A stretch of DNA of 64,000 nt from Symbiodinium natans. Taxonomy: Eukaryota; Sar; Dinophyceae; Suessiales; Symbiodiniaceae. The stretch lies in the NCBI GenBank assembly GCA_905221605.1, contig CAJNDS010002101.1, positions 189,001 through 253,000 of the forward strand, given 5' to 3'. Below are positions 1 through 64,000 of the stretch, in pieces (the first letter of the stretch is position 1; each line of letters starts with the position of its first letter). The notes under the pieces were generated by a model. The model was not told the DNA's origin and did not search any database. It saw nothing but the letters and a program-made list of their open reading frames with translations. The translations under genes were made by a program, and so were the position numbers.

Positions 1-117
1 AATACCTAAACGCCAAAGCCACTTCCCGCTCAAGAACATGCGAGGTGTGCTTGAAGGCTCGCTAGTCGCGGTTGGGGTGATTTAGGTTCAGATATCCAGG
101 TCTTGAACCCTTGAATT

Positions 118-224
118 CAAACCCTAAACCCCAAACCCTGAACCCTGAACCCTAAACCCTAAACCCTAAACCCTAAAACCCTAAAACCCTAAACCCTAAA
201 CCCTAAACCCTAAACCCTAAACCT
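118..224 (+). repeat. Telomere-like array, CCCTAAA orientation
   Basis: About 15 units of CCCTAAA with CCCTGAA and CCCTAAAA variants. A shorter run of the same orientation follows at 289-315. Confidence 0.95.
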
Positions 225-789
225 AATGGGGGAAGGCTTGGAAGTCCCATGTGAGACTTGCAAGGACCATGGTTTGCAGCCTGGAATTACCCTAAACCCT
301 AAACCCTAAACCCTAGAGTAATCTGTAAACACTCTCTTTATACTATACCAGATCCCATGCTCCAATATCTATGAAACCAAACAACGGGCCCTAAACAACA
401 CTACCAGAAATTAAGAACTTGTCAAGCCAAGAGCTGCTCTTCTAGACCCACGAATAACCTAGGAATAAAAGAGCGCCCTTGTTGGTTGCAAGGGAAGATA
501 AGGGAACCTAAACCTAGAAAAAGGTACTAAGGGCCTACTCTGGGTCCTAGTCTTAGTGAAGGCGGGGAAAGAAGACACGATTCAAGGACGTTTTTTTTCG
601 GACCCGTACCCTTGGGTTTGGGCACCCTTTCAGACTTACTTAGCCAATAACCAAGGACTAAAAAGGTTACACTTCACTGTTCCCACGAAATACGGAAGCC
701 CTAAAAGGTTTAAAGCTCAACAATTGGCTACGTTTAGCAGAGATTCCTGCAGGGAAGATCGAGCCCAGAACGGAGTGTGTGAAGGAAAG
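225..789. other. Spacer with an M2 element and a weak exon-like piece
   Basis: 231-288 reads LQTMVLASLTWDFQAFPH on the minus strand. 441-550 is an M2 element. 550-790 holds a small plus-strand ORF without coding character. Confidence 0.4.
441..550. mobile_element. M2 foldback element
   Basis: TCTAGACCCACGAATAACCT at the left, GGCCTACTCTGGGTCCTAG at the right. Related copies: 33153-33262 and 40409-40513, each about 105-110 bp, with the shared interior AGGAATAAAAG...CTTATAAG-type text. Confidence 0.65.
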
Positions 790-873
790 CCTAGACCCTA
801 AACCCTAAACCCTAAACCCTAAACCCTAAACCCTAAACCCTAAACCCTAAACCCTAAACCCTAAACCCTAAAC
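790..873 (+). repeat. Telomere-like array, CCCTAAA orientation
   Basis: About 11 nearly perfect units. A small ORF at 556-801 merely ends in it. Confidence 0.95.
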
Positions 874-1269
874 CTCAACCCAAACCTAAACTTTAGGGGT
901 ACAGCCTGCAATGAAAGACTTAAGAATCCCCAGGCCGGGGGGGTTTCGGCCACAGGGCGTGGCAGAGTTAGGGCTTACACACCACATCTATCTTAGAGTT
1001 TAGGGTTTAGGGTTTAGGGTTTAGGGTTTAGGGTATAGGTGTAGTTCCCTGAACCCTTAATATGGGCCCTTGGAAAGGGGGCCCCTTCATATACCCCTCA
1101 TATACCCTCTAGAACTCAAGGGCCTTTACTTCAGAACCCTTTGAAGAAGGTAAGGGTCCACATTAAGGGCCTAAACCCTAAACCCTAAACCCCATGAATC
1201 TACCCGTAGAACCTGGCCCTATATAAACGAACTTAGACAAACATCCTAGGCCCTAAGCCTGAACCCCAA

Positions 1270-1330
1270 AACGACTCATGGCTATCGAGATCCCAGCCTT
1301 CCCCCATGTGCCACCACGCGCGGCTTCGTC
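1270..1330 (-). CDS. Candidate exon (minus)
   Basis: After CCTGTTCAG the minus strand reads DEAARGGTWGKAGISIA. It may continue the exon candidate at 1420-1560, with an intron that is mostly CCCTAAA/CCCTAAG units between them (GC at its start, AG at its end). No family recognised. Confidence 0.35.
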
Positions 1331-1419
1331 CTGAACAGGTCTCACTTGATGGAAGGTTGGGGCTTAGGGCTTAGGGCTTAGAGCTTAGGGCTTAGGGTTT
1401 AGGGTTTAGGGTTGAGGGC

Positions 1420-1560
1420 CTCTGCCAGTTCTACCCCCATGGGGTACGGCAGGTTCATGCACTTGACGGCCAGCATGTGGATCTGCGTGTGGCTGTGAAG
1501 CTCCACACTGCTGCTCTGCATCATGCTGAGCGACCGCACTTCGAAGCGGGCCCATTTCGT
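1420..1560 (-). CDS. Candidate exon (minus)
   Basis: Open minus frame with protein-like text: FEVRSLSMMQSSSVEL, IHMLAVKCMNLPYPMGVEL. It ends CTGGCAGAG|GC at 1420; GC donors are common in dinoflagellates. The right limit is uncertain. No family recognised. Confidence 0.4.
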
Positions 1561-1561
1561 C

Positions 1562-2318
1562 GACCAGCGGCGACGCTGGTGCCGAATGCCAGGCCCTGCC
1601 TCACACGCCCGCTGAAGCAAGTGGGCACATGCCGCGCACCCTATTGCCCAAGCCCCGCCCAGACGCAGGGGGGCGTTCGCGCAGCCAGGGCGTGACGAGG
1701 CTGGCACCGGACTTGCACGGCCGCTGAAACACGCCGTGGGCCTTTGTCCACCTGGCCACGCCTGCTCGGAACAGGGTTCGCACAAGGAACTGGAAATTAG
1801 TTATCAGAATAGGGCCGTATTATTGTGAGTAATGATGCACCCTTATTGTGGGTTCCCTAAACCCTAGACCCTAAACCCTAAACTTGCCCTAAACCCTAAA
1901 CCCAGCAAGAGGGCTTCGGGCCTAGCGTTGTAGTGCAGTTCAAACAAAGAAGCGGCATGAAGCCATCGTGAAAAGCTGACTGTAACATAAGTCCGTCCAG
2001 GCTCTAAACAAACCATAGTGCAGTTACCAATCGAAACCCCAAAATAAATCCTCCAAACCCCTCGTAGCCCCAGACCACAAACGCCTAAACTCCCGAAAAT
2101 CAATACCAGGCCCAAAACCCCTACAACCCCCAGCCCAAAAACCCACTTTCTAGGAATTCAGAAGCATAACCTAAAGACCATAACCTCAAAACCTGAGCCC
2201 TTAAACCAAAACCCAGCCCCAAAAAACCCTAAAACCCTTGACCCCAAACCCTAGAATCCTAGTTCTCAGCCCTAACCTACCCCAAAGCCCTGGTGCCCTC
2301 ACGCCACGTCTCGCCTCA
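1562..2318. other. GC-rich then telomere-variant spacer
   Basis: 1562-1780 is GC-rich with short open frames on both strands. 1864-2115 is open on the minus strand (MVCLEPGRTYVTVSFSRWLH) and may contain an exon, borders unclear. Confidence 0.35.
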
Positions 2319-2319
2319 G

Positions 2320-2393
2320 TCGAGGTGGAGGTATTCCGTTTGGAAACCGTCCTGGCGCTTGCCGAGTATGTGCACTGTGTGAACCAACCCCCC
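2320..2393 (+). CDS. Candidate exon (plus)
   Basis: Bounded by CGCCTCAG and GTAAAC. Reads VEVEVFRLETVLALAEYVHC. No family recognised. Confidence 0.4.
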
Positions 2394-2601
2394 GTAAACC
2401 CTGAAATCAAGACCCTAAGCCCTAGACCAGACTCCAAACCCAAAAACCTTAACCCTAAACCCTAAACCTTAAACCCTAAACCCCAAAACCCCCTAAACCC
2501 GAGTTTAGGGGCTAAGGGTGAAATTGGCCCTCTTTGGACCAAGCAAGGCGCAGAAAGGCCATGATCGCACATCACTGAACCAGGAGCCGTTAAACGAAAT
2601 T

Positions 2602-2622
2602 GGGGGGGGGGGGGGGGGGGGG
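2602..2622 (+). repeat. Poly-G tract leading into TTAGGG
   Basis: Twenty-one G residues directly followed by TTAGGGTTTAGGG. Confidence 0.95.
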
Positions 2623-2646
2623 TTAGGGTTTAGGGTTTTTAGGGTG

Positions 2647-2743
2647 CTGGTTCTTAGTAGGGAATGAGGGAATGAGGTACCTTTGTTACCCCTTAAAGGC
2701 TACACATAGGGCCATAGTTCCCTGATTCCCAACTAAGAACCAG
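2647..2743. mobile_element. Foldback element M4
   Basis: CTGGTTCTTAGTAGGGAAT at the left is complementary to ATTCCCAACTAAGAACCAG at the right. A related, longer copy with an AT-rich loop seems to span about 15611-15800. Confidence 0.7.
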
Positions 2744-3013
2744 TAGGAAAAGCCAGTTTAGGGTGCGGGGTATAGGGCTTCGGGAGGTTTAGCAACCCTA
2801 AACACTAAACCCGGCTTAGTGCTTATAGGCGGGAGGTTGGGCATGGGGTGGTTCAGGCTTATAGGCCTCAGTAGATTTAAAGGGCCCTGCAACCCTGCCG
2901 TTTTTAACATCTCCAAAACCCTAAACAACCCTAAGCAACTCTAAATTCCTACAATCCAAGAGCCCTCAAACTGCAACAAGGGCACCTCCGGGCGTCCTAC
3001 GCTGAACGCCCTC

Positions 3014-3150
3014 ACCTAAACCCTAAACCCTGAACCCTGAACCCTGAACCCTGAACACCATACCCTAAACCCTAAACCCTAAACCCTAAACCCTACACCC
3101 TACACCCTAAACCCTAAACCCTAAACCCTAAACCCTAAACCCTAAACCCT
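3014..3150 (+). repeat. Telomere-like array, CCCTAAA orientation
   Basis: About 18 units with CCCTGAA and CCCTACA variants. After 60 bp of spacer it faces a TTTAGGG array at 3209-3292, giving an inverted pair around a short unique segment. Confidence 0.95.
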
Positions 3151-3208
3151 CCCCGGCCCGCCTCCCCACCCATGGCGCTTTTTGACGGCCAAGGCTTAGG
3201 GCTTAGGC

Positions 3209-3292
3209 TTGTGGGTTTAGGGTTTAGGGTTTAGGGTTTAGGGCTTAGGGTTTAGGGTTTAGGGTTTAGGGTTTAGGGTTTAGGGCTTAGGG
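3209..3292 (+). repeat. Telomere-like array, TTTAGGG orientation
   Basis: About 12 units including GCTTAGG variants; opposite in orientation to the array at 3014-3150. Confidence 0.95.
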
Positions 3293-3498
3293 TTCCGGGC
3301 TAAACGGCTTGAGGGTGTGGTTTTAGGGTCCGAGGGTTCAGGGTTTGGTGTTCTGAGGCTGAGCAGGCTTGGGTGGGGGGCGTGGGCTGCGTTTTGTGGG
3401 TGGCTAGGTCAAGTTTCGGCTTTGTAGAGGGACTGGCGCGTCAGAGTTCAGGTTTTTGAGGGTTTAGGGATGCTTAGGGCTTATAGGGCTTAGGGTAC

Positions 3499-3588
3499 AT
3501 CGGCGTCTTCTCCCAGGGCTTGAAAACCGGCAGCAGCTGAAACAAGGGCAGCAGTTGGCGCCACGCCTTTTGGCCCCAACCAAGAAGC
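3499..3588 (-). CDS. Candidate exon (minus)
   Basis: On the minus strand the acceptor AG is the TTTAG of a telomere-type unit (GTTTAG|GCTTC) and the donor is GTACCC. Reads LGPKGVAPTAALVSAAAGFQ. Confidence 0.35.
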
Positions 3589-3678
3589 CTAAACCCTAAA
3601 CCCTAAACCCTAAACCGTAAACCCTAAACCCTAAACCCTAAAGACCCTAAACCCTGAGCAGGACTTGGGGCCCAGAAT

Positions 3679-3702
3679 CTACTGTTTGCTTAAGAACCCC
3701 CG

Positions 3703-3733
<31 letters not shown>

Positions 3734-3809
3734 AAAAAAAAGTCTTCCCTTTAAGGGTAATAAGGGGACTATTATCGTTTATTGCTGGCGGTTCTTAAGC
3801 AAATAGTGG
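3679..3809. mobile_element. Foldback element M3
   Basis: CTACTGTTTGCTTAAGAACC pairs with GGTTCTTAAGCAAATAGTGG. The loop contains the C-then-A homopolymer. A second M3 copy lies at 34722-34900. Confidence 0.7.
3702..3741 (+). repeat. Poly-C then poly-A tract inside a foldback element
   Basis: About 22 C followed at once by about 18 A, in the loop of the inverted repeat 3679-3809. A near-identical C-then-A tract occurs at 31126-31164. Confidence 0.9.
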
Positions 3810-4030
3810 GAATACAACATGCAGGGGGGGGGGGGTAGCCGGGTTGTTGAGACGCGTTTTTCTACTCGTCCCCTCAACCCTAAACCCTAAACCCCCTAAC
3901 ACCCTAACCCCCCAAACCCCCAAACCCCCTAACCCCCTAACCCCCTAAACCCCTGAACCCCTAAACCCTGAACCCTAAACCCTAAACCCTTAACCCAAAA
4001 CCTAAACCCTAAACCCTAAACCCTAAACCC

Positions 4031-4591
4031 AAGCCTTAAGAACTTACAGCTGCAGTTGGGTCTGAGGAGGAGCTCGCTTGGCCGGCTGAAGGCTTGGAGT
4101 TTTTAGTTGAGGCTTTTGTTGTTTAGGGAAGGTCCGAAGACTAGGTTTGAGAGGCTTTTGAGGGTTTAGGGGGTTTATGGCTCAGGTTCTTGGAGTTCAG
4201 GATGTGGGATGAAGGCTTATAGGGGTTTGGGGAAGGGGGTGAGGGGTTTGTCACCCTGAACCCTAAACCCTGCCTGAGGATACGAAGTGGGCCACGCACG
4301 GTGTATGCGTTTTCGCGAGGACACCTCTCAGAAGTCACTTCGCCTGCCCGGCAAAGCCATCTAGCCGTGGTAAAGCGAGGCGCTGGCGCACTGAGCCATC
4401 GGACCTAAACTGAACTTGGAACCCTAGCCAAAATTATAATTTGAGCTGTTCCTTAGGAATTACAGTACCCCAAGATTAAAAAAGCTTCTTGGAGGGACGC
4501 CGATATTTAAACGAGCCCTTGCGAAGCCAAAAAAACGATGTCTGACAAACAGTGCTAGGCATGTGCGAATCATAATTGGAACCGACTGGGC

Positions 4592-4661
<70 letters not shown>

Positions 4662-4681
4662 TTTTTGGTTTGTGTATGATA

Positions 4682-4731
<50 letters not shown>

Positions 4732-5420
4732 ACAGATAGGTGAGAGTAGAATAGAACAGACTAGGTTCGGTTATCAAGATGAGATTGGACTAGGGTAAGA
4801 TACGCTCTATGATAGACGAGACTAAGGGGTTGCCCCCGGACCCCATTCCCTTGATGTAGCTTAAGGGCATTGTACTTATAAGAGTTTTGCAGGCGTCGGA
4901 AAATAAATGCCATTTAAAGCGAAGTTTATGGTGCTGAGGGGTGCTATGCTGATCCTATCCACGCCCCTGAAACAACTGCGTACTTTCCCTGAAGGTTCAG
5001 CGCAGAGAAGCCTCCAACTGGCAGCAGGATTCCTTCGGAATTCTGCAGGTCTCTGCCAGAGCTGCTCGCCAAGAGCATGAATCTAGGGTGTTCGACGGTC
5101 TGAGCCTAGGGATTCGGACGTAAAGCGGGGACGCAGGGTGGCGACTGTGCGGCTCTTGTTAGGGTTTAGGGCTTGGGGTTTAGGGCTCTTATTATCAGCA
5201 TCAGCCGCGACTACCTATGATTCAGGGTGGAGGGTGCAGGGTTCCAGGCTTCTAGGGTTTATAGGGTTTACGGTTTAGGGTTCCGGGCTATTAGGGTGTA
5301 TGGTGCTCAGGGTTTCGAATTCGGGTTCCGGGCTATAGGGCTTTTAGGGCTTAGTTATATTTAGGGTTTAGGGTTTAGGGTTTAGGGCTTTTCAGGCTTT
5401 TGCGGGGGGCTTCAGGGTTT
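4031..5420. other. Spacer: degenerate telomere repeats, microsatellite, unique DNA
   Basis: 4140-4270 and 5160-5420 are diverged TTTAGGG text. 4597-4730 is the compound microsatellite. 4800-5160 is unique sequence with no ORF I can support. Confidence 0.5.
4597..4730 (+). repeat. Compound microsatellite (GT)n-(AT)n-(AG)n
   Basis: (GT)31 at 4597-4658, (AT)n at about 4679-4717, then (AG)7. ORFs across it on both strands are repeat translations. Confidence 0.97.
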
Positions 5421-5424
5421 CGAA

Positions 5425-5483
5425 GTGACTCCCAGGACCAAGCTTGACCCAGGGAACCCGTCAAGGAGAAGCCCCTCGAATGC
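5425..5483 (-). CDS. Candidate exon (minus)
   Basis: Follows GGGCTTGAG. Reads AFEGLLLDGFPGSSLVLGVT. Flanked by telomere-like arrays on both sides. Confidence 0.35.
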
Positions 5484-5926
5484 CTCAAGCCCTAAACGCT
5501 AAACCCTAAACCCTATAACAAACCCTAAACCCCATCTAAACTCTAAACCCAAAAATTAGCCTTCCGCGAACGCCACGCCTTCAGTGGACCCTTCCGCTAT
5601 GACATATGAAGTACTGGTGTAACCACCGTGGAGCTGGTACGGTAGAGCTCGCAACCTCGCCACCCCTGTACCCCGCATGCTATCAAAATCTCAACGATCA
5701 GGGCCCGCAACAGCAGGCCTCAAAGAATGTTGGAGCTCTTTGCCGCAACATTTCCAGCCTAAGCCACCACCCAAAAACGATGAGCCACCCCAAAATATCC
5801 ATCAACAACCCTAAGCCCACATGAAACCCTAAGCCGCTAAACCTTAAACCTTAAACCTTAAACCCTAAACCCTAAACCCCAAACCCCAAACCCCAAACCC
5901 TAAACCCTAAACTAAGCCCTACTTAC

Positions 5927-5997
5927 GTCAGCTTCAGCTTCGCAAGCGCATTCGTCACTTGGCTCACGCACAGGTGCAGAGCCTCCTTGGAAGTCGC
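5927..5997 (-). CDS. Candidate exon (minus) with GTAAGT donor
   Basis: Reads ATSKEALHLCVSQVTNALAK then LKL, with the canonical donor GTAAGT at 5926-5921. The intron then runs GTAAGTAGGGCTTAGTTTAG. Upstream is a CCCTAAA tract. One of the clearest exon structures in the window. Confidence 0.5.
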
Positions 5998-6122
5998 CTC
6001 GCCAAGGTTTAGGGTTTAGGATTTAGGAGTTTAGGAGTTTAGGGTTTAGGGTTTAGGGCTTAGGGTTTAGGGCTTAGGGCTTAGGGCTTAGGGGTTTAGG
6101 TTTGGGGTTTAGGGTTTAGGGC

Positions 6123-6640
6123 GCCTCGCACAAGTGGGGGGTTGGGGGGGGAGGCTCTCTGCTGTTCTGGGGCTTTTATCGGTGTTGTGTAGGGCTTTTG
6201 TAGGGACTTACAGGGTTTAGGGTTTAGGGTTTAGGGGGTTTGGGGTTTAGGACCAGGGATGTATACGATTTTCTATGGCTCAGGGTTTTTATAGAGCTTT
6301 TATCAGGCCAAGGTTGTGTCTTTCAGCTTTGGCACGGGTGCTCTAGGGCTTCATTACAGGGTCTGTAGGGTTTGAGAGGGTTCCAAGGCGTTTAGGGCTT
6401 CTGGGGTTTATAGGAATGAAAGAACGGTTCAGGAACCCTAAGCCCTAAGCCCGAAACTCTAGTTCATGAACCCTCTCCCCTTATGAGCCCTAAATCCTTA
6501 GTAGCCAAGTAGCCATATTATGAGGGTACCCTTCTTGGTGTTGGTTACTGTTCTGAGGGAACCTCTCATCCGAAAATACCCACAAGGGTACCACTCAGCG
6601 ACCAAGAAACCCCCAAACAACTACAGCATCCTGAGACCTG
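6123..6640. other. Spacer without a supported gene
   Basis: Diverged TTTAGGG text to about 6430. An imperfect foldback-like segment lies at 6490-6600 (GAGGGTACCCTTCTTGG ... CCACAAGGGTACCACTC). Confidence 0.4.
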
Positions 6641-6795
6641 ACCCTGAACCAGAAACCCTAAACCCTAAACCCTAAACCCTAAACCCTAAACCCTAAACCC
6701 TATACCCTAAACCCTAAACCCTAAACCCTAAACCCTAAACCCTAAACCAAAACCCTAAACCAAAACCCTAAACCAAAACCCAAAACCAAAACCCT
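6640..6795 (+). repeat. Telomere-like array, CCCTAAA orientation
   Basis: About 20 units; the right third changes to CCAAAACCCTAAA variants. A 105-bp GC-rich island follows and then a TTTAGGG run at 6909-6932. Confidence 0.95.
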
Positions 6796-7524
6796 ATAGA
6801 ATGTCCGGCCGCCTCGTTGCCAAAGGGTGGAAGCACGGCCTGTACGCCGGCCCTGGGCTTGCCAAAGGCTCGCTGCATAGTGCCGTGACGGTGGGCTCGA
6901 GGGCTCGAGGGTTTAGGGTTTAGGGTTTAGGGAACCCGATTGTGGAGGCTGCGCTCTTGTCCCTGGGTTGCTGTAAAGGGTTTAGGTTGAGGGGAAGCTA
7001 GCAGAATACGGAGCCACTGGGGGTTTCCGAGATTAGGGGTGCCTTATTGGGGCTCACTATTATGCCACTATTTGGGGATCTTCATTAGGGTCTCTTATTT
7101 TCGTAAACCCCCATCATGGAAAAAAACAACTATGCCGGGAGGGCCTGTCGTGTTACTCTGGTAGCCGAATTCTAGCACCTATCTTCAAGAACTCTTTGAT
7201 GCTAGACCTCAAACCCTAAACCCTAAACCCTAGAGCTAAAACCCTAAAGCCCTAAACCCTAAACCCTACAGCCCTATTCTTGCCCAAACCCTAAACCCGA
7301 AACCTGAAATCCTAAACCCTAAAAACCCAAAAACCCTAAAACACTAAAACCCTGGAACCCCAAAACCCAAAAACCCTAATGCCCTAAAGCCTTAACCCCT
7401 AGAACCCTAAAATCCTATAGCCCTGAACCCTAAACCCCAAACCCCAAACCCTAAACCCTAAACCCCAAACCTTCGCCCTAAACCCTAAACAACCCTACAG
7501 CCTCGAGACCGCACACAAACCAAC

Positions 7525-7581
7525 CAGGCTCAGTGGCGTCGCGAGCTGCCGCTTGCTGGACTCTTGGACACGCCGGTAGTC
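7525..7581 (-). CDS. Candidate exon (minus)
   Basis: CTTTGCCAG before and GTTGGT after. Reads DYRRVQESSKRQLATPLSL. The CCCTAAA array (minus-strand sense) lies just upstream of the acceptor. Confidence 0.4.
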
Positions 7582-7597
7582 CTGGCAAAGCACTGGG

Positions 7598-7814
7598 ATT
7601 TAGGGTTTAGGGTTTAGGGCTAGGGTTTAGGGTTTAGGGTTTAGGGTTTAGGGTTTAGGGTTTAGGGTTTAGGGTTTAGGGTTTAGGGTTTAGGGTTTAG
7701 GGTTTAGGGTTTAGGGTTTAGGGTTTGGGGTTTAGGGTTTAGGGTTTAGGGAGTAGGGTTTAGGGTTTAGGGCTAGGGTTTAGGGTTTAGGGCTTAGGGT
7801 TCAGGGACTAGGGT
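7598..7814 (+). repeat. Telomere-like array, TTTAGGG orientation
   Basis: About 30 units, mostly perfect, among the longest canonical arrays in the window. Confidence 0.97.
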
Positions 7815-8334
7815 AGGACTCTATGCGACCCCCATCGTTTGCCACCCTAGCTTAGACAACAAACCAAAGAAACTACACCCTAAAGAAGGCCGCAAAGCCT
7901 CGGCTCCAAACCTAAATCCTGCACGCCCTAAACCCTAAATCCTAAACTCTAAACCCTACACATCCTAACCCCTAGACCCTAAAGCCTACCCCTAAACCCT
8001 GAACCCTAAACCCTCTACGCGCCCGATCGGCCCCATAAACCCAAGACCCCTAAAGCCTGCTAACCCCAAAGTGCAAAACCACAACTCGAAACCCCAAAAC
8101 CCAAATATCAGACCCATTTAAGGTTTAGGGTTCAGGGTTCAGGGTTTAAAGTCCCAAAACCTCGAAAACCTCAACCCCTAAACCCCTAAACCTCATACAC
8201 CCCCCCCAAGTACTGCTCTAAAGCCCCAAATATTTCTCATACCCCACTATGGCCCACAGAATAAACCCTAAACCCTATAAACCCTAAACCCTACAAACCC
8301 TAAAAACCCCAAAAACACTAAGCCCGGTCCTCAC

Positions 8335-8452
8335 CATGGAGGCTCAGCTGCCACCCTTTGCCCCCCCTGCGGTGGGACGGGGGCTGGCCTTTGGGCCGAG
8401 GGCCCAGGCGGCTGGGAAGCAGATTCTGCTTGCCATGCTGCACCATGTGGTC
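8335..8452 (-). CDS. Candidate exon (minus), telomere-type acceptor and GTGAGG donor
   Basis: The acceptor is CCCTAAACAG and the donor CATG|GTGAGG, so the telomere-like tract touches the splice site. Reads DHMVQHGKQNLLPSRLGPRP and continues to GWQLSLHG without a stop. Confidence 0.5.
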
Positions 8453-8867
8453 CTGTTTAGGGTTTAGGGTTTAGGGGTTTTGGGTTTGGGGTTTAGGGTT
8501 TGGGGTTTAGGTTTTGGGGTTTGGGGTTTAGGGTTTGGGGTTTAGTGTTTAGGGCTTAGGGTTTTATAAGGAGAGTTCTGGCTGAGTTCTCTGAGGGCAG
8601 AAAGGTCAACCGTTTTGGTTTGTTCGAGGGAGTGAATTTTGAGTAAAACCCTAGACCCAGAAGTACTCAAGATGGCTTAAGATTTCCTACTCGCCACCTT
8701 ATTCGTGCAAGTAGGTTGGGGTCCCCTAAGCCCGATAAACTATAAACCCTCTTGCCCTTAAAGCTGGAAAACTGGTTACTGTACCCTTCTTGTGATGAAA
8801 GGGGCTTGCGAGGGAGCCGACAAAGGGAGTATGCACTGGCAGTTCAGGTAGACGTGAGTTCCCTCGA

Positions 8868-9377
8868 CCCTAAACCCTGAAACCCGCAAACCATATACCC
8901 TAAAACCCAAACCCTAGTCCTAAAACCCCTAAACCCTAAACCCCGAAACCCTCACATCCTAAAACCCTAAAACCCTAAAACCCTAAAACCCTAAAACCCT
9001 AAAACCCTAAAACCCTAAAACCCTAAAGCCCTAAAGCCCTAAAGCCCTAAAGCCCCAGAGCCCTAAAACCCTAACACCCTAACACCCTAAAACCCAAAAA
9101 CCCCAAACCCTAAACCCTAAAACCCTAAAACCCTAAAACCCTAAAACCCTAAAACCCCGAAACCCTAAAACCCTAAAACCCTAAAACCCTAAAACCCTAA
9201 AACCCTAAAACCCTAAACCCTAAAACCCTAAAACCCTAAAACCCTAAAACCCTAAAACCCTAAAACCCTAGAACCCTAAACCCTAAAACCCTAAAACCCT
9301 AAAAACCCTAAAACCATAAACCCTAAACCCTAGCCCTAAACCCTAGCCCTAAACCCTAAACCCTAAACCCTAAACCG
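8868..9377 (+). repeat. Long telomere-like array dominated by the octamer CCCTAAAA
   Basis: Roughly 500 bp. Most units are the 8-mer CCCTAAAA and not the 7-mer, with blocks of CCCTAAAG and CCCTAACA. Only the outer ends are canonical heptamer. Block-wise variant structure points to local tandem expansion after deposition. Confidence 0.95.
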
Positions 9378-9392
9378 AAAGCCCAAGACCAG

Positions 9393-9443
9393 CAGTCCTT
9401 CACGATGTACGTGTCCCGGCCACTGCCATCCCCGCCCTGGCAG
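9393..9443 (+). CDS. Candidate exon (plus) with GTAAGG donor
   Basis: Bounded by AAGACCAG and CAG|GTAAGG. 17 codons: QSFTMYVSRPLPSPPWQ. The opposite strand is also open (GGDGSGRDTYIVKDCW), so the strand is not certain. Confidence 0.4.
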
Positions 9444-10105
9444 GTAAGGGGGTGCACTGCCCACCCCTCTAGGTTCCCCCTTTTGTGGGTTTAGGGTTTA
9501 GGGTTTAGGGTTTAGGGTTTAGGGTTTAGGGTTTAGGGTTGAGGGAAGTTCTGAGGTTCGGAGCTTTCGGTGTTTGGGGTGTGGGGTCTATCCCTAAACC
9601 CTAAACGCGCTTGGTCAAAAAACTCCGCGGATGCAGTTTTCAGAAGGGGGGGACATCCAAGAACTAGAGCGGGATTTCGTAATCCATAAACCTACAACCT
9701 ACAATAAAAAATTGGCCCAGGGTTGAACCCTTAGGGCTTAGGGTTCCGGCGGAACAGGTTCAGGCTCCAGGCCTAAAACCTAGACCCTTAACCCAGAAGA
9801 CGGAGTGCATCTTGGGCAAGGCTCCTGAACGACAAGACGCTTCCTCAAGAACACCGGAGGCTTAGGGTTTAGGGTTTAGGGTTTAGGGCTTAGGGCTTAG
9901 GGTTTAACCTTTTCCGGGCTTGGGTTGTTCAGGTAGAACACTTGCCAAGGACGTCGAGTTGAGGGTTTAGGGGTTTAGGGGGTCGAGGGTGGTTTTCGGC
10001 AATGTAAGGTTCAGCATTGCCATTGCATGGGTGGGTTGAGGGCCGCAATGTCCAACCCCTGATGTAGAAGCCGCCCCTTCTGAGGACACGACATGCAAGC
10101 CCAAG

Positions 10106-10231
10106 CTAGGGTGTAGGGTGTAGGGTGTAGGGTTTAGGGTTTAGGGTTTAGGGTTTAGGGTTTAGGGTTTAGGGTTTAGGGTTTAGGGTTTAGGGTTTAG
10201 GGTTTAGGGTTTAGGGTTTAGGGTTTAGGGT
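10106..10231 (+). repeat. Telomere-like array, TTTAGGG orientation
   Basis: Begins with TGTAGGG variants, then about 14 perfect units. A CCCTAAA array at 10311-10402 lies across a short exon-like island. Confidence 0.96.
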
Positions 10232-10250
10232 CCTAAACCCTAAATCCCAC

Positions 10251-10303
10251 GCAGAAGGCCTTGCGAAAGTTGATGTGGTGCATGACCACAAGGAGACCAG
10301 CAC
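10251..10303 (-). CDS. Candidate exon (minus)
   Basis: GCTTCTGAG before, GTGGGATTTAGGG after. One frame reads GLLVVMHHINFRKAFC. Confidence 0.4.
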
Positions 10304-10540
10304 CTCAGAAGCCCTAAACCCTAAACCCTAAACCCTAAACCCTAAACCCTAAACCCTAAACCCTAAACGCTAAACCCTGAACCCTAAAAGCTAAACCCTA
10401 AACCCTAAACGCTAAGCCCTGAACCCTGAGCCCCTGCAACAAAGGGTTGAGGGGCCTTTAGGTTGAGAGGGTTTTGGGCACCATATTCCACTGCTACTGC
10501 TACTACTCATAGGGTTCAGAGTTTAGGGTTTGGTGTTTAG

Positions 10541-10598
10541 GGATGACTATGACGACGACGACTACTACTGCTACTGCTACTGCTTCTGCTACTACTGC
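10541..10598 (+). repeat. Trinucleotide repeat (GAC/TAC/TGC)n
   Basis: About 19 NAC/TGC-type triplets. The two small plus-strand ORFs over it are repeat translations. Confidence 0.85.
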
Positions 10599-10881
10599 AG
10601 TGATACCCCTGAGATACCCCCTTATACACCCTATACACATCCTTCAAGGAGCGAAAGGGCCATACAAAAAGACCCCATACATACTACAAAAAACTACTAC
10701 TTTGTATGTTGCTGGGTTTATGACTACTACTTGCTTCTGGAGCAAGGGCATCGTAAGGCCTACACACTTCCTCCTTTGCGCTTATGAATTGGGATAGAGG
10801 AGGGAACTTACCCCCAAAAAAACCCTCAACAAAAAGGTTTATGATTTAGGGTCCAGGGTTGAGGGCCACCGTATTTGGGTT

Positions 10882-10967
10882 TCTCTAAATGAGGGTGCCT
10901 TTTTGGGTTACTCATTTAAGGGTGCCTTGCTGGAAAGGGTACCCAAAAAGGGGCCCTGATTTAGAGA
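10882..10967. mobile_element. Foldback element M5
   Basis: TCTCTAAATGAGGGTGCC faces GGGCCCTGATTTAGAGA. Family with 30785-30882. Confidence 0.7.
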
Positions 10968-10969
10968 CC

Positions 10970-11860
10970 TGCCTATATATCGTAACTAATACTCAGCACC
11001 GCTGTAGATGTGTGAGTCATATGTGGCCAAATAAGTGTATCCCTGATACACCCTGAAATGCTACAAGCCTTACTATAGGAACCCACCAAAAAACGGTGCT
11101 CCCAGGCTTTTCCCTAAACCCTCGCCTAAACCCTCAACTCTCAACCCTAACCCTCAACCCCAAGCCCTCAACCCTCAACCCTGAGCCCTTAACCCTGAGC
11201 CCTAACCCTAGCCCTAACCCCGAAAACCCTACAACCCTAAACCCCTAAACCCTGAACTCTCAACCATGAGTCCCTACCCCTAACCCTAACCCTGAAAACT
11301 CTACAACCCTGAAACCCTCAAACAAACCCTAACCCTAAACCCTAAACCCTGAACCCCGAAACCCTCAAACAAAAACCGACATCACGCCGGGCTGCCCACG
11401 CTGCTGAGGCCACGGTTTTTTTTTTTTTTTTTTTAGTCGGGGTTGGTCTAGACGGCTTATAGGGATAATATGTACGGCTTATAGGTTTTAAAGGTTTTAT
11501 AGGGGTTTAGGGTTTAGGGTTTCAAAGGCTTTCCATGGGGTTTATTCGGCTTATAGGGTTTTACTGGGTTTTTAGGGTGGGTTGTGTAGGGCCTGTAGGA
11601 TTTGTAGGGCTTGTGGGAGTTTCTAGGCTTTAGGAGTTCAGGGTTGAGGTAGTTGTATGGTAGGACTGTACAGGGCTACAGGATTTCCTACTTCAGGTTC
11701 TTTGTGTAGAGTTCCAAGGGCTTGGGGTCTGGGGTTTGTAGTACGTTTATAAAGTTTGGGAGATTTTTGCTTCTTGCTCGGTGTGTCGATGCGGGCGCTG
11801 GCCCGAACTTCGAGAGAGGGGGGGGTGGGCTCAATCCAAAACGGCTGCCTCCAGGAATGC
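10970..11860. other. Spacer of diverged telomere-like text
   Basis: 11110-11370 is CCCTAAA/CCCTCAA/CCCTGAA text; 11450-11760 is diverged TTTAGGG text. No supported gene. A poly-T run of 18 sits at 11417. Confidence 0.45.
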
Positions 11861-11862
11861 AG

Positions 11863-12174
11863 GATCTAGACCCCAGAGCAACCTAGGTTTAACAAGAGTA
11901 CCTTGGGATGTTCCCCCTTTACTAACAGTCCTTAACAGTATTATAATCACTAGGGGGCACGATAATCCCATTAAGGACTGTTACTATAAGGGGCAACCTC
12001 CCAAAGGATACCCCTTTCTTGGGCGAAAGGGGCTTGTAAGGGAACTTACTGCCCAAGAACATACACAACAAACCCTGAACTCTAAACTTCTAAACCCTAC
12101 ACCCTCACCTCAACCCTCAAACCTACCCCCCCACCCCCCAAACAAAAAAAAGGGCTACTACGTACTCTGGGTCC
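11863..12174. mobile_element. M2 foldback element carrying an M1 insertion and a telomere-like run
   Basis: The left terminus TCTAGACCCCAGAGCAACCT and right terminus TACGTACTCTGGGTCC match the ends of other M2 copies. Inside are the M1 copy at 11901-12007 and a run of CCCTAAA/CCCTCAA variants at about 12066-12120, three layers in one locus. Confidence 0.6.
11901..12007. mobile_element. M1 foldback element nested in an M2 element
   Basis: Arms CCTTGGGATGTTCCCCCTTT and its complement near 11986-12007, plus ACAGTCCTTAA / TTAAGGACTGT. It splits an M2 element (11863-12174). Flanks read GAGTACC on the left and GGATACC on the right, so TACC may be the target duplication. Confidence 0.7.
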
Positions 12175-12239
12175 TGGGGATTCAAGGCTTGAGGCGCAGG
12201 TTGGAATGGGTTTGGGGTTTGGGGTTTGGGGTTTGGGGT

Positions 12240-12404
12240 TTCGGGTTTCGGGTCTCGGTTTAGGGTTTAGGGTTTAGGGTTTAGGGTTTAGGGTTTAGGG
12301 TTTAGGGTTTAGGGTTTAGGGTTTAGGGTTCAGGGTTTAGGGTTTAGGGTTTAGGGTTTAGCTGTGCTAAAAGGGTTTAGGGTTTAGGGTTTAGGGTTTA
12401 GGGT
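12240..12404 (+). repeat. Telomere-like array, TTTAGGG orientation
   Basis: About 20 units, interrupted at 12361-12373 by GCTGTGCTAAAAG. The same GCTGTGCTAAAAGGGTTTAG junction recurs at 14046-14065. A CCCTAAA array follows at 12485-12552. Confidence 0.95.
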
Positions 12405-13045
12405 TCCTGGCCTACATCCTGAGCAGGGTCTTCAGGAAACTCGGTGGCTAGGCTTACAGTCTCCTTGCCCCTTGCCCCTGCGCAGCCCTAAACCCTAAAC
12501 CCTAAACCCTAAACCCTAAACCCTAAACCCTAAACCCTAAACCCTAAACCACCTAAACCCTAAACCGCCGCACCCCGGCTTCAGGGCCTATTAGGAGGAG
12601 TTATGCTCGCTCGCCCTTTCCTTTAAGGGAAGTCTACCTTTGGACCAAAAAAAAGTGCGGGCTTGGGCCCTGCAAGTGGAGAAATGACCATAAATCCCTA
12701 AACCCTGAACCCTAAACAAATTCGGGGGTAGGGTCTGGCAACTCAGCGAGTGGGTTGTGTTGAGGTAAGAGGTGTGAGTGCGTTGGAGGTATACGACTTT
12801 GAGTTTGAGACTATGCAGCAGAGTCCGCCAGTGGCTGGGTTTGGGGTTTGGGGTTAAGAGTTGAGGGTTTCGGGTTTAGGCTTTAGGGTTGTGCCCTAAA
12901 CCCTAAACCCTAAACCCTAAGCCCTAAACCCTAAACCCTAAACCCCTGGGGGTATCGGCTCTGGGGAGCGAGGGCGAAAGAGTCTGTTCACATGCCCAGC
13001 GCGTTCCTCCACTGACATTTGGCTTGGAAACCTTACTCTTACTTC

Positions 13046-13158
13046 TTGGCTGCACTCAGGAGGGTAGCTATAATTTTAAACTTTTAGCTGCCTTAATCAG
13101 AAACCCAAAAACCCCAAAAAAAGGTAAGGATCTAGAGTTACAGTAAAGTACCACAAAG
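13046..13158 (+). repeat. Dispersed repeat H, copy 1
   Basis: TTGGCTGCACTCAGGAGGGT at the left, GTTACAGTAAAGTACCACAA at the right. Copy 2 (15956-16066) is nearly identical in the same orientation; copy 3 (56565-56667) is more diverged. It lacks terminal inverted repeats, so it may be SINE-like or a solo fragment. Confidence 0.85.
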
Positions 13159-13372
13159 ACTTGTGCTTACTAGCCAAAACCCTAAACCCTGAGTCCTAAA
13201 ACCCTACTCTTTACTGGTTCTAATTAAGCCTAAACCCTGAGCCCTAAACCCTAAAAGAGCGAATGAGGGCATTGGTTAGTTTTCTTACGCTGGAACTTAG
13301 TGCCCAACAAGAGGGAAAGAGGGGGTTCATTGGAGGTTTAGGTTTTTTATGAGGTGCAGGTGAACAAAGCAG

Positions 13373-13415
13373 CTTCAACAAACTCAACGAGTTGTTGGGA
13401 AAGGCTCGCCCGCAG
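13373..13415 (+). CDS. Candidate exon (plus)
   Basis: ACAAAGCAG before, GTTTTTTGG after. Reads FNKLNELLGKARPQ. Probably belongs with the plus-strand candidates at 13575-13708 and 13815-13890. Confidence 0.4.
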
Positions 13416-13574
13416 GTTTTTTGGACATCTTCAGGTTTAGGGTTTCGCTCTGTGGCTTTTGGGGTGTGGGTGGGCGGGGGGGGGGCCTTGAGATTTGACT
13501 CCATTTTACACATGTCGTGCGGCGAGGCAGGTAGAGTCAATCATCCACGTGGCAAGTACTGGCAACCGGTGCAG

Positions 13575-13708
13575 AGAGCACGGGCAGGAAGACGCCCGCA
13601 GACTCAGACGAGGCACGTCACAAACAACAACAAGAGCATTTCGTGCAGGCGATGCTGCATTCGACTGGGGGTGCTTGTTGCGCTGTTTGCCTTGATGACG
13701 CATGCGGG
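13575..13708 (+). CDS. Candidate exon (plus)
   Basis: Reads STGRKTPADSDEARHKQQQE, then HFVQAMLHSTGGACCAVCLD. Cys-rich end; GT at 13709. No family assigned. Confidence 0.4.
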
Positions 13709-13814
13709 GTTTTGATCCTGGTTCCTAAACCCTAAACCCTAAACCCTAAACCCTAAACTTCTTTCTTGTGCTCGGATGGCCCGAATGCCCTCAAAAAGTC
13801 AGGCCAACACACAG

Positions 13815-13890
13815 CTACTGCTTCAACACATTTGAGCTCTGGGTCGCGACATTGAGACCGGAGGTCTTGGATGTAGGGCTGCGGGACTAG
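13815..13890 (+). CDS. Candidate terminal exon (plus)
   Basis: Preceded by a pyrimidine-rich stretch from 13757 and by CACACAG. Reads YCFNTFELWVATLRPEVLDV then GLRD and TAG at 13888. Confidence 0.35.
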
Positions 13891-14101
13891 GGTCAGTGCT
13901 CCGGGGCTTAGGGTTCAGGGCTTAGGGCTTAGGGTTTAGGGTTTAGGGCTTAGGAAACCAGGGTTCTGCAGCTTCCCCCCAAAAGGTTCAAGAAATTAAA
14001 GCTTACCCACTCAGCTACTAAGGTAAGGTACCTAAACCTTCACTGAGCTGTGCTAAAAGGGTTTAGGCTTTAGGGTTTAGGGTTTAGGGAAAACCCACAA
14101 T

Positions 14102-14272
14102 TTACGAAATAGGGTCCCTTATAAGGAAGAAGAGAAATTTATCTACGTCCCAAAAACACAACTCAGTTGAGCCATCTTTGAAGTAGTCCCGGACCCAGGC
14201 TCCTGGCAGTAAAGTCTCCGGCTCATCTGTGCAAACTGAAGCAAAACCAAATCTTGCTTTGGCCTTGGGTAG
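14102..14272 (-). CDS. Candidate terminal exon (minus)
   Basis: 57 codons including TAA. Reads LPKAKARFGFASVCTDEPET, LLPGAWVRDYFKDGSTELCF and so on. The acceptor AG lies in GTTTAGAG just after TTTAGGG units, so here the array precedes the exon in TTTAGGG sense, opposite to most others. No family recognised. Confidence 0.5.
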   Translation of the reverse strand, partial: LPKAKARFGFASVCTDEPETLLPGAWVRDYFKDGSTELCFWDVDKFLFFLIRDPIS

Positions 14273-14311
14273 CTCTAAACCCTAAACCCTAAACCCTAAT
14301 TATTAAAAAAG

Positions 14312-14400
14312 GGGATCCGAAGTGTGGTCCCTTACTTTGGGTCCCGTGTTACATCGCCCTTACATACCCTATACATAATAAGGGCCCATACTTCGGATTG
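14312..14400. mobile_element. Foldback element M8
   Basis: GGATCCGAAGTGTGGTCCC faces GGGCCCATACTTCGGATT. Sequences of the same type (…AAGGGCC…ACTTCAGAA…) occur near 1040-1165, 32390-32505, 40270-40390 and, reversed, 53525-53640. Confidence 0.6.
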
Positions 14401-14944
14401 AGGGTTCATTAGTCCAGAGGCTTTGGCCAATAGCCTAAACGGTTTAGGGTTTAGGGTTGAGGGTTTAGGGTTTCGTTAACCCTCAACCTTTAGGACATAG
14501 TTCTTTCTTATGCATTTAGGTGGTAAACCCTAAACCCTAAACCGTAAGCCCTGAGCCCTGAGCCCTCATCCTCAACCCCGAACCATAAGGATGTTTCCGT
14601 GTTTATAAAGCTCCTTGAGCTGTGTTCCGGTGGTATAAACTCCAAAGCCCTAACCTTAAGCGCGAAGCACAAAAGCAAAATAATGCTATGTTAATAAACT
14701 CGACCCACAGGAGTTTAGGGTTTAGGGTTTAGGGTTAGGGCTAGACCCAAGAGGAATCTGCGAATGAAAAACGGCGTCCTTTTTGGAGTTCACAGGGGCT
14801 TCTGAAAGGAACCTCAGCCCTGAAAAAATGAAGGACTAAGGGCCTACTCTGGGTCCACCCTAAACCCTAAACCCTAAACCCTAAACCTTAAACCCTAAAC
14901 CCTAAACCCTAGTCTACCTTTATAGAGCTCCTTTCGAATCCTAG

Positions 14945-14984
14945 CAAATCTTGAGCGGAGCCCGCGGCGACAATCCGGAGACTG
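14945..14984 (+). CDS. Candidate exon (plus) with GTAAGT donor
   Basis: GAATCCTAG before, CTG|GTAAGT after. Reads QILSGARGDNPET. A CCCTAAA array (14855-14910) lies upstream and a TTTAGGG array (15039 on) downstream. Confidence 0.45.
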
Positions 14985-15038
14985 GTAAGTCGACAGCTCA
15001 CTTCGACTCATTTCTTCACCTCGTGTCGCGCATGTGTG

Positions 15039-15180
15039 GGGTTTAGGGTTTAGGGTTTAGGGTTTAGGGTTTAGGGTTTAGGGTTTAGGGTTTAGGGTTT
15101 AGGGTTTAGGGTTTAGGGCTTGGGGTTTAGGGTTTGGGGTTTAGGGTTCGGGGTTTGGGGTGTAGGGTTTGGGGTTCTGG
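15039..15180 (+). repeat. Telomere-like array, TTTAGGG orientation
   Basis: About 12 perfect units, then TTTGGGG variants. It lies downstream of a plus-strand exon candidate ending at a GTAAGT donor (14985). Confidence 0.95.
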
Positions 15181-15187
15181 GGTATAC

Positions 15188-15229
15188 AAGTGGGCGATGG
15201 CCCGGATGAACAGGGGGCAGGCCACTCGC
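15188..15229 (-). CDS. Candidate exon (minus)
   Basis: AG before, GTATACC after. Reads RVACPLFIRAIAHL. Confidence 0.35.
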
Positions 15230-15842
15230 CTTACCTGACTCCCTACGAAACAATGAACTCTAACCCCCTCCACTTTCCCTAGACCATAAATCCTAAACAA
15301 TCCCCTAAACCCTAAACCCTAAATCCGACACCCTAAGCTTTAGGGTTCCAGGGGGTTTAGGGGGCCTAGGGTCTTAAGCCCTGAACCCAAGTCTCCTTGT
15401 CCTGCACAGACCCGGGTGTTTGTTCCTCTTTTGTTTCTACTGGTTCTCGTTTAGGGTTTAGGGTTTAGGGTTTAGGGTTTGGGGTTTAGGGTTTAGGGTT
15501 TAGGGTTCAGGGGTCAGGGTTCAGGGCATGAACTTGGAACCCTGGCAAAAACTGCAATTCTAGTTTTTCCTTAGGAATTGCCGGGCCTATTCCCAAGAAT
15601 TCCTCTAAGTAAGATTCTTATCTTAGTATGGAATGAGGGAGTTAGGTACCTTACACCCCCGCCCATATATATATATATATATACACATATATATACACAT
15701 CAAATAATATTATCTATATATACATATACGGATAGATCGATAGACCCTGTAAAGGATTTCATCGTGTACCTTCCTCCCTCATTCCCTACAAAAAACCAGT
15801 AAGTCTTTTGGGAGATCCCGTTTAGGCCCAAGATTTACATAA

Positions 15843-15889
15843 AGGGGGGGGAGGGGGGGGGGGGGGGGGGGGGGGGGGGAGGAGGGGGT
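15843..15889 (+). repeat. Poly-G tract
   Basis: A run of G about 45 bases long with four A interruptions. Confidence 0.93.
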
Positions 15890-15955
15890 TCTTAGACCCA
15901 AAGGTAATTGCATCCTAGGGATCCAGAGCATAAAGCCCGAAACCCTGTACTTAGG

Positions 15956-16066
15956 TTGGCTGCACTCAGGAGGGTAGCTATAAATTAAACTTTTAGCTGC
16001 CTTAATAAGAAACCCAATAAACCCAAAAAAGGTAAGGATCTAAAGTTACAGTAAAGTACCACAAAG
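15956..16066 (+). repeat. Dispersed repeat H, copy 2
   Basis: Differs from copy 1 at 13046-13158 by a few substitutions and short gaps over about 111 bp. Confidence 0.85.
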
Positions 16067-16227
16067 TCAGAACCCTAAACCTTATAAACTTACTTTTTCA
16101 ATAACTAAGACAACAAAGGTCAAACGTTACTATTTGAACAAGAAAAAGACTTGCCCCCCTACCCCACAAAGGGAACCCGCATTCGCAGTAAACCTAAGCC
16201 CTGTAAGCCCTCTAACCCTTCATGAAG
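16067..16227. other. Unique spacer left of the retrotransposon
   Basis: AT-richer sequence with a single CCCTAAA-type fragment. No gene seen. Confidence 0.5.
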
Positions 16228-16232
16228 GGGTA
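16228..16232. repeat. Target-site duplication GGGTA, left copy
   Basis: GGGTA sits directly against the left LTR and recurs directly outside the right LTR at 29911-29915. Five bases is the usual Ty1/copia duplication. The uninterrupted site would have read TTCATGAAGGGGTATTCC. Confidence 0.9.
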
Positions 16233-16378
16233 TATAGTTTGGGAAATCCACCAGTTGTTATCCGTTAAGCCATGAGCAGGGGCGCGCCTAACCTTTTTAC
16301 TCAGAGGGCTTGAGCGGCACAAATAAGTGCAACATACATGGAAGCAAAAGTGGAGGGAATGCACAGATATAAAATACA
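16233..16378 (-). repeat. 3' LTR (146 bp)
   Basis: Identical to the 5' LTR at 29765-29910. Preceded in element orientation by the GAGGGGGG tract at 16379-16386. Short plus-strand reading frames that start inside it are not genes. Confidence 0.93.
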
Positions 16379-16386
16379 CCCCCCTC
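16379..16386 (-). promoter_or_regulatory. Polypurine tract GAGGGGGG
   Basis: On the element strand GAGGGGGG ends exactly where the 3' LTR begins (TGTATT). This is where the plus-strand primer of reverse transcription is expected. Confidence 0.75.
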
Positions 16387-16675
16387 GTTGAAGCGTGAGA
16401 ATGCTGAAACGCAGTCAACGAATCCACGGCAAGCACTACGTGCTGCATTTTGCTCTTCTACTGTATGTTCAAAGTGCGCTCACCCGAGTTTTAATTCAGG
16501 TTCAACGCCACAGATCACCGCGCACCAGCTTAAGAAATTTGAAACGCTGGCGGGGATACAAAGGTGGCTCGTGCAATACGGTGGTTCACTCAGCATCGAC
16601 CTCAAAAGGAAAGGAAAACAGAGCGTTGTGGTCAAGATGCTAAGCTACTTTATCAGAAAAGGCGGAACTCAGGAC
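16387..16675 (-). other. 3' untranslated region of the retrotransposon
   Basis: 289 bp between the ORF3 stop and the polypurine tract. I see no conserved motif. Short plus-strand ORFs here are antisense noise. Confidence 0.6.
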
Positions 16676-19600
16676 TCACCAGCTGCGATCTCGATGGTCG
16701 TAGCGCCAAGGTCCACGGGAGTGCTCCGTACTGCGACTCCCCGAGCTCCACCAGGATCCTTGATCCTGCCACTGGCGATCACGCCAGGAACTTGAGGAAT
16801 GCCAGTCGTCCTGCGACCAAGAGTTGTCGCTCCACGACCAGCCACGATTCGTGTCACGATCGGCCTCCCCATAACGGGGGGCATTTTGCGGTGCCTTTCT
16901 AGCATCCGCCCGCGCCTGAGCGGCCCGGGACGCTTCTGCCGATTCCTTCATCTTTCGGCACGTTTCCTTTGCCCCACCATAATTCTCAGAGAGGATCTCG
17001 GCCAAAAAGACTGCCAGATGCTCTTCCTCATCGAAGTCCGGGATGCCAATGATGCCCTCCGTGAAGGTGAGGATGTGGGAAACCGCACGGGTGACGCGGA
17101 TGATCCGGGCGAATTCCTTCACGCCCATGAAGTTGCCGAGCCAAGCGTAGCCCATAGGTTCGAGGTTGGGGTCGTCGATGAGGCCGGCCAGGACGAGATC
17201 GTCGGCATTCTTGTCGAAGAACGCCATGCGAGCCAGGCCCTCATGATTGACCTTTTTATTCTCCCAGGCCTTGTTGGAGCCGTAGCCCAACTCACGTTGT
17301 TCGCGGGAACGACCTTGATTGGGAAGATAAGCGCATGCCACGCAGTCCTGAATGGTGAGCCGCCTTCTCGTCCAGCCGCCCTTGATAGCGTGGATCGCGT
17401 AGGTGTCGTCCTGGTCGAACTTGTCCACCATCGACGTGTAGCCGTGCTTCATGAAGCCTTTGAGATTTTGTCGTGCCAACATGATAGCTCGGCCATCTAC
17501 GCTCTGCTGTCCCCTCAAATCATGCGTTCCAGCGGCCTGGCGAATCTTCGCGGCATCCATCTCCCAAAGGCCCTTTCCAAACTGCTCTGCCAGGGCGTCC
17601 AAGACATGGGAGCGCTCACGCGCCATCCACATTCTGAAGGCACTCTGGGTGGCCCCACGGGTGACGTAGTAGCCGCAGTGGAAACACTTATGCTGACCTT
17701 CGAGACGAAGCTTGCCACAATTGACGCACTGAATCTGCGTGATTTCCCTCTTCCATCCAGGACGCGGCGCTTGTGTTGCCGGTGCCGTAGAGCGGGTAGC
17801 CACCCCTTCATCAGGGACCACTTGCAACTGACCTTCAGTCAAACGGTTCCTTCCTGAAGGCGACACCTCGATGACATCGGCGTCGGTGTTGAAGCGAACG
17901 TGTAGAGGTGGAAGTTCAGGAACGGTGCTCTCGACCTCCTCAAGGATGGGAACGTCGAACTCCTCCTTGACCAACGGGGCTTCTTCATGCTCGACACCAA
18001 GCTCCTCCTGCACTTCTTGGAGAGGTCCCGCGGCTTCAACGACCATGCTTCCGGAAGATTCGGCCTCCTCTATATGAGGGGCATTCTCTTCCTCCTCCTG
18101 TCCCTCAGGTCCATCCGCGGCAGACCACAAGATTTCATCGGTCCTTGTGTCGCGGATGTAGAGAACCGTCGATCCAGAGATCGCTTCTCTGCAGAGGACG
18201 CCCTCTGACCGTGAGTAGAACAGTCCAGCGCCTTGCCTGAGGGCATCCATGGTGTTGACGACCACCTCCACGGGGCGATCGCTTCTCACGCCAGGGACAT
18301 TTTCTCCCGGCCCTACCTCCCGGTCGGCAAAATACACAAAGGCATTCGCGGTGTGGTGCCCGGGGATAAAGCAGGAGTCCAAGATGGCAAAGGCTCGATC
18401 CTTGTAGGTGCGGTGGTAGAGCCTGCGTGGAATCTTCTCCAGGGGCAAAACCGGCCGACCTTCCCAGGTGGCAGAATGCTCATCCATCTCTGCTTCTGGG
18501 ATCATGCTGAACCAGGCCTCCGCAAGGATCGAGTCGGGCACCCCTTTCATAGCATCTTTGGAGATGCCTTGGTTCGCCCTAATAAGGGTAGGGTAGCCTC
18601 CTAGGCCGTAGTACTCGGCGAGGGGGTGGTTGCGGTCAATTCGCAGCTGGAACCTGCTGCGGTTGTCGTTCTTGACGACAGTGAGGAGCATCCCGAGGCC
18701 ATAATCCTTGTTCGTCTTCTTGTTCCAGGCCTCGAGGATCTTCCTTGTAGAGCACCACAATCCATCGCCCTGCAGACCTGGGACGACCTTGCCGCGGACA
18801 ATACCGGACAAGGCAGTCTTGTGATGCTGGGGAATGTGGACATACTTGAAGTTCGGCATCTCGTCCTGAAGGATGTCAATCCACTCGGCCTCACCTTCCG
18901 GTGGGCATAAATGGATTGTGTCCCAGTCGAGGCCCAACATATCGACGAGGCACCAATCGTCATCGGTTGCGTAGTAGCCGGACTTGATGGGCTCGTCGTA
19001 GACAGCCTCGTGTGGGCCCTTCTTTGCCCGTTTGGGGGCACTGGACTCAGGGTCGGTCCGCTGACGACTGTAGACCTCCCCCCTGGCCAAGAGCTTCTCC
19101 TTAGTCTCCCGCGCCGTTGACGACGATGACGGAACAACGATGGCCTCCCCTGGACGGGGGGCATTTTCCTCGCTCTTCTTGATCATCTCGTCGTAGTCCT
19201 CGCGGGTAACATATTCCCCATCTCCCAGGTGAACGTGGTCCTTGAAGTCCCGGTGGACAAAGTGGTTCGGCACGGTATCGGGGAACTGCTCCTGGGGTCC
19301 TTGGAAGTAGATGTCGTCCCACGGGTCAGCCTCGACAAGCGGCTGATGTGTGGGCTCTACCCTTCCTTTACGGAAGTGGTTCAGGAGCTTCTCCTCCACC
19401 TGCACGTCCACAGCGAACTTGACGTTAGGCTTTGAGACGTGGCCGTAGTTCTGCAGGACCAGGTCGATGTCGGCTTCCTTGAAGAAGGAGCATTGGTGAC
19501 GAAGGACCATAATCCTGGCGGTAAAACCCAACCACCTCAACAGCTGCAAACGATAGGCGCTGTCCTCCTGGAAGTGAAAGTGGTCGAATTTGCGGATCTG

Positions 19601-21730
19601 GCTCGCAGGCGTGTTGAAATGCTTGACGGCCAGCCCAAGTTGGGCGGCGTAGTCGAGCAAATCCGCCATGATGGTACCCCACTCGCGCGGGAGGTAGTAG
19701 TTGGCAGCGTCGGTCGCAGACGTGAGCAGCACAGTACCCACTGACGCCCGTGACTGTAGATCCGCCAACTTGCCTATCTCTCGGAGAACCTTTGGTCCAA
19801 TGAACTCCCAGCTCCCCTTTGCCATGTGCGGGTAACCACGAAGCCACTCCGTCTTGCTCTTGAAGCCTGGGTCCAAAAACAGACCTCTGTCGCCGACGAA
19901 CTCGTTCCCGTTCCAGATCATCATGAGGTCAATGCTCACCTGACCACTGGCGCCAGTTTCACGCTCCAGTTGGGTGATTTTTCCCACGGCGAGCTCTACG
20001 AGCCGCGTGAGATTCGCACCCCATGTAGGAATGTACTCAACGCCAAGATGATGTGGGAACGCATTGCCGCGGTTGGCCTTGATGTCTGCCAGCAGATCTG
20101 TCTTCCAATTTCCTTCAGTGAGGAACGTAGTTGTAGAGTCTGCGACGATGACAAGGTAGCGCAAACGGCCTCGAGTAGACTCGGGCTGGAGCATGGCCAA
20201 GCCTTGATCGGTGAGCCTCCCAATTTTGGCCACCAAACCAGCCTCCCTGACGTCACTGAGGGCATATTCGCATGCCAGTGGCCGCGGCAAATATTTGTAG
20301 AAGTTGTTCACGCTGGCTTCATCCTCCTGGAAAGGCGCCATGGTGCGGTATTCGGAAGACAATGAAGTCTCCCATAACCGCCGATCCCACCACTGGCGCA
20401 GGACCTCCGTCGGTGCAACGATTCCAGCGTTGGTGGCTTCCATGTCCGGCGCGCAGAAAACTGCCGCGAGAATGCAGCAGGCAGCTAATGCGTTAGTTTG
20501 TTCAGTTTTGTGAGTGCAGGCGTGTTTGTGGTTACACGAAAATTGTTGTTGTGCACATGCCGCATAATTAGAACGCCTATCGCAAAAGCTTTTCCAATCA
20601 ATGTGGATGCAATCAGTCATGGCATGTGAATAGTTCTCACTGTCCTTAAGGTCCTGGCCTCTAGACTCGCCATGAACACGACTGCGATCACACTTGTGCG
20701 CTGCCAGCCGCTGCAATGGAATCGACGACGCAATGGTCCAAGCTTTCCTTAGTGGTAATCCTTGGTGATTCGTAATCCCCAACATGCAACCATCGCAACG
20801 GTAGAACTCAAGTCCAAGGTCATTAACCATATGTTGAACATGGCCCCACTTCCAATAGTCGCAATCCTTAGGGAGTTCGAAGGCAACCTGTGGTTTGTAC
20901 TCTTTGAGCTTTCCAATGAATTTTCGGAACTGCTTGAGGAGTTTGTGAAACAGTTCCCGATGCTGTTCCCACTTTGGGCTGTCAGGCGTCATGCGATTCC
21001 ACGGACAACCACCAGTACACGGAAGCGACGCATAAACTAAAATTGGCTTAGATGCTCCCCCCTCGTCGCAGAGGGTACTAATTTGCTGAACAACTGAAGT
21101 CAATGTAGAGTCTTTCAAGACGTCATCCTTACTGGTGAGTCGCAACACATAACATCCTTGACGTGCGCTACGATCCTGCCCTAGTTTGCTGTTGGGGGAG
21201 CAACAAAACTCGACTATGATGCGTTTGAACCCCAACGGCCTCGAGTATTCTCGGGCAGTAGCAGCGCTGGCCGTGCGTGGGGGCAGCCTGAATCCGAGCG
21301 ATTTCAAAGAAGCGAGCTCTTGATCTTGTAGGGCGTCTTGTGATCGAGAGGTGTACGCAACAATGGAGAAACGTGTTCCAGTGAAAGGTAACACACAGTG
21401 TAAATTTCGCGGATCAAAGATGATGGCTTGATTCAGGGTGGACACAGCACGACCCTTAAGGCGCTTACCATTGGGGCCGACCCTAACAATAGCATCTTCA
21501 GATGAAACAAGGGGGTCCGCAAACCAAAGCTCACCATCTTTGAAATCCCCGACACTGAGGGCAAAGCTCATGCTATCCTTAGCATTTCCATGGTCTTTGT
21601 GCACAGAGGCACCACTGCAGCTATTAAGCAACACCGAATTCCATGTGAAGTCCTCAGGAGCATGGGCTTGCACGACTCCATTTAGGAAGCGGGCAAATCT
21701 GAGGCCACCGACGTGTAGCCTTAGTCACCC
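16676..21730 (-). CDS. ORF3: multidomain accessory protein with 2OG-Fe(II) dioxygenase and methyltransferase-like domains
   Basis: 1665 residues from a GTG at 21673; the frame opens upstream at about 21730 and lacks a convincing AUG, so it is probably translated by +1 recoding from ORF2. Numbers count from 21673. H25-K-D27, H92 and R101 form the HxD...H...R signature of 2-oxoglutarate/Fe(II) dioxygenases. Residues about 150-350 resemble a cytosine-5 methyltransferase fold: EFCCSPNSKLG near 155, SLPCTGG at 216-222 (Pro-Cys), FELP at 265-268. About 505-600 resembles an SGNH hydrolase (VADSTTTF, MMIWNGNEFVGD). About 1080-1175 (LYHRTYKDRAFAILDSCFIP) resembles KptA/ADP-ribosyltransferase folds. 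A C-x2-C-x10-C-x2-C zinc ribbon lies near 1313-1333. The C-terminus is Trp/Ser/Arg-rich. The dioxygenase call is fairly firm; the other domain calls are inference from short motifs. Confidence 0.75.
21654..21730 (-). promoter_or_regulatory. ORF2/ORF3 +1 overlap, candidate recoding region
   Basis: ORF2 ends ...AGC CCA TGC TCC TGA. ORF3 lies in the +1 frame and is open only after the TGA codon near 21730, so any shift must occur within these 77 bases. The end itself is TCC-TGA, the same two codons as the +1 shift site of ornithine-decarboxylase antizyme mRNAs. Another possibility is an earlier shift at CAG-ATT-T, which would join the protein-like stretches TKATRRWPQI and ARFLNGVVQAHAPEDF. A one-base indel mutation gives the same picture. 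Confidence 0.45.
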
Positions 21731-24700
21731 CTTGCATCCCTCCGTAAGACCACTGCCCAAAGATGTGGTAGTAGCTGCGATTGTCAAGCTTAATCATCTT
21801 TCGCTTGGTTTTGTTGGGGTACATGATCTGGGCTACACGCAATAAAGCCTTAGTACTGAAGTCACGGTCCTTGGTAAGCTCAGCTGCGACTGCGCAAGGA
21901 TCTCCCGACGGCTTCACCACGGGGTGAGCATGAACGACAGGCTTGTTGATGAGATGAGCATCGGACTCGTGTGCCTTAGACTGCCGTCCCCCCTGAAGAG
22001 GAGCATCGACGTGCGCGATGAGCCTAAGAGCATGTTCCCATTTACCTCGGTCAGCGAAAGGTTTGGTAAAGATATCAGCTACTTGCTCTTTGGTGTCAAC
22101 ATTAATCATTTCGAAGAAGTTACGCTCGAACTGTTGTTTGATCCAAGCAAACGAAATGCGTTGAGTCCGATCGGTGTGACGTAGTTTTTCGCTGTCACCT
22201 TTGAGGAGAATGGTGATGGTAGCTTGGTTGTCCTCAAGGAGTTGAACAGCAAACTTGGGGCTAAGGTGGACCTTGAGGCCGTTTAAATCGGAAATGCTTC
22301 GTCCATCCGCCCTACACTCACCATAACGGATCTCATCAAGTTCAGGATCAATTCGTGCAATGATGTCGTTTTCCCTTTGATTAGATTTGGTTTTCGGCCT
22401 AGCTTGGTAGCTGGCGGTCCTACTCGCAACCTCACGCCACAGGAAAATCCAAAGACTGAGGCTGGGCAGACCCTGGGCACGAATACCTTGGTTGGCAGCC
22501 ACAACCTCACTCTCCGTACTTGAAGTGGTGATGCTGGTCTGTTTCTTGGAAAAAGCATTTAGGGGAAAGTAAGTATTGGGGCCTACCAAGTAAACGGCAC
22601 AGCCTGAAGTGGATTTACTGTCGTGGCTACCAGCGTGGTCAGCATCGCAGAACATCCACAACTTACAATCCTGAATGCGATCCCCTATGAATCCCCTCAT
22701 CCGAACTTCAAGAGAAGAGTTTATGTAACTGATCAACCTGTGCAAAGCAACGTCACAGTCGCGAGACCACTTGGTGACTCTGGATGCCAGTGCCTGAGTG
22801 GCGCGTAACAAGTCCCACCTGGCCATTCTCGCAGCGAACAAAACCTTCATGAGTACGCGGCTAGCAATAGGTTGCAGCTTACCACTAGGTTCATTGTTCT
22901 CCAGAACTTTTGCTACCCGGTTCTCATGAAAAGGAGTCGCTACGTGCTTCAGGGATTTCTTGTCGACCTTGGCCAACTCACAGTACCTATCAACACAGGA
23001 CACCAAGAAATCCCGCATGTCGTAGTACACAACGTTCACGGGCACAGTCATGGAAGGGGTCTTTCCCTGACTGATAGATTCAGTGCTCTTGAACTTACTC
23101 TGTCGTGCTTCTCGTTTAGCTTCGGCTTGGGACCGCTTGGGTTTATTGTGCTTAGCTGCGAGAGCATGAGAAAAGTCCTCGTCACTGACCTCTGTGATAG
23201 GGAAATATGTTCTCCCAGTCCACCAACCTGATTGGTTCGCGGGGCCCCCCTGATTCAAGTCATCATGGATAGGGTCCCTACCATCATCAAACACCGTGAT
23301 TCGTTGGCAGCTTATGTGGGGAAATTTCGACACGTCGTCCTGTGTAGGCACATAAAGTTTCCTACGAGGATAGATGTGATGCCTAACGACTGCAGCTAAC
23401 TCAGCGTCGACCTCCCAGAAGTCCTCTTTGCGATTCGGCCGGACTTGGTAGTCGGCAGCTGGGCTAGCGTGCTTCTTGTCGAAGACGTAAGCAAATGGGT
23501 GGTCCTCCCGTGAAAGCTGGACCTGATTTTGCTCAACGTGATGACACCCGAAGTACCGTCCCAAGACCTCGGCTGGTTCCATGTCAATCACCTTAGCGAT
23601 CAACTCCCAACCTTTGTTGATTTTGTCTTGGGGGCCGGCCATCTTGAAGTCATCAACGTACACAACAAGCAACAAATCTAGTTCAGCATGGTAGAAAACA
23701 GAATGCCAAATGTCGGGTAGAACTGCAGTAAAACCAACACTCTCTAGTTGTTCGGTACAGTACCTTTCCCAGATACCACCTGAGTCAGGGTGGCCGTACA
23801 AAGCGAGCCTGAGTGGGCAAACAGGATCTTCATACCCAGACCATTCTTTAGGCCATCTGTTTCGAGGGAGACGGACCCACGTTTCGATGCCTTTAAAAAG
23901 GGCTTGTGTGTATGCAGCAATGCCATCAGCCTGCTGTTTCACGTACCCGGGTTGGCTACCAAACACATCGATGATTTTCCCGGCCTCCATACTAGCGGGG
24001 CTTGATCCTAGTTCGGCGACAATGGCGTGATCGTGATTTTCGTCCTGGACGTTGTTGCCCTGGAAAACACTACGACCCTTCCATTTCTTCTGGGGGTGCC
24101 CGTCCGGGAGTTCATCCCCCTTGACCGAACAAATCTCAAAGATTTTCCCGAAATGGGCCTTGACATTCTTGTGTTTGGCTTCCGCCGCAACATCCCGGTA
24201 CTCTCGAACCTTCTTCTCGAGCCAGCAAGACTTATCGGCAAGTTTCTTCCACTCTCGGTCCATGGCTTCTTTAGCAGCGGGAGTACTTTCGATCTCTTTA
24301 GGCCCGACAACCCTGGCAACAGCAGCAAACATCTCACTCGCAACCTGACCAAGTTTGGCCCAATACAAGGACGCCATGCGATCCCTATGGGGCTCGGGGT
24401 CAGGCTCGGCGATGACAGGCATGGCCGGGGAGTCTCTAAGGGCCTTGCGAGCATCTTCCTCGGCTTCACGAGCCTTCTTGCGTTCGAATCTTTCAATGTC
24501 AGCCTCCCGTTGTGCCTTGGAATACATGTGCCAAAATTCCGAAGGAGTATCAGGTGGCCTTTTGGAACCTTTCTTATCTCTAACCAACCTCACCCCGTCC
24601 CAGTTATACCCTTTGGGGACTTTCTTCCCGTCAGGCATGGTTTTGGGGTCATGTCTTGGTAGAGTAGATGAGGCCTTAGGCACGGATGTTGCTTCCTTAG

Positions 24701-26340
24701 AAGATCCAGGAGCATCCCTCCCCAGCCAGTCCTCCACAGCTCCGACATCTTCGGGAACATAGTCCTCGTTTTCCTTAGCCACTTGGTCCAAGTACTCGGA
24801 CAAACGATCCTTCAGATCGGAGCCGTCCAAATCAGGCACACCGGGCGGAGGCAAAGGCTCGTCCGGCGAATCCCCAGGCGGGGCGCGTGGTCCGGCACCA
24901 TCTGTGCCTCCCCACGAGCAGTCCTGATCTGCGAGGGTCGGCTTACGGAGGCTCTCCTGCAGTGCGAGCTGTTCGGATCTCATTGGGAATGTGAAATCCC
25001 CAGGCAACAGCTCCATTCGCTTCGACCTCAGGATGGGAAAGTTTCCTATCTCGAACGCAAAGTCACAACCCTTAACGGGGGTGACGAGGTATTCCTCCTT
25101 CCAAACGAAGCCAGGCTGAACGTGGTAACCAAGAAATATTCCCTCAACACCGGTCGGCGCAAACTTAGAGCTCGCAGGAATGTTCTGTTTGGGGTTGTTC
25201 CAGTACAACACACGTGCACCAAAAGGAATCATGATCCCTGAAAACGGTTCCCCATACCTGGCCTCCCAGGGAACAATCCCGTTGTCAAGCCTCTTAGTTG
25301 CATTAAGTGCCATCGCGTGGTGTTGGGCGGCCAACGGCCAAAGCTTGTCGGGGAGACCCGCCTGAACAAGGTTGGAGCGGGTACCCTCCAAAATCGTCCG
25401 AATTTCTCTTTCGATTACCGACTTGTTGGTGTCCACATATTCGCGGGATGTAACATGTCGGACACCTAGGCTTTTGATAGCGGCATGAAGTTCAGGTGCG
25501 TTGTCTGAGTAGAAAACGCCAACTGCATCTTCTTGACCTAGGAAGTGAAGAAGGTCTTCAAAACACTGATCGCTTGACTTAGTCGGAGAGGGGTAGACGT
25601 AACGAAATTTGGTGAACACGTCCTTAACAACAAGTGCGACCCTTTCGTCCTGGAACCCATGATCACGAAGGTCACGAGTGATAATATGGTCAACAGTGAT
25701 GTGATCCCCAAAGGCCTTTGACACAATGGTACTTGAGCCCCCCTTTTTGCGGGCTTGGGGAGCCAACATCTTTGCGCGCTGACATACCTCGCAGAACGGA
25801 TTCTTGGGCCTGTGCGAGAACAAGTGCTCAACAGATTTGGCTTCAGCTTTCAGATCGGCCTCTGCAAGACTGCGGGCGTTTCCTTCGTTGTCACTGTCAG
25901 GTTCAACATCGGGGTCTTCGAAGATAGTGAGGCTCAGGATTGGGTTACCCTCCAGTCGGGCAACTTTGTTGTCAAGCTCCCTGACGTTCACTTTATCCTC
26001 AACCTTGACCCAAGAACCTTCCCTGAACAACCAAGTAGATCTGACTTCGCATCTTGGAAACCTTGGTGTGGCAGTACGAAACGTCTTTGGTTTGTGTCCG
26101 ACAATCAAGTACTTAGCATTTGGGTGCGAAACCCAACCTGGTCGTTTGAGCTTCTCTTTGGGGATATGTATCGGCGGCACCTCATTGATGGCTGCGGAGA
26201 TCTCAGGATCGGGGTGCTCGACCACTGGATCTCGTTCCTCTGCTGCTCCTGCGAAAGCCTCGGCCGGCCCTATTGGGCGGCAGTTTTCTGAAAACCCTCG
26301 GACAAAATTGGTCGTCCGAGAGAACCTGAGGCTTCCTCCT
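21654..26340 (-). CDS. pol: ORF2: Pol polyprotein (integrase, reverse transcriptase, RNase H)
   Basis: The frame is open from upstream of the slippery site (at least 26340) to TGA at 21654. Its first conventional start candidate is only a GTG at 26225, so expression by -1 frameshifting from ORF1 is likely. Positions below count from 26225. An HH-CC zinc region (HLFSHRPKNPFCEVC) is near 132-146. The integrase core has DHIITRDL near 175, YSDNAPEL near 236 and IERE near 271, giving the D-D-E triad. The copia-type reverse transcriptase has LALYGHPDSGGIWERY near 795 and the YVDD box near 853. RNase H has FCDADHAGSHDSKSTSG near 1190, STESE near 1237 and ADIFTKPF near 1380. The last 70 or so residues (FGQWSYGGMQGVTKATRRW) look like the start of the dioxygenase continued in ORF3. 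Confidence 0.92.
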
Positions 26341-29300
26341 TAGTGCTTGGAGCGGCCATTGCTCCTCCCCCTAGCACTGGGACCATACCTCTCATTCTAC
26401 ACCTTAGTCTTTGACCATTGGGCGCAACAAAGTAAGGCGGCCTTTTGGGGTACCAGTGGAACTCATAACCGTCCTCCATGCACCTTCTGCCTACGGAGCA
26501 AACAGGAGGGGTGCTGTTGAGAACATAGAACTCTAGCTCTTTGCCAAACTCCGGGAAGTCGATCCTAACCGACTTGTCACCTTTGACGTTACCATTAGCA
26601 GTGATGAGATTCACTTGTCGTGTTGCATTGCCTACTGGCTCTTCGCCGAAGTACATAGCACGATCAGCTTCGCTGATAAGGTCCTCCTCGCTTCCTGTGT
26701 CAGCAAGGAATTCTAAGGGTGTGGCGATCCCTGGACAAGCGATCTCTGAGCTCTCAACGACGTGCTTGCACATCCCACACATTAGAGAATCAGGCTCATC
26801 ACACTCTAAATGGCAATCGGTCTTCTCTCCCCCCTCATGCCGGGCAAGAAGCATCTTGAGTTCCCTTGCGTTCCTAATTGCAACCTGAAGGTCGATAGCG
26901 TCAGGCTTAGGGCAGTTTTCCGCATCAGCATAGCAAGTATTGTACCTGCGAACTTTGTAGGAATGTTTGTACCCCTTTCCCTCAAAAGGGATTTCCCTGA
27001 CTTTAGGTTTGTCGCAAAACCTGACCTTCTTGTTTTGTTCTTTGATCTTGAAAACAGTCTTGCCGGTCCACGGCATCTTATCGCCGGTTCCCCCTCTTCC
27101 CTCTTTCCAGTCCCAGTTCTCCTTTGCAGTGTATGGAGAAATGGGAAGCGTCTTGATCACTTTGGCCTTACCCTTCAACCTTTCAAGAGCAACAGGACAT
27201 GACACTTCGGGCTTGTACATAGTACTTCTGTACTTCAGATGGTGCCTAACAGCTTCACCCCTTTTGAAGTCTACTTCCCAGTAGTCTTCGTCCCCATCTT
27301 GTGGTTCACTCTCATCAGGACCAGCTGAGGCTGCAGCCGCAAGCGAGATGCAGCATGCGGCCTTCCTATCCTTTTCCTTAGAGCGTCCACGGCTTGGTTT
27401 CCTGCGCGTTGGCGCGGGTGACGGGGACCTTGGTTTGTCTGGGCCCTTAGGGGCCGGGGCTGCGTTTTCACCACCTGGGGGAGCAGGGCTCGGTTCCCTA
27501 TGCAAGAAACGACACTTATCTCCCCTAGTGCACTTTCCCTTCTTCCAAAACGTGCAGACCTGTTTCTTCTTCGGTGCAGTGCGAACAGGGGATTGTGAAC
27601 GTGGTTTGTGCGAAAACTTGCACTTGTCACCCCTGGTGCACTTACCCTTTTGAAAGTCGTAGCAAACTGGCTTTGGGCTTTGCGATCGGCTAGGTGATCT
27701 AGATCTGGATGGGGTCCTAGAGCGAGACCTTGACTTTGAATTGGACTGGCTACCGGCAGAGCGATCCCTTCCGCGGCCGCTCCTCGACGGAGGGCGTGTC
27801 GGCCTTCCGCCTTCAACAACAGGAGCCCCAAACTTGTCCCCATGTGACTTGGCGATTCTATCCCTGTTCTTGCGCATCCTCTCACGGGTCAACAAATCCC
27901 GGATTGACTTCAACAAGAACGCATAGGAGTGTGAGGCAGAACCCTCTTTCGCCCTGTCGTAGATTTCCAAATCATACTTCATTCTTGAGGACTTTCGGAT
28001 TTGCCGAAGAAGGATGTCACGCAGAACCATTTCTTCTGGGACATGACTCATGCCAGCAATGACTGATTCCCAATTGTGCAGAAATGTGGTTAGATCGTCA
28101 CTATGCAGTGTAACCTTCAAAAGGTCTTCTACCGAATAGAGCGATCCTACCTCTTCATTTGTTTTGAAGTACTGATCAAACATGAGCAAGACCTGGCGTC
28201 CTCGTACGGCACGTCCTTGAACCGCCTCGGTTTCCTTGAAAGTGAGTACCTGTCGAGATAACTCACCTTTGGCGACCTTAGTGAGAGCGGCTAGGATTTT
28301 GGTATCCAGCGTGAGAAACTTACCGGGCTCACGAAGCTTGTCATGATCAGCATTCTTAGAATACACCTCTAGAATCCAAGAGAAGGCTTCATCTGGTCTA
28401 TCTGAAGCTGCCCTAACTGCTTCCCGTGTTGCGGTTTTCCATGCACGGTAGGTTTCGGGGTTAGGGAAATCCGGCAGGCGGATGGTTTCAGCTTCTTTAA
28501 CCTTTGGTTTGTCATCTTCACCGCTTTTGTCTCCTTTAAGAAGCTTGGCGGCTTCAAGCAGCGCTTGCTGCGTCTGTGCGATTAAATCGGCTCCTGTGGC
28601 TGCCGGACCTCCCGGCGTGCCTGTTGGGGCCGCAAGACCAGGGGCTCCGGCGTTCAACCCACCACTAGAGAACCCTAGATTTGGGACGTTAGCTGATGCT
28701 GTTGGGGTCCCTGGGGCAGAAACCGGACCCTGCGGTCCTGTTGGAGTGGCAGTAGTTGCCACACCGCCAAAACTGAAGTTTGGAAACAATGCCCTGATGT
28801 TCATCGGAATCACACTCGGATCTGAAAACTGAGGGGCACACGGAGCACTACGCCCGGCGCTTGGCGCTGGAGCAACTGGGGCAGTGGCGCTGGGAAACTG
28901 AGCTTGCTGCGAGGGATTGATACCTAAATTCCTGTCCTGTTCGAGCTGGAGCGCACGCTCCATTGATGACAATTCATCTTGGAGGGTCATGTTTTGAATC
29001 CTCATTTGCTCTTCAGTTTCCAGGGCTATACTGCGGTACCTTTTCATTGCCTCATCATGCTCTCTTCCGAACCATTCCCCAATCTCGTTAATGCTTTCCC
29101 TCTTGTTCTGTTCAGCCTCTTCAACCAGAGTTGTCCTGAGACGTGTGATTTGCGAACCAACATCGGAAAAATGTTCTGACTGAAAATTGATTATCTGGCT
29201 TTGTTGCTGGAGTTCTGAAAAGAGACCTTGGGTCCTCGCGACAAAGCTATACCTTTGGCTAGCAATTTCAGACTCAAGTCTAGCAACGACTTCCTCGTGC

Positions 29301-29701
29301 TGCCTGTTAGCCCTTTCTTCAACATCTGCGATTTGTTGATCATGGGCTTCTTCAGCAGCTAGGCGGAACCTCTGGTGCCTGGACTCTGCTTCGTTCTCTA
29401 ACTCAGTGAGGAGAAGTCTTGTTTGTTCAGGTGTTTCACCTATCGTAATGTTCTGCTGGAACTGTTGTCGGTACATGTGGATCTGCGGAGCTCCTAGTCC
29501 TACGAAAGGAGAAGGTGCGTTTGGCGCAAACACATTAGCTGCTGCTGCATTCTCTTCCAGCACTAGGCCACGGCCATCCGTAGACGGTGGCATAGCCAAA
29601 GTGCCTGAGAGGTCCATCTCCGCGGATTCTGCGTCTGTAAATCCGTCTGTACCGAGATCAGTTGCTACCTCGGTGGGGACCAGCTCGGGGCTGTCACCCA
29701 T
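26270..29701 (-). CDS. gag: ORF1: Gag polyprotein with CCCH fingers and aspartic protease
   Basis: 1143 residues from a true ATG 63 bp inside the 5' LTR. Residues about 70-265 are Gln/Glu-rich and look like coiled coil. Residues about 400-610 resemble the helical copia Gag core (RLPDFPNPETYRAWKTA...). A basic Arg-Ser stretch follows at about 620-675. Two zinc fingers follow, each C-x7-C-x5-C-x3-H (CYDFQKGKCTRGDKCKFSH near 680 and a second near 715). This is the CCCH class of RNA-binding finger, not the retroviral CCHC knuckle. Near residue 1000 is LADTGSEEDLI, the Asp-Thr-Gly active site of a retroviral-type aspartic protease, so protease is in the Gag frame. The ORF ends GFQKTAAQ-stop just after a -1 slippery site. 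Gag packages the RNA; the protease would mature the polyproteins. Confidence 0.9.
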   Translation of the reverse strand: MGDSPELVPTEVATDLGTDGFTDAESAEMDLSGTLAMPPSTDGRGLVLEENAAAANVFAPNAPSPFVGLGAPQIHMYRQQFQQNITIGETPEQTRLLLTELENEAESRHQRFRLAAEEAHDQQIADVEERANRQHEEVVARLESEIASQRYSFVARTQGLFSELQQQSQIINFQSEHFSDVGSQITRLRTTLVEEAEQNKRESINEIGEWFGREHDEAMKRYRSIALETEEQMRIQNMTLQDELSSMERALQLEQDRNLGINPSQQAQFPSATAPVAPAPSAGRSAPCAPQFSDPSVIPMNIRALFPNFSFGGVATTATPTGPQGPVSAPGTPTASANVPNLGFSSGGLNAGAPGLAAPTGTPGGPAATGADLIAQTQQALLEAAKLLKGDKSGEDDKPKVKEAETIRLPDFPNPETYRAWKTATREAVRAASDRPDEAFSWILEVYSKNADHDKLREPGKFLTLDTKILAALTKVAKGELSRQVLTFKETEAVQGRAVRGRQVLLMFDQYFKTNEEVGSLYSVEDLLKVTLHSDDLTTFLHNWESVIAGMSHVPEEMVLRDILLRQIRKSSRMKYDLEIYDRAKEGSASHSYAFLLKSIRDLLTRERMRKNRDRIAKSHGDKFGAPVVEGGRPTRPPSRSGRGRDRSAGSQSNSKSRSRSRTPSRSRSPSRSQSPKPVCYDFQKGKCTRGDKCKFSHKPRSQSPVRTAPKKKQVCTFWKKGKCTRGDKCRFLHREPSPAPPGGENAAPAPKGPDKPRSPSPAPTRRKPSRGRSKEKDRKAACCISLAAAASAGPDESEPQDGDEDYWEVDFKRGEAVRHHLKYRSTMYKPEVSCPVALERLKGKAKVIKTLPISPYTAKENWDWKEGRGGTGDKMPWTGKTVFKIKEQNKKVRFCDKPKVREIPFEGKGYKHSYKVRRYNTCYADAENCPKPDAIDLQVAIRNARELKMLLARHEGGEKTDCHLECDEPDSLMCGMCKHVVESSEIACPGIATPLEFLADTGSEEDLISEADRAMYFGEEPVGNATRQVNLITANGNVKGDKSVRIDFPEFGKELEFYVLNSTPPVCSVGRRCMEDGYEFHWYPKRPPYFVAPNGQRLRCRMRGMVPVLGGGAMAAPSTKEEASGSLGRPILSEGFQKTAAQ
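26291..26297 (-). promoter_or_regulatory. -1 ribosomal frameshift heptamer G GGT TTT
   Basis: In the Gag frame the element strand reads GAG GGT TTT CAG, so G-GGT-TTT fits the X-XXY-YYZ rule exactly. Slipping back one base enters the ORF2 frame, which is open from upstream of this point and reads on as SENCRPIGPAEAFAG into integrase. Gag terminates 8 codons later. A GC-rich palindrome (GGCCGGCC, 26262-26269) lies about 21 bases downstream and could be part of a stimulatory structure; I have not folded it. Confidence 0.7.
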
Positions 29702-29749
29702 GCACTGAGTTGAAACTCCAGGTCAGTGGTGCCGCAAGCTCCGGGGAGC

Positions 29750-29764
29750 CTACGGCTGATAACC
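29750..29764 (-). promoter_or_regulatory. Candidate primer-binding site
   Basis: Immediately inside the 5' LTR the element strand reads GGTTATCAGCC. This resembles the TGGTATCAG primer site that many copia elements use to pair with initiator tRNA-Met, with one extra T and without the leading T. Position is right for a primer site; the priming tRNA is not established. Confidence 0.4.
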
Positions 29765-29910
29765 TATAGTTTGGGAAATCCACCAGTTGTTATCCGTTAA
29801 GCCATGAGCAGGGGCGCGCCTAACCTTTTTACTCAGAGGGCTTGAGCGGCACAAATAAGTGCAACATACATGGAAGCAAAAGTGGAGGGAATGCACAGAT
29901 ATAAAATACA
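29765..29910 (-). repeat. 5' LTR (146 bp)
   Basis: In element orientation it begins TGTATTTTATATC and ends CCCAAACTATA. A TTTTATA box lies within the first 12 bases. It matches the 3' LTR at all 146 positions. It is short for a copia LTR, and no other promoter element could be recognised in it. Confidence 0.93.
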
Positions 29911-29915
29911 GGGTA
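29911..29915. repeat. Target-site duplication GGGTA, right copy
   Basis: Partner of the GGGTA at 16228-16232. The pair fixes the element boundaries and so the LTR ends, which read TG...TA in element orientation instead of the commoner TG...CA. Confidence 0.9.
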
Positions 29916-30480
29916 TTCCTTAAAGTACCAGAGGGCTCCTTATAATCTCGAAACGCCACATATAACGCCCTTAAGCGGCTAAACCCAATAAGCCCCATAA
30001 ACCTAGACACTCTACAAGCCCTGAAGACCCAATCAACAAATGCGAACACCCATAAGCCCTGGAACCTGAAACCCGACATTTCCAAACCCCCCCCCCCCCC
30101 CCCAAAAGCCCCCTCCCTAAACCCTAAACCCTAACCCCTAAACCCTAAACCCTAATTAAGCCGCCTGACCCTCCTAAATCAGCCAACTCCCCTAAACCCA
30201 GTTGCCTGCGGAGTGCTGCCACCTGCTGTATACGTTTGATAGGCGATTTATAGGGTCTTCAGGATTTAGGGTTCAGGGCTTATAGAGTTTAGAGCTTAAG
30301 GTTTAGGGTTTGGGGAGTTTAGGGTTTAGGGTTGAAGGTTTAAGGGTCTGTAGCATTTGATATGCCGGTCTATGTAGGAAATTTGTAGGCCATTCTACTT
30401 TACAGGGTTTAAGGCCTAGTGCGACGGGCGATGGGTTTGCTATCGGGTTTATGATAGGGCTTGTTGTAGGGCTTCGGGAT
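29916..30480. other. Spacer right of the retrotransposon
   Basis: 29930-30110 is diverged CCCTAAA text with a poly-C run at 30089-30104; 30240-30480 is diverged TTTAGGG text. No supported gene. Confidence 0.45.
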
Positions 30481-30498
30481 TAGGGCGTTAGGGTGCAC

Positions 30499-30525
30499 TT
30501 TGGGGGGGGGGGGGGGGGGGGGGGG
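30499..30525 (+). repeat. Poly-G tract
   Basis: About 26 consecutive G residues followed by CATGC. Confidence 0.93.
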
Positions 30526-30784
30526 CATGCTTTAGGAGTGGGGATGCTTCAGATTCCTTACGTGACAACGTGATATTACATGACCCTAACCCCTAAACCC
30601 TGAGCCCTTGCTCGATGTCCCGTCCTACCTGCCCTGCACGTTGTCCAAAAGTAACGCCTCAGCCTCAATCCCAAACCCTGAAGTAAGCGAAAGTGCCCTG
30701 ACCTCCCTACCAGTAATGTGGGGACCCTGCCGACACAGACAAAGCAGTGACACAGCACTTCTCAGGCGGGAGGGGTGGTCGGAG

Positions 30785-30882
30785 GTAGTTCTCTAAATTG
30801 GGGCTCCTTTTTGGGTACACATTCTAAGGCGGAAGCCTTGAAAAAGGAACCCCCTGAAAGGGACCCTAATTTAGAGAACTAC
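30785..30882. mobile_element. Foldback element M5
   Basis: GTAGTTCTCTAAATTGGGGC faces GGGACCCTAATTTAGAGAAC-TAC, a nearly perfect terminal inverted repeat of about 20 bp. Confidence 0.75.
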
Positions 30883-30956
30883 CCATATATATACACACAT
30901 GTATGTCTCCCAATGGGGTGAACGAGTTTGCTTACACATTGAATGTACAAACCCTG

Positions 30957-31123
30957 AGACCCCTAAACCCCAAACTTTAACCACCCCCCCTCCCCCTAAA
31001 CCCCAAACCCCAAACCCCACACCCCCAAACCCCAAACCCCAAACCCCAAACCCAAAACCCCACACCCCCAAACCCCAAACCCCAAACCCCAAACCCCAAA
31101 CCCCTAACCACCCCCAACCCTAA
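30957..31123 (+). repeat. Telomere-variant array, CCCCAAA type
   Basis: About 160 bp in which most units are CCCCAAA instead of CCCTAAA, with CACCCCCAAA interruptions. Overlapping ORFs on both strands are translations of the repeat only. It runs into a C-then-A homopolymer at 31126-31164. Confidence 0.93.
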
Positions 31124-31125
31124 CC

Positions 31126-31164
31126 ACCCCCCCCCCCCCCCCCAAAAAAAAAAAAAAAAAAAAA
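31126..31164 (+). repeat. Poly-C then poly-A tract
   Basis: About 18 C followed by about 21 A, beside the donor-side end of the exon candidate 31168-31222. On the minus strand the putative intron begins GTG(T)n(G)n. Confidence 0.9.
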
Positions 31165-31167
31165 CAC

Positions 31168-31222
31168 GCAGGCCTGCGATCTGCTTCGCCTTCTCCATGG
31201 AGGCCTTGATGCCAACATTAAC
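31168..31222 (-). CDS. Candidate exon (minus)
   Basis: CCCAATTTCCGCAG before, GTGTTT after. Reads VNVGIKASMEKAKQIAGL. It would follow the exon at 31334-31367 across a 111-bp intron made of telomere-type units, although the reading phase across that join is unresolved. Confidence 0.5.
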
Positions 31223-31229
31223 CTGCGGA

Positions 31230-31322
31230 AATTGGGTTTAGGGTTTAGGGTTTGGGGTTTGGGGTTTAGGGTTATAGGGTTTAGGGTTTAGGGTTTAGGG
31301 TTTAGGGTTTAGGGTTTAGGGT
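31230..31322 (+). repeat. Telomere-like array forming a putative minus-strand intron
   Basis: About 12 TTTAGGG units between exon candidates at 31334-31367 and 31168-31222. On the minus strand the space between them starts GTTGTAGGG, consists of CCCTAAA/CCCCAAA units and ends TTTCCGCAG. Confidence 0.9.
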
Positions 31323-31333
31323 AACCCTACAAC

Positions 31334-31367
31334 CGCTTTCAGGGATGAGGTTGAGCAGCTTGGTGCC
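31334..31367 (-). CDS. Candidate exon (minus)
   Basis: CCCTAAATCCCAG before, GTTGTAGGG after. Reads GTKLLNLIPES. Confidence 0.4.
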
Positions 31368-31904
31368 CTGGGATTTAGGGCAGTCTGGTGCTTTCGGGCT
31401 TAGGATTCAGAGCTTAGGGGTTTAGGGGGTTTAGGGCTTTGGATCTTTTGGTGTCTAAGGTTTCAGCTTTAAGGCTTTAAGGTTCAGGCTCTAAGGTTTG
31501 GGGTTTAGGGTTTAGGGCTTAAGGTTTAGGATTTAGGGTTTAGTAAGGGCAGGGCGGTGCTTTCGGGCTTTATGGATTTAGGGTTTAGCGAACTCAAGGT
31601 TTATCAGGGTCAACACCAGTTTCCAGGGGGGGAAGGGCAAGGGGGCGTTTGGGCTTTGCACTCTAAACCCTAAACCCTATAGGGCGTTTGGAGTTTCAAC
31701 TCAGGGGTTTTAAGCTTTAGGTTCTAGGCCCTAAACCCTAAAACCCTAAACCTTATAAACCTAAACCCTAAAGCCACAAGGGTTTTGCGGGCTTTGGTTT
31801 CGGGTTGAGGGATTAGGGGCAAAGGGTCGAGGGGTCGAGGGTTTTAGAGTTTTACGGATTTAGGGTTGAAGGTTTAGGGCTATCTGAGGGCTTAGCTTAG
31901 GGGG

Positions 31905-31990
31905 GTTAGCGACTCATCCTTCTCGGATTCATCCAGTGGAGAGATCTTGGAGGTGGTGCGGCCGCTTCCAGCACGCAGATGTCTTGGGGG
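31905..31990 (-). CDS. Candidate exon (minus)
   Basis: CATGCCACAG before. Reads PPRHLRAGSGRTTSKISPLD then ESEKDESLT. Likely the same gene as 31168-31367 and 32155-32239. Confidence 0.45.
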
Positions 31991-32154
31991 CTGTGGCATG
32001 GGTAGCGCCAGACAGCCAGACCCTTGACCCTTAAACCCTGCACGCCAACGCGCGCGACAGGGTTGAGGGTTTTAGGGTTCTATGGTAGCGACGCTCAAGC
32101 CTTAAGCGGCTTAAGCCCCAAACCCTCCCCCCCCCTTCCCCCCCCGCTCTCGCT

Positions 32155-32239
32155 GAGGGTCAGGGTTGGCGGGCCCGGTTGCAAAAACTGCTGTCTCAGG
32201 TCCTCAAGCTGTCGCATCACCAGCGCCTGCTGCGAGTCC
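32155..32239 (-). CDS. Candidate exon (minus)
   Basis: GGTTCAG before. Reads DSQQALVMRQLEDLRQQFLQ then PGPPTLT; helical, possibly coiled coil. Confidence 0.5.
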
Positions 32240-33079
32240 CTGAACCATAAACTATTGGGGTGGGTCTAATCCCCATAACCCTGAACCCTATAACCCTAAA
32301 CCCTATAACCCTATAACCCTACAACCCTAGAACCCTATAACCATACCCTTATCCTAAAACCATAACCTTACGCTCAGGGTAGTAACATGATCTCTTAGTA
32401 TAGGCCGTTACAAGGGACCCCTTATCCCTTTATATCCTATACGACCCAAGGGCCCACACTTCAGAAGCCCTTAAAGACGGTAAGGGACGATCAAACTACC
32501 CTTGAATCCCCTAAACCCTAAACCCTAAACCCGAAACCCTAAACCCTAAACCCTATACCCCAAAACCCTATACCCTATACCCTAAACTTAAACCCTGAAG
32601 CCCTAAACCCTAACCCCCCGTGGAGAACCTGACGGGGAGACAAGAACCTTCTGAAGCCAGCTGGCGACCCTAAGAACCACGCTTGCCACGTTGAAAAGCC
32701 CGGGGCCTATTTTGAAACCCTTAAGCCCCAAAACCGAAACCTAAAACCCTAAACCCTAAACAGGTTTTAGGGTTTTGGGTTCAGGGCTTCGAGGCAGAGG
32801 GTCCCAACGAAACCCTAAAATCGGGAATTCATCTACGCCGTTAGAGCGGGCTTGTTACGGGGAGGGGGGGGGGGGGCCTTGAATGGTCCACCCTAAGCCC
32901 GAATTCATCCCTAAACCCGAACACGTAGGTCCAAGAAGGCATGCCATGAATCCAAACCCCAAACCCTGAGCCCTCAACTTTTTGCTGCCCAAACCCTAAA
33001 CCCCAAACCCTGAACCCTGAACCCTGAACCCTAATCCCTAAACCCTAAACCCTGAACCCTCAACCCTAATCCCTAAACC

Positions 33080-33121
33080 CTGTGCGGCCTCCGCACTCAT
33101 GCCGGGGTACTTGACCTGCCA
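33080..33121 (-). CDS. Candidate exon (minus)
   Basis: CCCAACGCAG before, CAG|GGTTTAGGG after. 14 codons, WQVKYPGMSAEAAQ. Confidence 0.4.
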
Positions 33122-33152
33122 CTGCGTTGGGAGCTTTCAAAGTCATTTGGGA

Positions 33153-33262
33153 TCTAGACCCAGGAGTAACCTAGGAATAAAAGGGTACCCTTTTGGGTTT
33201 TAAGGGGATTATAAGGGAACCCCAACCCAAAAAGAAAGGAAATATGGGCCTACTCAGGGTCA
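33153..33262. mobile_element. M2 foldback element
   Basis: Begins TCTAGACCCAGGAGTAACCT, ends GGGCCTACTCAGGGTC; same family as 441-550. Confidence 0.65.
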
Positions 33263-33508
33263 TTCGGGATTCAGCATTTAAGGTTTCAGCGGGGGTTTAG
33301 GGTTCGGGGCTTAGGGTTAAGGGCTTGGGGTTTAGGGTTTGAGGTTCACCCCAAACCCTAAACCCTAAACCCTAAACCCTAAGGTTTAGGATTTTGGGAG
33401 GGGCGGGTTTCGGGGCTTCGGCGAGGATGACTGAGAGGCTCCAGGGCCGAAGGTTGCGAGGGTCACCTACAGCTCGCAAATCCGCCACGGGGGTTTCCGA
33501 ACATTGGT

Positions 33509-33668
33509 TTGGGTTTAGGGTTTAGGGTTTAGGGTTTAGGGTTTAGAGTTTAGGGTTTAGGGTTTAGGGTTTAGGGTTTAGGGTTTAGGGTTTAGGGTTT
33601 AGGGTTTAGGGTTTAGGGTTTAGGGTTTAGGGTTTAGGGTTCAGGGTTTAGGGTTTAGGGTTTAAGGT
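33509..33668 (+). repeat. Telomere-like array, TTTAGGG orientation
   Basis: About 22 nearly perfect units. Confidence 0.96.
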
Positions 33669-33669
33669 T

Positions 33670-34425
33670 TAATAAGGTTTAGGGTTTCGGGTTTAGGGTT
33701 TAGGTTTTTTTGGCTTTAGGGTGTACGTAGGTTCGGGGTTAGGGGAAAGTCCCAAATCCTTAAAGGGATTGTATGTATACATATATATATATATGTATAA
33801 TATATATATATAATGCATAGATAGGGCCCTAATTCCCTGATTCCGTGCCAACCAACAGCAAGGAAATCGCTTTTGAGAACGTCTTTCCGGCTTGGGAGGG
33901 TTTAGGGTTGAGGGCTTAGGGTTTAGGATGTCTCGGGGTTCTGGAAAGTCTTGGTCCCCCTTTGGTAACCTGGAACATGTGGTCGAGTCTCAACGAACAC
34001 CGCAGAACGACAAAAACAAGCAACAACCCTGCTATTATGAGCGGTTTAGGGTTTAGGGTTTAGGGCGACATGGTATGATGATACTCCCAAGCACTCGAAC
34101 CCTGACCTGCTTGGGAGGGAGCCAAGGCGCATGGTTTGGTTCAGGCTTTGGGGTTTGGGGTTTAGGCTTTAAGGTTTGGGGTTTGTATAGGGTCCTTATG
34201 GGAGGGGGGGTTCAATTGTGGTATCCTAAGGCTCGCTAAGCTTCCCTAACGCTCCCGAGGCACCTACTTTTCATGAACTCCCCTAACCCTACATAAACCC
34301 TACACCCTAAACCCTAATCCTTAAACCCTCCCGAAAGAACCCGATAAAGACCCCCTAAGAACCCTACAAGTTTCGTCCGGGTTAAGGGTTGATAAGGGTC
34401 TTAAGGCCTTCGAACCTTGGGTTCG
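33670..34425. other. Spacer without a supported gene
   Basis: AT block at 33776-33816 inside a foldback-like region (33735-33870); elsewhere diverged telomere-type text. Confidence 0.4.
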
Positions 34426-34427
34426 TG

Positions 34428-34655
34428 CAGGGTTTGGGGTTTGGGGTTTAGGGTTTGGGGTTTAGGGTTTGGGGTTGGGTTTAGGGTTTAGGGTTTAGGG
34501 TTTAGGGTTTAGGGTTTAGGGTTTAGGGTTTAGGGTTTAGGGTTTAGGGTTTAGGGTTTAGGGTTTAGGGTTTAGGGTTTCGGGTTTGGGGTTTTGTTTG
34601 GGGTTTGGGGTTTGGGGTTTAGGGTCCAGGGTTTGGGGTTTAGGGGTTTGGGGTG
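34428..34655 (+). repeat. Telomere-like array, TTTAGGG with TTTGGGG blocks
   Basis: About 17 perfect heptamers in the middle, flanked on both sides by TTTGGGG-rich blocks. Confidence 0.95.
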
Positions 34656-34721
34656 TATCATGCCAAGGGACCACAGACTTTCAAGAAGTGAAGCCCCAAG
34701 ACACCCAATGAGGTACCCCAA

Positions 34722-34900
34722 TCTACTATTTCTTGCCTAAGAGCCCTTCAAAAGTGCGTAAGAACCCTTGAAGAATGTGAGACAATAATCCGAATCGTCT
34801 CCCTGATAAGGAAGAATATCATAAGAATATCATAAGAATATGCTAATTTTGCGGCCCTGAACCCTAAACCCCTAAACCCGGTTCTTACGCAAATAGTAGC
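34722..34900. mobile_element. Foldback element M3 with telomere insertion
   Basis: CTACTATTTCTTGCCTAAGA at the left, GGTTCTTACGCAAATAGTAG at the right. CCCTGAACCCTAAACCCCTA sits beside the right arm at 34856-34880. Confidence 0.65.
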
Positions 34901-35112
34901 CTCTGAGCGGTCTGGGGCCCCAAGCTCACCGGAGAGTGAATAGTCATGGGTTTCCCTACTTGCTACCCCCCCCCTCCTGGGTTCCCCATTCCCCACCTAA
35001 ATAACCTTAAGAAGACCTCGGTCCCCCTAAGTAGCCCTAAACCCTAAGCCCTAACCCCTAAACCCTAGGGTAGTAGGGGAACCCATGAAAGTGTCTGCTG
35101 GGTGTCCCATAG

Positions 35113-35175
35113 CCCGGGGGGCCTCTGGTACCTCCAACAGCGTACCCTGGATGTCCTGGCCAGATTTGGAGGAGT
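35113..35175 (+). CDS. Candidate exon (plus)
   Basis: Reads RGASGTSNSVPWMSWPDLEE; a second frame, RTLDVLARFGGV, is also plausible after CCAACAG. Confidence 0.3.
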
Positions 35176-35177
35176 GG

Positions 35178-36420
35178 GGTTCAGGGTTCAGGGTTCAGGG
35201 TTTAGGGTTTAGGGTTTAGGGTTTAGGGTTTGGGGTTTGGGGTTTGGGGTTTGGGGTTTAGGGCTAGTTCTCTCGGCTTTCGCGAGGTGGGGTTTAGGGC
35301 TGGCGGGCTTAGGGCTTGGAGCTCAGGGGCCTAGTGGGTTTCGTTTTGGGATTATAGGGTTGGGGTTGAAGGCTTGCTTAGGATATCTTGGGATGTAGGA
35401 GTTAGGGATAAACCCTAAACCCTAAACCCTCAACCAAGGCTTAGGCTTTGGGTCGTGGGGTGCAGGCGTTCGGGTTTGGAGTTTCCTGTCGTGCTAATCC
35501 AGGGGTGATTGCTTCGTCAGGGGCAAGGCGGATTGCTCCCTAAACCCTAAACCCTAAACCCTAAACCCTAAACCCTAAACCCTAAACCCTAACCCCTACA
35601 TCGATTCTGAGACGTCGTGTTTGGGTTTCGAGAACCAGGTAGCCAGAACACTTAAATTCAACCTTAAGCCAACACCCAGTAAAGGGAGCTGACACCCACC
35701 TCCCTAAGGCCCTGTGGGCTCTCTTATCATAGGGATTTTGGCGCCCAGAGGGTTTAGGGTTTAGGGTTTGTGGTTTACAAGCCTCCGTATCCAACAGGCT
35801 CATGAGCAGTGGGTTGCTTGCAACCGAAGCCGAGGAGTCTAAACCCCAAACCCTAAATCCTACAAAACCCTAAACCCCAGCAAGTCCCCGCCATTTCAGG
35901 GTTTACGAAGATAAAATAGACCCCCGAATACCCTTTATAATCAGGACCTCAATAAGGTACCCCTAATATCGGGAACCCCCCATTTCAGGGTTTAGGGTTA
36001 AGGGTTCAAGGCTTCGGTTTGAGGGCCCTAAACCCTAAACCCTAAACCCTAAAAACTAGACCCTAAACCCTAAACCCTGAACCCTAAACCCTAAGCCCTA
36101 AGCCCTAAACCCTAAACCCAGACCCTACGCCCTAAACCCCATGAGGCCCGCCAGGGGCGCATCATCTCGATGGGCCCAAGCAGAGCCATCCCCAACCCCT
36201 GACAAGTCCCCTAGGAGCCCAAAAAACCCAAGAAATCCCCAAAACAAAAGCCCTAAACCCTCAAGCCTAAACTCTAAACCCTAAACCCTAATCCCTAGCC
36301 CTAAACCCTAAACCCGAAACACTAACCCCAAAAAAGAAGCTAAGAAATCGAACCCGAAATCCGATGAGCAAAGCGCCTTCTGGCCCGGAATCGGACGGCA
36401 GGCGCTGACCTCGAGTTAGA
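35178..36420. other. Telomere-like arrays with one coding-like island
   Basis: TTTAGGG 35178-35266; CCCTAAA 35540-35597 and 36005-36130. Minus strand 35600-35740 reads NPYDKRAHRALGRWVSAPFT and may be an exon. 36130-36420 has no supported gene. Confidence 0.4.
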
Positions 36421-36523
36421 GGGTTTAGGGTTTAGGGTTTAGGGTTTAGGGTTTGGGGTTTGGGGTTTGGGGTTTGGGGTTTGGGGTTTGGGGTTTGGGG
36501 TTTGGGGTTTGGGGTTTGGGGTT
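36420..36523 (+). repeat. Telomere-like array switching from TTTAGGG to TTTGGGG
   Basis: Four TTTAGGG units followed by about ten uninterrupted TTTGGGG units, an abrupt switch of repeat type inside one array. Confidence 0.95.
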
Positions 36524-36960
36524 CCTACTCCCGTAGTAAACCAGGTTAAGGGATTTGAGCGCGTAGAGTCGCAGAGTCAATTTGCGGTCATATAGTTCGG
36601 GTCGGGCGTCTGCTCCAACTTCTGGTGTTGTTTCTCCCTCAGCCCTAAGCCCTGAGCCCTAGACCCTACACCACACACACCACAAACCCCAAAACAAGGA
36701 CCCTGAACCCTGAACCCTACAACTTCTTGACCCAAGCCCTGAGGCTCTGAAACCCTAAACCCGGCCTTGAGGCCCCGAAACCCTAAACCCCAGGCCCTGG
36801 CCCTGAGACCCTAATTTTGGGATACCCAATACCCAGACACAGGGTGTTAGGTCTGGGGTTTAAGGGTTTAGGGTCTGAGGCTTAACGGAGCAGTAGAGGG
36901 TTTTAGGGTTTTTGGGTTTTAGGGTTTAGGTGTTTCGGGTTGAGGGTCGAGGATTCGGAG

Positions 36961-37011
36961 GGCTTCGACAACCTCACATGCAACAAAGAGAGGACCACGA
37001 TGCCGACACAG
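36961..37011 (+). CDS. Candidate exon (plus)
   Basis: GATTCGGAG before, ACACAG|GTCCCG after. 17 codons, GFDNLTCNKERTTMPTQ. May join the exon at 37354-37406. Confidence 0.4.
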
Positions 37012-37353
37012 GTCCCGAGTTGCACAAAGTGGGCGAGGGCTGATCTGGGTTAAGGGCCTTTCTGGTATTCCCAGGCGGATGCGGCCTGACATGGTTTAGG
37101 GTTTAGGGTTTTAGGGTTTAGGGTTTAGGGTTTAGGGTTTAGGGCGAGGGTTGCAAACCAAACTCCCAAGCCTCAGAGACTACAAGCCATCAGCCCCAAA
37201 GCCGGAAACCCTGAACCTTATAAACCCGAAACCCTGAACCCTGAACCCTGAACCCTAACCCCTAACCCCTAAACCCTAAACCCCTAAACCCTAAACCCTA
37301 AACCACGACGTAATGCTGGGCTCCTGACATCCACGCTCTTCGGCATCTCATAG

Positions 37354-37406
37354 GGGCCTCGGCTGGAGAAAAACAACGAGTTCTCGAGGGGGGGAAGGGG
37401 GGTGAA
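37354..37406 (+). CDS. Candidate exon (plus) with GTAAGG donor
   Basis: CATCTCATAG before, GTAAGGGTAGGG after, running straight into the telomere-like array at 37413. Reads GPRLEKNNEFSRGGRGV. Confidence 0.45.
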
Positions 37407-37412
37407 GTAAGG

Positions 37413-37616
37413 GTAGGGTTTAGGGTTTAGGGTTTAGGGTTTAGGGTTTAGGGTTTAGGGTTTAGGGTGTAGGGTGTAGGGTGTAGGGTGTAGGGTGTAG
37501 GGTGTAGGGTTTAGGGTTTAGGGTTTAGGGTTTAGGGTGCAGGGTTTAGGGTTTAGGGTTTAGGGTTTAGGGTTTAGGGTTTAGGGTTTAGGGTTTAGGG
37601 TTTAGGGTTTAGGGTT
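37413..37616 (+). repeat. Telomere-like array with a TGTAGGG block
   Basis: About 29 units. Six consecutive TGTAGGG units (about 37467-37508) sit inside otherwise perfect TTTAGGG. Confidence 0.96.
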
Positions 37617-38660
37617 GGAGGAAGTACTCACTTTCCCCTTTTATTAAAGACCCCCCTAACACTAAAATTACTTTCCGGAAAATCCTGCCGAAACCAGCGA
37701 ATTAGGGGGGGGGGGTTCAGGGCTCCTAAGACCCTGAAGCCAACGAGGGTTTAGGGTCTAATTAGGGTTAAGGGTTTAGGGTTTAGGGCTTCGGGTTCAT
37801 TAAGGGTTTAGGCTTCAGACTCAAGGCTTTTCGCAGCATGGTAAATCTGGAGTCTAGAACATGGCACTTCGATAAAAACCCCCCCCTAACAATAAAAACA
37901 CATTTCGAATTTCTATTGGGCGGGGGGGGGGGACCCCCCGTTTAATATTAGGGGGAAACGATTACATGGGAAACCACGGGGAAGATTCAACACAAACGTC
38001 AGGAAGCGGGGAAGTATGCGGAAAGCCCCTGAACCCTAAACCCTAAGCCCTAAAGCCTCCCGTCAGAGCAACGAAGGGGTCGAGGGCAGCTGGCTGTTTG
38101 GGGTGCTTAGACCCAGACCCCTGAGGCCCTAGAAATCCAAAACCTTGGGAGAAACTTTAGTTTTGGGGCTTCGGGGTTTAGTGTTTAAGGGTTCAGGGCT
38201 TACTTTGAGGCTTCGGGTTCTCAAGGGTGTTGAAGGGCTTTTTTGCCTGTTTGACTAGTAGCTAATAAGGATTTAGAGTCCCTGTATCTGACAGTCTCGC
38301 GTGTCCCGTGAACTGTGTGCAGCTGCTGGATGATGCGTTGTTACACGCATAGCAGGCTAGATGTGCTTGATCCAGGCTCAGGTCAAATCCTCAGGAGAGA
38401 ATGTAGCAGGTTTAGGGTTTAGGGGTTCAGGGTTTAGGTTTTAGGGTTGTAGGCTTGCGGTACGATGCATTGGGAAGTCTAGGTTAAACCCTGGGGTTCT
38501 CATCATAGTCCATTCCTTGATCTGAAGTCCCTGGGGCAACTCCTAAAAACTGTCAGCTCCTGCACCTCAAACTGTAAAACTCTAGCACCCGTAAACCTCA
38601 AACGTGATAAGTGTTTAGGGTTTAGGGCTAGGTTTAGGGTTGAGGGTTTAGGGTTTCGGG
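37617..38660. other. Unique spacer without a supported gene
   Basis: Two foldback-like segments near 37620-37700 and 37860-37950, each with CCCCCCTAACA(A)TAAAA, and diverged telomere text. Confidence 0.4.
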
Positions 38661-38675
38661 TTTAGGGTTTAGGGA

Positions 38676-38733
38676 GCCCATTCTGAATCAAGTCGCCGCC
38701 CACCGGCAGCTTGGCCACTTCACTTCGCGCAGT
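38676..38733 (-). CDS. Candidate exon (minus)
   Basis: CCCTAAACCCGCTGCCCAG before. Reads TARSEVAKLPVGGDLIQNG. Confidence 0.4.
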
Positions 38734-39041
38734 CTGGGCAGCGGGTTTAGGGTTTAGGGCTAGGGTTTAGGGTTTAGGGTTTAGGGTTTAGGGTTGAGGG
38801 TTGAGGGTTTAGGGTTTAGGGTTTAGGGTTTAGGGTTTAGGGTTCCCTCAACCCTACACTCTAGGGTTTGGGTTGGAGGCTTGGAGGGTTTAGGGCCTTC
38901 GCAGGGCTTCGGGCTTACTTGGAGGGTTCAGGGTTTGGGGCAGTTTCTCGGTCCAGGTTCTAGGGCTGTAGGGCCCTAAACCCTAAACCCTAAACCCTAA
39001 ACTTGGGGCGGGGCTCTACCATCATTTGCAGGCCTCTACTA

Positions 39042-39690
39042 TGACAGAAATGCTCGCCGGTAACGGGGCTTGTAACGGAAACTGTAACGGAAAGGAGCGG
39101 AGCTGTAACGGGCTTGTCGCGAAGCTGTAACGGAGCCGTATCGGAAGGCTGCAACGGAGCGCTACCGGCTGTAGCGATGCTGTAACAGAAGCTGTAACGG
39201 AGCCATAGCAGAAGCAGCAACTTGATAACGGACCTGTAACGGAACTGTAACGGAGCTGTGCAACTGAGCTGTAACGGGAGCTGTGGCGGAGCTGTAACGG
39301 AGATGTAACGGAGCTGTGTAACTGAGCTGTAACGGAAGCTGTAACGGAGCTGTAGCGGAGGTGCATCGGAGCTGTAATGGAGCTGTAACGGAGCTGTAAC
39401 GGAAACTGTAACGGAAGCTGTAACGGAAGCTGTAACGGAGCTGCAACGGAGCTGTAACGGAGCTGTAACGGAAGCTGTAAAGGAGCTGTAACGGAGGTGC
39501 AACGGAGCTGTAACGGAGGTGCGTTGGAGCTGTAACGGAGCTGCAACGGAAGTGTAACGGAAGCTGTAACGGAGGTGTAACGGAGGTGCAACGGAGCTGT
39601 AACGGAGCTCTGGTGGAAACTGTAACGGAGGTGCAACGAAGCTGTAACGGAACGGTAGCCGGTGCTGTAACGGAGCTGTAACGGAGGGCC
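39042..39690 (-). repeat. 11-bp minisatellite (GCTGTAACGGA), about 650 bp
   Basis: Some 55 degenerate copies of an 11-bp unit, plus 12-bp variants GCTGTAACGGAA. On the minus strand the unit has no stop in any phase. Since 11 is not a multiple of 3, three minus-strand frames stay open together (ORFs of 250, 230 and 181 residues) and each encodes an 11-residue period of the type APLQLRYSSVT. I treat these as by-products of the repeat, not as genes. Confidence 0.9.
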
Positions 39691-39914
39691 CGCGGTGGGT
39701 AGCGCAAATCCCATAGTAAATGATGGTAGAGCCCACCCCCAACCCTAAACCCTAAACCCTAAACCCTAAACCCTAAACCGCAGTTGTGATTCAGGGTTCA
39801 GGGTTCTTTGGGTCGAGGGTTGACAGGGCAACAAGGGGGTAGAAAAGGCGATGAAAGGGTAGAAGAGGGCTCATAAACTTCAGAGCCTGGCCTGTTGATG
39901 CGCTCTAGAGATAG

Positions 39915-40018
39915 GGTTTAGGGTTTAGGGTTTAGGGTTTAGGGTTTAGGGTTTGGGGTTTAGGGTTTAGGGTTTGGGGTTTAGGGTTTGGGGTTTGGTT
40001 AGGGTTTAGGGTTTAGGG
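39915..40018 (+). repeat. Telomere-like array, TTTAGGG orientation
   Basis: About 14 units with scattered TTTGGGG. Confidence 0.95.
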
Positions 40019-40021
40019 GAT

Positions 40022-40105
40022 ACCGCCGCACACCTCCGAGCCCTGCGAGGATGCGCCGAGTACGCCGTCTCATTCCATAATCAACGCCAGAATCTTCGGG
40101 TAGTT
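40022..40105 (-). CDS. Candidate exon (minus)
   Basis: Reads PEDSGVDYGMRRRTRRILAG; splice borders not clear. An Arg-rich fragment without a recognised family. Confidence 0.3.
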
Positions 40106-41125
40106 ACACGGGCCCTTTTTGTGGGCCCTTAGAGGGGGAACCCCCAGATTCCCAGATCTTCCTAAAAAAACACCATGTTTGCAAGGACTTCCGCTTTGGG
40201 AGTAGAAACCCCTTTAAATAAGGAACGTACCCTACTTTACATTGAGGATCATGACTACGAATTAGGGTATTGAGGGGTGTCGAAAGATCTGGGCCCTTCT
40301 ATACCCCTAATATACCCTATAAAACCCAAGGGCCCCGTACATCAGAACCCTGTAAAGAAGGCAAGGGACCAAATTAAGGGACCGTGCAACCACCCCTAGA
40401 TAGAATGACTCGACCCAAGCATAACCTAGCAACAAAACGGCACACTTTTCGTTTAAGGGGCTTATAAGCGCACCTGAACCCTAAACAAGAGAATAAGTGC
40501 CTACTCTGGATCCTTAGCTAAGGACCGAATCTTTGTACCCCACCCGGTACCGGATTGGAGTTTAGCTGGGTTTTAGGCCCCAAGACCCATTGAAGCAGCC
40601 CTGGAGAATCCCAACAAGGTATCCTCAGGCAACTATTGTTCCCAACCCCCTGTTGCAAACTAAACAAGAAGCATGAACACTAAACCCCAAACCCTACAAG
40701 TACAAGACGATCAGAGAAACACATCAGTCCATAACGGACTTTCGAGAGACCCCTGACACTTGCAAGGTTTAGGGTTTGGGGGTTTGGGGCTAGGGTTTAA
40801 GGGTTGGGGCTTGGGGTTTGGGGTGGGGGGTTTGTAGCGCTTCTGAGAACCCCTGCTGTTGAAAGCAGAGGAAGCCCCCCATGACCCCCATCTGCCTAAG
40901 AAAACCCCCAAAAAGAACAGATTAGAATCCCTATACTACCTACCAGGAAGAATATTCGTACTTCTTGGTTTTCGGTGGGTTCGTGAACAAATTCGCCTAT
41001 TCTACCCTTAAGAAAAAGAGAAGACTTGGACCTCAAAGTACTTGCATGTCGGGGCTTTGGGGCCCAAGTATGTCATAACTAGGTACACGGACCCTTAGGG
41101 ATTAAGCAAACAAACCCTAAACCCT
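40106..41125. other. Spacer with foldback elements
   Basis: 40265-40395 is M8-like, 40409-40513 is M2, the remainder is unique with degenerate telomere text at 40760-40830. No supported gene. Confidence 0.4.
40409..40513. mobile_element. M2 foldback element with a short telomere-like insertion
   Basis: Begins ACTCGACCCAAGCATAACCT, ends GTGCCTACTCTGGATCC. Interior includes GAACCCTAAACAAGAG. Confidence 0.55.
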
Positions 41126-41129
41126 AAAC

Positions 41130-41194
41130 CCTTCCGTGTCCAACCAGGCTGCATCCAGCTGCTTCTTCTCCTCGACGAGACGTGGCAAGATGTC
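41130..41194 (-). CDS. Candidate exon (minus)
   Basis: CCTTCCCCAG before, GTTTAGGG after. Reads DILPRLVEEKKQLDAAWLDT. Confidence 0.5.
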
Positions 41195-41438
41195 CTGGGG
41201 AAGGGCCCGAGCCCTCCGGAAGCCCTAACCCCCTGTGTGGGGGTTTAGTGTTTAGGGTTTACGGTTTGGGGTTTTAGGGTTTAAGGTTTAGGGTTAAACC
41301 CTGACCCGCAGGGGATCAAGGGGGTTCAGGGCTTAGTGGCGTCGGGCCAAATATAAAATGAGGGGAATCAAGGTTTAAAAATTCGGGCTCAAACACGAGA
41401 ACCTACGCAAGCCCTGTTAGCGAGGTTTCCCTAAACAC

Positions 41439-41626
41439 GAAAGTAGCCTTGTCCGTGAACCATCCGATCTCTCGAAGGCAGGAATACGCCCAAAAAATTG
41501 AATGCGCGGGGCAAGCAATCTGTTGTCGATCAGTGCACGATGCAAGCATACAGCAGTAACGTCCGATACGAGTAGAGACTTCGCGAGTTCATAGCCAAGT
41601 GCCCCTAACGCATGTCCGTTGGCCGG
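41439..41626 (-). CDS. Candidate exon (minus), 188 bp
   Basis: TTCCTGTAAAG before, GTGTTTAGGG after. Reads PANGHALGALGYELAKSLLV, then SDVTAVCLHRALIDNRLLAP and RIQFFGRIPAFERSDGSRTR. The longest uninterrupted exon-like frame outside the large genes. Family not recognised. Confidence 0.5.
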
Positions 41627-41838
41627 CTTTACAGGAACCTAGACCCTACTGTAAACCCTGAAACCTGAACAACGAGGGCTAACATGCGCCACTGGGCTTC
41701 CTAGCCCCACCCTAAACCCTACACAAACCTGAACCCTAACGAAAGTGAGGGACCCCAAATATCGACACCCAAATAGTAGGATTCCCTTATCACAAGGACC
41801 CCAATAAGGTACCCCTAATTTCGGGAAACCCCCTAAAC

Positions 41839-42077
41839 CCTAAACCCGCACATATCACGCCGATGAAACCTTTGGCCTGCGCAGGTTAACCCCGAAGCGC
41901 AGGGGCCCTGCAGCCCACCTGGTGCTCTTACCCAGACCCCTGGGAGGAGGATCCGAAAAGCAGGATCCCGTTGAGGTTCCTAAGAATGATCCCAATAGTA
42001 CTACAGGTGAGCACTCCAGACTTGAGCTCCACGCTGCAATCGGGCAAGGATTCATACTCAAACGCCATCGAAAATGA
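41839..42077 (+). CDS. Open coding-like segment (plus), 3' end with stop
   Basis: Open after TAA at 41841 to TGA at 42075-42077. Reads HADETFGLRRLTPKRRGPAA, HLVLLPRPLGGGSEKQDPVE, VPKNDPNSTTGEHSRLELHA. It contains G|GTGAGC at 42004, so it may be an exon that ends there. Opposite-strand frames are weaker. Confidence 0.35.
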
Positions 42078-42099
42078 GTGATCCATGGCGATCGCTGCT

Positions 42100-43040
42100 G
42101 TTCACCCTGGTGGCGCCTTGTAAACAAGCCTGCTCACCAAAAGTCCAATTGCGTCGGGGATGCGCGTGTCCCCCCTGGCAGTGAGCCGCATCATCTGATC
42201 TCGCCCAGTTGATAGCAAAGCCGAACGTTGGCGCTGGAACACCACCCTTGTGGTTGTAGAAGGAATGAAGGAGAACAACTCTGGGCATGACTTTGTGGCG
42301 CTTGGTAGTCTGTTGTCCTTCCCGATCAGCAGAAACACTCCAAACAGCGGGACCTATGGGGGAGGTTCTACTTTTTGGATCCTCCAGGCGTCTCTTAAGA
42401 ATGACCTTACTGGGGTCCCTATTTCAGGGAACCCTACTATTGTTGGGGTCTAGATTATCTACGGGGTCCCTTGTTTGTCAGCCTCCATATGGGTAGTTCT
42501 CCGAGTTAGGGTTGTTTTTTGGGGATCCCTGCCGCCTTAGAATGGGCACCCAAAAAAGAGCCCATATTTTAGTACCCCAGCTGTAGCCTCCATCTATGCA
42601 CCAGCTGTACCGCCAATGAGCCTCTTTGGCATCACTCTTGCAAGTTGGGTGGTGTGCTTTCCGGGACTCTTTGCACCGGAGCATCTGGGCCAACCACCGG
42701 TAAAGGTGGGCCGTGCAAGACCCCTCCAGCAACACATCACCATGTGGGGATACCGGCCCGAGGTGGTTGTGGATGAAGTTCTGGCGAAGGTGAAAGTACC
42801 ATGTACGAACCAGTCGGCCAACATACCCAAGTGGCAGGGTGGGCCCTGGGCTGAGCTCGATACACCATGTCTGAAGTCTCTCGGGTGTATGCGCCGGTGG
42901 GGCCGCAGGATGGAAAGCCGACCGTTCCCGGTACCAGCAACAGTGTCTGGCGACATCCAGGGTTCCGACTGTAATGAATACGGTCTACGCGAGGCGTCCA
43001 GAGGGGTGAACCCGCACGAAGGAAGCTACCCATATTATAG
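42100..43040. other. Repeat-poor, coding-like island without a resolved gene
   Basis: About 940 bp with no telomere array. Several overlapping frames of 70-165 residues are open on both strands, e.g. plus 42616-43047 (MWGYRPEVVVDEVLAKVKVP) and minus from about 42985 to 42478 (LVRTWYFHLRQNFIHNHLGP). I cannot choose between them; a decayed gene or exon cluster fits best. A foldback-like piece lies at 42515-42585. Confidence 0.3.
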
Positions 43041-43072
43041 GGTTTAGGGTTTACGGACCCTTAGCCTAAAAC

Positions 43073-43127
43073 CCCTGAGTGAGGTGCAGTCCTCGATCAG
43101 CTCAAGCTGCTGAAAGTTGACGGGAAT
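43073..43127 (-). CDS. Candidate exon (minus)
   Basis: CGCGCTTGTGCAG before. Reads IPVNFQQLELIEDCTSLR. Confidence 0.5.
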
Positions 43128-43342
43128 CTGCACAAGCGCGTGTGTCTGGTTCCAAAAACACCCAGACCTTCCTTATTGGTTTGAGGTTTAGGAGTTCTTG
43201 CTAGGGGTTCAGGGTTTAGGAGCTCTTGCTAAGGGTTTAGGGCTTAAGGTTGAGGGTTTAGGCCATAAAGTTTTGGGCTTGAAGGCTTGCAGTACTTGGG
43301 CTAGACCTGCAAGACAATGCACAGTACACTGTCAGTTAAGGT

Positions 43343-43414
43343 TCCCTACACCCTAAACCCTAAACCCTAAACCCTAAACCCTAAACCCTAAACCCTAAAC
43401 CCTAAACCCTAAAC
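43343..43414 (+). repeat. Telomere-like array, CCCTAAA orientation
   Basis: Ten perfect units directly left of the minus-strand exon candidate at 43428-43542, so in that gene's sense it starts the intron as TTTAGGG. Confidence 0.96.
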
Positions 43415-43427
43415 CCCAGACATTCAC

Positions 43428-43542
43428 CTCATGAAAACCTGCTGAGGCACCCTTGCTTCCAGCAGCAACGGCTCGGGCATAATTAGGATTGTGCCCGACA
43501 ACACCCCAAGCTTTATTACCAGCTCCCCAAAAAGTCGCATAG
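43428..43542 (-). CDS. Candidate exon (minus) with GTGAAT donor
   Basis: CTGAGACAG before, GAG|GTGAAT after. One frame reads YATFWGAGNKAWGVVGHNPN, ARAVAAGSKGASAGFHE; another is also open (ETAMRLFGELVIKLGVLSGT). Confidence 0.45.
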
Positions 43543-43678
43543 CTGTCTCAGAGTAGGGTGCTGCCGTTTCCTGCTCTTTCGGTTCAGGGTAAACCCTCAA
43601 CCCTGAACCCCAAACCCTAAACCCTCAACCCTCAACCCTGAACCCTGAACCCTAAACCCTAAACCCTAAACCCTAAAC

Positions 43679-43777
43679 CCTTAGCTCCGCCTTGTTGTCG
43701 AAGGCGATCTGTGCCTTGCGCGCCAGCTCGGGATCGAAAGCCTTCATCTGCTCGATGTTCTCCTGTGCCGCCCGCAG
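43679..43777 (-). CDS. Candidate exon (minus) spliced directly at telomere units
   Basis: Exactly 33 codons: LRAAQENIEQMKAFDPELAR then KAQIAFDNKAELR. The acceptor is CCCTAAAG and the donor is GTTTAGGG, so both splice sites lie in telomere-type units. Strongly protein-like, helical. Confidence 0.55.
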
Positions 43778-44060
43778 CTTTAGGGTTTAGGGCGAGGGTT
43801 TAGGGTGTAGGGTTTATGGTTTAGGGTTTAGGGTCTAGGGTCTAGGGTTTAGGGTCTAGGGTTTAGGGTTTAGGGTCTAGGGTTTAGGGCTAAGGGTGCA
43901 GGGTTTGCTTTGAGTCTTCTAGGGTTTAGGGCCATAGGGTTTCACTTGTTTGGGGGTTAAGATCTGAACCGGAGCCTGAGAGTAAGTAATGCCTGATGGT
44001 AGCTTTGTAGAAACACTCGGCATGTTTGACATCCCTTATTGGGTTTCGTGGGTGTTCCGG

Positions 44061-44328
44061 GGGGCCAACAAACCACATAAGCATAAAGATTCTACAAACA
44101 TGGTTTTCCAGAATCCCCCTTTATATCAAGGGATGAAGACTCGCATCCCTAAGGTTGTACCCCGAAAGGTTCCCCCTAATATACTTCAAATATGGCCCTT
44201 ATACTCCCTTAGGGATTCTTAAAAAGGGACCCAAAACCCAAGGGTACAACCTTAGGGGTCCAAGGTAGAACCCCTAGATAAAAGGGGCCCTTGTACTTCC
44301 TTGGGTTTACGTGGTTTGTTGGGCCCCT
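44061..44328. mobile_element. Large foldback element M6, 268 bp
   Basis: GGGGCCAACAAACCACATAA at the left is complementary to ACGTGGTTTGTTGGGCCCC at the right. A second inverted pair lies inside (CCTAAGGTTGTACCC near 44149 and GGGTACAACCTTAGGGG near 44243), so most of the element could fold as one hairpin. The 77-residue ORF inside is not a gene. Related text occurs at 45299-45412 and 49706-49833. Confidence 0.7.
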
Positions 44329-44457
44329 AATCTACCCCAACCTCTAAACAACAACTCTAAACAACAACCCTAAACCCCAAACCCTAAACCCTAAACCCCA
44401 AACCCCAAACCCTAAACCCTAAACCCCAAACCCTAAACCCTAAACCCTAAACACTAC

Positions 44458-44567
44458 GCCGATCTAGGTCCTGAGAGAAGGTGGCGCGCATCTGAGAGAT
44501 CGTCCTCCATCCGCCGATTGGGGGCCCAAAACACCCCAAAGTCTTGGCCTCCCAGCCCTTTGTGCAA
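44458..44567 (-). CDS. Candidate exon (minus) with GTAGTG donor
   Basis: CCCTAAACCCAGACCCAG before, GTAGTGTTTAGGG after. Reads LHKGLGGQDFGVFWAPNRRM then EDDLSDARHLLSGP. Confidence 0.5.
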
Positions 44568-44761
44568 CTGGGTCTGGGTTTAGGGTTTAGGGTTTAGGGT
44601 TTTGGGTTTAGGGTTTAGGGTGTAGGGTTTAGGGTTTAGGGTTTGTACGGCTTCGGGCAACCCTAGACCCTACCCTACGTAGACCCTACGCCCTAGATTT
44701 GGGACGAACCTGCCTCGAATTGTGGCGGCAGATCTTCATGTGTTTAGGGCTTAGGGTTTCC

Positions 44762-44842
44762 GTCTTTCGGGCCACTGGGATTTACAAGGAGCTTAGCCCA
44801 TCCAAAAGGCAGCGTACAGTAGCAGATGTTCACTGAAGGAGT
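44762..44842 (-). CDS. Candidate exon (minus)
   Basis: GGACTCCAG before. Reads SVNICYCTLPFGWAKLLVNP then SGPKDG. Downstream border unclear. Confidence 0.35.
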
Positions 44843-45022
44843 CTGGAGTCCAGGGTTTAGGGCTAAGGTTTAGCGTTTAGGGTTTAGGGTTCAGGGTTTA
44901 GGGTCCAGGGTTTAGGGTTCAGGGTTGGGTTTCGCACTGCGCAGAATTTCGCTGAAGGGGTGTAGATCTTTTGTCTAGGCTGGGGTCTTGGGCTTTGGAC
45001 TTCCGAGTTAGTAGCTAAACAC

Positions 45023-45071
45023 GAAATTCCGGAACCTTCATGCAACTTGTCCAGTGCATTGCACGTGCTTG
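45023..45071 (-). CDS. Candidate exon (minus)
   Basis: CCCTCAAAG before, GTGTTTAG after, the same donor string as at 41438. Reads QARAMHWTSCMKVPEF. Confidence 0.4.
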
Positions 45072-45453
45072 CTTTGAGGGAGGTGTTGGGTTTCGTGTTT
45101 AAAGTTTAGGGGCTCAGGCTCTGTTGGGTTGTTTGGGGTTTAGGGTTTAGGGTTTAGGGCTGCCCTTAAAACAGTGTGGATAAATTCCTGAGTATGATCC
45201 CTCTTAAACCAAATAGGGGGAAATATTACGTCCAGCAAGGATTCTCATCGAACGACGTTGGAAGCTACCGGCATGTTGGGGCAGAAACTACCTTGGACCC
45301 TTAAGGTTGTACCATTGGTTTGGGGGACCCGCTTTGAAGATCCTAAAGGTAGCATAAGGGCCATATTGGGAGTATATTCTGGGGAACCTTTAGGGGTACA
45401 ACCGTAGGGGTGCGAGTCTTAATCCCTTGAGCCCTCGACCCTGAGCGCTAAAC

Positions 45454-45768
45454 CTTGAACCCAGGCCCCAAGGCGGTGGCCCCTGGGCTGCTGGGCGTCG
45501 TCTGCGTTGAGGCCGAGCAGGTCAGTGCTGGGCTGTGTGGCCCTGGCGCGGTTTCCGGCACCGGCGTGGGCTGCGGCGGCCCAGGCGGTGGCTGCGGCGG
45601 CCCAGGCGGTGGCTGGGCGGAGTCCGGAACGGTACGTGGGCCAGTCCGGATGGTGAAAACCTCATTCTCGAGCAAGAATTGGGGCCGGCACGCTGCCACC
45701 TCTGCCTGGGCTTCGAGTTCTGCGTGGTCCAGATAGTGGATCTGAGACGTAGTTCGGCTAGGCGACAT
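45454..45768 (-). CDS. Candidate first exon (minus), proline-rich
   Basis: Opens with ATG at 45768 and gives 105 codons to AAG|GTTTAG. Reads MSPSRTTSQIHYLDHAELEA, then a (PPGPPQ)n tract. The GC-rich plus-strand ORFs opposite encode Gly repeats and look like shadows. Could be the start of the gene whose further exons lie at 45071-43073, but the phases between them were not all consistent. Confidence 0.5.
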
Positions 45769-45779
45769 GTAGTTAATTA

Positions 45780-46620
45780 GGGTTGGGGGGGAGGGGGTGG
45801 TATAGCCTTAAAGAACCCTAAACCCTACTTCCCAAACACACGTGATGTACGGTTGCTAGTCAAGCCTCAAACCCTAGACCCTAAACCCGAAACCTGAAAG
45901 CCAAGGCCCTGAACCCTAAACCCTAAGCCCTACACCCTAAGCCCTGAACCCTAAACCCTAAACCCTAAGCCCTAAACCCCAAACCCGAACCACATTCTAA
46001 GTGCCAAGCTGCAAAAAAAATCCTCGAATCGCAAGATGCGCTCTCTCCTACCTCTGGAGTAGACCCGGGAAAAAAGTATATACTTTTTGGGTATAAGTAG
46101 CTATAATGGGAACCCAAAACCAAAAAAGTATTAAAGTATAGTACTCCAAAACCCAGAACCCTAAACCCTAAACCCTAACCCCAAAACCAAAAAAAGTATT
46201 GAAGTATAGTACTCCAAAGCCCAGTCTATCCTCATCTCAAGGAGCTTGGACACGACCATAATGCCAGGGTGGCCTGGGCTGCGAGAGGGGGTTTTTGGGG
46301 GTTAGGGTTTAGGGTTTAGGGTTTAGGGTGTAGGGTTTAGGGTCTAGGGTTTCGGGTTCAGGGTTTAGGGCTTTGCGACTGGGGTTTGAGGGCTTTGGGG
46401 ATTCAGGGTTTTGGGGGTGTAGGGGTTCTTGGTGGTTTGGGGGTGTAGGGGTTTCGGGGGTTCTGGGTTGATGGTCTTGGGGTCCAGGGGTCTTGGGGTT
46501 TCGGTTTTGGGAGTTTCGGGTTCAGAGTTTTGGGCTTGTGGGTTTTGGCGTTGAGGCTTTGGGGTGTCAAGGGGTATCCTAAGCCTTAACCCTAAACCCT
46601 AAACCCTAAACCCTAAACCC
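45780..46620. other. Mixed spacer with two weak exon-like pieces
   Basis: Plus 45990-46050 reads KCQAAKKILESQDALSPTSG; minus 46220-46285 reads SPGHPGIMVVSKLLEMRIDW. 46060-46215 holds a repeated GTATTAAAGTATAGTACTCC motif. 46300-46560 is diverged TTTAGGG text. Confidence 0.35.
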
Positions 46621-46624
46621 TAAA

Positions 46625-46725
46625 CCCTGAAGTTCTAGCGGCTGAGGGTTTTTTCGGGGCTCTGGGGGGGCTGACTTGCGTGCGTTTTCGTACATCAACT
46701 CGGAGCCCCGAGCCCATTGGCGGTT
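46625..46725 (-). CDS. Candidate exon (minus)
   Basis: Reads SELMYENARKSAPPEPRKNP then QPLELQ, running into GGTTTAGGG. Likely follows the exon at 47037-47102. Confidence 0.4.
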
Positions 46726-46841
46726 TAGGGTTTAGGGTTTAGCGTCAACCCAACACCCCCAAACCCTAAGCCTCCCCCAGAACTTTCCGGTCTTCAGGAG
46801 CGCCGTTTCCTGGGCTCCTGGTTGATGAATCGGAACTGCTG

Positions 46842-47022
46842 CCCTAAACCCTAAACCCTAAACCCTAAACCCTAAACCCTAAACCCTAAACCCTAAGCCC
46901 TAAGCCCTAAGCCCTAAGCCCTCCCTAAGCCCTAAGCCCTAAGCCTAAGCCCTAAGCCCTAAGCCCTAAGCCCTAAGCCTAAACCCTAAACCCTAAACCC
47001 TAAACCCTAAACCCTAAACCTA
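46842..47022 (+). repeat. Telomere-like array with a long CCCTAAG block
   Basis: About 25 units: CCCTAAA at both ends, CCCTAAG in the middle. It is flanked on both sides by copies of one 36-bp exon-like sequence (46806-46841 and 47034-47069). Confidence 0.95.
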
Positions 47023-47036
47023 GGGGCTCCAGGTTT

Positions 47037-47102
47037 CTGAGGGCCCCGGCTGATGAATCGGAACTGCTGCTCCAAACCAAACTGCATGAAGATCTCGGGC
47101 AC
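47037..47102 (-). CDS. Candidate exon (minus), partly duplicated
   Basis: CCTCAGCAG before. Exactly 22 codons, VPEIFMQFGLEQQFRFISRG-PQ. Its last 36 bp recur at 46806-46841 (QQFRFINQEP) on the other side of a telomere-like array. Confidence 0.5.
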
Positions 47103-47132
47103 CTGCTGAGGTCTTCGTCTTCAGTCCATCCT

Positions 47133-47242
47133 TTAGGGTTTAGGGTTTAGGGTTTAGGGTTTAGGGTTTAGGGTTTAGGGTTTAGGGTTTAGGGTTTAGG
47201 GTTTGGGGTTTGGGGTTTGGGGTTTGGGGTTTGGGGTTTAGG
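47133..47242 (+). repeat. Telomere-like array, TTTAGGG orientation
   Basis: About ten perfect units, then five TTTGGGG units. Confidence 0.95.
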
Positions 47243-47444
47243 GGTCTTGAGGTTTGTGGCATCCCAGCAAACCATCTTCTCATATAAAGGGGAACCCCTT
47301 GTTTGGGGCTTAGCTACTTTATAAGGGAGCCCAAAACCCCCCCCTAAATCCTAAACCCTAAACCCTAAACCCTAGACCCCCAAAAAAAGGGTGAAGGGTA
47401 CCCCTGGGCTACCAAGTCGCGGGGTTTGGTGGCCTTCGTGGGGC

Positions 47445-47572
47445 TTAGGGTTTTGGGTTTTAGGGTTTTGGGTTTTAGGGTTTTAGGGTTTTAGGGTTTT
47501 AGGGTTTTAGGGTTTTAGGGTTTTAGGGTTTTAGGGTTTTAGGGTTTTAGGTTTTAGGGTTTAGGGTTTAGG
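47445..47572 (+). repeat. Telomere-like array dominated by the octamer TTTTAGGG
   Basis: About 15 units, mostly the 8-mer TTTTAGGG; counterpart of the CCCTAAAA arrays at 8868-9377 and 51020-51160. Confidence 0.95.
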
Positions 47573-47648
47573 GTTTGGGGTTGAGGGTGCGTCTGGGCGT
47601 CTGAGCTTCTGACTGCCGCGTGGAGTCAGATCGACACTTGAAGAAGCT

Positions 47649-47734
47649 TACCCAAAGAGCCCAATACCCCTTATGTTGAGGATCCCTATATAATTCAAGG
47701 TATATTCCTTAAGGGGTTTTGGGCTCTCTGGGTA
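47649..47734. mobile_element. Foldback element M7, 86 bp
   Basis: TACCCAAAGAGCCCAATACC...CCTTA faces TAAGGGGTTTTGGGCTCTCTGGGTA, with only a few mismatches in about 25 bp. Confidence 0.7.
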
Positions 47735-47884
47735 CCTCAGAATCGGCAGACAGTCAGAAAGCCAGACGCTCTGGTTGATTTGCGAACTCCTGAGTGTCTG
47801 CTGCGCGGCTAACGCCCCCACGCGCGACCTCGACCAAACAACTACCCTGCAGACTTATGACACCTCACGAAAACCCTAAAAACT

Positions 47885-47977
47885 GCTCAAACTTATACTA
47901 ACAGTCTCAATAGGCATTATAGTACCCCCTTAGCATCCCCATTAAGGACTGTTCGTACAAGCACAAAACATCCCAAC
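47885..47977. mobile_element. M1 foldback element at the end of an exon-like ORF
   Basis: Shares TAGGCATTATAGTACCCCCT and the GGACTGTTCGTAC...ACATCCCAAC arm with M1. The minus-strand coding-like segment 47980-48114 stops exactly at its terminus, where the element supplies GTGTTGGGATG, a GT. Confidence 0.65.
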
Positions 47978-47979
47978 AC

Positions 47980-48114
47980 CATACGCCTCTGGAGCTCGTT
48001 GTGATCCTCCTTCCACCTGTTCACTTCCCGCTTGTCCTGGGAATTTCCCCTGTTGTTCTTCATCAAGGCAGTGTTACTTCTTGGGCCTCCCTGCGGGCTT
48101 GGCTGCTCGACCAT
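47980..48114 (-). CDS. Candidate coding segment (minus), ends at an M1 element
   Basis: Reads MVEQPSPQGGPRSNTALMKN, NRGNSQDKREVNRWKEDHNE, LQRRM. Hydrophilic; family not recognised. The frame runs into the M1 foldback at 47977, which begins with GT. Confidence 0.4.
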
Positions 48115-48303
48115 GAACCAGTGTCGAAGTTGTAAGTCGAGGGTTCTCTCAGGGCTGGTTCGTCTTCACGTAAGCCGCTTTGAGCTCTTTTTGGGAAGAC
48201 ACTGCTGCCAAAAAGTAATTCCTCATCACGGTCTCTTTCTCGCTATCCGATCGAAATTTAGCTCCCTTCGCCAGACACCATGGCCAGGCTAGCGGCTGCG
48301 TCA

Positions 48304-48491
48304 TCATGCGTAGAAGCGGGGCAGGGTACTGCTGAATATAGCCGTGCGAGATTGTATGAGTGCACGAATCCTCTCCTGGACACTTCCGCCACGCAGAAGT
48401 CCATCAGCGCCGTGGCGAAAGCACAGCGACAGCTCTTTCTCGTCTTCCTTGCCTAACTGTGCTATGGCATTTGGAAGTTCTTTGTACAATC
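48304..48491 (-). CDS. Candidate terminal exon (minus)
   Basis: Reads LPNAIAQLGKEDEKELSLCF, RHGADGLLRGGSVQERIRAL, IQSRTAIFSSTLPRFYA, then TGA at 48304. CCCTGAG precedes it. No family recognised. The G-rich tract begins 36 bp upstream of it. Confidence 0.45.
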
Positions 48492-48526
48492 CTCAGGGAC
48501 CAAGTTGCCGCCTTCATCGCCACCTG

Positions 48527-48650
48527 GGGGGGGAGGGGGGGGAGGGGGGGGCGGGGAAGGGGGGGGGAGGGGGGGGGGGGGGGGGGGGGAGGGGGAGGGG
48601 GGGGGAGGGGGGGAGGGGGGGGGGGGGGGGGGGGCGGGGGGGGGGGGAAG
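48527..48650 (+). repeat. G-rich, strand-asymmetric tract
   Basis: About 124 bp of G runs broken by single A (rarely C). The sequence could form G-quadruplexes. Gly-rich ORFs across it are not genes. Confidence 0.93.
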
Positions 48651-48651
48651 G

Positions 48652-49225
48652 TCGAGAGTTTAGGGTCGCTAAACTTTAAGGGGGTAGAAGGAGGGACCCC
48701 TACTTCTAGGGACCCTGAATCGTATTCCCTTTTTCACCCCTACCCTATACACCAAGGTAGCCCCCAAAGAACCCCCAGAAAGTTTCTAAATCCCTTGTAT
48801 GGGCCCCTCCTTCAGTTCCTTGAAAAGGGTTTAGGGTTTAGGGTTTAGGGTTTAGCCCTGAACCCCAAACCCTCAACCCTCCCGTGGGCTCACCCCTCAA
48901 GAGCAAAGAGCCCACAGTATGCTCATGTGGCAGTCACAGGGCCCTGTTGTAACCAAACAGTCCTCATCATTTAGGTGTCCCTAAACCCTCAGCCCTAAAC
49001 CCCGAACCCATTTGAACCCGGTCCTCCCTTGGACCCATTGATCCACCCAAGACCTTCAGACGCTGCAAAACCCTTAAACCCCGAGTCCCTAAGACCCTCA
49101 ACCCTCAGTCCATAAACTCCGCACCCCAACCCTAGATTCTACAGACTACTGAACCCCTGTAGCCCTAAACCCTAATTAAACCCTTAGACCCTGTGCCCCG
49201 AAACCCTAAACCCTAAACCCTAAAC
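48652..49225. other. Spacer without a supported gene
   Basis: 48670-48830 resembles a diverged foldback; 48860-49225 is diverged CCCTAAA text. Confidence 0.4.
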
Positions 49226-49230
49226 CCTAT

Positions 49231-49307
49231 GCCACTACGTCCAGCGGGCCTTCTCGGCACAGCGGCGAAAGCTGCGGACAAAGGCCTATGAAGCAAGCAG
49301 TCCGGGT
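49231..49307 (+). CDS. Candidate exon (plus)
   Basis: Reads HYVQRAFSAQRRKLRTKAYE then ASSPG, followed by GTAGGC. A CCCTAAA array precedes it. Confidence 0.4.
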
Positions 49308-49705
49308 GTAGGCTTGAAACAGGGCTGAGAGGGGTTTAGGGTATAGGGTATAGGGTTTAGGGTTTAGGGGCTCATACAGGCTACAATTTTGGGCTTTGTG
49401 TGGGTTTAAAGGGTTTAGGGCTTGAGGTTGCAGGCTTCTAGGGTTTCGTGTGACGCTTCTGGGCTTTGGTCACGAAAGTTCGTGTCTAGGGTTGGAGCAG
49501 CCGAGGGTTTCTTCCTGGTGCAAAACCCAGGGCTTAGAGTTTGGGGTTTAGGGTTTGGGGTTTAGAATTTGGGGTTCAGGGCTTTTGCTATGCGTCGTGG
49601 GGTGCTTCTCGGATGGAGACCCTGAATCCCGCACTCTCATCCCAGCACTTCTTAGGGGGGCCCGAGGGCTTCCCCTCAGTTTCATTCTAGGGATTCTACC
49701 TCGGA

Positions 49706-49833
49706 CCCCTAAGGTTGTACCCTAAACCCTAAGCCCTAAGCCCTAAACCCTTTTTAAGGATAAGGACCATATTAGTAGTAGATTAAGGGGCACCTTTCGG
49801 GGTACGAGTCTTCACCCCTTGATTCATAAACCC
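49706..49833. mobile_element. M6-related foldback fragment with telomere-like insertion
   Basis: GGACCCCTAAGGTTGTACCC is followed at once by CCCTAAG/CCCTAAA units and then by the other half of the element (TTAAGGGGCACCTTTCGGGG). Confidence 0.55.
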
Positions 49834-49834
49834 G

Positions 49835-51000
49835 ACAGGCGTTAAACCCCTAAGCCCTCAAGCCCTAAACCCCAGCCCCACACCCAAAACTTTAAGCCCT
49901 AAACCCTAAACATATACTGAACCTGGAACCCTAGCAGCAATTATGGTTTTAGCCGATATTAGCTGTTTCTTAGGAAGTCATTCCCAAGTATCCCTAAGAA
50001 ACCCTAAACCCTAAACTCAAAGGTTTGGACACCAGGGTCCTCGCTAAGCTAGGAATCACTATGGACTCTTTTGCTATCATATGGTGAGCTCTCTACATGA
50101 GGGTTTAGGGTTTAGGGTCCCTTCTAGGGTTTACTAGTAGAACTCCGCATCTTTAGCGCACTCAAGAATGGACCATAATTTTGCCAAGCTCATGACCAAA
50201 TTGCTCTGCTTTTTCATGGGGTCTAATACTTTCTTCTGCAACAGCCCAGGAATGAACACGGACACACGGTTTGCTATTCCTTCCAAATAAGGAAAGCGAA
50301 AGAGTCCGAAAGAAATCAACGTTAAGCAAAGGGAAGGGAACCTAAAGCCCGAAACCCTAAACCCTAAACCAGAAACCCTAACCCTCAGCCCCTAAACCCT
50401 AAACCCTACACCCTAAACCCTAAATCCTAAACCCTAAACCCTAAACCCTAAGCCCCAGCCCGAAGTCAGGGGGTCCGCAAAAGGGCTTTGGGCTGCCGAG
50501 ACACGAAGAACACCCTAAAGCTCTTTAGGGTTTAGGGTTTAGGGTTTAGGGTTTAGGGTTTAGGGTTTAGGGTTTAGGGTTTAGGGCAACCTAAACCCTA
50601 AACACTGAACACCGGGTTCTAGGCTTTCGGGCTTAGCGTACAAGGATCCTGGGCTTCGGCTTCAGGGAGCCTTGAAGCCCTGAACTCTTGAAGGGGACAG
50701 CCCTTTAGGGTTTAGGGTTTAGGGTTTAGGGTTTAGGGTTTAGGGCTAGGGTTCAGGGTGCTTAAGGGACGCCAAACTATCATGCTGTTCCCCCCTTAAA
50801 TAACCTTAAGTAAGCTTAGTTCTCCCTAGGTAGCCTTAATTATGGGGGGAACCTAGGGGGGTAGTAAAGTTCTTCAGGGAGAGGGTTCAAGGCGGGTAGG
50901 TACCCAGGGAACTTTAGAGAAGCTAGGGAGCCTTCAAGATTTAGATGCCCCCTTGAACCCCCCTCCCTTAAGAACCCTAAACCCTGAACCCTAAACCCTA
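49835..51000. other. Spacer with short arrays
   Basis: Arrays at 50345-50455 (CCCTAAA), 50526-50587 and 50707-50760 (TTTAGGG). Minus 50134-50319 is open (SFGLFRFPYLEGIANRVSVF) but without clear borders. 50770-50960 is a foldback-like segment. Confidence 0.35.
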
Positions 51001-51003
51001 AAT

Positions 51004-51160
51004 CCCAAAACCCAAAACCCAAAACCCTAAAACCCTAAAACCCTGAAACCCTGAAACCCTAAAACCCTAAAACCCTAAAACCCTAAAACCCTAAAACCCT
51101 AAAACCCTAAAACCCTAAAGCCCTGAAACCCTAAACTAACCCTAAAACCCTAAACCCTAT
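51004..51160 (+). repeat. Telomere-like array, CCCTAAAA octamer
   Basis: About 18 units, mainly CCCTAAAA, with CCCTGAAA variants. Confidence 0.94.
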
Positions 51161-51304
51161 TATAACCAACTTGTGGAGCTCAGGGGCCATGGTCGGCAAG
51201 GCGTTGCAAAGGCAATGGGACGATGCAGCGCGAGGGTAGCAGGTGCCGACTGCGAGCCAATGGCGTTGCCGCGTTTGGGGGGCTGAGCTGCGGTCAGGAT
51301 CTCC

Positions 51305-51515
51305 TCTAATATGTAAATACATGAATAAATAAATAATATAAATATTTATTTATAAGTGAATATAAGTATAAATATAAATGTAAAAATAAATAGAAATATA
51401 AATATGAATATAAATATTAATATCCATAAATAAATAAGTATAAATATATATATATATATACATGTATATATATATATATATATCAATATTTATATTATAT
51501 ATATGTATATCATAG
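51305..51515 (+). repeat. AT-rich low-complexity block
   Basis: About 210 bp of (A/T)-only text with TAAATA/TATAAA periodicity, ending in (AT)n around 51448-51484 and 51490-51512. Smaller AT blocks lie at 15664-15733 and 33776-33816. Confidence 0.93.
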
Positions 51516-51648
51516 CAGGGAACCCCAAGAATAGACCTAGAATAGACTTGGACATCGCTGTTTGCTGTGTATCTCTTTTCCTGGCCAACTCTCCTTGTTC
51601 TACAATCACAGGGTTTAGGGTTTAGGGTTTAGGGTTTAGGGTTTATTG

Positions 51649-51744
51649 GCGAGGCCTCTCCCCCTTGGCGACCTGCTACTCTATGCCCTGTGGATGCTGG
51701 TGTCACTTGCCTCTCCGGATCTCTCTGGCATGGCGAGAAAAAGG
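51649..51744 (+). CDS. Candidate exon (plus)
   Basis: Reads GEASPPWRPATLCPVDAGVT then CLSGSLWHGEKKAG, between two TTTAGGG runs. Borders unclear. Confidence 0.25.
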
Positions 51745-52083
51745 CAGGGTTTAGGGTTTAGGGTTAAGGGTTTAGGGGGCCCTATGTAATTTAGATAACT
51801 CACAACACAAAATTATAATAGCAAAAACTCTGAGTCAGGAGTGGGAAGAGATGCAGTTTAAGCTGGGTCCCCCAATTGCCAGGCTTGACCACAAGGAAAG
51901 CAGAAACCGGACTGATAGGGATCACGAAGCAAAGGAACGCCGGAGGCCTCGAAGCCTTCGCAAAGCAATCTAAACACAAGGAGCAAACAAACTCGATAGC
52001 TCAAAAACTGTCAGCAAGGTTTTTTCTGCGATCCTCAATCATCGCCAGCATAGGGACACCTCCAGCTTATGGTCTTCGGGTAC

Positions 52084-52222
52084 AGTACACCTTAAGGGAT
52101 GTTCCCCCTTATACTAGCAGTCCCCCCTCATAGGGATTATACTCGGGGGTACTCTAGCCCTAAGCCCCAAACCCTAAACCCTATAGGGACTGTTCGTATA
52201 ACGGGGAACATCCCAAAGTACA
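52084..52222. mobile_element. M1 foldback element interrupted by telomere repeats
   Basis: Arms GTACACCTTAAGGGATGTTC and, on the other side, GGGAACATCCCAAAGTACACC. A run of CCCTAAG/CCCCAAA/CCCTAAA units sits inside at about 52156-52184. Confidence 0.65.
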
Positions 52223-53650
52223 CCCCATACCCCCGCAGGCCCAGGTATCAGGGTTCAAAGTTTCGGGTATCCTTAGGCCCAGAGTGTGTGAGGAGCACAT
52301 GATCCTTTTTCACCGCGCCTGCACCGTCGAAGAAAGCTACAGCTGCAGCTCATGCGCTAAGAAGGCCCTACCCAAGGACAGCACGGTGGCTGCACCTCGT
52401 TCCTGCGACCACCCATGAGGTTCTATCTTGAGACCTACGAAGCCCTAAACACCAAGGGTTTAGGGTTTAGGGTTTAGGGTTTAAACCCTCAACGCCTACA
52501 CTGTATAAACCCCTAATTACCCTTGCGCTTGAAGCTGGAGGAGGAGATGCTTCGGAGTATCGGGAGTATCGGGGGTTGCGCGCTTCACCCCCCCCCCCGC
52601 CCTCCCCGAAACAGCTCTAAACTCCATTCTTGTCTAAGGGCCTTGTAAGGTGTAGGGTTTAGGTTTGAGGGCTCAGGGCTTTTTGGGTCTAGGGGAGTTC
52701 GGGTCCCCAAGACGTCTTTTGCTAGAGCTCTCAAAGTTTCGAGCGACTCCGCGTGCACACGCGCGCGCGCGTGCGCGCCGCCTCACATGCCCTGGCTCTC
52801 TGCCACCAGGTGCTCTTCCATTGCCCTGGGAGTAGGAAGGGGGTAGGACTCAAGGCTGAGGGCATCCCTCCGGTTTCTGTGGGGTTTAGGGTTTAGGGTA
52901 AACTTAAACCCGAAACCCCAAACCCGAAATGGGGTCCTAACCCATATGAGGGATGCCTATGAAGCCTGTAGCCAGAGCTCCGTGTGGGTGTTGTCCTGGA
53001 CCTGGAGTTATGCAAACCCCTGAAACCCTCGCACGGTTCGGGGTTTAGGGTTTAGGTACCTTACATAAGCCCAGAACCCTAACCCCAAATTGAAAAAAGA
53101 CACACCCACACACACACACACGCAAGAACACGGAAGACAACTCCGAACTTCGAATCAAAACAAAGGGTGCTCATAGGGTCTAACGAAACTTCCTTTTTCA
53201 TGGGGTTCCCTACTACCCCCCCTCAATCAAGCTGAATTATCCCCTAAACAGCCTTAATGATGGGGGGAACCTGGGGGGGGGGGGGTCGTAGGGGGAACCC
53301 AGGACTTTTGATGGGGCATTTTGCAAGCCTGCGAAACATGGGGAATCCCCAACAACCTCAACCTTGCAGCGCTTTCCCCAAACCCCTAGACCCTAAACCC
53401 TAAACCCTAAATCCAAAACCCTAAACCCTAAAGCCTATATACACCCTCAACTATGAAGTCCTTAGGGTCATGGGTCAAGGGCCAAGGATTTAGGGTTTCG
53501 GGTTTAGGGGCTCATCTCAGGGTAGTTGCATGGTCCCTTAGAGTGGTCCCTTGCCCACTTTAAAGGCTTCTGAGGGGTGTATGAGGGGTCCCCTTTGAGA
53601 GGCCCATACTGACCATGTAACTATCCTAAGGCCTACACCCTAAACCCTCA
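52223..53650. other. Unique spacer with weak exon-like pieces
   Basis: Plus 52309-52420 is open (RACTVEESYSCSSCAKKALP). 52751-52779 is a Z-DNA-prone tract. 53200-53300 and 53525-53640 are foldback-like. No gene model can be supported. Confidence 0.35.
52751..52779 (+). repeat. Alternating purine-pyrimidine tract
   Basis: GCGTGCACACGCGCGCGCG followed by CGTGCGCGCC: almost pure alternation of purine and pyrimidine, a sequence type prone to Z-DNA. Confidence 0.8.
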
Positions 53651-54185
53651 ACTGTGAAGTCCGAAAACCCTTTTGCCCAAACACCCGAAGCCCGCAAACC
53701 CCAAAGCCCTAAAACCCATAAGCCCTCCTACAACCCTAAGAGTGTAAACCCCAAGGCCCCAAAATCCTCAAGCCCTAACCCCCCGAAAACATCTAAAGCC
53801 CAAAACCCAAACTCTAAACCCCAAAGCCCCCAAACCCTTAACCCCAAAAATGCTAAGCCGCGAAACCCTAAAACCCCCCCCACACCCCAAAACCCCAAAC
53901 CGCAAGACCCAAACCCTAAACCCTAAACCCAGAAAACCCCTCACCCTAAACCCTAAACCCTAAACCCTAAACCCCGAAAACCCAAAACCCAAAACCCAAA
54001 ACCCTAAACCCCTGAAACCCTGAAACCCTAAACCCTAAACCCTAAACCCCGAAAACCCAAAACCGCAAGACCCAAAACCCTAAACCCTAAACCCCTGAAA
54101 CCCTGAAACCCTAAACCCTAAACCCTAAACCCTAAACCCTAAACCCTAAACCCCAAACCCTAAACCCTAAACACCGAAAACCCCC
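53650..54185 (+). repeat. Degenerate telomere-like arrays, CCCTAAA orientation
   Basis: The left half (53650-53925) is a strongly diverged (CCCNAAA)n sequence whose 90-residue ORF is not a gene. The right half (53925-54180) holds a near-duplicate block, CCCCGAAAACCCAAAACC, repeated at about 53973 and 54048, so the array also grew by block duplication. Confidence 0.88.
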
Positions 54186-54254
54186 CGCCTGAGCGTTGGG
54201 AAGTCGAAGACCAAAGAGGGGCTGAGGGCCATCTGGAACTCCTTTTTGGGGATG

Positions 54255-54425
54255 GTAAGGTTTAGGGTTTAGGGTTTAGGGTTTAGGGTTTAGGGTTTAG
54301 GGTTTAGGGTTTAGGGTTTAGGGTTTAGGGTTTAGGGTTTAGGGTTTGGGGTTTAGGGTTTAGGGTTTAGGGTTTCGGGTTTGGTGTTTGGGGTTTGGGG
54401 TTTGGGGTTTCGGGTTTCGGGTGTG
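54255..54425 (+). repeat. Telomere-like array, TTTAGGG orientation
   Basis: About 18 perfect units, then TTTGGGG and TTTCGGG variants merging into the Gag fragment at 54455. Confidence 0.95.
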
Positions 54426-54454
54426 TGTGTGGAGGGTTTGGGATTTTAGGGGTT

Positions 54455-55010
54455 GGGTTCCTTTGTGCTCTTCTGGGACATCTCTACTTATACTTTTGAG
54501 TAACATCGGAACAGCCTGCTGCTCAACCCTGGAAAAACGACCTGTTTGATGCAACTCAACAAGGCTTTCAGGTTTAATCTTCAGGCGATCCAGCGGGGAC
54601 GCGCTCAACCATTGCGCACATAGGGTCCTAGATTCTTGGATGACGCTTGACCACCAGTCACGTGCATTGGGACTGAGGGAACTCATACTTGGGCCTAGTG
54701 TGGCTAGCCAATCTCCCGCAGTAATACTTGATGTGTCTGCGTCGTATTCCTCCAGGACTGGCAAATCAGGGCAATGCTTGATAGGCTCTTCAGGCTGCTG
54801 CGGCTCGTTGAGATCACCAGCGGGTGTCGGGACAGGGTCAGGCGGTGGCCTGATTTCGGTGCCTCCTGGACTCGCCGGGTATCTTAACAGGCCTGTTCGA
54901 CATGGGTTGAGATCCCTAGAAAACCTCACTCCAATCTTTGACAGGTAGGTTGCTAGGATGGCCGTTAACCCCTTTGAACAATAATCCAAAAGAATTGGGG
55001 TGGGTTTACC
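54455..55010 (-). pseudogene. Fragment of a second copia-type Gag
   Basis: The minus-strand frame opens after a stop near 55013 and reads through LLDYCSKGLTAILATYLSK, then SSITAGDWLATLGPSMSSL, RDWWSSVIQESRTLCAQWL and FSRVEQQAVPMLLKSISRD. From memory, the GDWL...W...WL.ASPL.RL...RVEQ.AV.MLL pattern is that of Gag in dinoflagellate copia elements; it does not resemble the Gag at 26-29 kb. It runs out near 54455 into a degenerate telomere-like array and lacks fingers, protease and Pol. It has no LTRs beside it, so it is a truncated remnant or a captured exon. Confidence 0.55.
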
Positions 55011-55616
55011 CTAAACCCTAAGCCCAAAAGCCTTAAAATCCCAATTTAAGGGAAAATCGATCACATCCCAAAAAACTGCTTCGGTTGGTGTCGGAGAGTA
55101 GGCTTTTTGTGGTCTGATGCACTTTCCGGAGGCTGGGAGTCGTGGGGTTCTCTGCACGGGTTTTAGGGTTTAGGGGTTAGGGCTTAGGGTTTAGGGTGCA
55201 GAGTCTTTCGGATCTTCTGGGTTCGGGGTTCAGTCGCTTCGGGTCGATGGGTGACCGGGTTTAGGGTTTACAGGGCATAGGGCTTAAACCCTAAACCCTA
55301 AACCCTCAACCCTCAACCACCTTTCTTCCCAAGAAAAAAAAGGTTTAGGCTTTAGGAAACTGTGATCTGGTGATCTGCAGGTGGCCTAAGCTTTGCAATA
55401 CTCTCATGTACGAGCTGTGAGGTTCTGGACTCAAAAAAATCTGAACCCCCCCCCAATTTCGAAAAGATCCTACACCCTAACTCTTAGCCCGATTCCTAAA
55501 CCTATACCCCATAAATGATACAAGCCTGACACCCTCGGCTCCTATAAGCGTTTTTTGGGGCTTAGGGTTTAGGACTTGCGCCCCGAACCCTGAGCACAAC
55601 ACCTTAAGACCCATAA

Positions 55617-55719
55617 GTTGGGATGTTCCCCCTTATGCTAGCTGTCCTTCATAGGCATTATAGTACCCCCTGGTACAATCCCTCTTAAGGACTGTTAGCA
55701 TAAGAGGGAACATCCCAAC
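55617..55719. mobile_element. MITE-like foldback element, family M1
   Basis: The left arm GTTGGGATGTTCCCCCTTAT and following bases to GTCCTT pair with the right arm (AAGGACTGTTAGCATAAGAG ... GGGAACATCCCAAC), with inverted repeats of about 33 bp. The centre carries TAGGCATTATAGTACCCCCT. Related copies: 11901-12007, 47885-47977, 52084-52222. Flanks share ATAA, a possible target duplication. Confidence 0.75.
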
Positions 55720-55875
55720 CTATAAGCCCTAAAACCTAAACTCTAAACCCTAAGTCCTAAACCCTAAACCCTAAACCCTAAGCTCTAAGCCCTAAGCCCT
55801 AAGCCCTAAGCCCAAAGCCCTAAGCCCTAAGCCCTAAGCCCTAAACCCTATTCAACTCCCAACCCTGAGATTCAG

Positions 55876-55954
55876 CGCGCGGGGCGGTCCTTCGCGACCA
55901 TGCTCATCAGCGCGACGCTGGACAAGCTGTCCATTCCTCGGCAGGGAGCTTTTG
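55876..55954 (+). CDS. Candidate exon (plus)
   Basis: GAGATTCAG before, TTTG|GTGGAG after, then a TTTAGGG array. Reads RAGRSFATMLISATLDKLSI then PRQGAFG. Clearly protein-like. Confidence 0.5.
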
Positions 55955-55961
55955 GTGGAGG

Positions 55962-56046
55962 GGTTTTTAGGGTTTAGGGTTTAGGGGTTTAGGGTTTAGG
56001 GTTTAGGGTTTAGGGTTTAGGGTTTAGGGTTTAGGGGTTTAGGGGG
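55962..56046 (+). repeat. Telomere-like array, TTTAGGG orientation
   Basis: About 12 units directly after the donor-like GT of the plus-strand exon candidate 55876-55954. Confidence 0.95.
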
Positions 56047-56184
56047 CATAGGGTAGGTTTTTTCTTTTTTCCGGAGTTTCTCTGCCTACTTATCTGGCCT
56101 TTCAGAGCCCCCAAAGTGGATGGTGGCTGTTGCCTCGCACGCAAGAAAAAACTTAGTTGCTGAATGCATAGGCCCCCCAAAAGT

Positions 56185-56455
56185 GTACAATTTCAGTTCT
56201 ATAGGGGGTTGTAGTATCCCAAAAAGTGTAAAGCGTACTCAGCTACTAAGAAAAACAAGCAAAAGCCCATGGGTACTTGGCAATGTGGGACTTTACGATC
56301 ATAAGGGACCACGAAGTAGAGACTCCAAATTGTGGGATCCCCTTGCAATTCTTAGTCGCTGAGTTCAAGCCCCAAGAGAGTGTACACTTTCAGTTCCAAT
56401 AGAGGACTAGAGTATCCCAAAAAGTGTCAAGTGCACGAAACAAGCTACTAAGAAT
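56185..56455 (+). repeat. Tandem pair of a 70-bp repeat
   Basis: AGTGTACAATTTCAGTTCTA...GTATCCCAAAAAGTGTAAAG (56185-56245) recurs as AGTGTACACTTTCAGTTCCA...GTATCCCAAAAAGTGTCAAG (56378-56440). Each copy is followed by GCTACTAAG. The same CTCAGCTACTAAG string appears at 14008-14020. Confidence 0.65.
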
Positions 56456-56564
56456 ACGGATTTTAATTGCTCAGTACCCCGGCCCAAAGGTTAACCTTTG
56501 TTTCACTTCTGGCAGGATTGCATATACCCCCAAAATGCAAAAGGCGATCTACTCAGCTACTAAC

Positions 56565-56667
56565 TTGGCTGCACTTAGGAGGGTCTAGTAAAAAAAAAAC
56601 TGTTACCGGCCTTATCAAGAAACCCAATAAACCCAAAAAAAGGCTAAGGATCTGAAGTTACAGTAAA
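56565..56667 (+). repeat. Dispersed repeat H, copy 3, cut by a telomere array
   Basis: Matches copies 1 and 2 up to GTTACAGTAAA and then changes directly into CCCTAAA repeats where the others continue GTACCACAAAG. Confidence 0.75.
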
Positions 56668-56733
56668 CCCTAAACCCTAAACCCTAAACCCTAAACCCTA
56701 AACCCTAAACCCTAAACCCTAAACCCTAAACCC
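56668..56733 (+). repeat. Telomere-like array abutting an interspersed repeat at TAAA
   Basis: Nine CCCTAAA units. The join to the dispersed repeat at 56565-56667 falls at CAGTAAA|CCCTAAA, sharing TAAA with the telomere unit. Confidence 0.93.
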
Positions 56734-56769
56734 TTAAGCTAAGATGAGGTACTTCAAACCTCGGAAATT

Positions 56770-56795
56770 CCCCCCCCCCCCCCCCCCCCCCCCCG
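56770..56795 (+). repeat. Poly-C tract
   Basis: About 24 C residues with one G near its right end. Confidence 0.93.
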
Positions 56796-56855
56796 CCCCC
56801 TACTTGGCAGTGTGTTATGTGAGGGCGTGCTTTGCGTTGCGTCTCCTTGGAGCGG

Positions 56856-56934
56856 TTTAGGGTTTAGGGTTTAGGGTTTAGGGTTTAGGGTTTAGGGTTT
56901 AGGGTTTAGGGTTTAGGGTTTAGGGTTTAGGGTT
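56856..56934 (+). repeat. Telomere-like array, TTTAGGG orientation
   Basis: Eleven nearly perfect units. Confidence 0.96.
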
Positions 56935-56939
56935 GTCAG

Positions 56940-57520
56940 GTTAACCAGGGCCCCTCCCGGCATACAGTGAACCTAAGAAACTCAAGGTCTGGGTAGCCCC
57001 AGTAACCATGTTGTAATAAGGGTACCCTTTTTTGTGGTTGGTTCCTTTACTGGTTTGTATAGTTGGGATAGTAAGAAAAATTTTAAAGATTTTTCTCATT
57101 GAGTTTAAGTACCCTTAAAAATGTAAAATGTTATCCCACTATGACAAAGTTTATCACTAAGGGAACCTTGAACCACAAAAAGGGAAAGCGTACCACTGGG
57201 CTGCCAAGAGGGTTAGGGTTAAGGGGCGTGCCCCGTGCAACTGACATCGGCCTAAGCCGTGAACCCCCTACACACTTGACCAGCAATTTTACGTCTGAAA
57301 ACCCTAAAAAAGCAAAAACAAGAAACCGCAAACATTCGTAACCCCTTAACCCCAAACCCTAAACCTCAAAAACAACTTAAAACCTAACAAACGAAAAAAA
57401 CCCAAATTCCTGATTAACCCCTAAACTACCCTTAAAGACCTCAGAAATCTATGAAACCCTAAACCCTAAAGCCTAAACCCTAAACCCTAAAAAACCCTAA
57501 AAAATTCCTAAGCCCTACAC
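56940..57520. other. Spacer with a foldback element
   Basis: 57005-57200 is an imperfect foldback (GGGTACCCTTTTTTGTGGTT ... AACCACAAAAAGGGAAAGCG). 57340-57510 is diverged CCCTAAA text. The two small ORFs here are not supported. Confidence 0.4.
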
Positions 57521-57524
57521 CCGA

Positions 57525-57595
57525 AATCTCGCCCAGCGTCCTGCATCCATGAACGGACTGTCCAACTCCAGCTCCTCGTCGCTGGCGATGGCGTC
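57525..57595 (-). CDS. Candidate exon (minus), possibly from an acyl-carrier-like domain
   Basis: GTTGGCTAG before. Reads DAIASDEELELDSPFMDAGR. The D..L..DSPFM.AG pattern resembles the helix ahead of the phosphopantetheine serine in carrier proteins, but the GLDSL motif itself is not in this exon, so the domain call is weak. Confidence 0.35.
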
Positions 57596-57913
57596 CTAGC
57601 CAACACGTTTAGGGTCTAGGGTCTGCCTTAGGGTCTAGGTTTTACGGTTTAGGAATTGTCTTTTAGGGCTTTAGGGTTTCTGAGTTCTAGGGTTTCGGGT
57701 TTCAGACTAAAGAGCACAGGCTAGAGGCCACTTGCCGAGAGGGGACTCTGTTAAAGAACCCATGACCCTAAACCCTAAACAATAAACCCTAAACCCTAAA
57801 CCCTAAACCCTAAACCTCGGATCCTTAGGGCTGCACCCTAGGGATTTGGAGGGCTTTTTGGAAGATCCTTAATTGGCTTTAAGGGCCATGTTAGGAGTTG
57901 GGTTTTACGGCTG

Positions 57914-58000
57914 AGGTTTAGGGTTTAGGGTTTAGGGCTTAGGGCTTGGGGCTTAGGGCTTAGGGCTTAGGGCTTAGGGCTTAGGGTTTAGGGTTTAGGG
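57914..58000 (+). repeat. Last telomere-like array before the 58-64 kb gene
   Basis: TTTAGGG ends with a central block of CTTAGGG. No telomere array is found in the remaining 6 kb. Confidence 0.94.
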
Positions 58001-58020
58001 TGCGGAGCTGCAACTGGTAT

Positions 58021-58287
58021 TGTAGAAAGAGTTAGTGTTGGAAGTTGAAAGGGTTAATAAACCCGGAAATCATTTTTATGGCTCAAGACTGGGCCATGTG
58101 CCTGGTAGTAAAAGGTGAGTGCCCTGTGGTTTGGGTTTGTTGTGTGGTTGATCCAGGGAAATCAAGGGATTCTGTTGGGGTTGACTTTTCGGTTTCTCGT
58201 CCCCCTTCGGGTTCCCCCCGTAGGTTATGAGCCCAAATTAGGTTCCCTGCGGTTTGTGTTTCGGCTTTAGGGTGGAAGCTTGAAGCC
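58021..58287 (+). other. Probable 5' leader of the RNA-binding protein gene
   Basis: The first 270 bp after the last telomere-like array (ends about 58000). No telomere repeat, no strong ORF. A pyrimidine-containing stretch ending CGGCTTTAG at 58270 could act as a trans-splice acceptor 18 bp before the ATG. Confidence 0.35.
58071..58087 (+). other. Possible relict dinoflagellate spliced-leader sequence
   Basis: The sequence reads CATTTTTATGGCTCAAG. The 3' part of the conserved dinoflagellate spliced leader is CCATTTTGGCTCAAG, so this is CATTTT plus GGCTCAAG with three bases inserted. Leader relicts upstream of genes are known traces of trans-spliced mRNAs that were copied back into the genome. 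It lies 200 bp before the ATG of an intronless frame, as that model predicts. A chance match cannot be ruled out. Confidence 0.4.
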
Positions 58288-59660
58288 ATGGCGACCAACT
58301 GGTTACGGACTGGGGTGGCATCATCAAGCTCCAATGTGGGCGACCAAGGTGATGGTGGTGTCAAAAGGTCTGCAACGGGTGAAAAAGTCGTTCCCAATGA
58401 GGAAGCTCTGGTTGATGTTGGTGGTATGCGTGGCGAAGAGAAGCCGGTGGTGGAAGGACTGGAAGACCAGATGGAAGCAGTTTTGCTGCGCCTTCTGAGC
58501 AAACATGGGCATCTTCTTCGAGCTGCGGAATCTGCTGAATCAACGGGAGCGCCAACAACAAGCTCCTCTACGTCAAAGATGGTGGAGCAAGGGTGCCAGA
58601 CAGAACTGGTTGGGGATGTTATCCCTGTTTCCAAGCGAGCTCGCAACAAGGTGAGTTTCGCGGCTGAAAGTGGTGATCTGTTGACAGGTGAAGTGGAAGA
58701 AACTGCGCCTGTTGCTGCGACAAAAAGCAGTATCCTCGTTGTTGGGGACGCAGAAGGAGTCGTTCCTGTTGCTATGGTGATGAGCGAAGGAGAAATCCTG
58801 GAATTGGAGGCAGCAAGAATACAGCAAGAGTCAGACGAGGACTTATACGCTGGTGGTGGAGGCAAAGCGTCTCAGGCTGCTGACCTTCCAATCGTCGACT
58901 GCGATGGGAAGACATGGGAACGCCATTTTCACGAGGATGGGAGAGAATATTTTTACTGCTTGGACACTGGTGATACCCAATGGGTGTTGCCTAAGAAGAC
59001 TGGAATGGCTGGAAATAGCGAGGGGCCAGGTGTTGGAATGGGCATTGTCCCTGTGGAAGATGAGCCAACGCTGGGTGCTACCTCGTCTCCATCATCTACT
59101 GAGTCTTCTAGGGCACAGCAGGGTAGCATGGAAAGTGTGAACAGCGGTGTAAATAGTGTAAGTGAAAAGGATTTTTCCTCTACTATCGGGGATAGCGGTC
59201 CTAGGGGTGGTGGTGACGCCCCGACCTCGGGTTCTCCTGATGAAGAGGGGATTTCTGGAAACCGAGCAGACATCGCTGAAGCTCAACATCTGGATCGGGA
59301 AGAAATGGGGATGCTTTCTGAGGGTGTGGCAGCGGTGGAATCGGTGGGTCCAGAAGAAAAAATGCCCAATGTGGAGATCGGAATTGTGTCGGCTACAGAA
59401 GAGCGAGTGGTGAATTTGGTGCCTGTCGTTCAGGAAGATGGCCCTGGAGATTTGGATGACGAAGAGAAAAAGTTGTGCATTACGACTGAGGAGGTCTCTT
59501 CGTTTGGTGCCGAGAATTCTGCCATTCAAAGGGAAAAGGAAACTTCTGAAACTGCTGGAGACACGGTTGATAAGAAAGATGAGGCCTGGAGCGCCAATGA
59601 AGCGCGGGTCGATGCGCCAGATAGTACCTGGCACGGGCTGAGGTGCATATGGTGGTACGT
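58288..59660 (+). CDS. WW-domain RNA-binding protein, 5' part of a long coding region
   Basis: Starts at GCCATGG (ATG 58288), a good initiation context, and stays open in one frame to about 59640. The N-terminal 200 residues are acidic and low complexity. Residues about 205-238 (KTWERHFHEDGREYFYCL, then TQWVLPKK) form a WW domain with both tryptophans, the central Tyr-Phe-Tyr and the closing proline; WW domains bind Pro-rich ligands. An acidic Ser/Glu-rich linker follows. The frame formally runs to a stop at 59940, but its last 90 or so residues lose protein character while the -1 frame (59625 onwards) gains it, so the true product almost certainly continues there. No intron is apparent. Confidence 0.65.
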
Positions 59661-62600
59661 TCCACGGGCGACTGCAACAATGGGGCGCAGGTCTCCGCAG
59701 CAGCTGATGATGGAGGTTCACAGGTGGACGCACTGGTGCAACCTGAAATTAGCCGCGAGGAACGAAATGACAAGGACTACACCGGAGCCAATGAGGCAGC
59801 TGTGGTCAATGATGGTGGCAATTCTCCTTTGGAAACCATGGAACCAAAGGAGCCTGCGGTGGAAGAAAGTGTGCCTGCCGTGGATGATCAACTCAATCGC
59901 CCTGCAGCGGAAGAAAATTTGCCTGCTGCAGAAGGTGTGACAAAGGACACCAATGAAGGGTCCACTCCCATGAAGGGAGTAGCGTTGCCGTCTGGAAGTT
60001 CACCGGAAGTCGACACCGAGCGAACTGAAGCAGATGAGGCAAAGCCTTTGGCAGAGAAAAAGGGAAGTCCTGAAATCCAAGAGCACAAAAAAGATGAGCT
60101 TGTGGGACTCGTGGAACAGGACGAGCAGTGTGACCCAAAGGTGAAGACAAAGGATGCGCCAGGAGCCGATGATACAGAGATGGTTTCTGAAGAGCATGCA
60201 AAGAAAGTGCCCCGAGCGGGAGCCTTGGAATCACCTGGGACACATTGCTATGAAGAGGGAGATAAGATCACTGGTCTAGTGCGCTGCATCAATGGGTATG
60301 GAGCTTTTTTGGACTATGGTGATCTAAATGTATTGATTCCTGCAGAAGGGAACAATGTACATCAGTTCCAATTTGGTGATACTGTCAATGGAACAGTGAA
60401 ACGAGTGGAAGATGATGGTACCATAATCTTGGACACCTTTCTGGTTTTGGAAGAGAACGAGGAGGATTCCTCGCCAAAGCTGCGCAAATGGAAGGACAGC
60501 GGCTGGGGTACATGGTGGACAGGCTCATGGCAGACTGGTCAATGGTACAAAGGTTCTGATGGTCAATGGGACTGGAAGTCAGAGGAACCGCAGTCTCGTG
60601 AGTGGTTCGCCGAGTCAAAAGCATCCTCGAGGGAACAAGAGGAGGCGGAGCAGAAACAGCTCTATGGAGAGAAGATCTGTCGAAATCTCCTGGAAGATGA
60701 AACAATTGATAATGACTACGTGGGCAAAATCACTGGGATGTTGCTGGGTCGTTCAATGGATGTGATTCTGGAGTGTATTGCAGATCATGCAGTCCTGAAT
60801 AATGAGGCTCGGAGCGCATACAACATCTTGCTAAGTGATGGTTGGAAGCCTGAGGAGAAAGAACGTGTCGGTGTGGAAGAAACAACCACTTTTTCCCGGA
60901 AGCAGTACCACGACGCGCTCTACGAACTGGCACGCAAGAAAAGAAGATTTAGTGGACCAGTTGTGGGTGAAGCGGTGGCAATGTTGCTGAGCAAGGGAAA
61001 AGATGAGCTTTGGAACGAGCTGTGGTTGGACACCAAGCGATTTCTGCAAGAGCTTGACGGTGCAGTCGAGGAGATGAGCAAGAGGGAAAACAGGCCGATA
61101 GAGACCTATATGGATCCCGATCAGTACAAAAAGGCTCACACGACTCCGAAAACTGTGTCACTTGGATACAGTAAGCTGTGCAGGTTCTTCAATCAAGGGA
61201 GGTGTCGAAATGGAGATGGGTGTTCCTATGAACATCGTCGCTACGGTGAAGGGTGGCCTGAAGGAGAGCCAACTGAGCCAAAGAACAGCCAAAAAACTGG
61301 TGACGAGGATGGGGACATCGGTGGCCCTCCAACTGATGAAGGTACAGTGGATGAGGTGCAGCAGGAGCGGGAGGATTCGGCCTTCCGAGCCCAGTACAAC
61401 TATGGCAAAGGGACATCAAAAGGTGAGCCTACGCTGGGTGAAGCGAAGAAACGGCTGTGTCTGTATTACAACCAAAGTGGTTGTAAATATGGGACTGCGT
61501 GCAGGTATCTCCACGACGATGACGTGGCATTGGAAGGGACTTGGGAGCCTGGCAAATCTTGGGACAATGCTTCCAGAAGGGCACTAAGGGACGCGGGGTT
61601 CCACCAGTGCTGTTTCGACTACTATCTCAAAGGGAGATGTCGTGTGCGATTTGGCTGCAAGTATTCTCACGAAGAGATGTCTGAGGACCGGCTGGCCCAG
61701 TTGAAGCATTTGGTGAATGTGGCAAACCATGTGTCCTTTCAAAGGGCAAAGGGATTGGAGATTCCTGACAGGAACGCTTTTCAACCACCAGTAAGTGGGG
61801 GAGCAGAATCTTCGTCCTCCTCAGCACCACAAGCGCTGCAGATGACCAATGTGTCACAAAAAGATGGTGAAAAGGGTATTCTGGATGAAGAAGAGGCGGA
61901 TGAACAAAAGAATTCGGTGGCTGCGTCTACTAGCACTCAGCTTCACAATCCAGAGGAGCCAATTGAAAATTGGATGGCTCGCAACCAACACCTGTGGGTG
62001 TATACCCCTCATGTAAGTGAGGTGATGATTACCCTTGGTGTGACCAATGTGTCGGACTTGCAAGAGTTCATCTTTGTGGAAGATTTGGTTGACAAAGGGA
62101 TCAACAAGGTGACCGCATGCAAAATTCTGCAATTGGTGGGTGAGGTCCGATATCGACCGGGAGGACCGGAAAAGGCAGTTCCTTCTGATGCATCTGTACG
62201 AGTACAACAATCTTCTGGGAACAAAGGGACTGGAAGAGCGGCGGTGCGAACCCTCACTCAGGTGCGTGAAGCTGAAGACTCCGGTGCAAAAACGATGCCG
62301 AGAGGCTCCTATCGGGAGCTTTTTGATAAGGTCAAGTACCGTGACGCTTGGACGCTTGCGCAGAGGTCTCCGCTGTGTGTACAGAAGCTGAAGTTGGTGG
62401 GAGTTGGAATGCCACCGGTGAATCCACCAACAAAAAAGTATCGGTCAAGATCAAACCCTGTGAAAAGGGGAAGGCCCTTGCTGGACAAAAAACAGGTGCG
62501 ACAGGTGCCACGCTCTCGCTCACAGCGACGAGCGCAACCGGCGGAAGTGGTGGAGAAACCAAAACCACTGGAACTGAAGCCTCGTGGTGGGTTGTCGTAT

Positions 62601-64000
62601 CGGTTCAGCAGAGCGTGGGCAGATGTGGTGGACGATGATGATCAGGCGGAGGCTTTGGTTTCTTATGCCGCTTCCTCAAGCGATTCAAGCGAGGAAGAGA
62701 CCAATGCTGCGCGCCGCATGCGGGAAATCCTTTTGCAAGAAAGGGATTCACAGAGAACTGCGATTCGTGGCAATGTTCCGATGGGTGGTTCTTCCGGCCC
62801 CAATGCCGGGCAGAAAAAATCGGTTCACCTTGGCAAAGAACGCGACAAAGCGTCGCGGGGGGAGACCCGCCAAGAAGTGACTTCTCAAGTTTTTTCGCTA
62901 CCACAACCTTCTCGTCGAACTGAACAGTCTCAAAAAAGAGCAAGGGATGGCTCAGTTATGGTTGGTTCGCTGGCGGTGGGCTCCACGGATGAGGTTTTAC
63001 CTGGGCAAGGTGTTGCTGGACAGGTGAATGGATCTGAAAGCGCTCAAGTTCTTCCTGGGCATGAAGTGGCTGGACAGGAGACGGCGCTGGAAGGAGCAGT
63101 GCAAATTCCCGGCGAGGAGACTGACCAAAATGAAGGAGAAGGTGGGAGCAATGATCTCCGTGGTGATGATGCGAAGAATTTGGACGGTGGTTTGGTGAAG
63201 AGTGACCTTCAGCAATTGCTGGTTAAAGGCCTTCTGAATCGGATTTATTGGAAGGTTGCAGTTGGCAAGTTGCCGGTGGGGCAAAGAGACTGCCAAAAAG
63301 GGTCCAATAAGATGGATCGAAATTTGGTTATTAGCATGTCATCCGAGGGTGCAAGCGAACAGGATGAGAACCTGGCACTGGAGGACGATGCTGATCAGTC
63401 AATGGGTGACGGTGCGATGGTAGTTCTGGTGTATGATCCAAGGACGCTGATTCAGTCGCCAACAACTGATTGGGTTATGCGTCGTGGTCTGACCGATCGT
63501 TCCATCTGGCCAGCAATGGCGTACACAGCACAGAGAATATGTGCTGAAATGGTTCAAGTGGATGAACTGAACGCCCAGTTGAATACTGGGAGACTCCTTT
63601 TTGAAAGGAGAGATCAAGGATATTATTGTGATTTGCATCATTCGTTCCATGACAATCCGTGCTTGCCGGTGGTGGGAAATTATCCTCTTTCGGTGATGGG
63701 TGCACTGCTTTCTCCTGGCCTGGAAAAGGAATTCAGGGATACTGGAAAGTTTGGAACTGCTATGGAGGCAATAGCCTATGATTGGAGTCGCAGTCCAGGC
63801 ATGGAAGTTCATGTGGAACTTATGGCAAGGGTAGCCAATCTGGTCGCTCCATTCCTTAGACTTGGTGGCCAAGGAACAGTGGTGAATTCCGAGTTTCTCT
63901 GGCAGCACGGGAGGGACCAAATGATGGAGTTCCTCCAGGCAGCGACTTGCGCTGATCAATTGGAAGTTCTCTGGAACAGAATGGACGACGATGCTGATGA
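59625..64000 (+). CDS. S1 and triple CCCH zinc-finger RNA-binding protein (3' part, runs off the window)
   Basis: An uninterrupted frame of 4376 bp with no stop before the window ends. In order: an acidic Ala/Glu/Pro linker; an S1-like domain at about 60259-60450 (GLVRCINGYGAFLDYGDL...FGDTVNGTVKRVEDDGTI); a Trp/Gly-rich stretch near 60480-60590; three CCCH fingers at 61179-61235, 61458-61514 and 61611-61670, spaced C-x7-C-x5-C-x3-H twice and C-x8-C-x5-C-x3-H once; a Lys/Arg/Ser linker with a basic cluster near 62440-62540; and an unrecognised C-terminal region with DLHHSFHDNPCLPVVGNYP. CCCH and S1 domains bind RNA. No intron is visible, which is odd for a long gene here. Probably one polypeptide with the ATG-bearing segment at 58288. 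Confidence 0.7.

Follow-up and report, generated by a model that had tools for sequence, protein, structure and literature searches.

A conserved Pol extension with four predicted enzyme folds in an LTR retrotransposon of Symbiodinium natans

The 64,000-nucleotide stretch of Symbiodinium natans DNA analysed here (hereafter the window) contains a member of an LTR retrotransposon family in which the Pol polyprotein is prolonged at its C-terminus by a conserved stretch of some 1,650 residues. This extension, here termed the cargo, combines in order a 2OG dioxygenase, a C5-methyltransferase fold, an SGNH hydrolase and a KptA/Tpt1 domain, followed by a zinc ribbon. The cargo is no passenger but is under purifying selection, because its catalytic residues are kept in 16/16 sequences and dN/dS on its enzyme domains is 0.12-0.18. 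Since this conserved set of four predicted enzymes includes relatives of DNA demethylases and methyltransferases, the Pol-fused folds suggest that the element may chemically mark its own nucleic acid.

The element and its extended Pol frame

The open frame at 16676-21724 is enclosed by a complete LTR element of about 13.7 kb on the minus strand, which is a recent insertion, its LTRs being identical and bounded by the target duplication TACCC. Its parts, in window coordinates and in the direction of transcription, are:

29911..29915, minus strand: target-site duplication TACCC, upstream copy, found by eye
29765..29910, minus strand: 5' LTR, 146 nt, TG...TA, 100% identical to the 3' LTR
29745..29764, minus strand: putative primer-binding site adjoining the 5' LTR, assigned from position only
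26270..29701, minus strand: ORF1, gag-like, with two CCCH zinc fingers and a DTG protease motif towards its end
26291..26297, minus strand: GGGTTTT, putative slippery heptamer for a -1 shift where ORF1 and ORF2 overlap, correctly phased in the window copy
21654..26339, minus strand: ORF2, the integrase, reverse transcriptase (RVT_2) and RNase H part of Pol
16676..21724, minus strand: cargo frame, open from stop to stop, in other copies the C-terminal half of Pol
16379..16386, minus strand: polypurine tract GAGGGGGG adjoining the 3' LTR, found by eye
16233..16378, minus strand: 3' LTR, 146 nt, 100% identical to the 5' LTR
16228..16232, minus strand: target-site duplication TACCC, downstream copy, found by eye

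ORF1 matches the Pfam zf-CCCH family (E 3.2e-12) and, under the cut-off, Asp_protease_2 (E 0.11). The GGGTTTT heptamer occurs in 16/16 fetched copies (scored for presence, the frame being taken from the window copy alone), and no significant stem was found within the 80 nt downstream of it (z +0.28). ORF2, which is 92% identical to the relative P0006, matches RVT_2 at E 1.6e-5 and 25.1 bits, under the curated cut-off of 31.6, while the relatives P0008 and P0019 lie well above it (83.6 and 67.4 bits). The integrase and RNase H were located by eye; the region preceding the reverse transcriptase aligns with P0007 1133-1391 and is integrase-like on inspection, with ORF2 matching no integrase family in Pfam. 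Rfam gave 0 matches, and the dinoflagellate spliced-leader sequence had 0 matches within the window. We tentatively read the whole as a Ty1/copia-type LTR retrotransposon that moved recently and looks autonomous, an assignment held jointly with the functional explanation given below and, so taken together, with slightly less than even credence.

The original prediction placed the cargo in a separate third ORF, which is not borne out by the other copies. Only in the window copy is the cargo shifted out of the Pol frame into a frame of its own, whereas the cargo is in frame with the end of Pol in 16/16 fetched copies from the same genome. For 12 of the 29 genome rows the frame comprises Pol and cargo and is exactly 3220 aa long, one of these 12 having an internal stop, and the Pol/cargo junction is read through in all seven junction-spanning relatives examined among P0006-P0020 (deposited gene models). 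Residue numbers below refer to the stop-to-stop translation (P0002), whereas the original prediction counted from a GTG, from which the frame spans 16676-21673. Many other proteins hold relatives with some of the cargo modules; no related DNA was found in viral contigs or prokaryote genome contigs, and no phage match to P0012.

Every one of the 16 sequences compared (window plus 15 copies) retains the full list of 18 catalytic or zinc residues. Across 11 copies joined by a minimum spanning tree (setting aside the window, L022 of other length, and L029 with a stop in the cargo), dN/dS is 0.18 for the whole cargo frame (binomial p 2e-75); by domain it is 0.135 for the dioxygenase, 0.182 for the methyltransferase fold, 0.145 for SGNH and 0.124 for the zinc ribbon with the C-terminal region. 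Linkers stand at 0.26-0.39 and Pol, computed without L025, L027 and L030 (Pol out of frame in the slice), at 0.094. The trees of the reverse transcriptase, methyltransferase and dioxygenase are broadly concordant for close groups, several branches being long. In 4/5 pairs divergence is faster in the cargo than in Pol (the fifth, which is reversed, spans only 70 residues at the Pol tail), as might be expected if the frame were a dead passenger or open by chance; the invariant catalytic residues and a dN/dS well below 1 across the frame rule this out, leaving it extremely improbable.

Predicted domains of the extension

The domains of the cargo are:

21275..21700, minus strand: 2OG-Fe(II) dioxygenase domain, residues 9-150 (H42, D44, H109, R118)
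20555..21247, minus strand: C5-methyltransferase-fold domain, residues 160-390 (C236, E283)
19445..20284, minus strand: SGNH hydrolase-fold domain, residues 481-760 (S530, G569, N607, H717)
18080..18874, minus strand: KptA/Tpt1-like domain, residues 951-1215 (Pfam match 990-1179)
17669..17728, minus strand: zinc ribbon, residues 1333-1352 (C1333, C1336, C1347, C1350), Zn_ribbon_3 E 0.0056, under the cut-off
16925..17749, minus strand: zinc ribbon and C-terminal region, residues 1326-1600, resembling the C-terminus of P0014 (blastp E 2.3e-4)

A first structure model, built on a 15-row alignment, has a mean pLDDT of 84.3 and a pTM of 0.60; a second has a mean pLDDT of 56 and is poor except for SGNH and part of the KptA domain. 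Against a viral fold library the top rank is a GDSL lipase with low TM-scores, followed by 2OG and cytosine-methyltransferase proteins.

The metal- and 2-oxoglutarate-binding pattern H25-x-D27...H92...R101 of the original prediction is present as H42, D44, H109 and R118, each of which falls in one of the 13 columns that do not vary across a 12-row alignment (45% mean column identity). Among 19 diverged rows these residues are kept in 18, 19, 17 and 19, respectively, and in the genome in 16/16 sequences. In a Foldseek search of the PDB, CcTet, a fungal TET, takes ranks 1-11 and 13 (12 chains, E 2.9e-5 to 5.3e-4), with TM-scores of only 0.18-0.21 and rmsd of 5.4-10.5. It is also the top PDB profile match with 12 rows, at E 0.18; a three-row profile recovers no 2OG oxygenase at all and loses the CcTet match. 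None of the 12 rows exceeds the Tet_JBP cut-off and two match the family at all, the best at E 0.0057 with 16.3 bits vs 34.9. A Tet_JBP family search of the element's own genome gave 0 matches, as did its controls. TET/JBP membership thus rests on fold prediction and catalytic residues, no sequence profile being significant, and we refer to the domain as TET-like by fold.

Prolyl hydroxylases, too, show HxDxxN and H...R patterns, and this shared signature would also suit a PKHD/P4H-type protein hydroxylase, with the cargo modifying proteins such as its own Gag or host chromatin proteins. From E 8.6e-4 on, the fold list below CcTet contains other 2OG oxygenases, PiuC and PHD structures among them, and the dioxygenase profile matches the E. 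coli PKHD-type hydroxylase YbiX at E 0.0016, the best of 29 E. coli proteins. We nevertheless give protein hydroxylation a small probability: CcTet comes first in both the fold and the profile searches, the row P0016 matches Tet_JBP (E 0.0057) ahead of 2OG-FeII_Oxy_3 (E 0.067), each of these being a weak indication, and the domain adjoins a C5-methyltransferase fold.

For that neighboring domain, the EFCC, SLPCTGG and FELP segments lie in the predicted order, with the Cys at 236 and the Glu at 283. Its predicted structure is a class I methyltransferase fold of the C5 type, and 49/50 rows of the VIA-align fold match, which covered this domain, are named C5-methyltransferases. The motif IV Cys is present in 40/41 diverged rows (one gap), the Pro before it in 38/41 and the motif VI Glu in 40/41 (one Asp), and both Cys and Glu in all 16 genome sequences. 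At the level of sequence the likeness fades: 13 rows match no methyltransferase family in Pfam, giving only two unrelated weak matches, NCBIfam and PHROGs leave the domain unnamed (one sequence), and neither a PDB profile search nor hmmsearch with the domain returned anything significant. By hhalign, a profile combining E. coli Dcm with six phage C5-methyltransferases is matched at a probability of 0.3%, with 28 other E. coli proteins including Dam as controls; single C5-methyltransferases do not rise above these, malQ and nfuA outscoring every one of them, and the best local match, which sets PCT on PCQ and the FELP Glu near the ENV Glu, does not beat the controls. The C5-methyltransferase assignment is accordingly upheld by the predicted fold and the Cys and Glu but not by a SAM loop motif or a significant sequence profile. 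Its membership is argued from predicted fold and catalytic residues, the domain being divergent, and it would represent a C5-methyltransferase-like family left unnamed by Pfam in 13 rows.

The SAM loop of C5-methyltransferases is the motif I FxGxG, which Dcm and the majority of the phage enzymes compared possess. By eye it is absent from this domain, and E-x-C-C stands where it is expected (E and first C in 39/41 rows with two gaps, second C in 37/41). Likewise, the stretch read as motif II, at which C5-methyltransferases carry an acidic residue, has an Arg in 37/41 rows. Both replacements would fit a C5-methyltransferase fold in which the use of SAM has been lost and whose present role is to flip bases or bind nucleic acid. 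Mere binding needs neither the Cys nor the Glu, and their near-invariance makes this, in our judgment, rather unlikely.

The SGNH-like, KptA-like and zinc-ribbon segments foreseen downstream are all present. The D-S, W-G, G-N and D-x-x-H blocks of the SGNH domain are invariant and in order in 5/5 rows and in 16/16 sequences, and its predicted structure matches SGNH hydrolases in the fold searches, with Pfam and PDB profile searches returning nothing relevant for this segment. The KptA segment scores 34.7 bits against a PF01885 cut-off of 26, the only cargo domain to exceed a Pfam cut-off; among relatives, P0012 reaches 53 bits and P0014 18.6 bits, under the cut-off. The match of its predicted structure is a tRNA 2'-phosphotransferase. 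The Arg-His pair of the N-terminal lobe has a catalytic role in KptA/Tpt1, and here the Arg is kept while the His is Gly in 3/3 rows. The four Cys of the zinc ribbon are kept in 16/16 sequences.

KptA/Tpt1 is an RNA-end family and LTR elements depend on a tRNA primer, so that this Pfam match, together with the putative primer site adjoining the 5' LTR, would favor a module working on RNA rather than DNA: the genomic RNA, RNA ends or the tRNA primer. The KptA domain would then remove or ADP-ribosylate a 2'-phosphate, the methyltransferase fold make m5C like Dnmt2 on tRNA, and the dioxygenase oxidize or demethylate RNA bases, much as the dioxygenase of orchid gypsy elements acts on RNA m6A (PMC9289625). 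Set against this are the change of the KptA R-H pair to R-G and the top-ranking fold hit for the dioxygenase, a TET whose structure was determined with DNA duplexes; we regard action on RNA as unlikely, though it retains an appreciable share of the probability.

Proposed function

The original prediction of a self-marking toolkit is supported in part, namely by the four predicted enzyme folds, the conserved residues and selection, but with TET and C5-methyltransferase components that lack significant sequence profiles. Our leading explanation, held at the same not quite even credence as the element assignment with which it forms one reading, is that the cargo accompanies Pol into the particle and there modifies nucleic acid of the element itself, its putative substrate. 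Its fusion to Pol would bring it into the same package as the genomic RNA, the primer tRNA and newly made cDNA. There it could methylate, oxidize and possibly further decorate bases, and the modified cDNA or new copies might be protected against host nucleases, silencing or mutation. A bolder version, which we consider improbable, has the Pol extension as a full base-hypermodification pathway on a single polypeptide, acting in the virus-like particle on its own cDNA or RNA: C5 methylation would be followed by oxidation of the methyl group and then by acylation or ADP-ribosylation of the new hydroxyl. If true, phage DNA-hypermodification gene sets would have a eukaryotic counterpart carried by a retrotransposon.

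5-hydroxymethyluracil is reported as enriched on most repeats in Breviolum (PMC11071213). The element family offers a concrete candidate source of unusual DNA modification in dinoflagellates, and the element may write epigenetic marks, not merely suffer them.

Relation to known systems

Contrary to the original claim that copia elements have captured C5-methyltransferases in dinoflagellates, the account in PMC5890265 assigns the DNMTs of retrotransposons to LINE and DIRS elements, with CG methylated de novo, and describes the Copia elements of Symbiodinium as being without a DNMT domain. SymbioLINE-Dnmt and SymbioDIRS-Dnmt3 (PMC5890265; de Mendoza et al. 2018) resemble the present element as dinoflagellate retrotransposons with a C5-methyltransferase fold and intact catalytic residues; they differ in class and in bearing canonical DNMTs detected by Pfam, whereas here a Copia element carries a divergent domain missed by Pfam, plus a dioxygenase, SGNH and KptA.

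Fungal TET+ elements (2025, PMC12730594) are likewise mobile elements bearing a TET/JBP-type dioxygenase, but are described as DNA transposons and Helitrons, that fungal survey reporting the dioxygenase in no retrotransposon; here the carrier is a non-fungal LTR retrotransposon, and the resemblance is one of fold. Orchid Ty3/gypsy elements (PMC9289625) provide LTR retrotransposons with a captured 2OG dioxygenase, an ALKBH5-like protein whose m6A demethylase activity its authors report by assay; these are gypsy elements with a single AlkB domain, as against a Copia element with a TET-like fold among four domains, and the same plant survey locates its 15 uncommon domains in gypsy as opposed to Copia elements. 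Retroelement SGNH hydrolases with intact catalytic residues are described in bdelloid LTR elements with a GDSL/SGNH ORF3 (PMC5408684) and in the ORF1p esterase of the ZfL2-1 LINE (PMC3905857); those lie in an ORF3 or a gag-like protein, whereas here SGNH occupies third place among the four enzyme domains of a Pol extension. The KptA-like domain shares with the RNA 2'-phosphotransferases of PF01885 the fold over 110 residues and the IRANQG motif, but differs in lying within a retrotransposon polyprotein and in its R-G pair. Relative to these reports, what is new, on the strength of the predicted folds, is a Copia family with a C5-methyltransferase fold beside a TET-like fold, fused to Pol, under selection and present in many copies.

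Element architecture and the Pol–cargo fusion

The predicted enzymatic region, or cargo, comprises in order 2-oxoglutarate dioxygenase (2OG), C5-methyltransferase-fold (MT), SGNH, KptA/Tpt1-like and zinc ribbon domains (residues numbered on the stop-to-stop translation). It is enclosed by a complete LTR retrotransposon (window 16233-29910, minus strand) with a pair of identical 146-nt LTRs and, as read by eye, a 5-nt duplication, TACCC, on both flanks. Its features are:

Directly after the 5' LTR (-): putative primer site, by eye
29701-26270 (-): ORF1, first frame, gag-like (two CCCH fingers; DTG protease motif)
26339-21654 (-): Pol, second frame
21724-16676 (-): cargo, third frame
Directly before the 3' LTR (-): GAGGGGGG, by eye

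A candidate -1 slippery heptamer, GGGTTTT, lies between ORF1 and Pol. All 16 fetched genome copies contain it, its frame is correct in the window, and no significant stem was found downstream of it.

Searching the cargo against the window's own genome (759 Mb) recovered 29 matching rows, including 16 long copies apart from the window that are 95-99% identical to it. A single open frame of exactly 3220 aa (Pol plus cargo) occurs in 12 of the 29 rows (1 with an internal stop), and two further rows hold frames of 3214 and 3222 aa. The original prediction of a separate third ORF is not upheld: the junction is in frame in 16/16 fetched copies, 13 of which have 1500 open Pol codons upstream of it (the other three are broken further upstream), and it is read through in the deposited gene models of all seven examined relatives that span it (P0006, P0009, P0010, P0011, P0013, P0015, and P0016). 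Therefore, among the copies examined, the frame shift at the junction is found only in the window copy.

The flanks (window 1-16000 and 30000-58000) carry dozens of scattered interstitial TTTAGGG/CCCTAAA arrays on both strands, ranging in length from a few tens of bases to about 500 (arrays scoring 80 or more), with no listed array of this score inside the element; TTTAGGG is described as the dinoflagellate telomere unit (PMC11453091) and is common to plants too. Taken with the Symbiodinium relatives P0019 and P0020, the arrays point to a dinoflagellate as the likely host. A short direct repeat (13076-13158 and 15985-16066; 88-93% identical, 2.9 kb apart) has its second copy ending about 170 bases short of the element. 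At 39060-39686 a tandem array of the 11-nt unit GTAACGGAGCT is the probable reason for the 250-aa frame predicted at this site. At 58288-64000 (plus strand), a second pair of gag-like frames, still open at the window edge, contains CCCH fingers and matches MLLE (E 6.7e-7) and, weakly, WW; it may be the 5' portion of a further element.

Conservation and predicted folds of the cargo

No change is seen at any of the 18 listed catalytic or zinc positions in 16/16 sequences, viz., the window and 15 copies of equal length (L022, a sixteenth copy, differs in length and is omitted); thus, the HxD/H/R residues named in the original prediction show no drift. For 11 copies with every frame open (the window excluded), joined in a minimum spanning tree, dN/dS is 0.135 for 2OG, 0.182 for MT, 0.145 for SGNH, 0.116 for KptA and 0.124 for the zinc ribbon with the C-terminus, with 0.26-0.39 in the linkers, 0.29 in the tail, and 0.18 for the whole cargo versus 0.094 for Pol.

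In the 2OG domain (residues 9-150), H42, D44, N47, H109, and R118 are invariant across twelve diverged rows, and the catalytic residues are kept in 18 (H), 19 (D), 17 (H), and 19 (R) of 19 rows. With an AlphaFold2 model of residues 1-400 (15-row alignment; mean pLDDT 84.3, pTM 0.60), the top Foldseek matches in the PDB are twelve chains of CcTet, the Coprinopsis TET (E 2.9e-5 to 5.3e-4, with TM-scores of only 0.18-0.21), followed by PiuC and PHD structures from E 8.6e-4. The list of VIA-align matches to the model is taken up by its methyltransferase portion. At the sequence level the leaning toward TET is weak: CcTet comes first in a PDB profile search at E 0.18, and two rows match the Tet_JBP profile (E 0.0057 and 0.13), both far under its cut-off. 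Against this leaning, the 2OG profile also matches E. coli YbiX (E 0.0016), and a three-row profile of the domain did not find 2OG oxygenase. The HxD/H/R pattern of the originally proposed Fe(II)/2OG dioxygenase is thus conserved; we call the domain a TET-like 2OG dioxygenase by predicted fold, not a member of TET/JBP.

Residues 311-351, in the MT domain, hold a largely conserved DGC and C-x3-H-x-H (of 41 rows, the two C are kept in 38 and 35 and the two H in 31 and 34), a possible metal site that is unexpected in C5-MTases.

Relatives and domain rearrangement

Protein searches yielded 47 relatives (P0006-P0052; cluster sizes up to 522 members). Our own profiles, which are circular for their seed rows, detect MT in 43, 2OG in 20, SGNH in 12, and KptA in 2 of these, with whole and partial domains counted together; because short gene models are frequent among the relatives, a missing domain carries little weight. 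With the integrase placed by eye, MT lies between integrase and RT in P0007 and upstream of integrase in P0008. P0019 and P0020, from other Symbiodinium Copia elements, have the 2OG domain ahead of the integrase region (by eye), which suggests more than one gain or relocation of this domain. In the EukProt transcript P0018, a 2OG domain is followed by a stretch resembling, by eye, a decayed C5-MTase (hhalign probability only 1.8%). The cargo diverges faster than Pol in 4/5 pairs of relatives, e.g., the window and P0006 share 92% identity in Pol, 80% in 2OG, and 68% in MT; the exception, P0012/P0013, is more alike in 2OG (83%) than in the Pol tail (71%, over just 70 shared residues).

Proposed function and known systems

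From the predicted folds and the Pol fusion, we propose that the cargo, which forms the C-terminus of Pol, would be carried into the particle together with RT and integrase, where its likely substrates would be the genomic RNA, primer tRNA, and cDNA. The adjacency of the methyltransferase fold and the TET-like oxidase suggests that a base could be methylated by the former and then oxidized by the latter, while the SGNH and KptA folds could attach or take off acyl or ADP-ribosyl groups, or mend RNA ends.

A search of titles and abstract openings, with most subscription journals and preprints outside its scope, found no publication describing the 2OG, MT, SGNH, and KptA combination. Individual parallels are reported: an ALKBH5-like dioxygenase in orchid gypsy elements (PMC9289625), and SGNH ORFs in bdelloid LTR elements (PMC5408684) and LINEs (PMC3905857). 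According to De Mendoza 2018 (PMC5890265), Symbiodinium LINE and DIRS elements carry DNMTs and Copia is without any DNMT domain, whereas the C5-MTase fold described here resides in a copia element.
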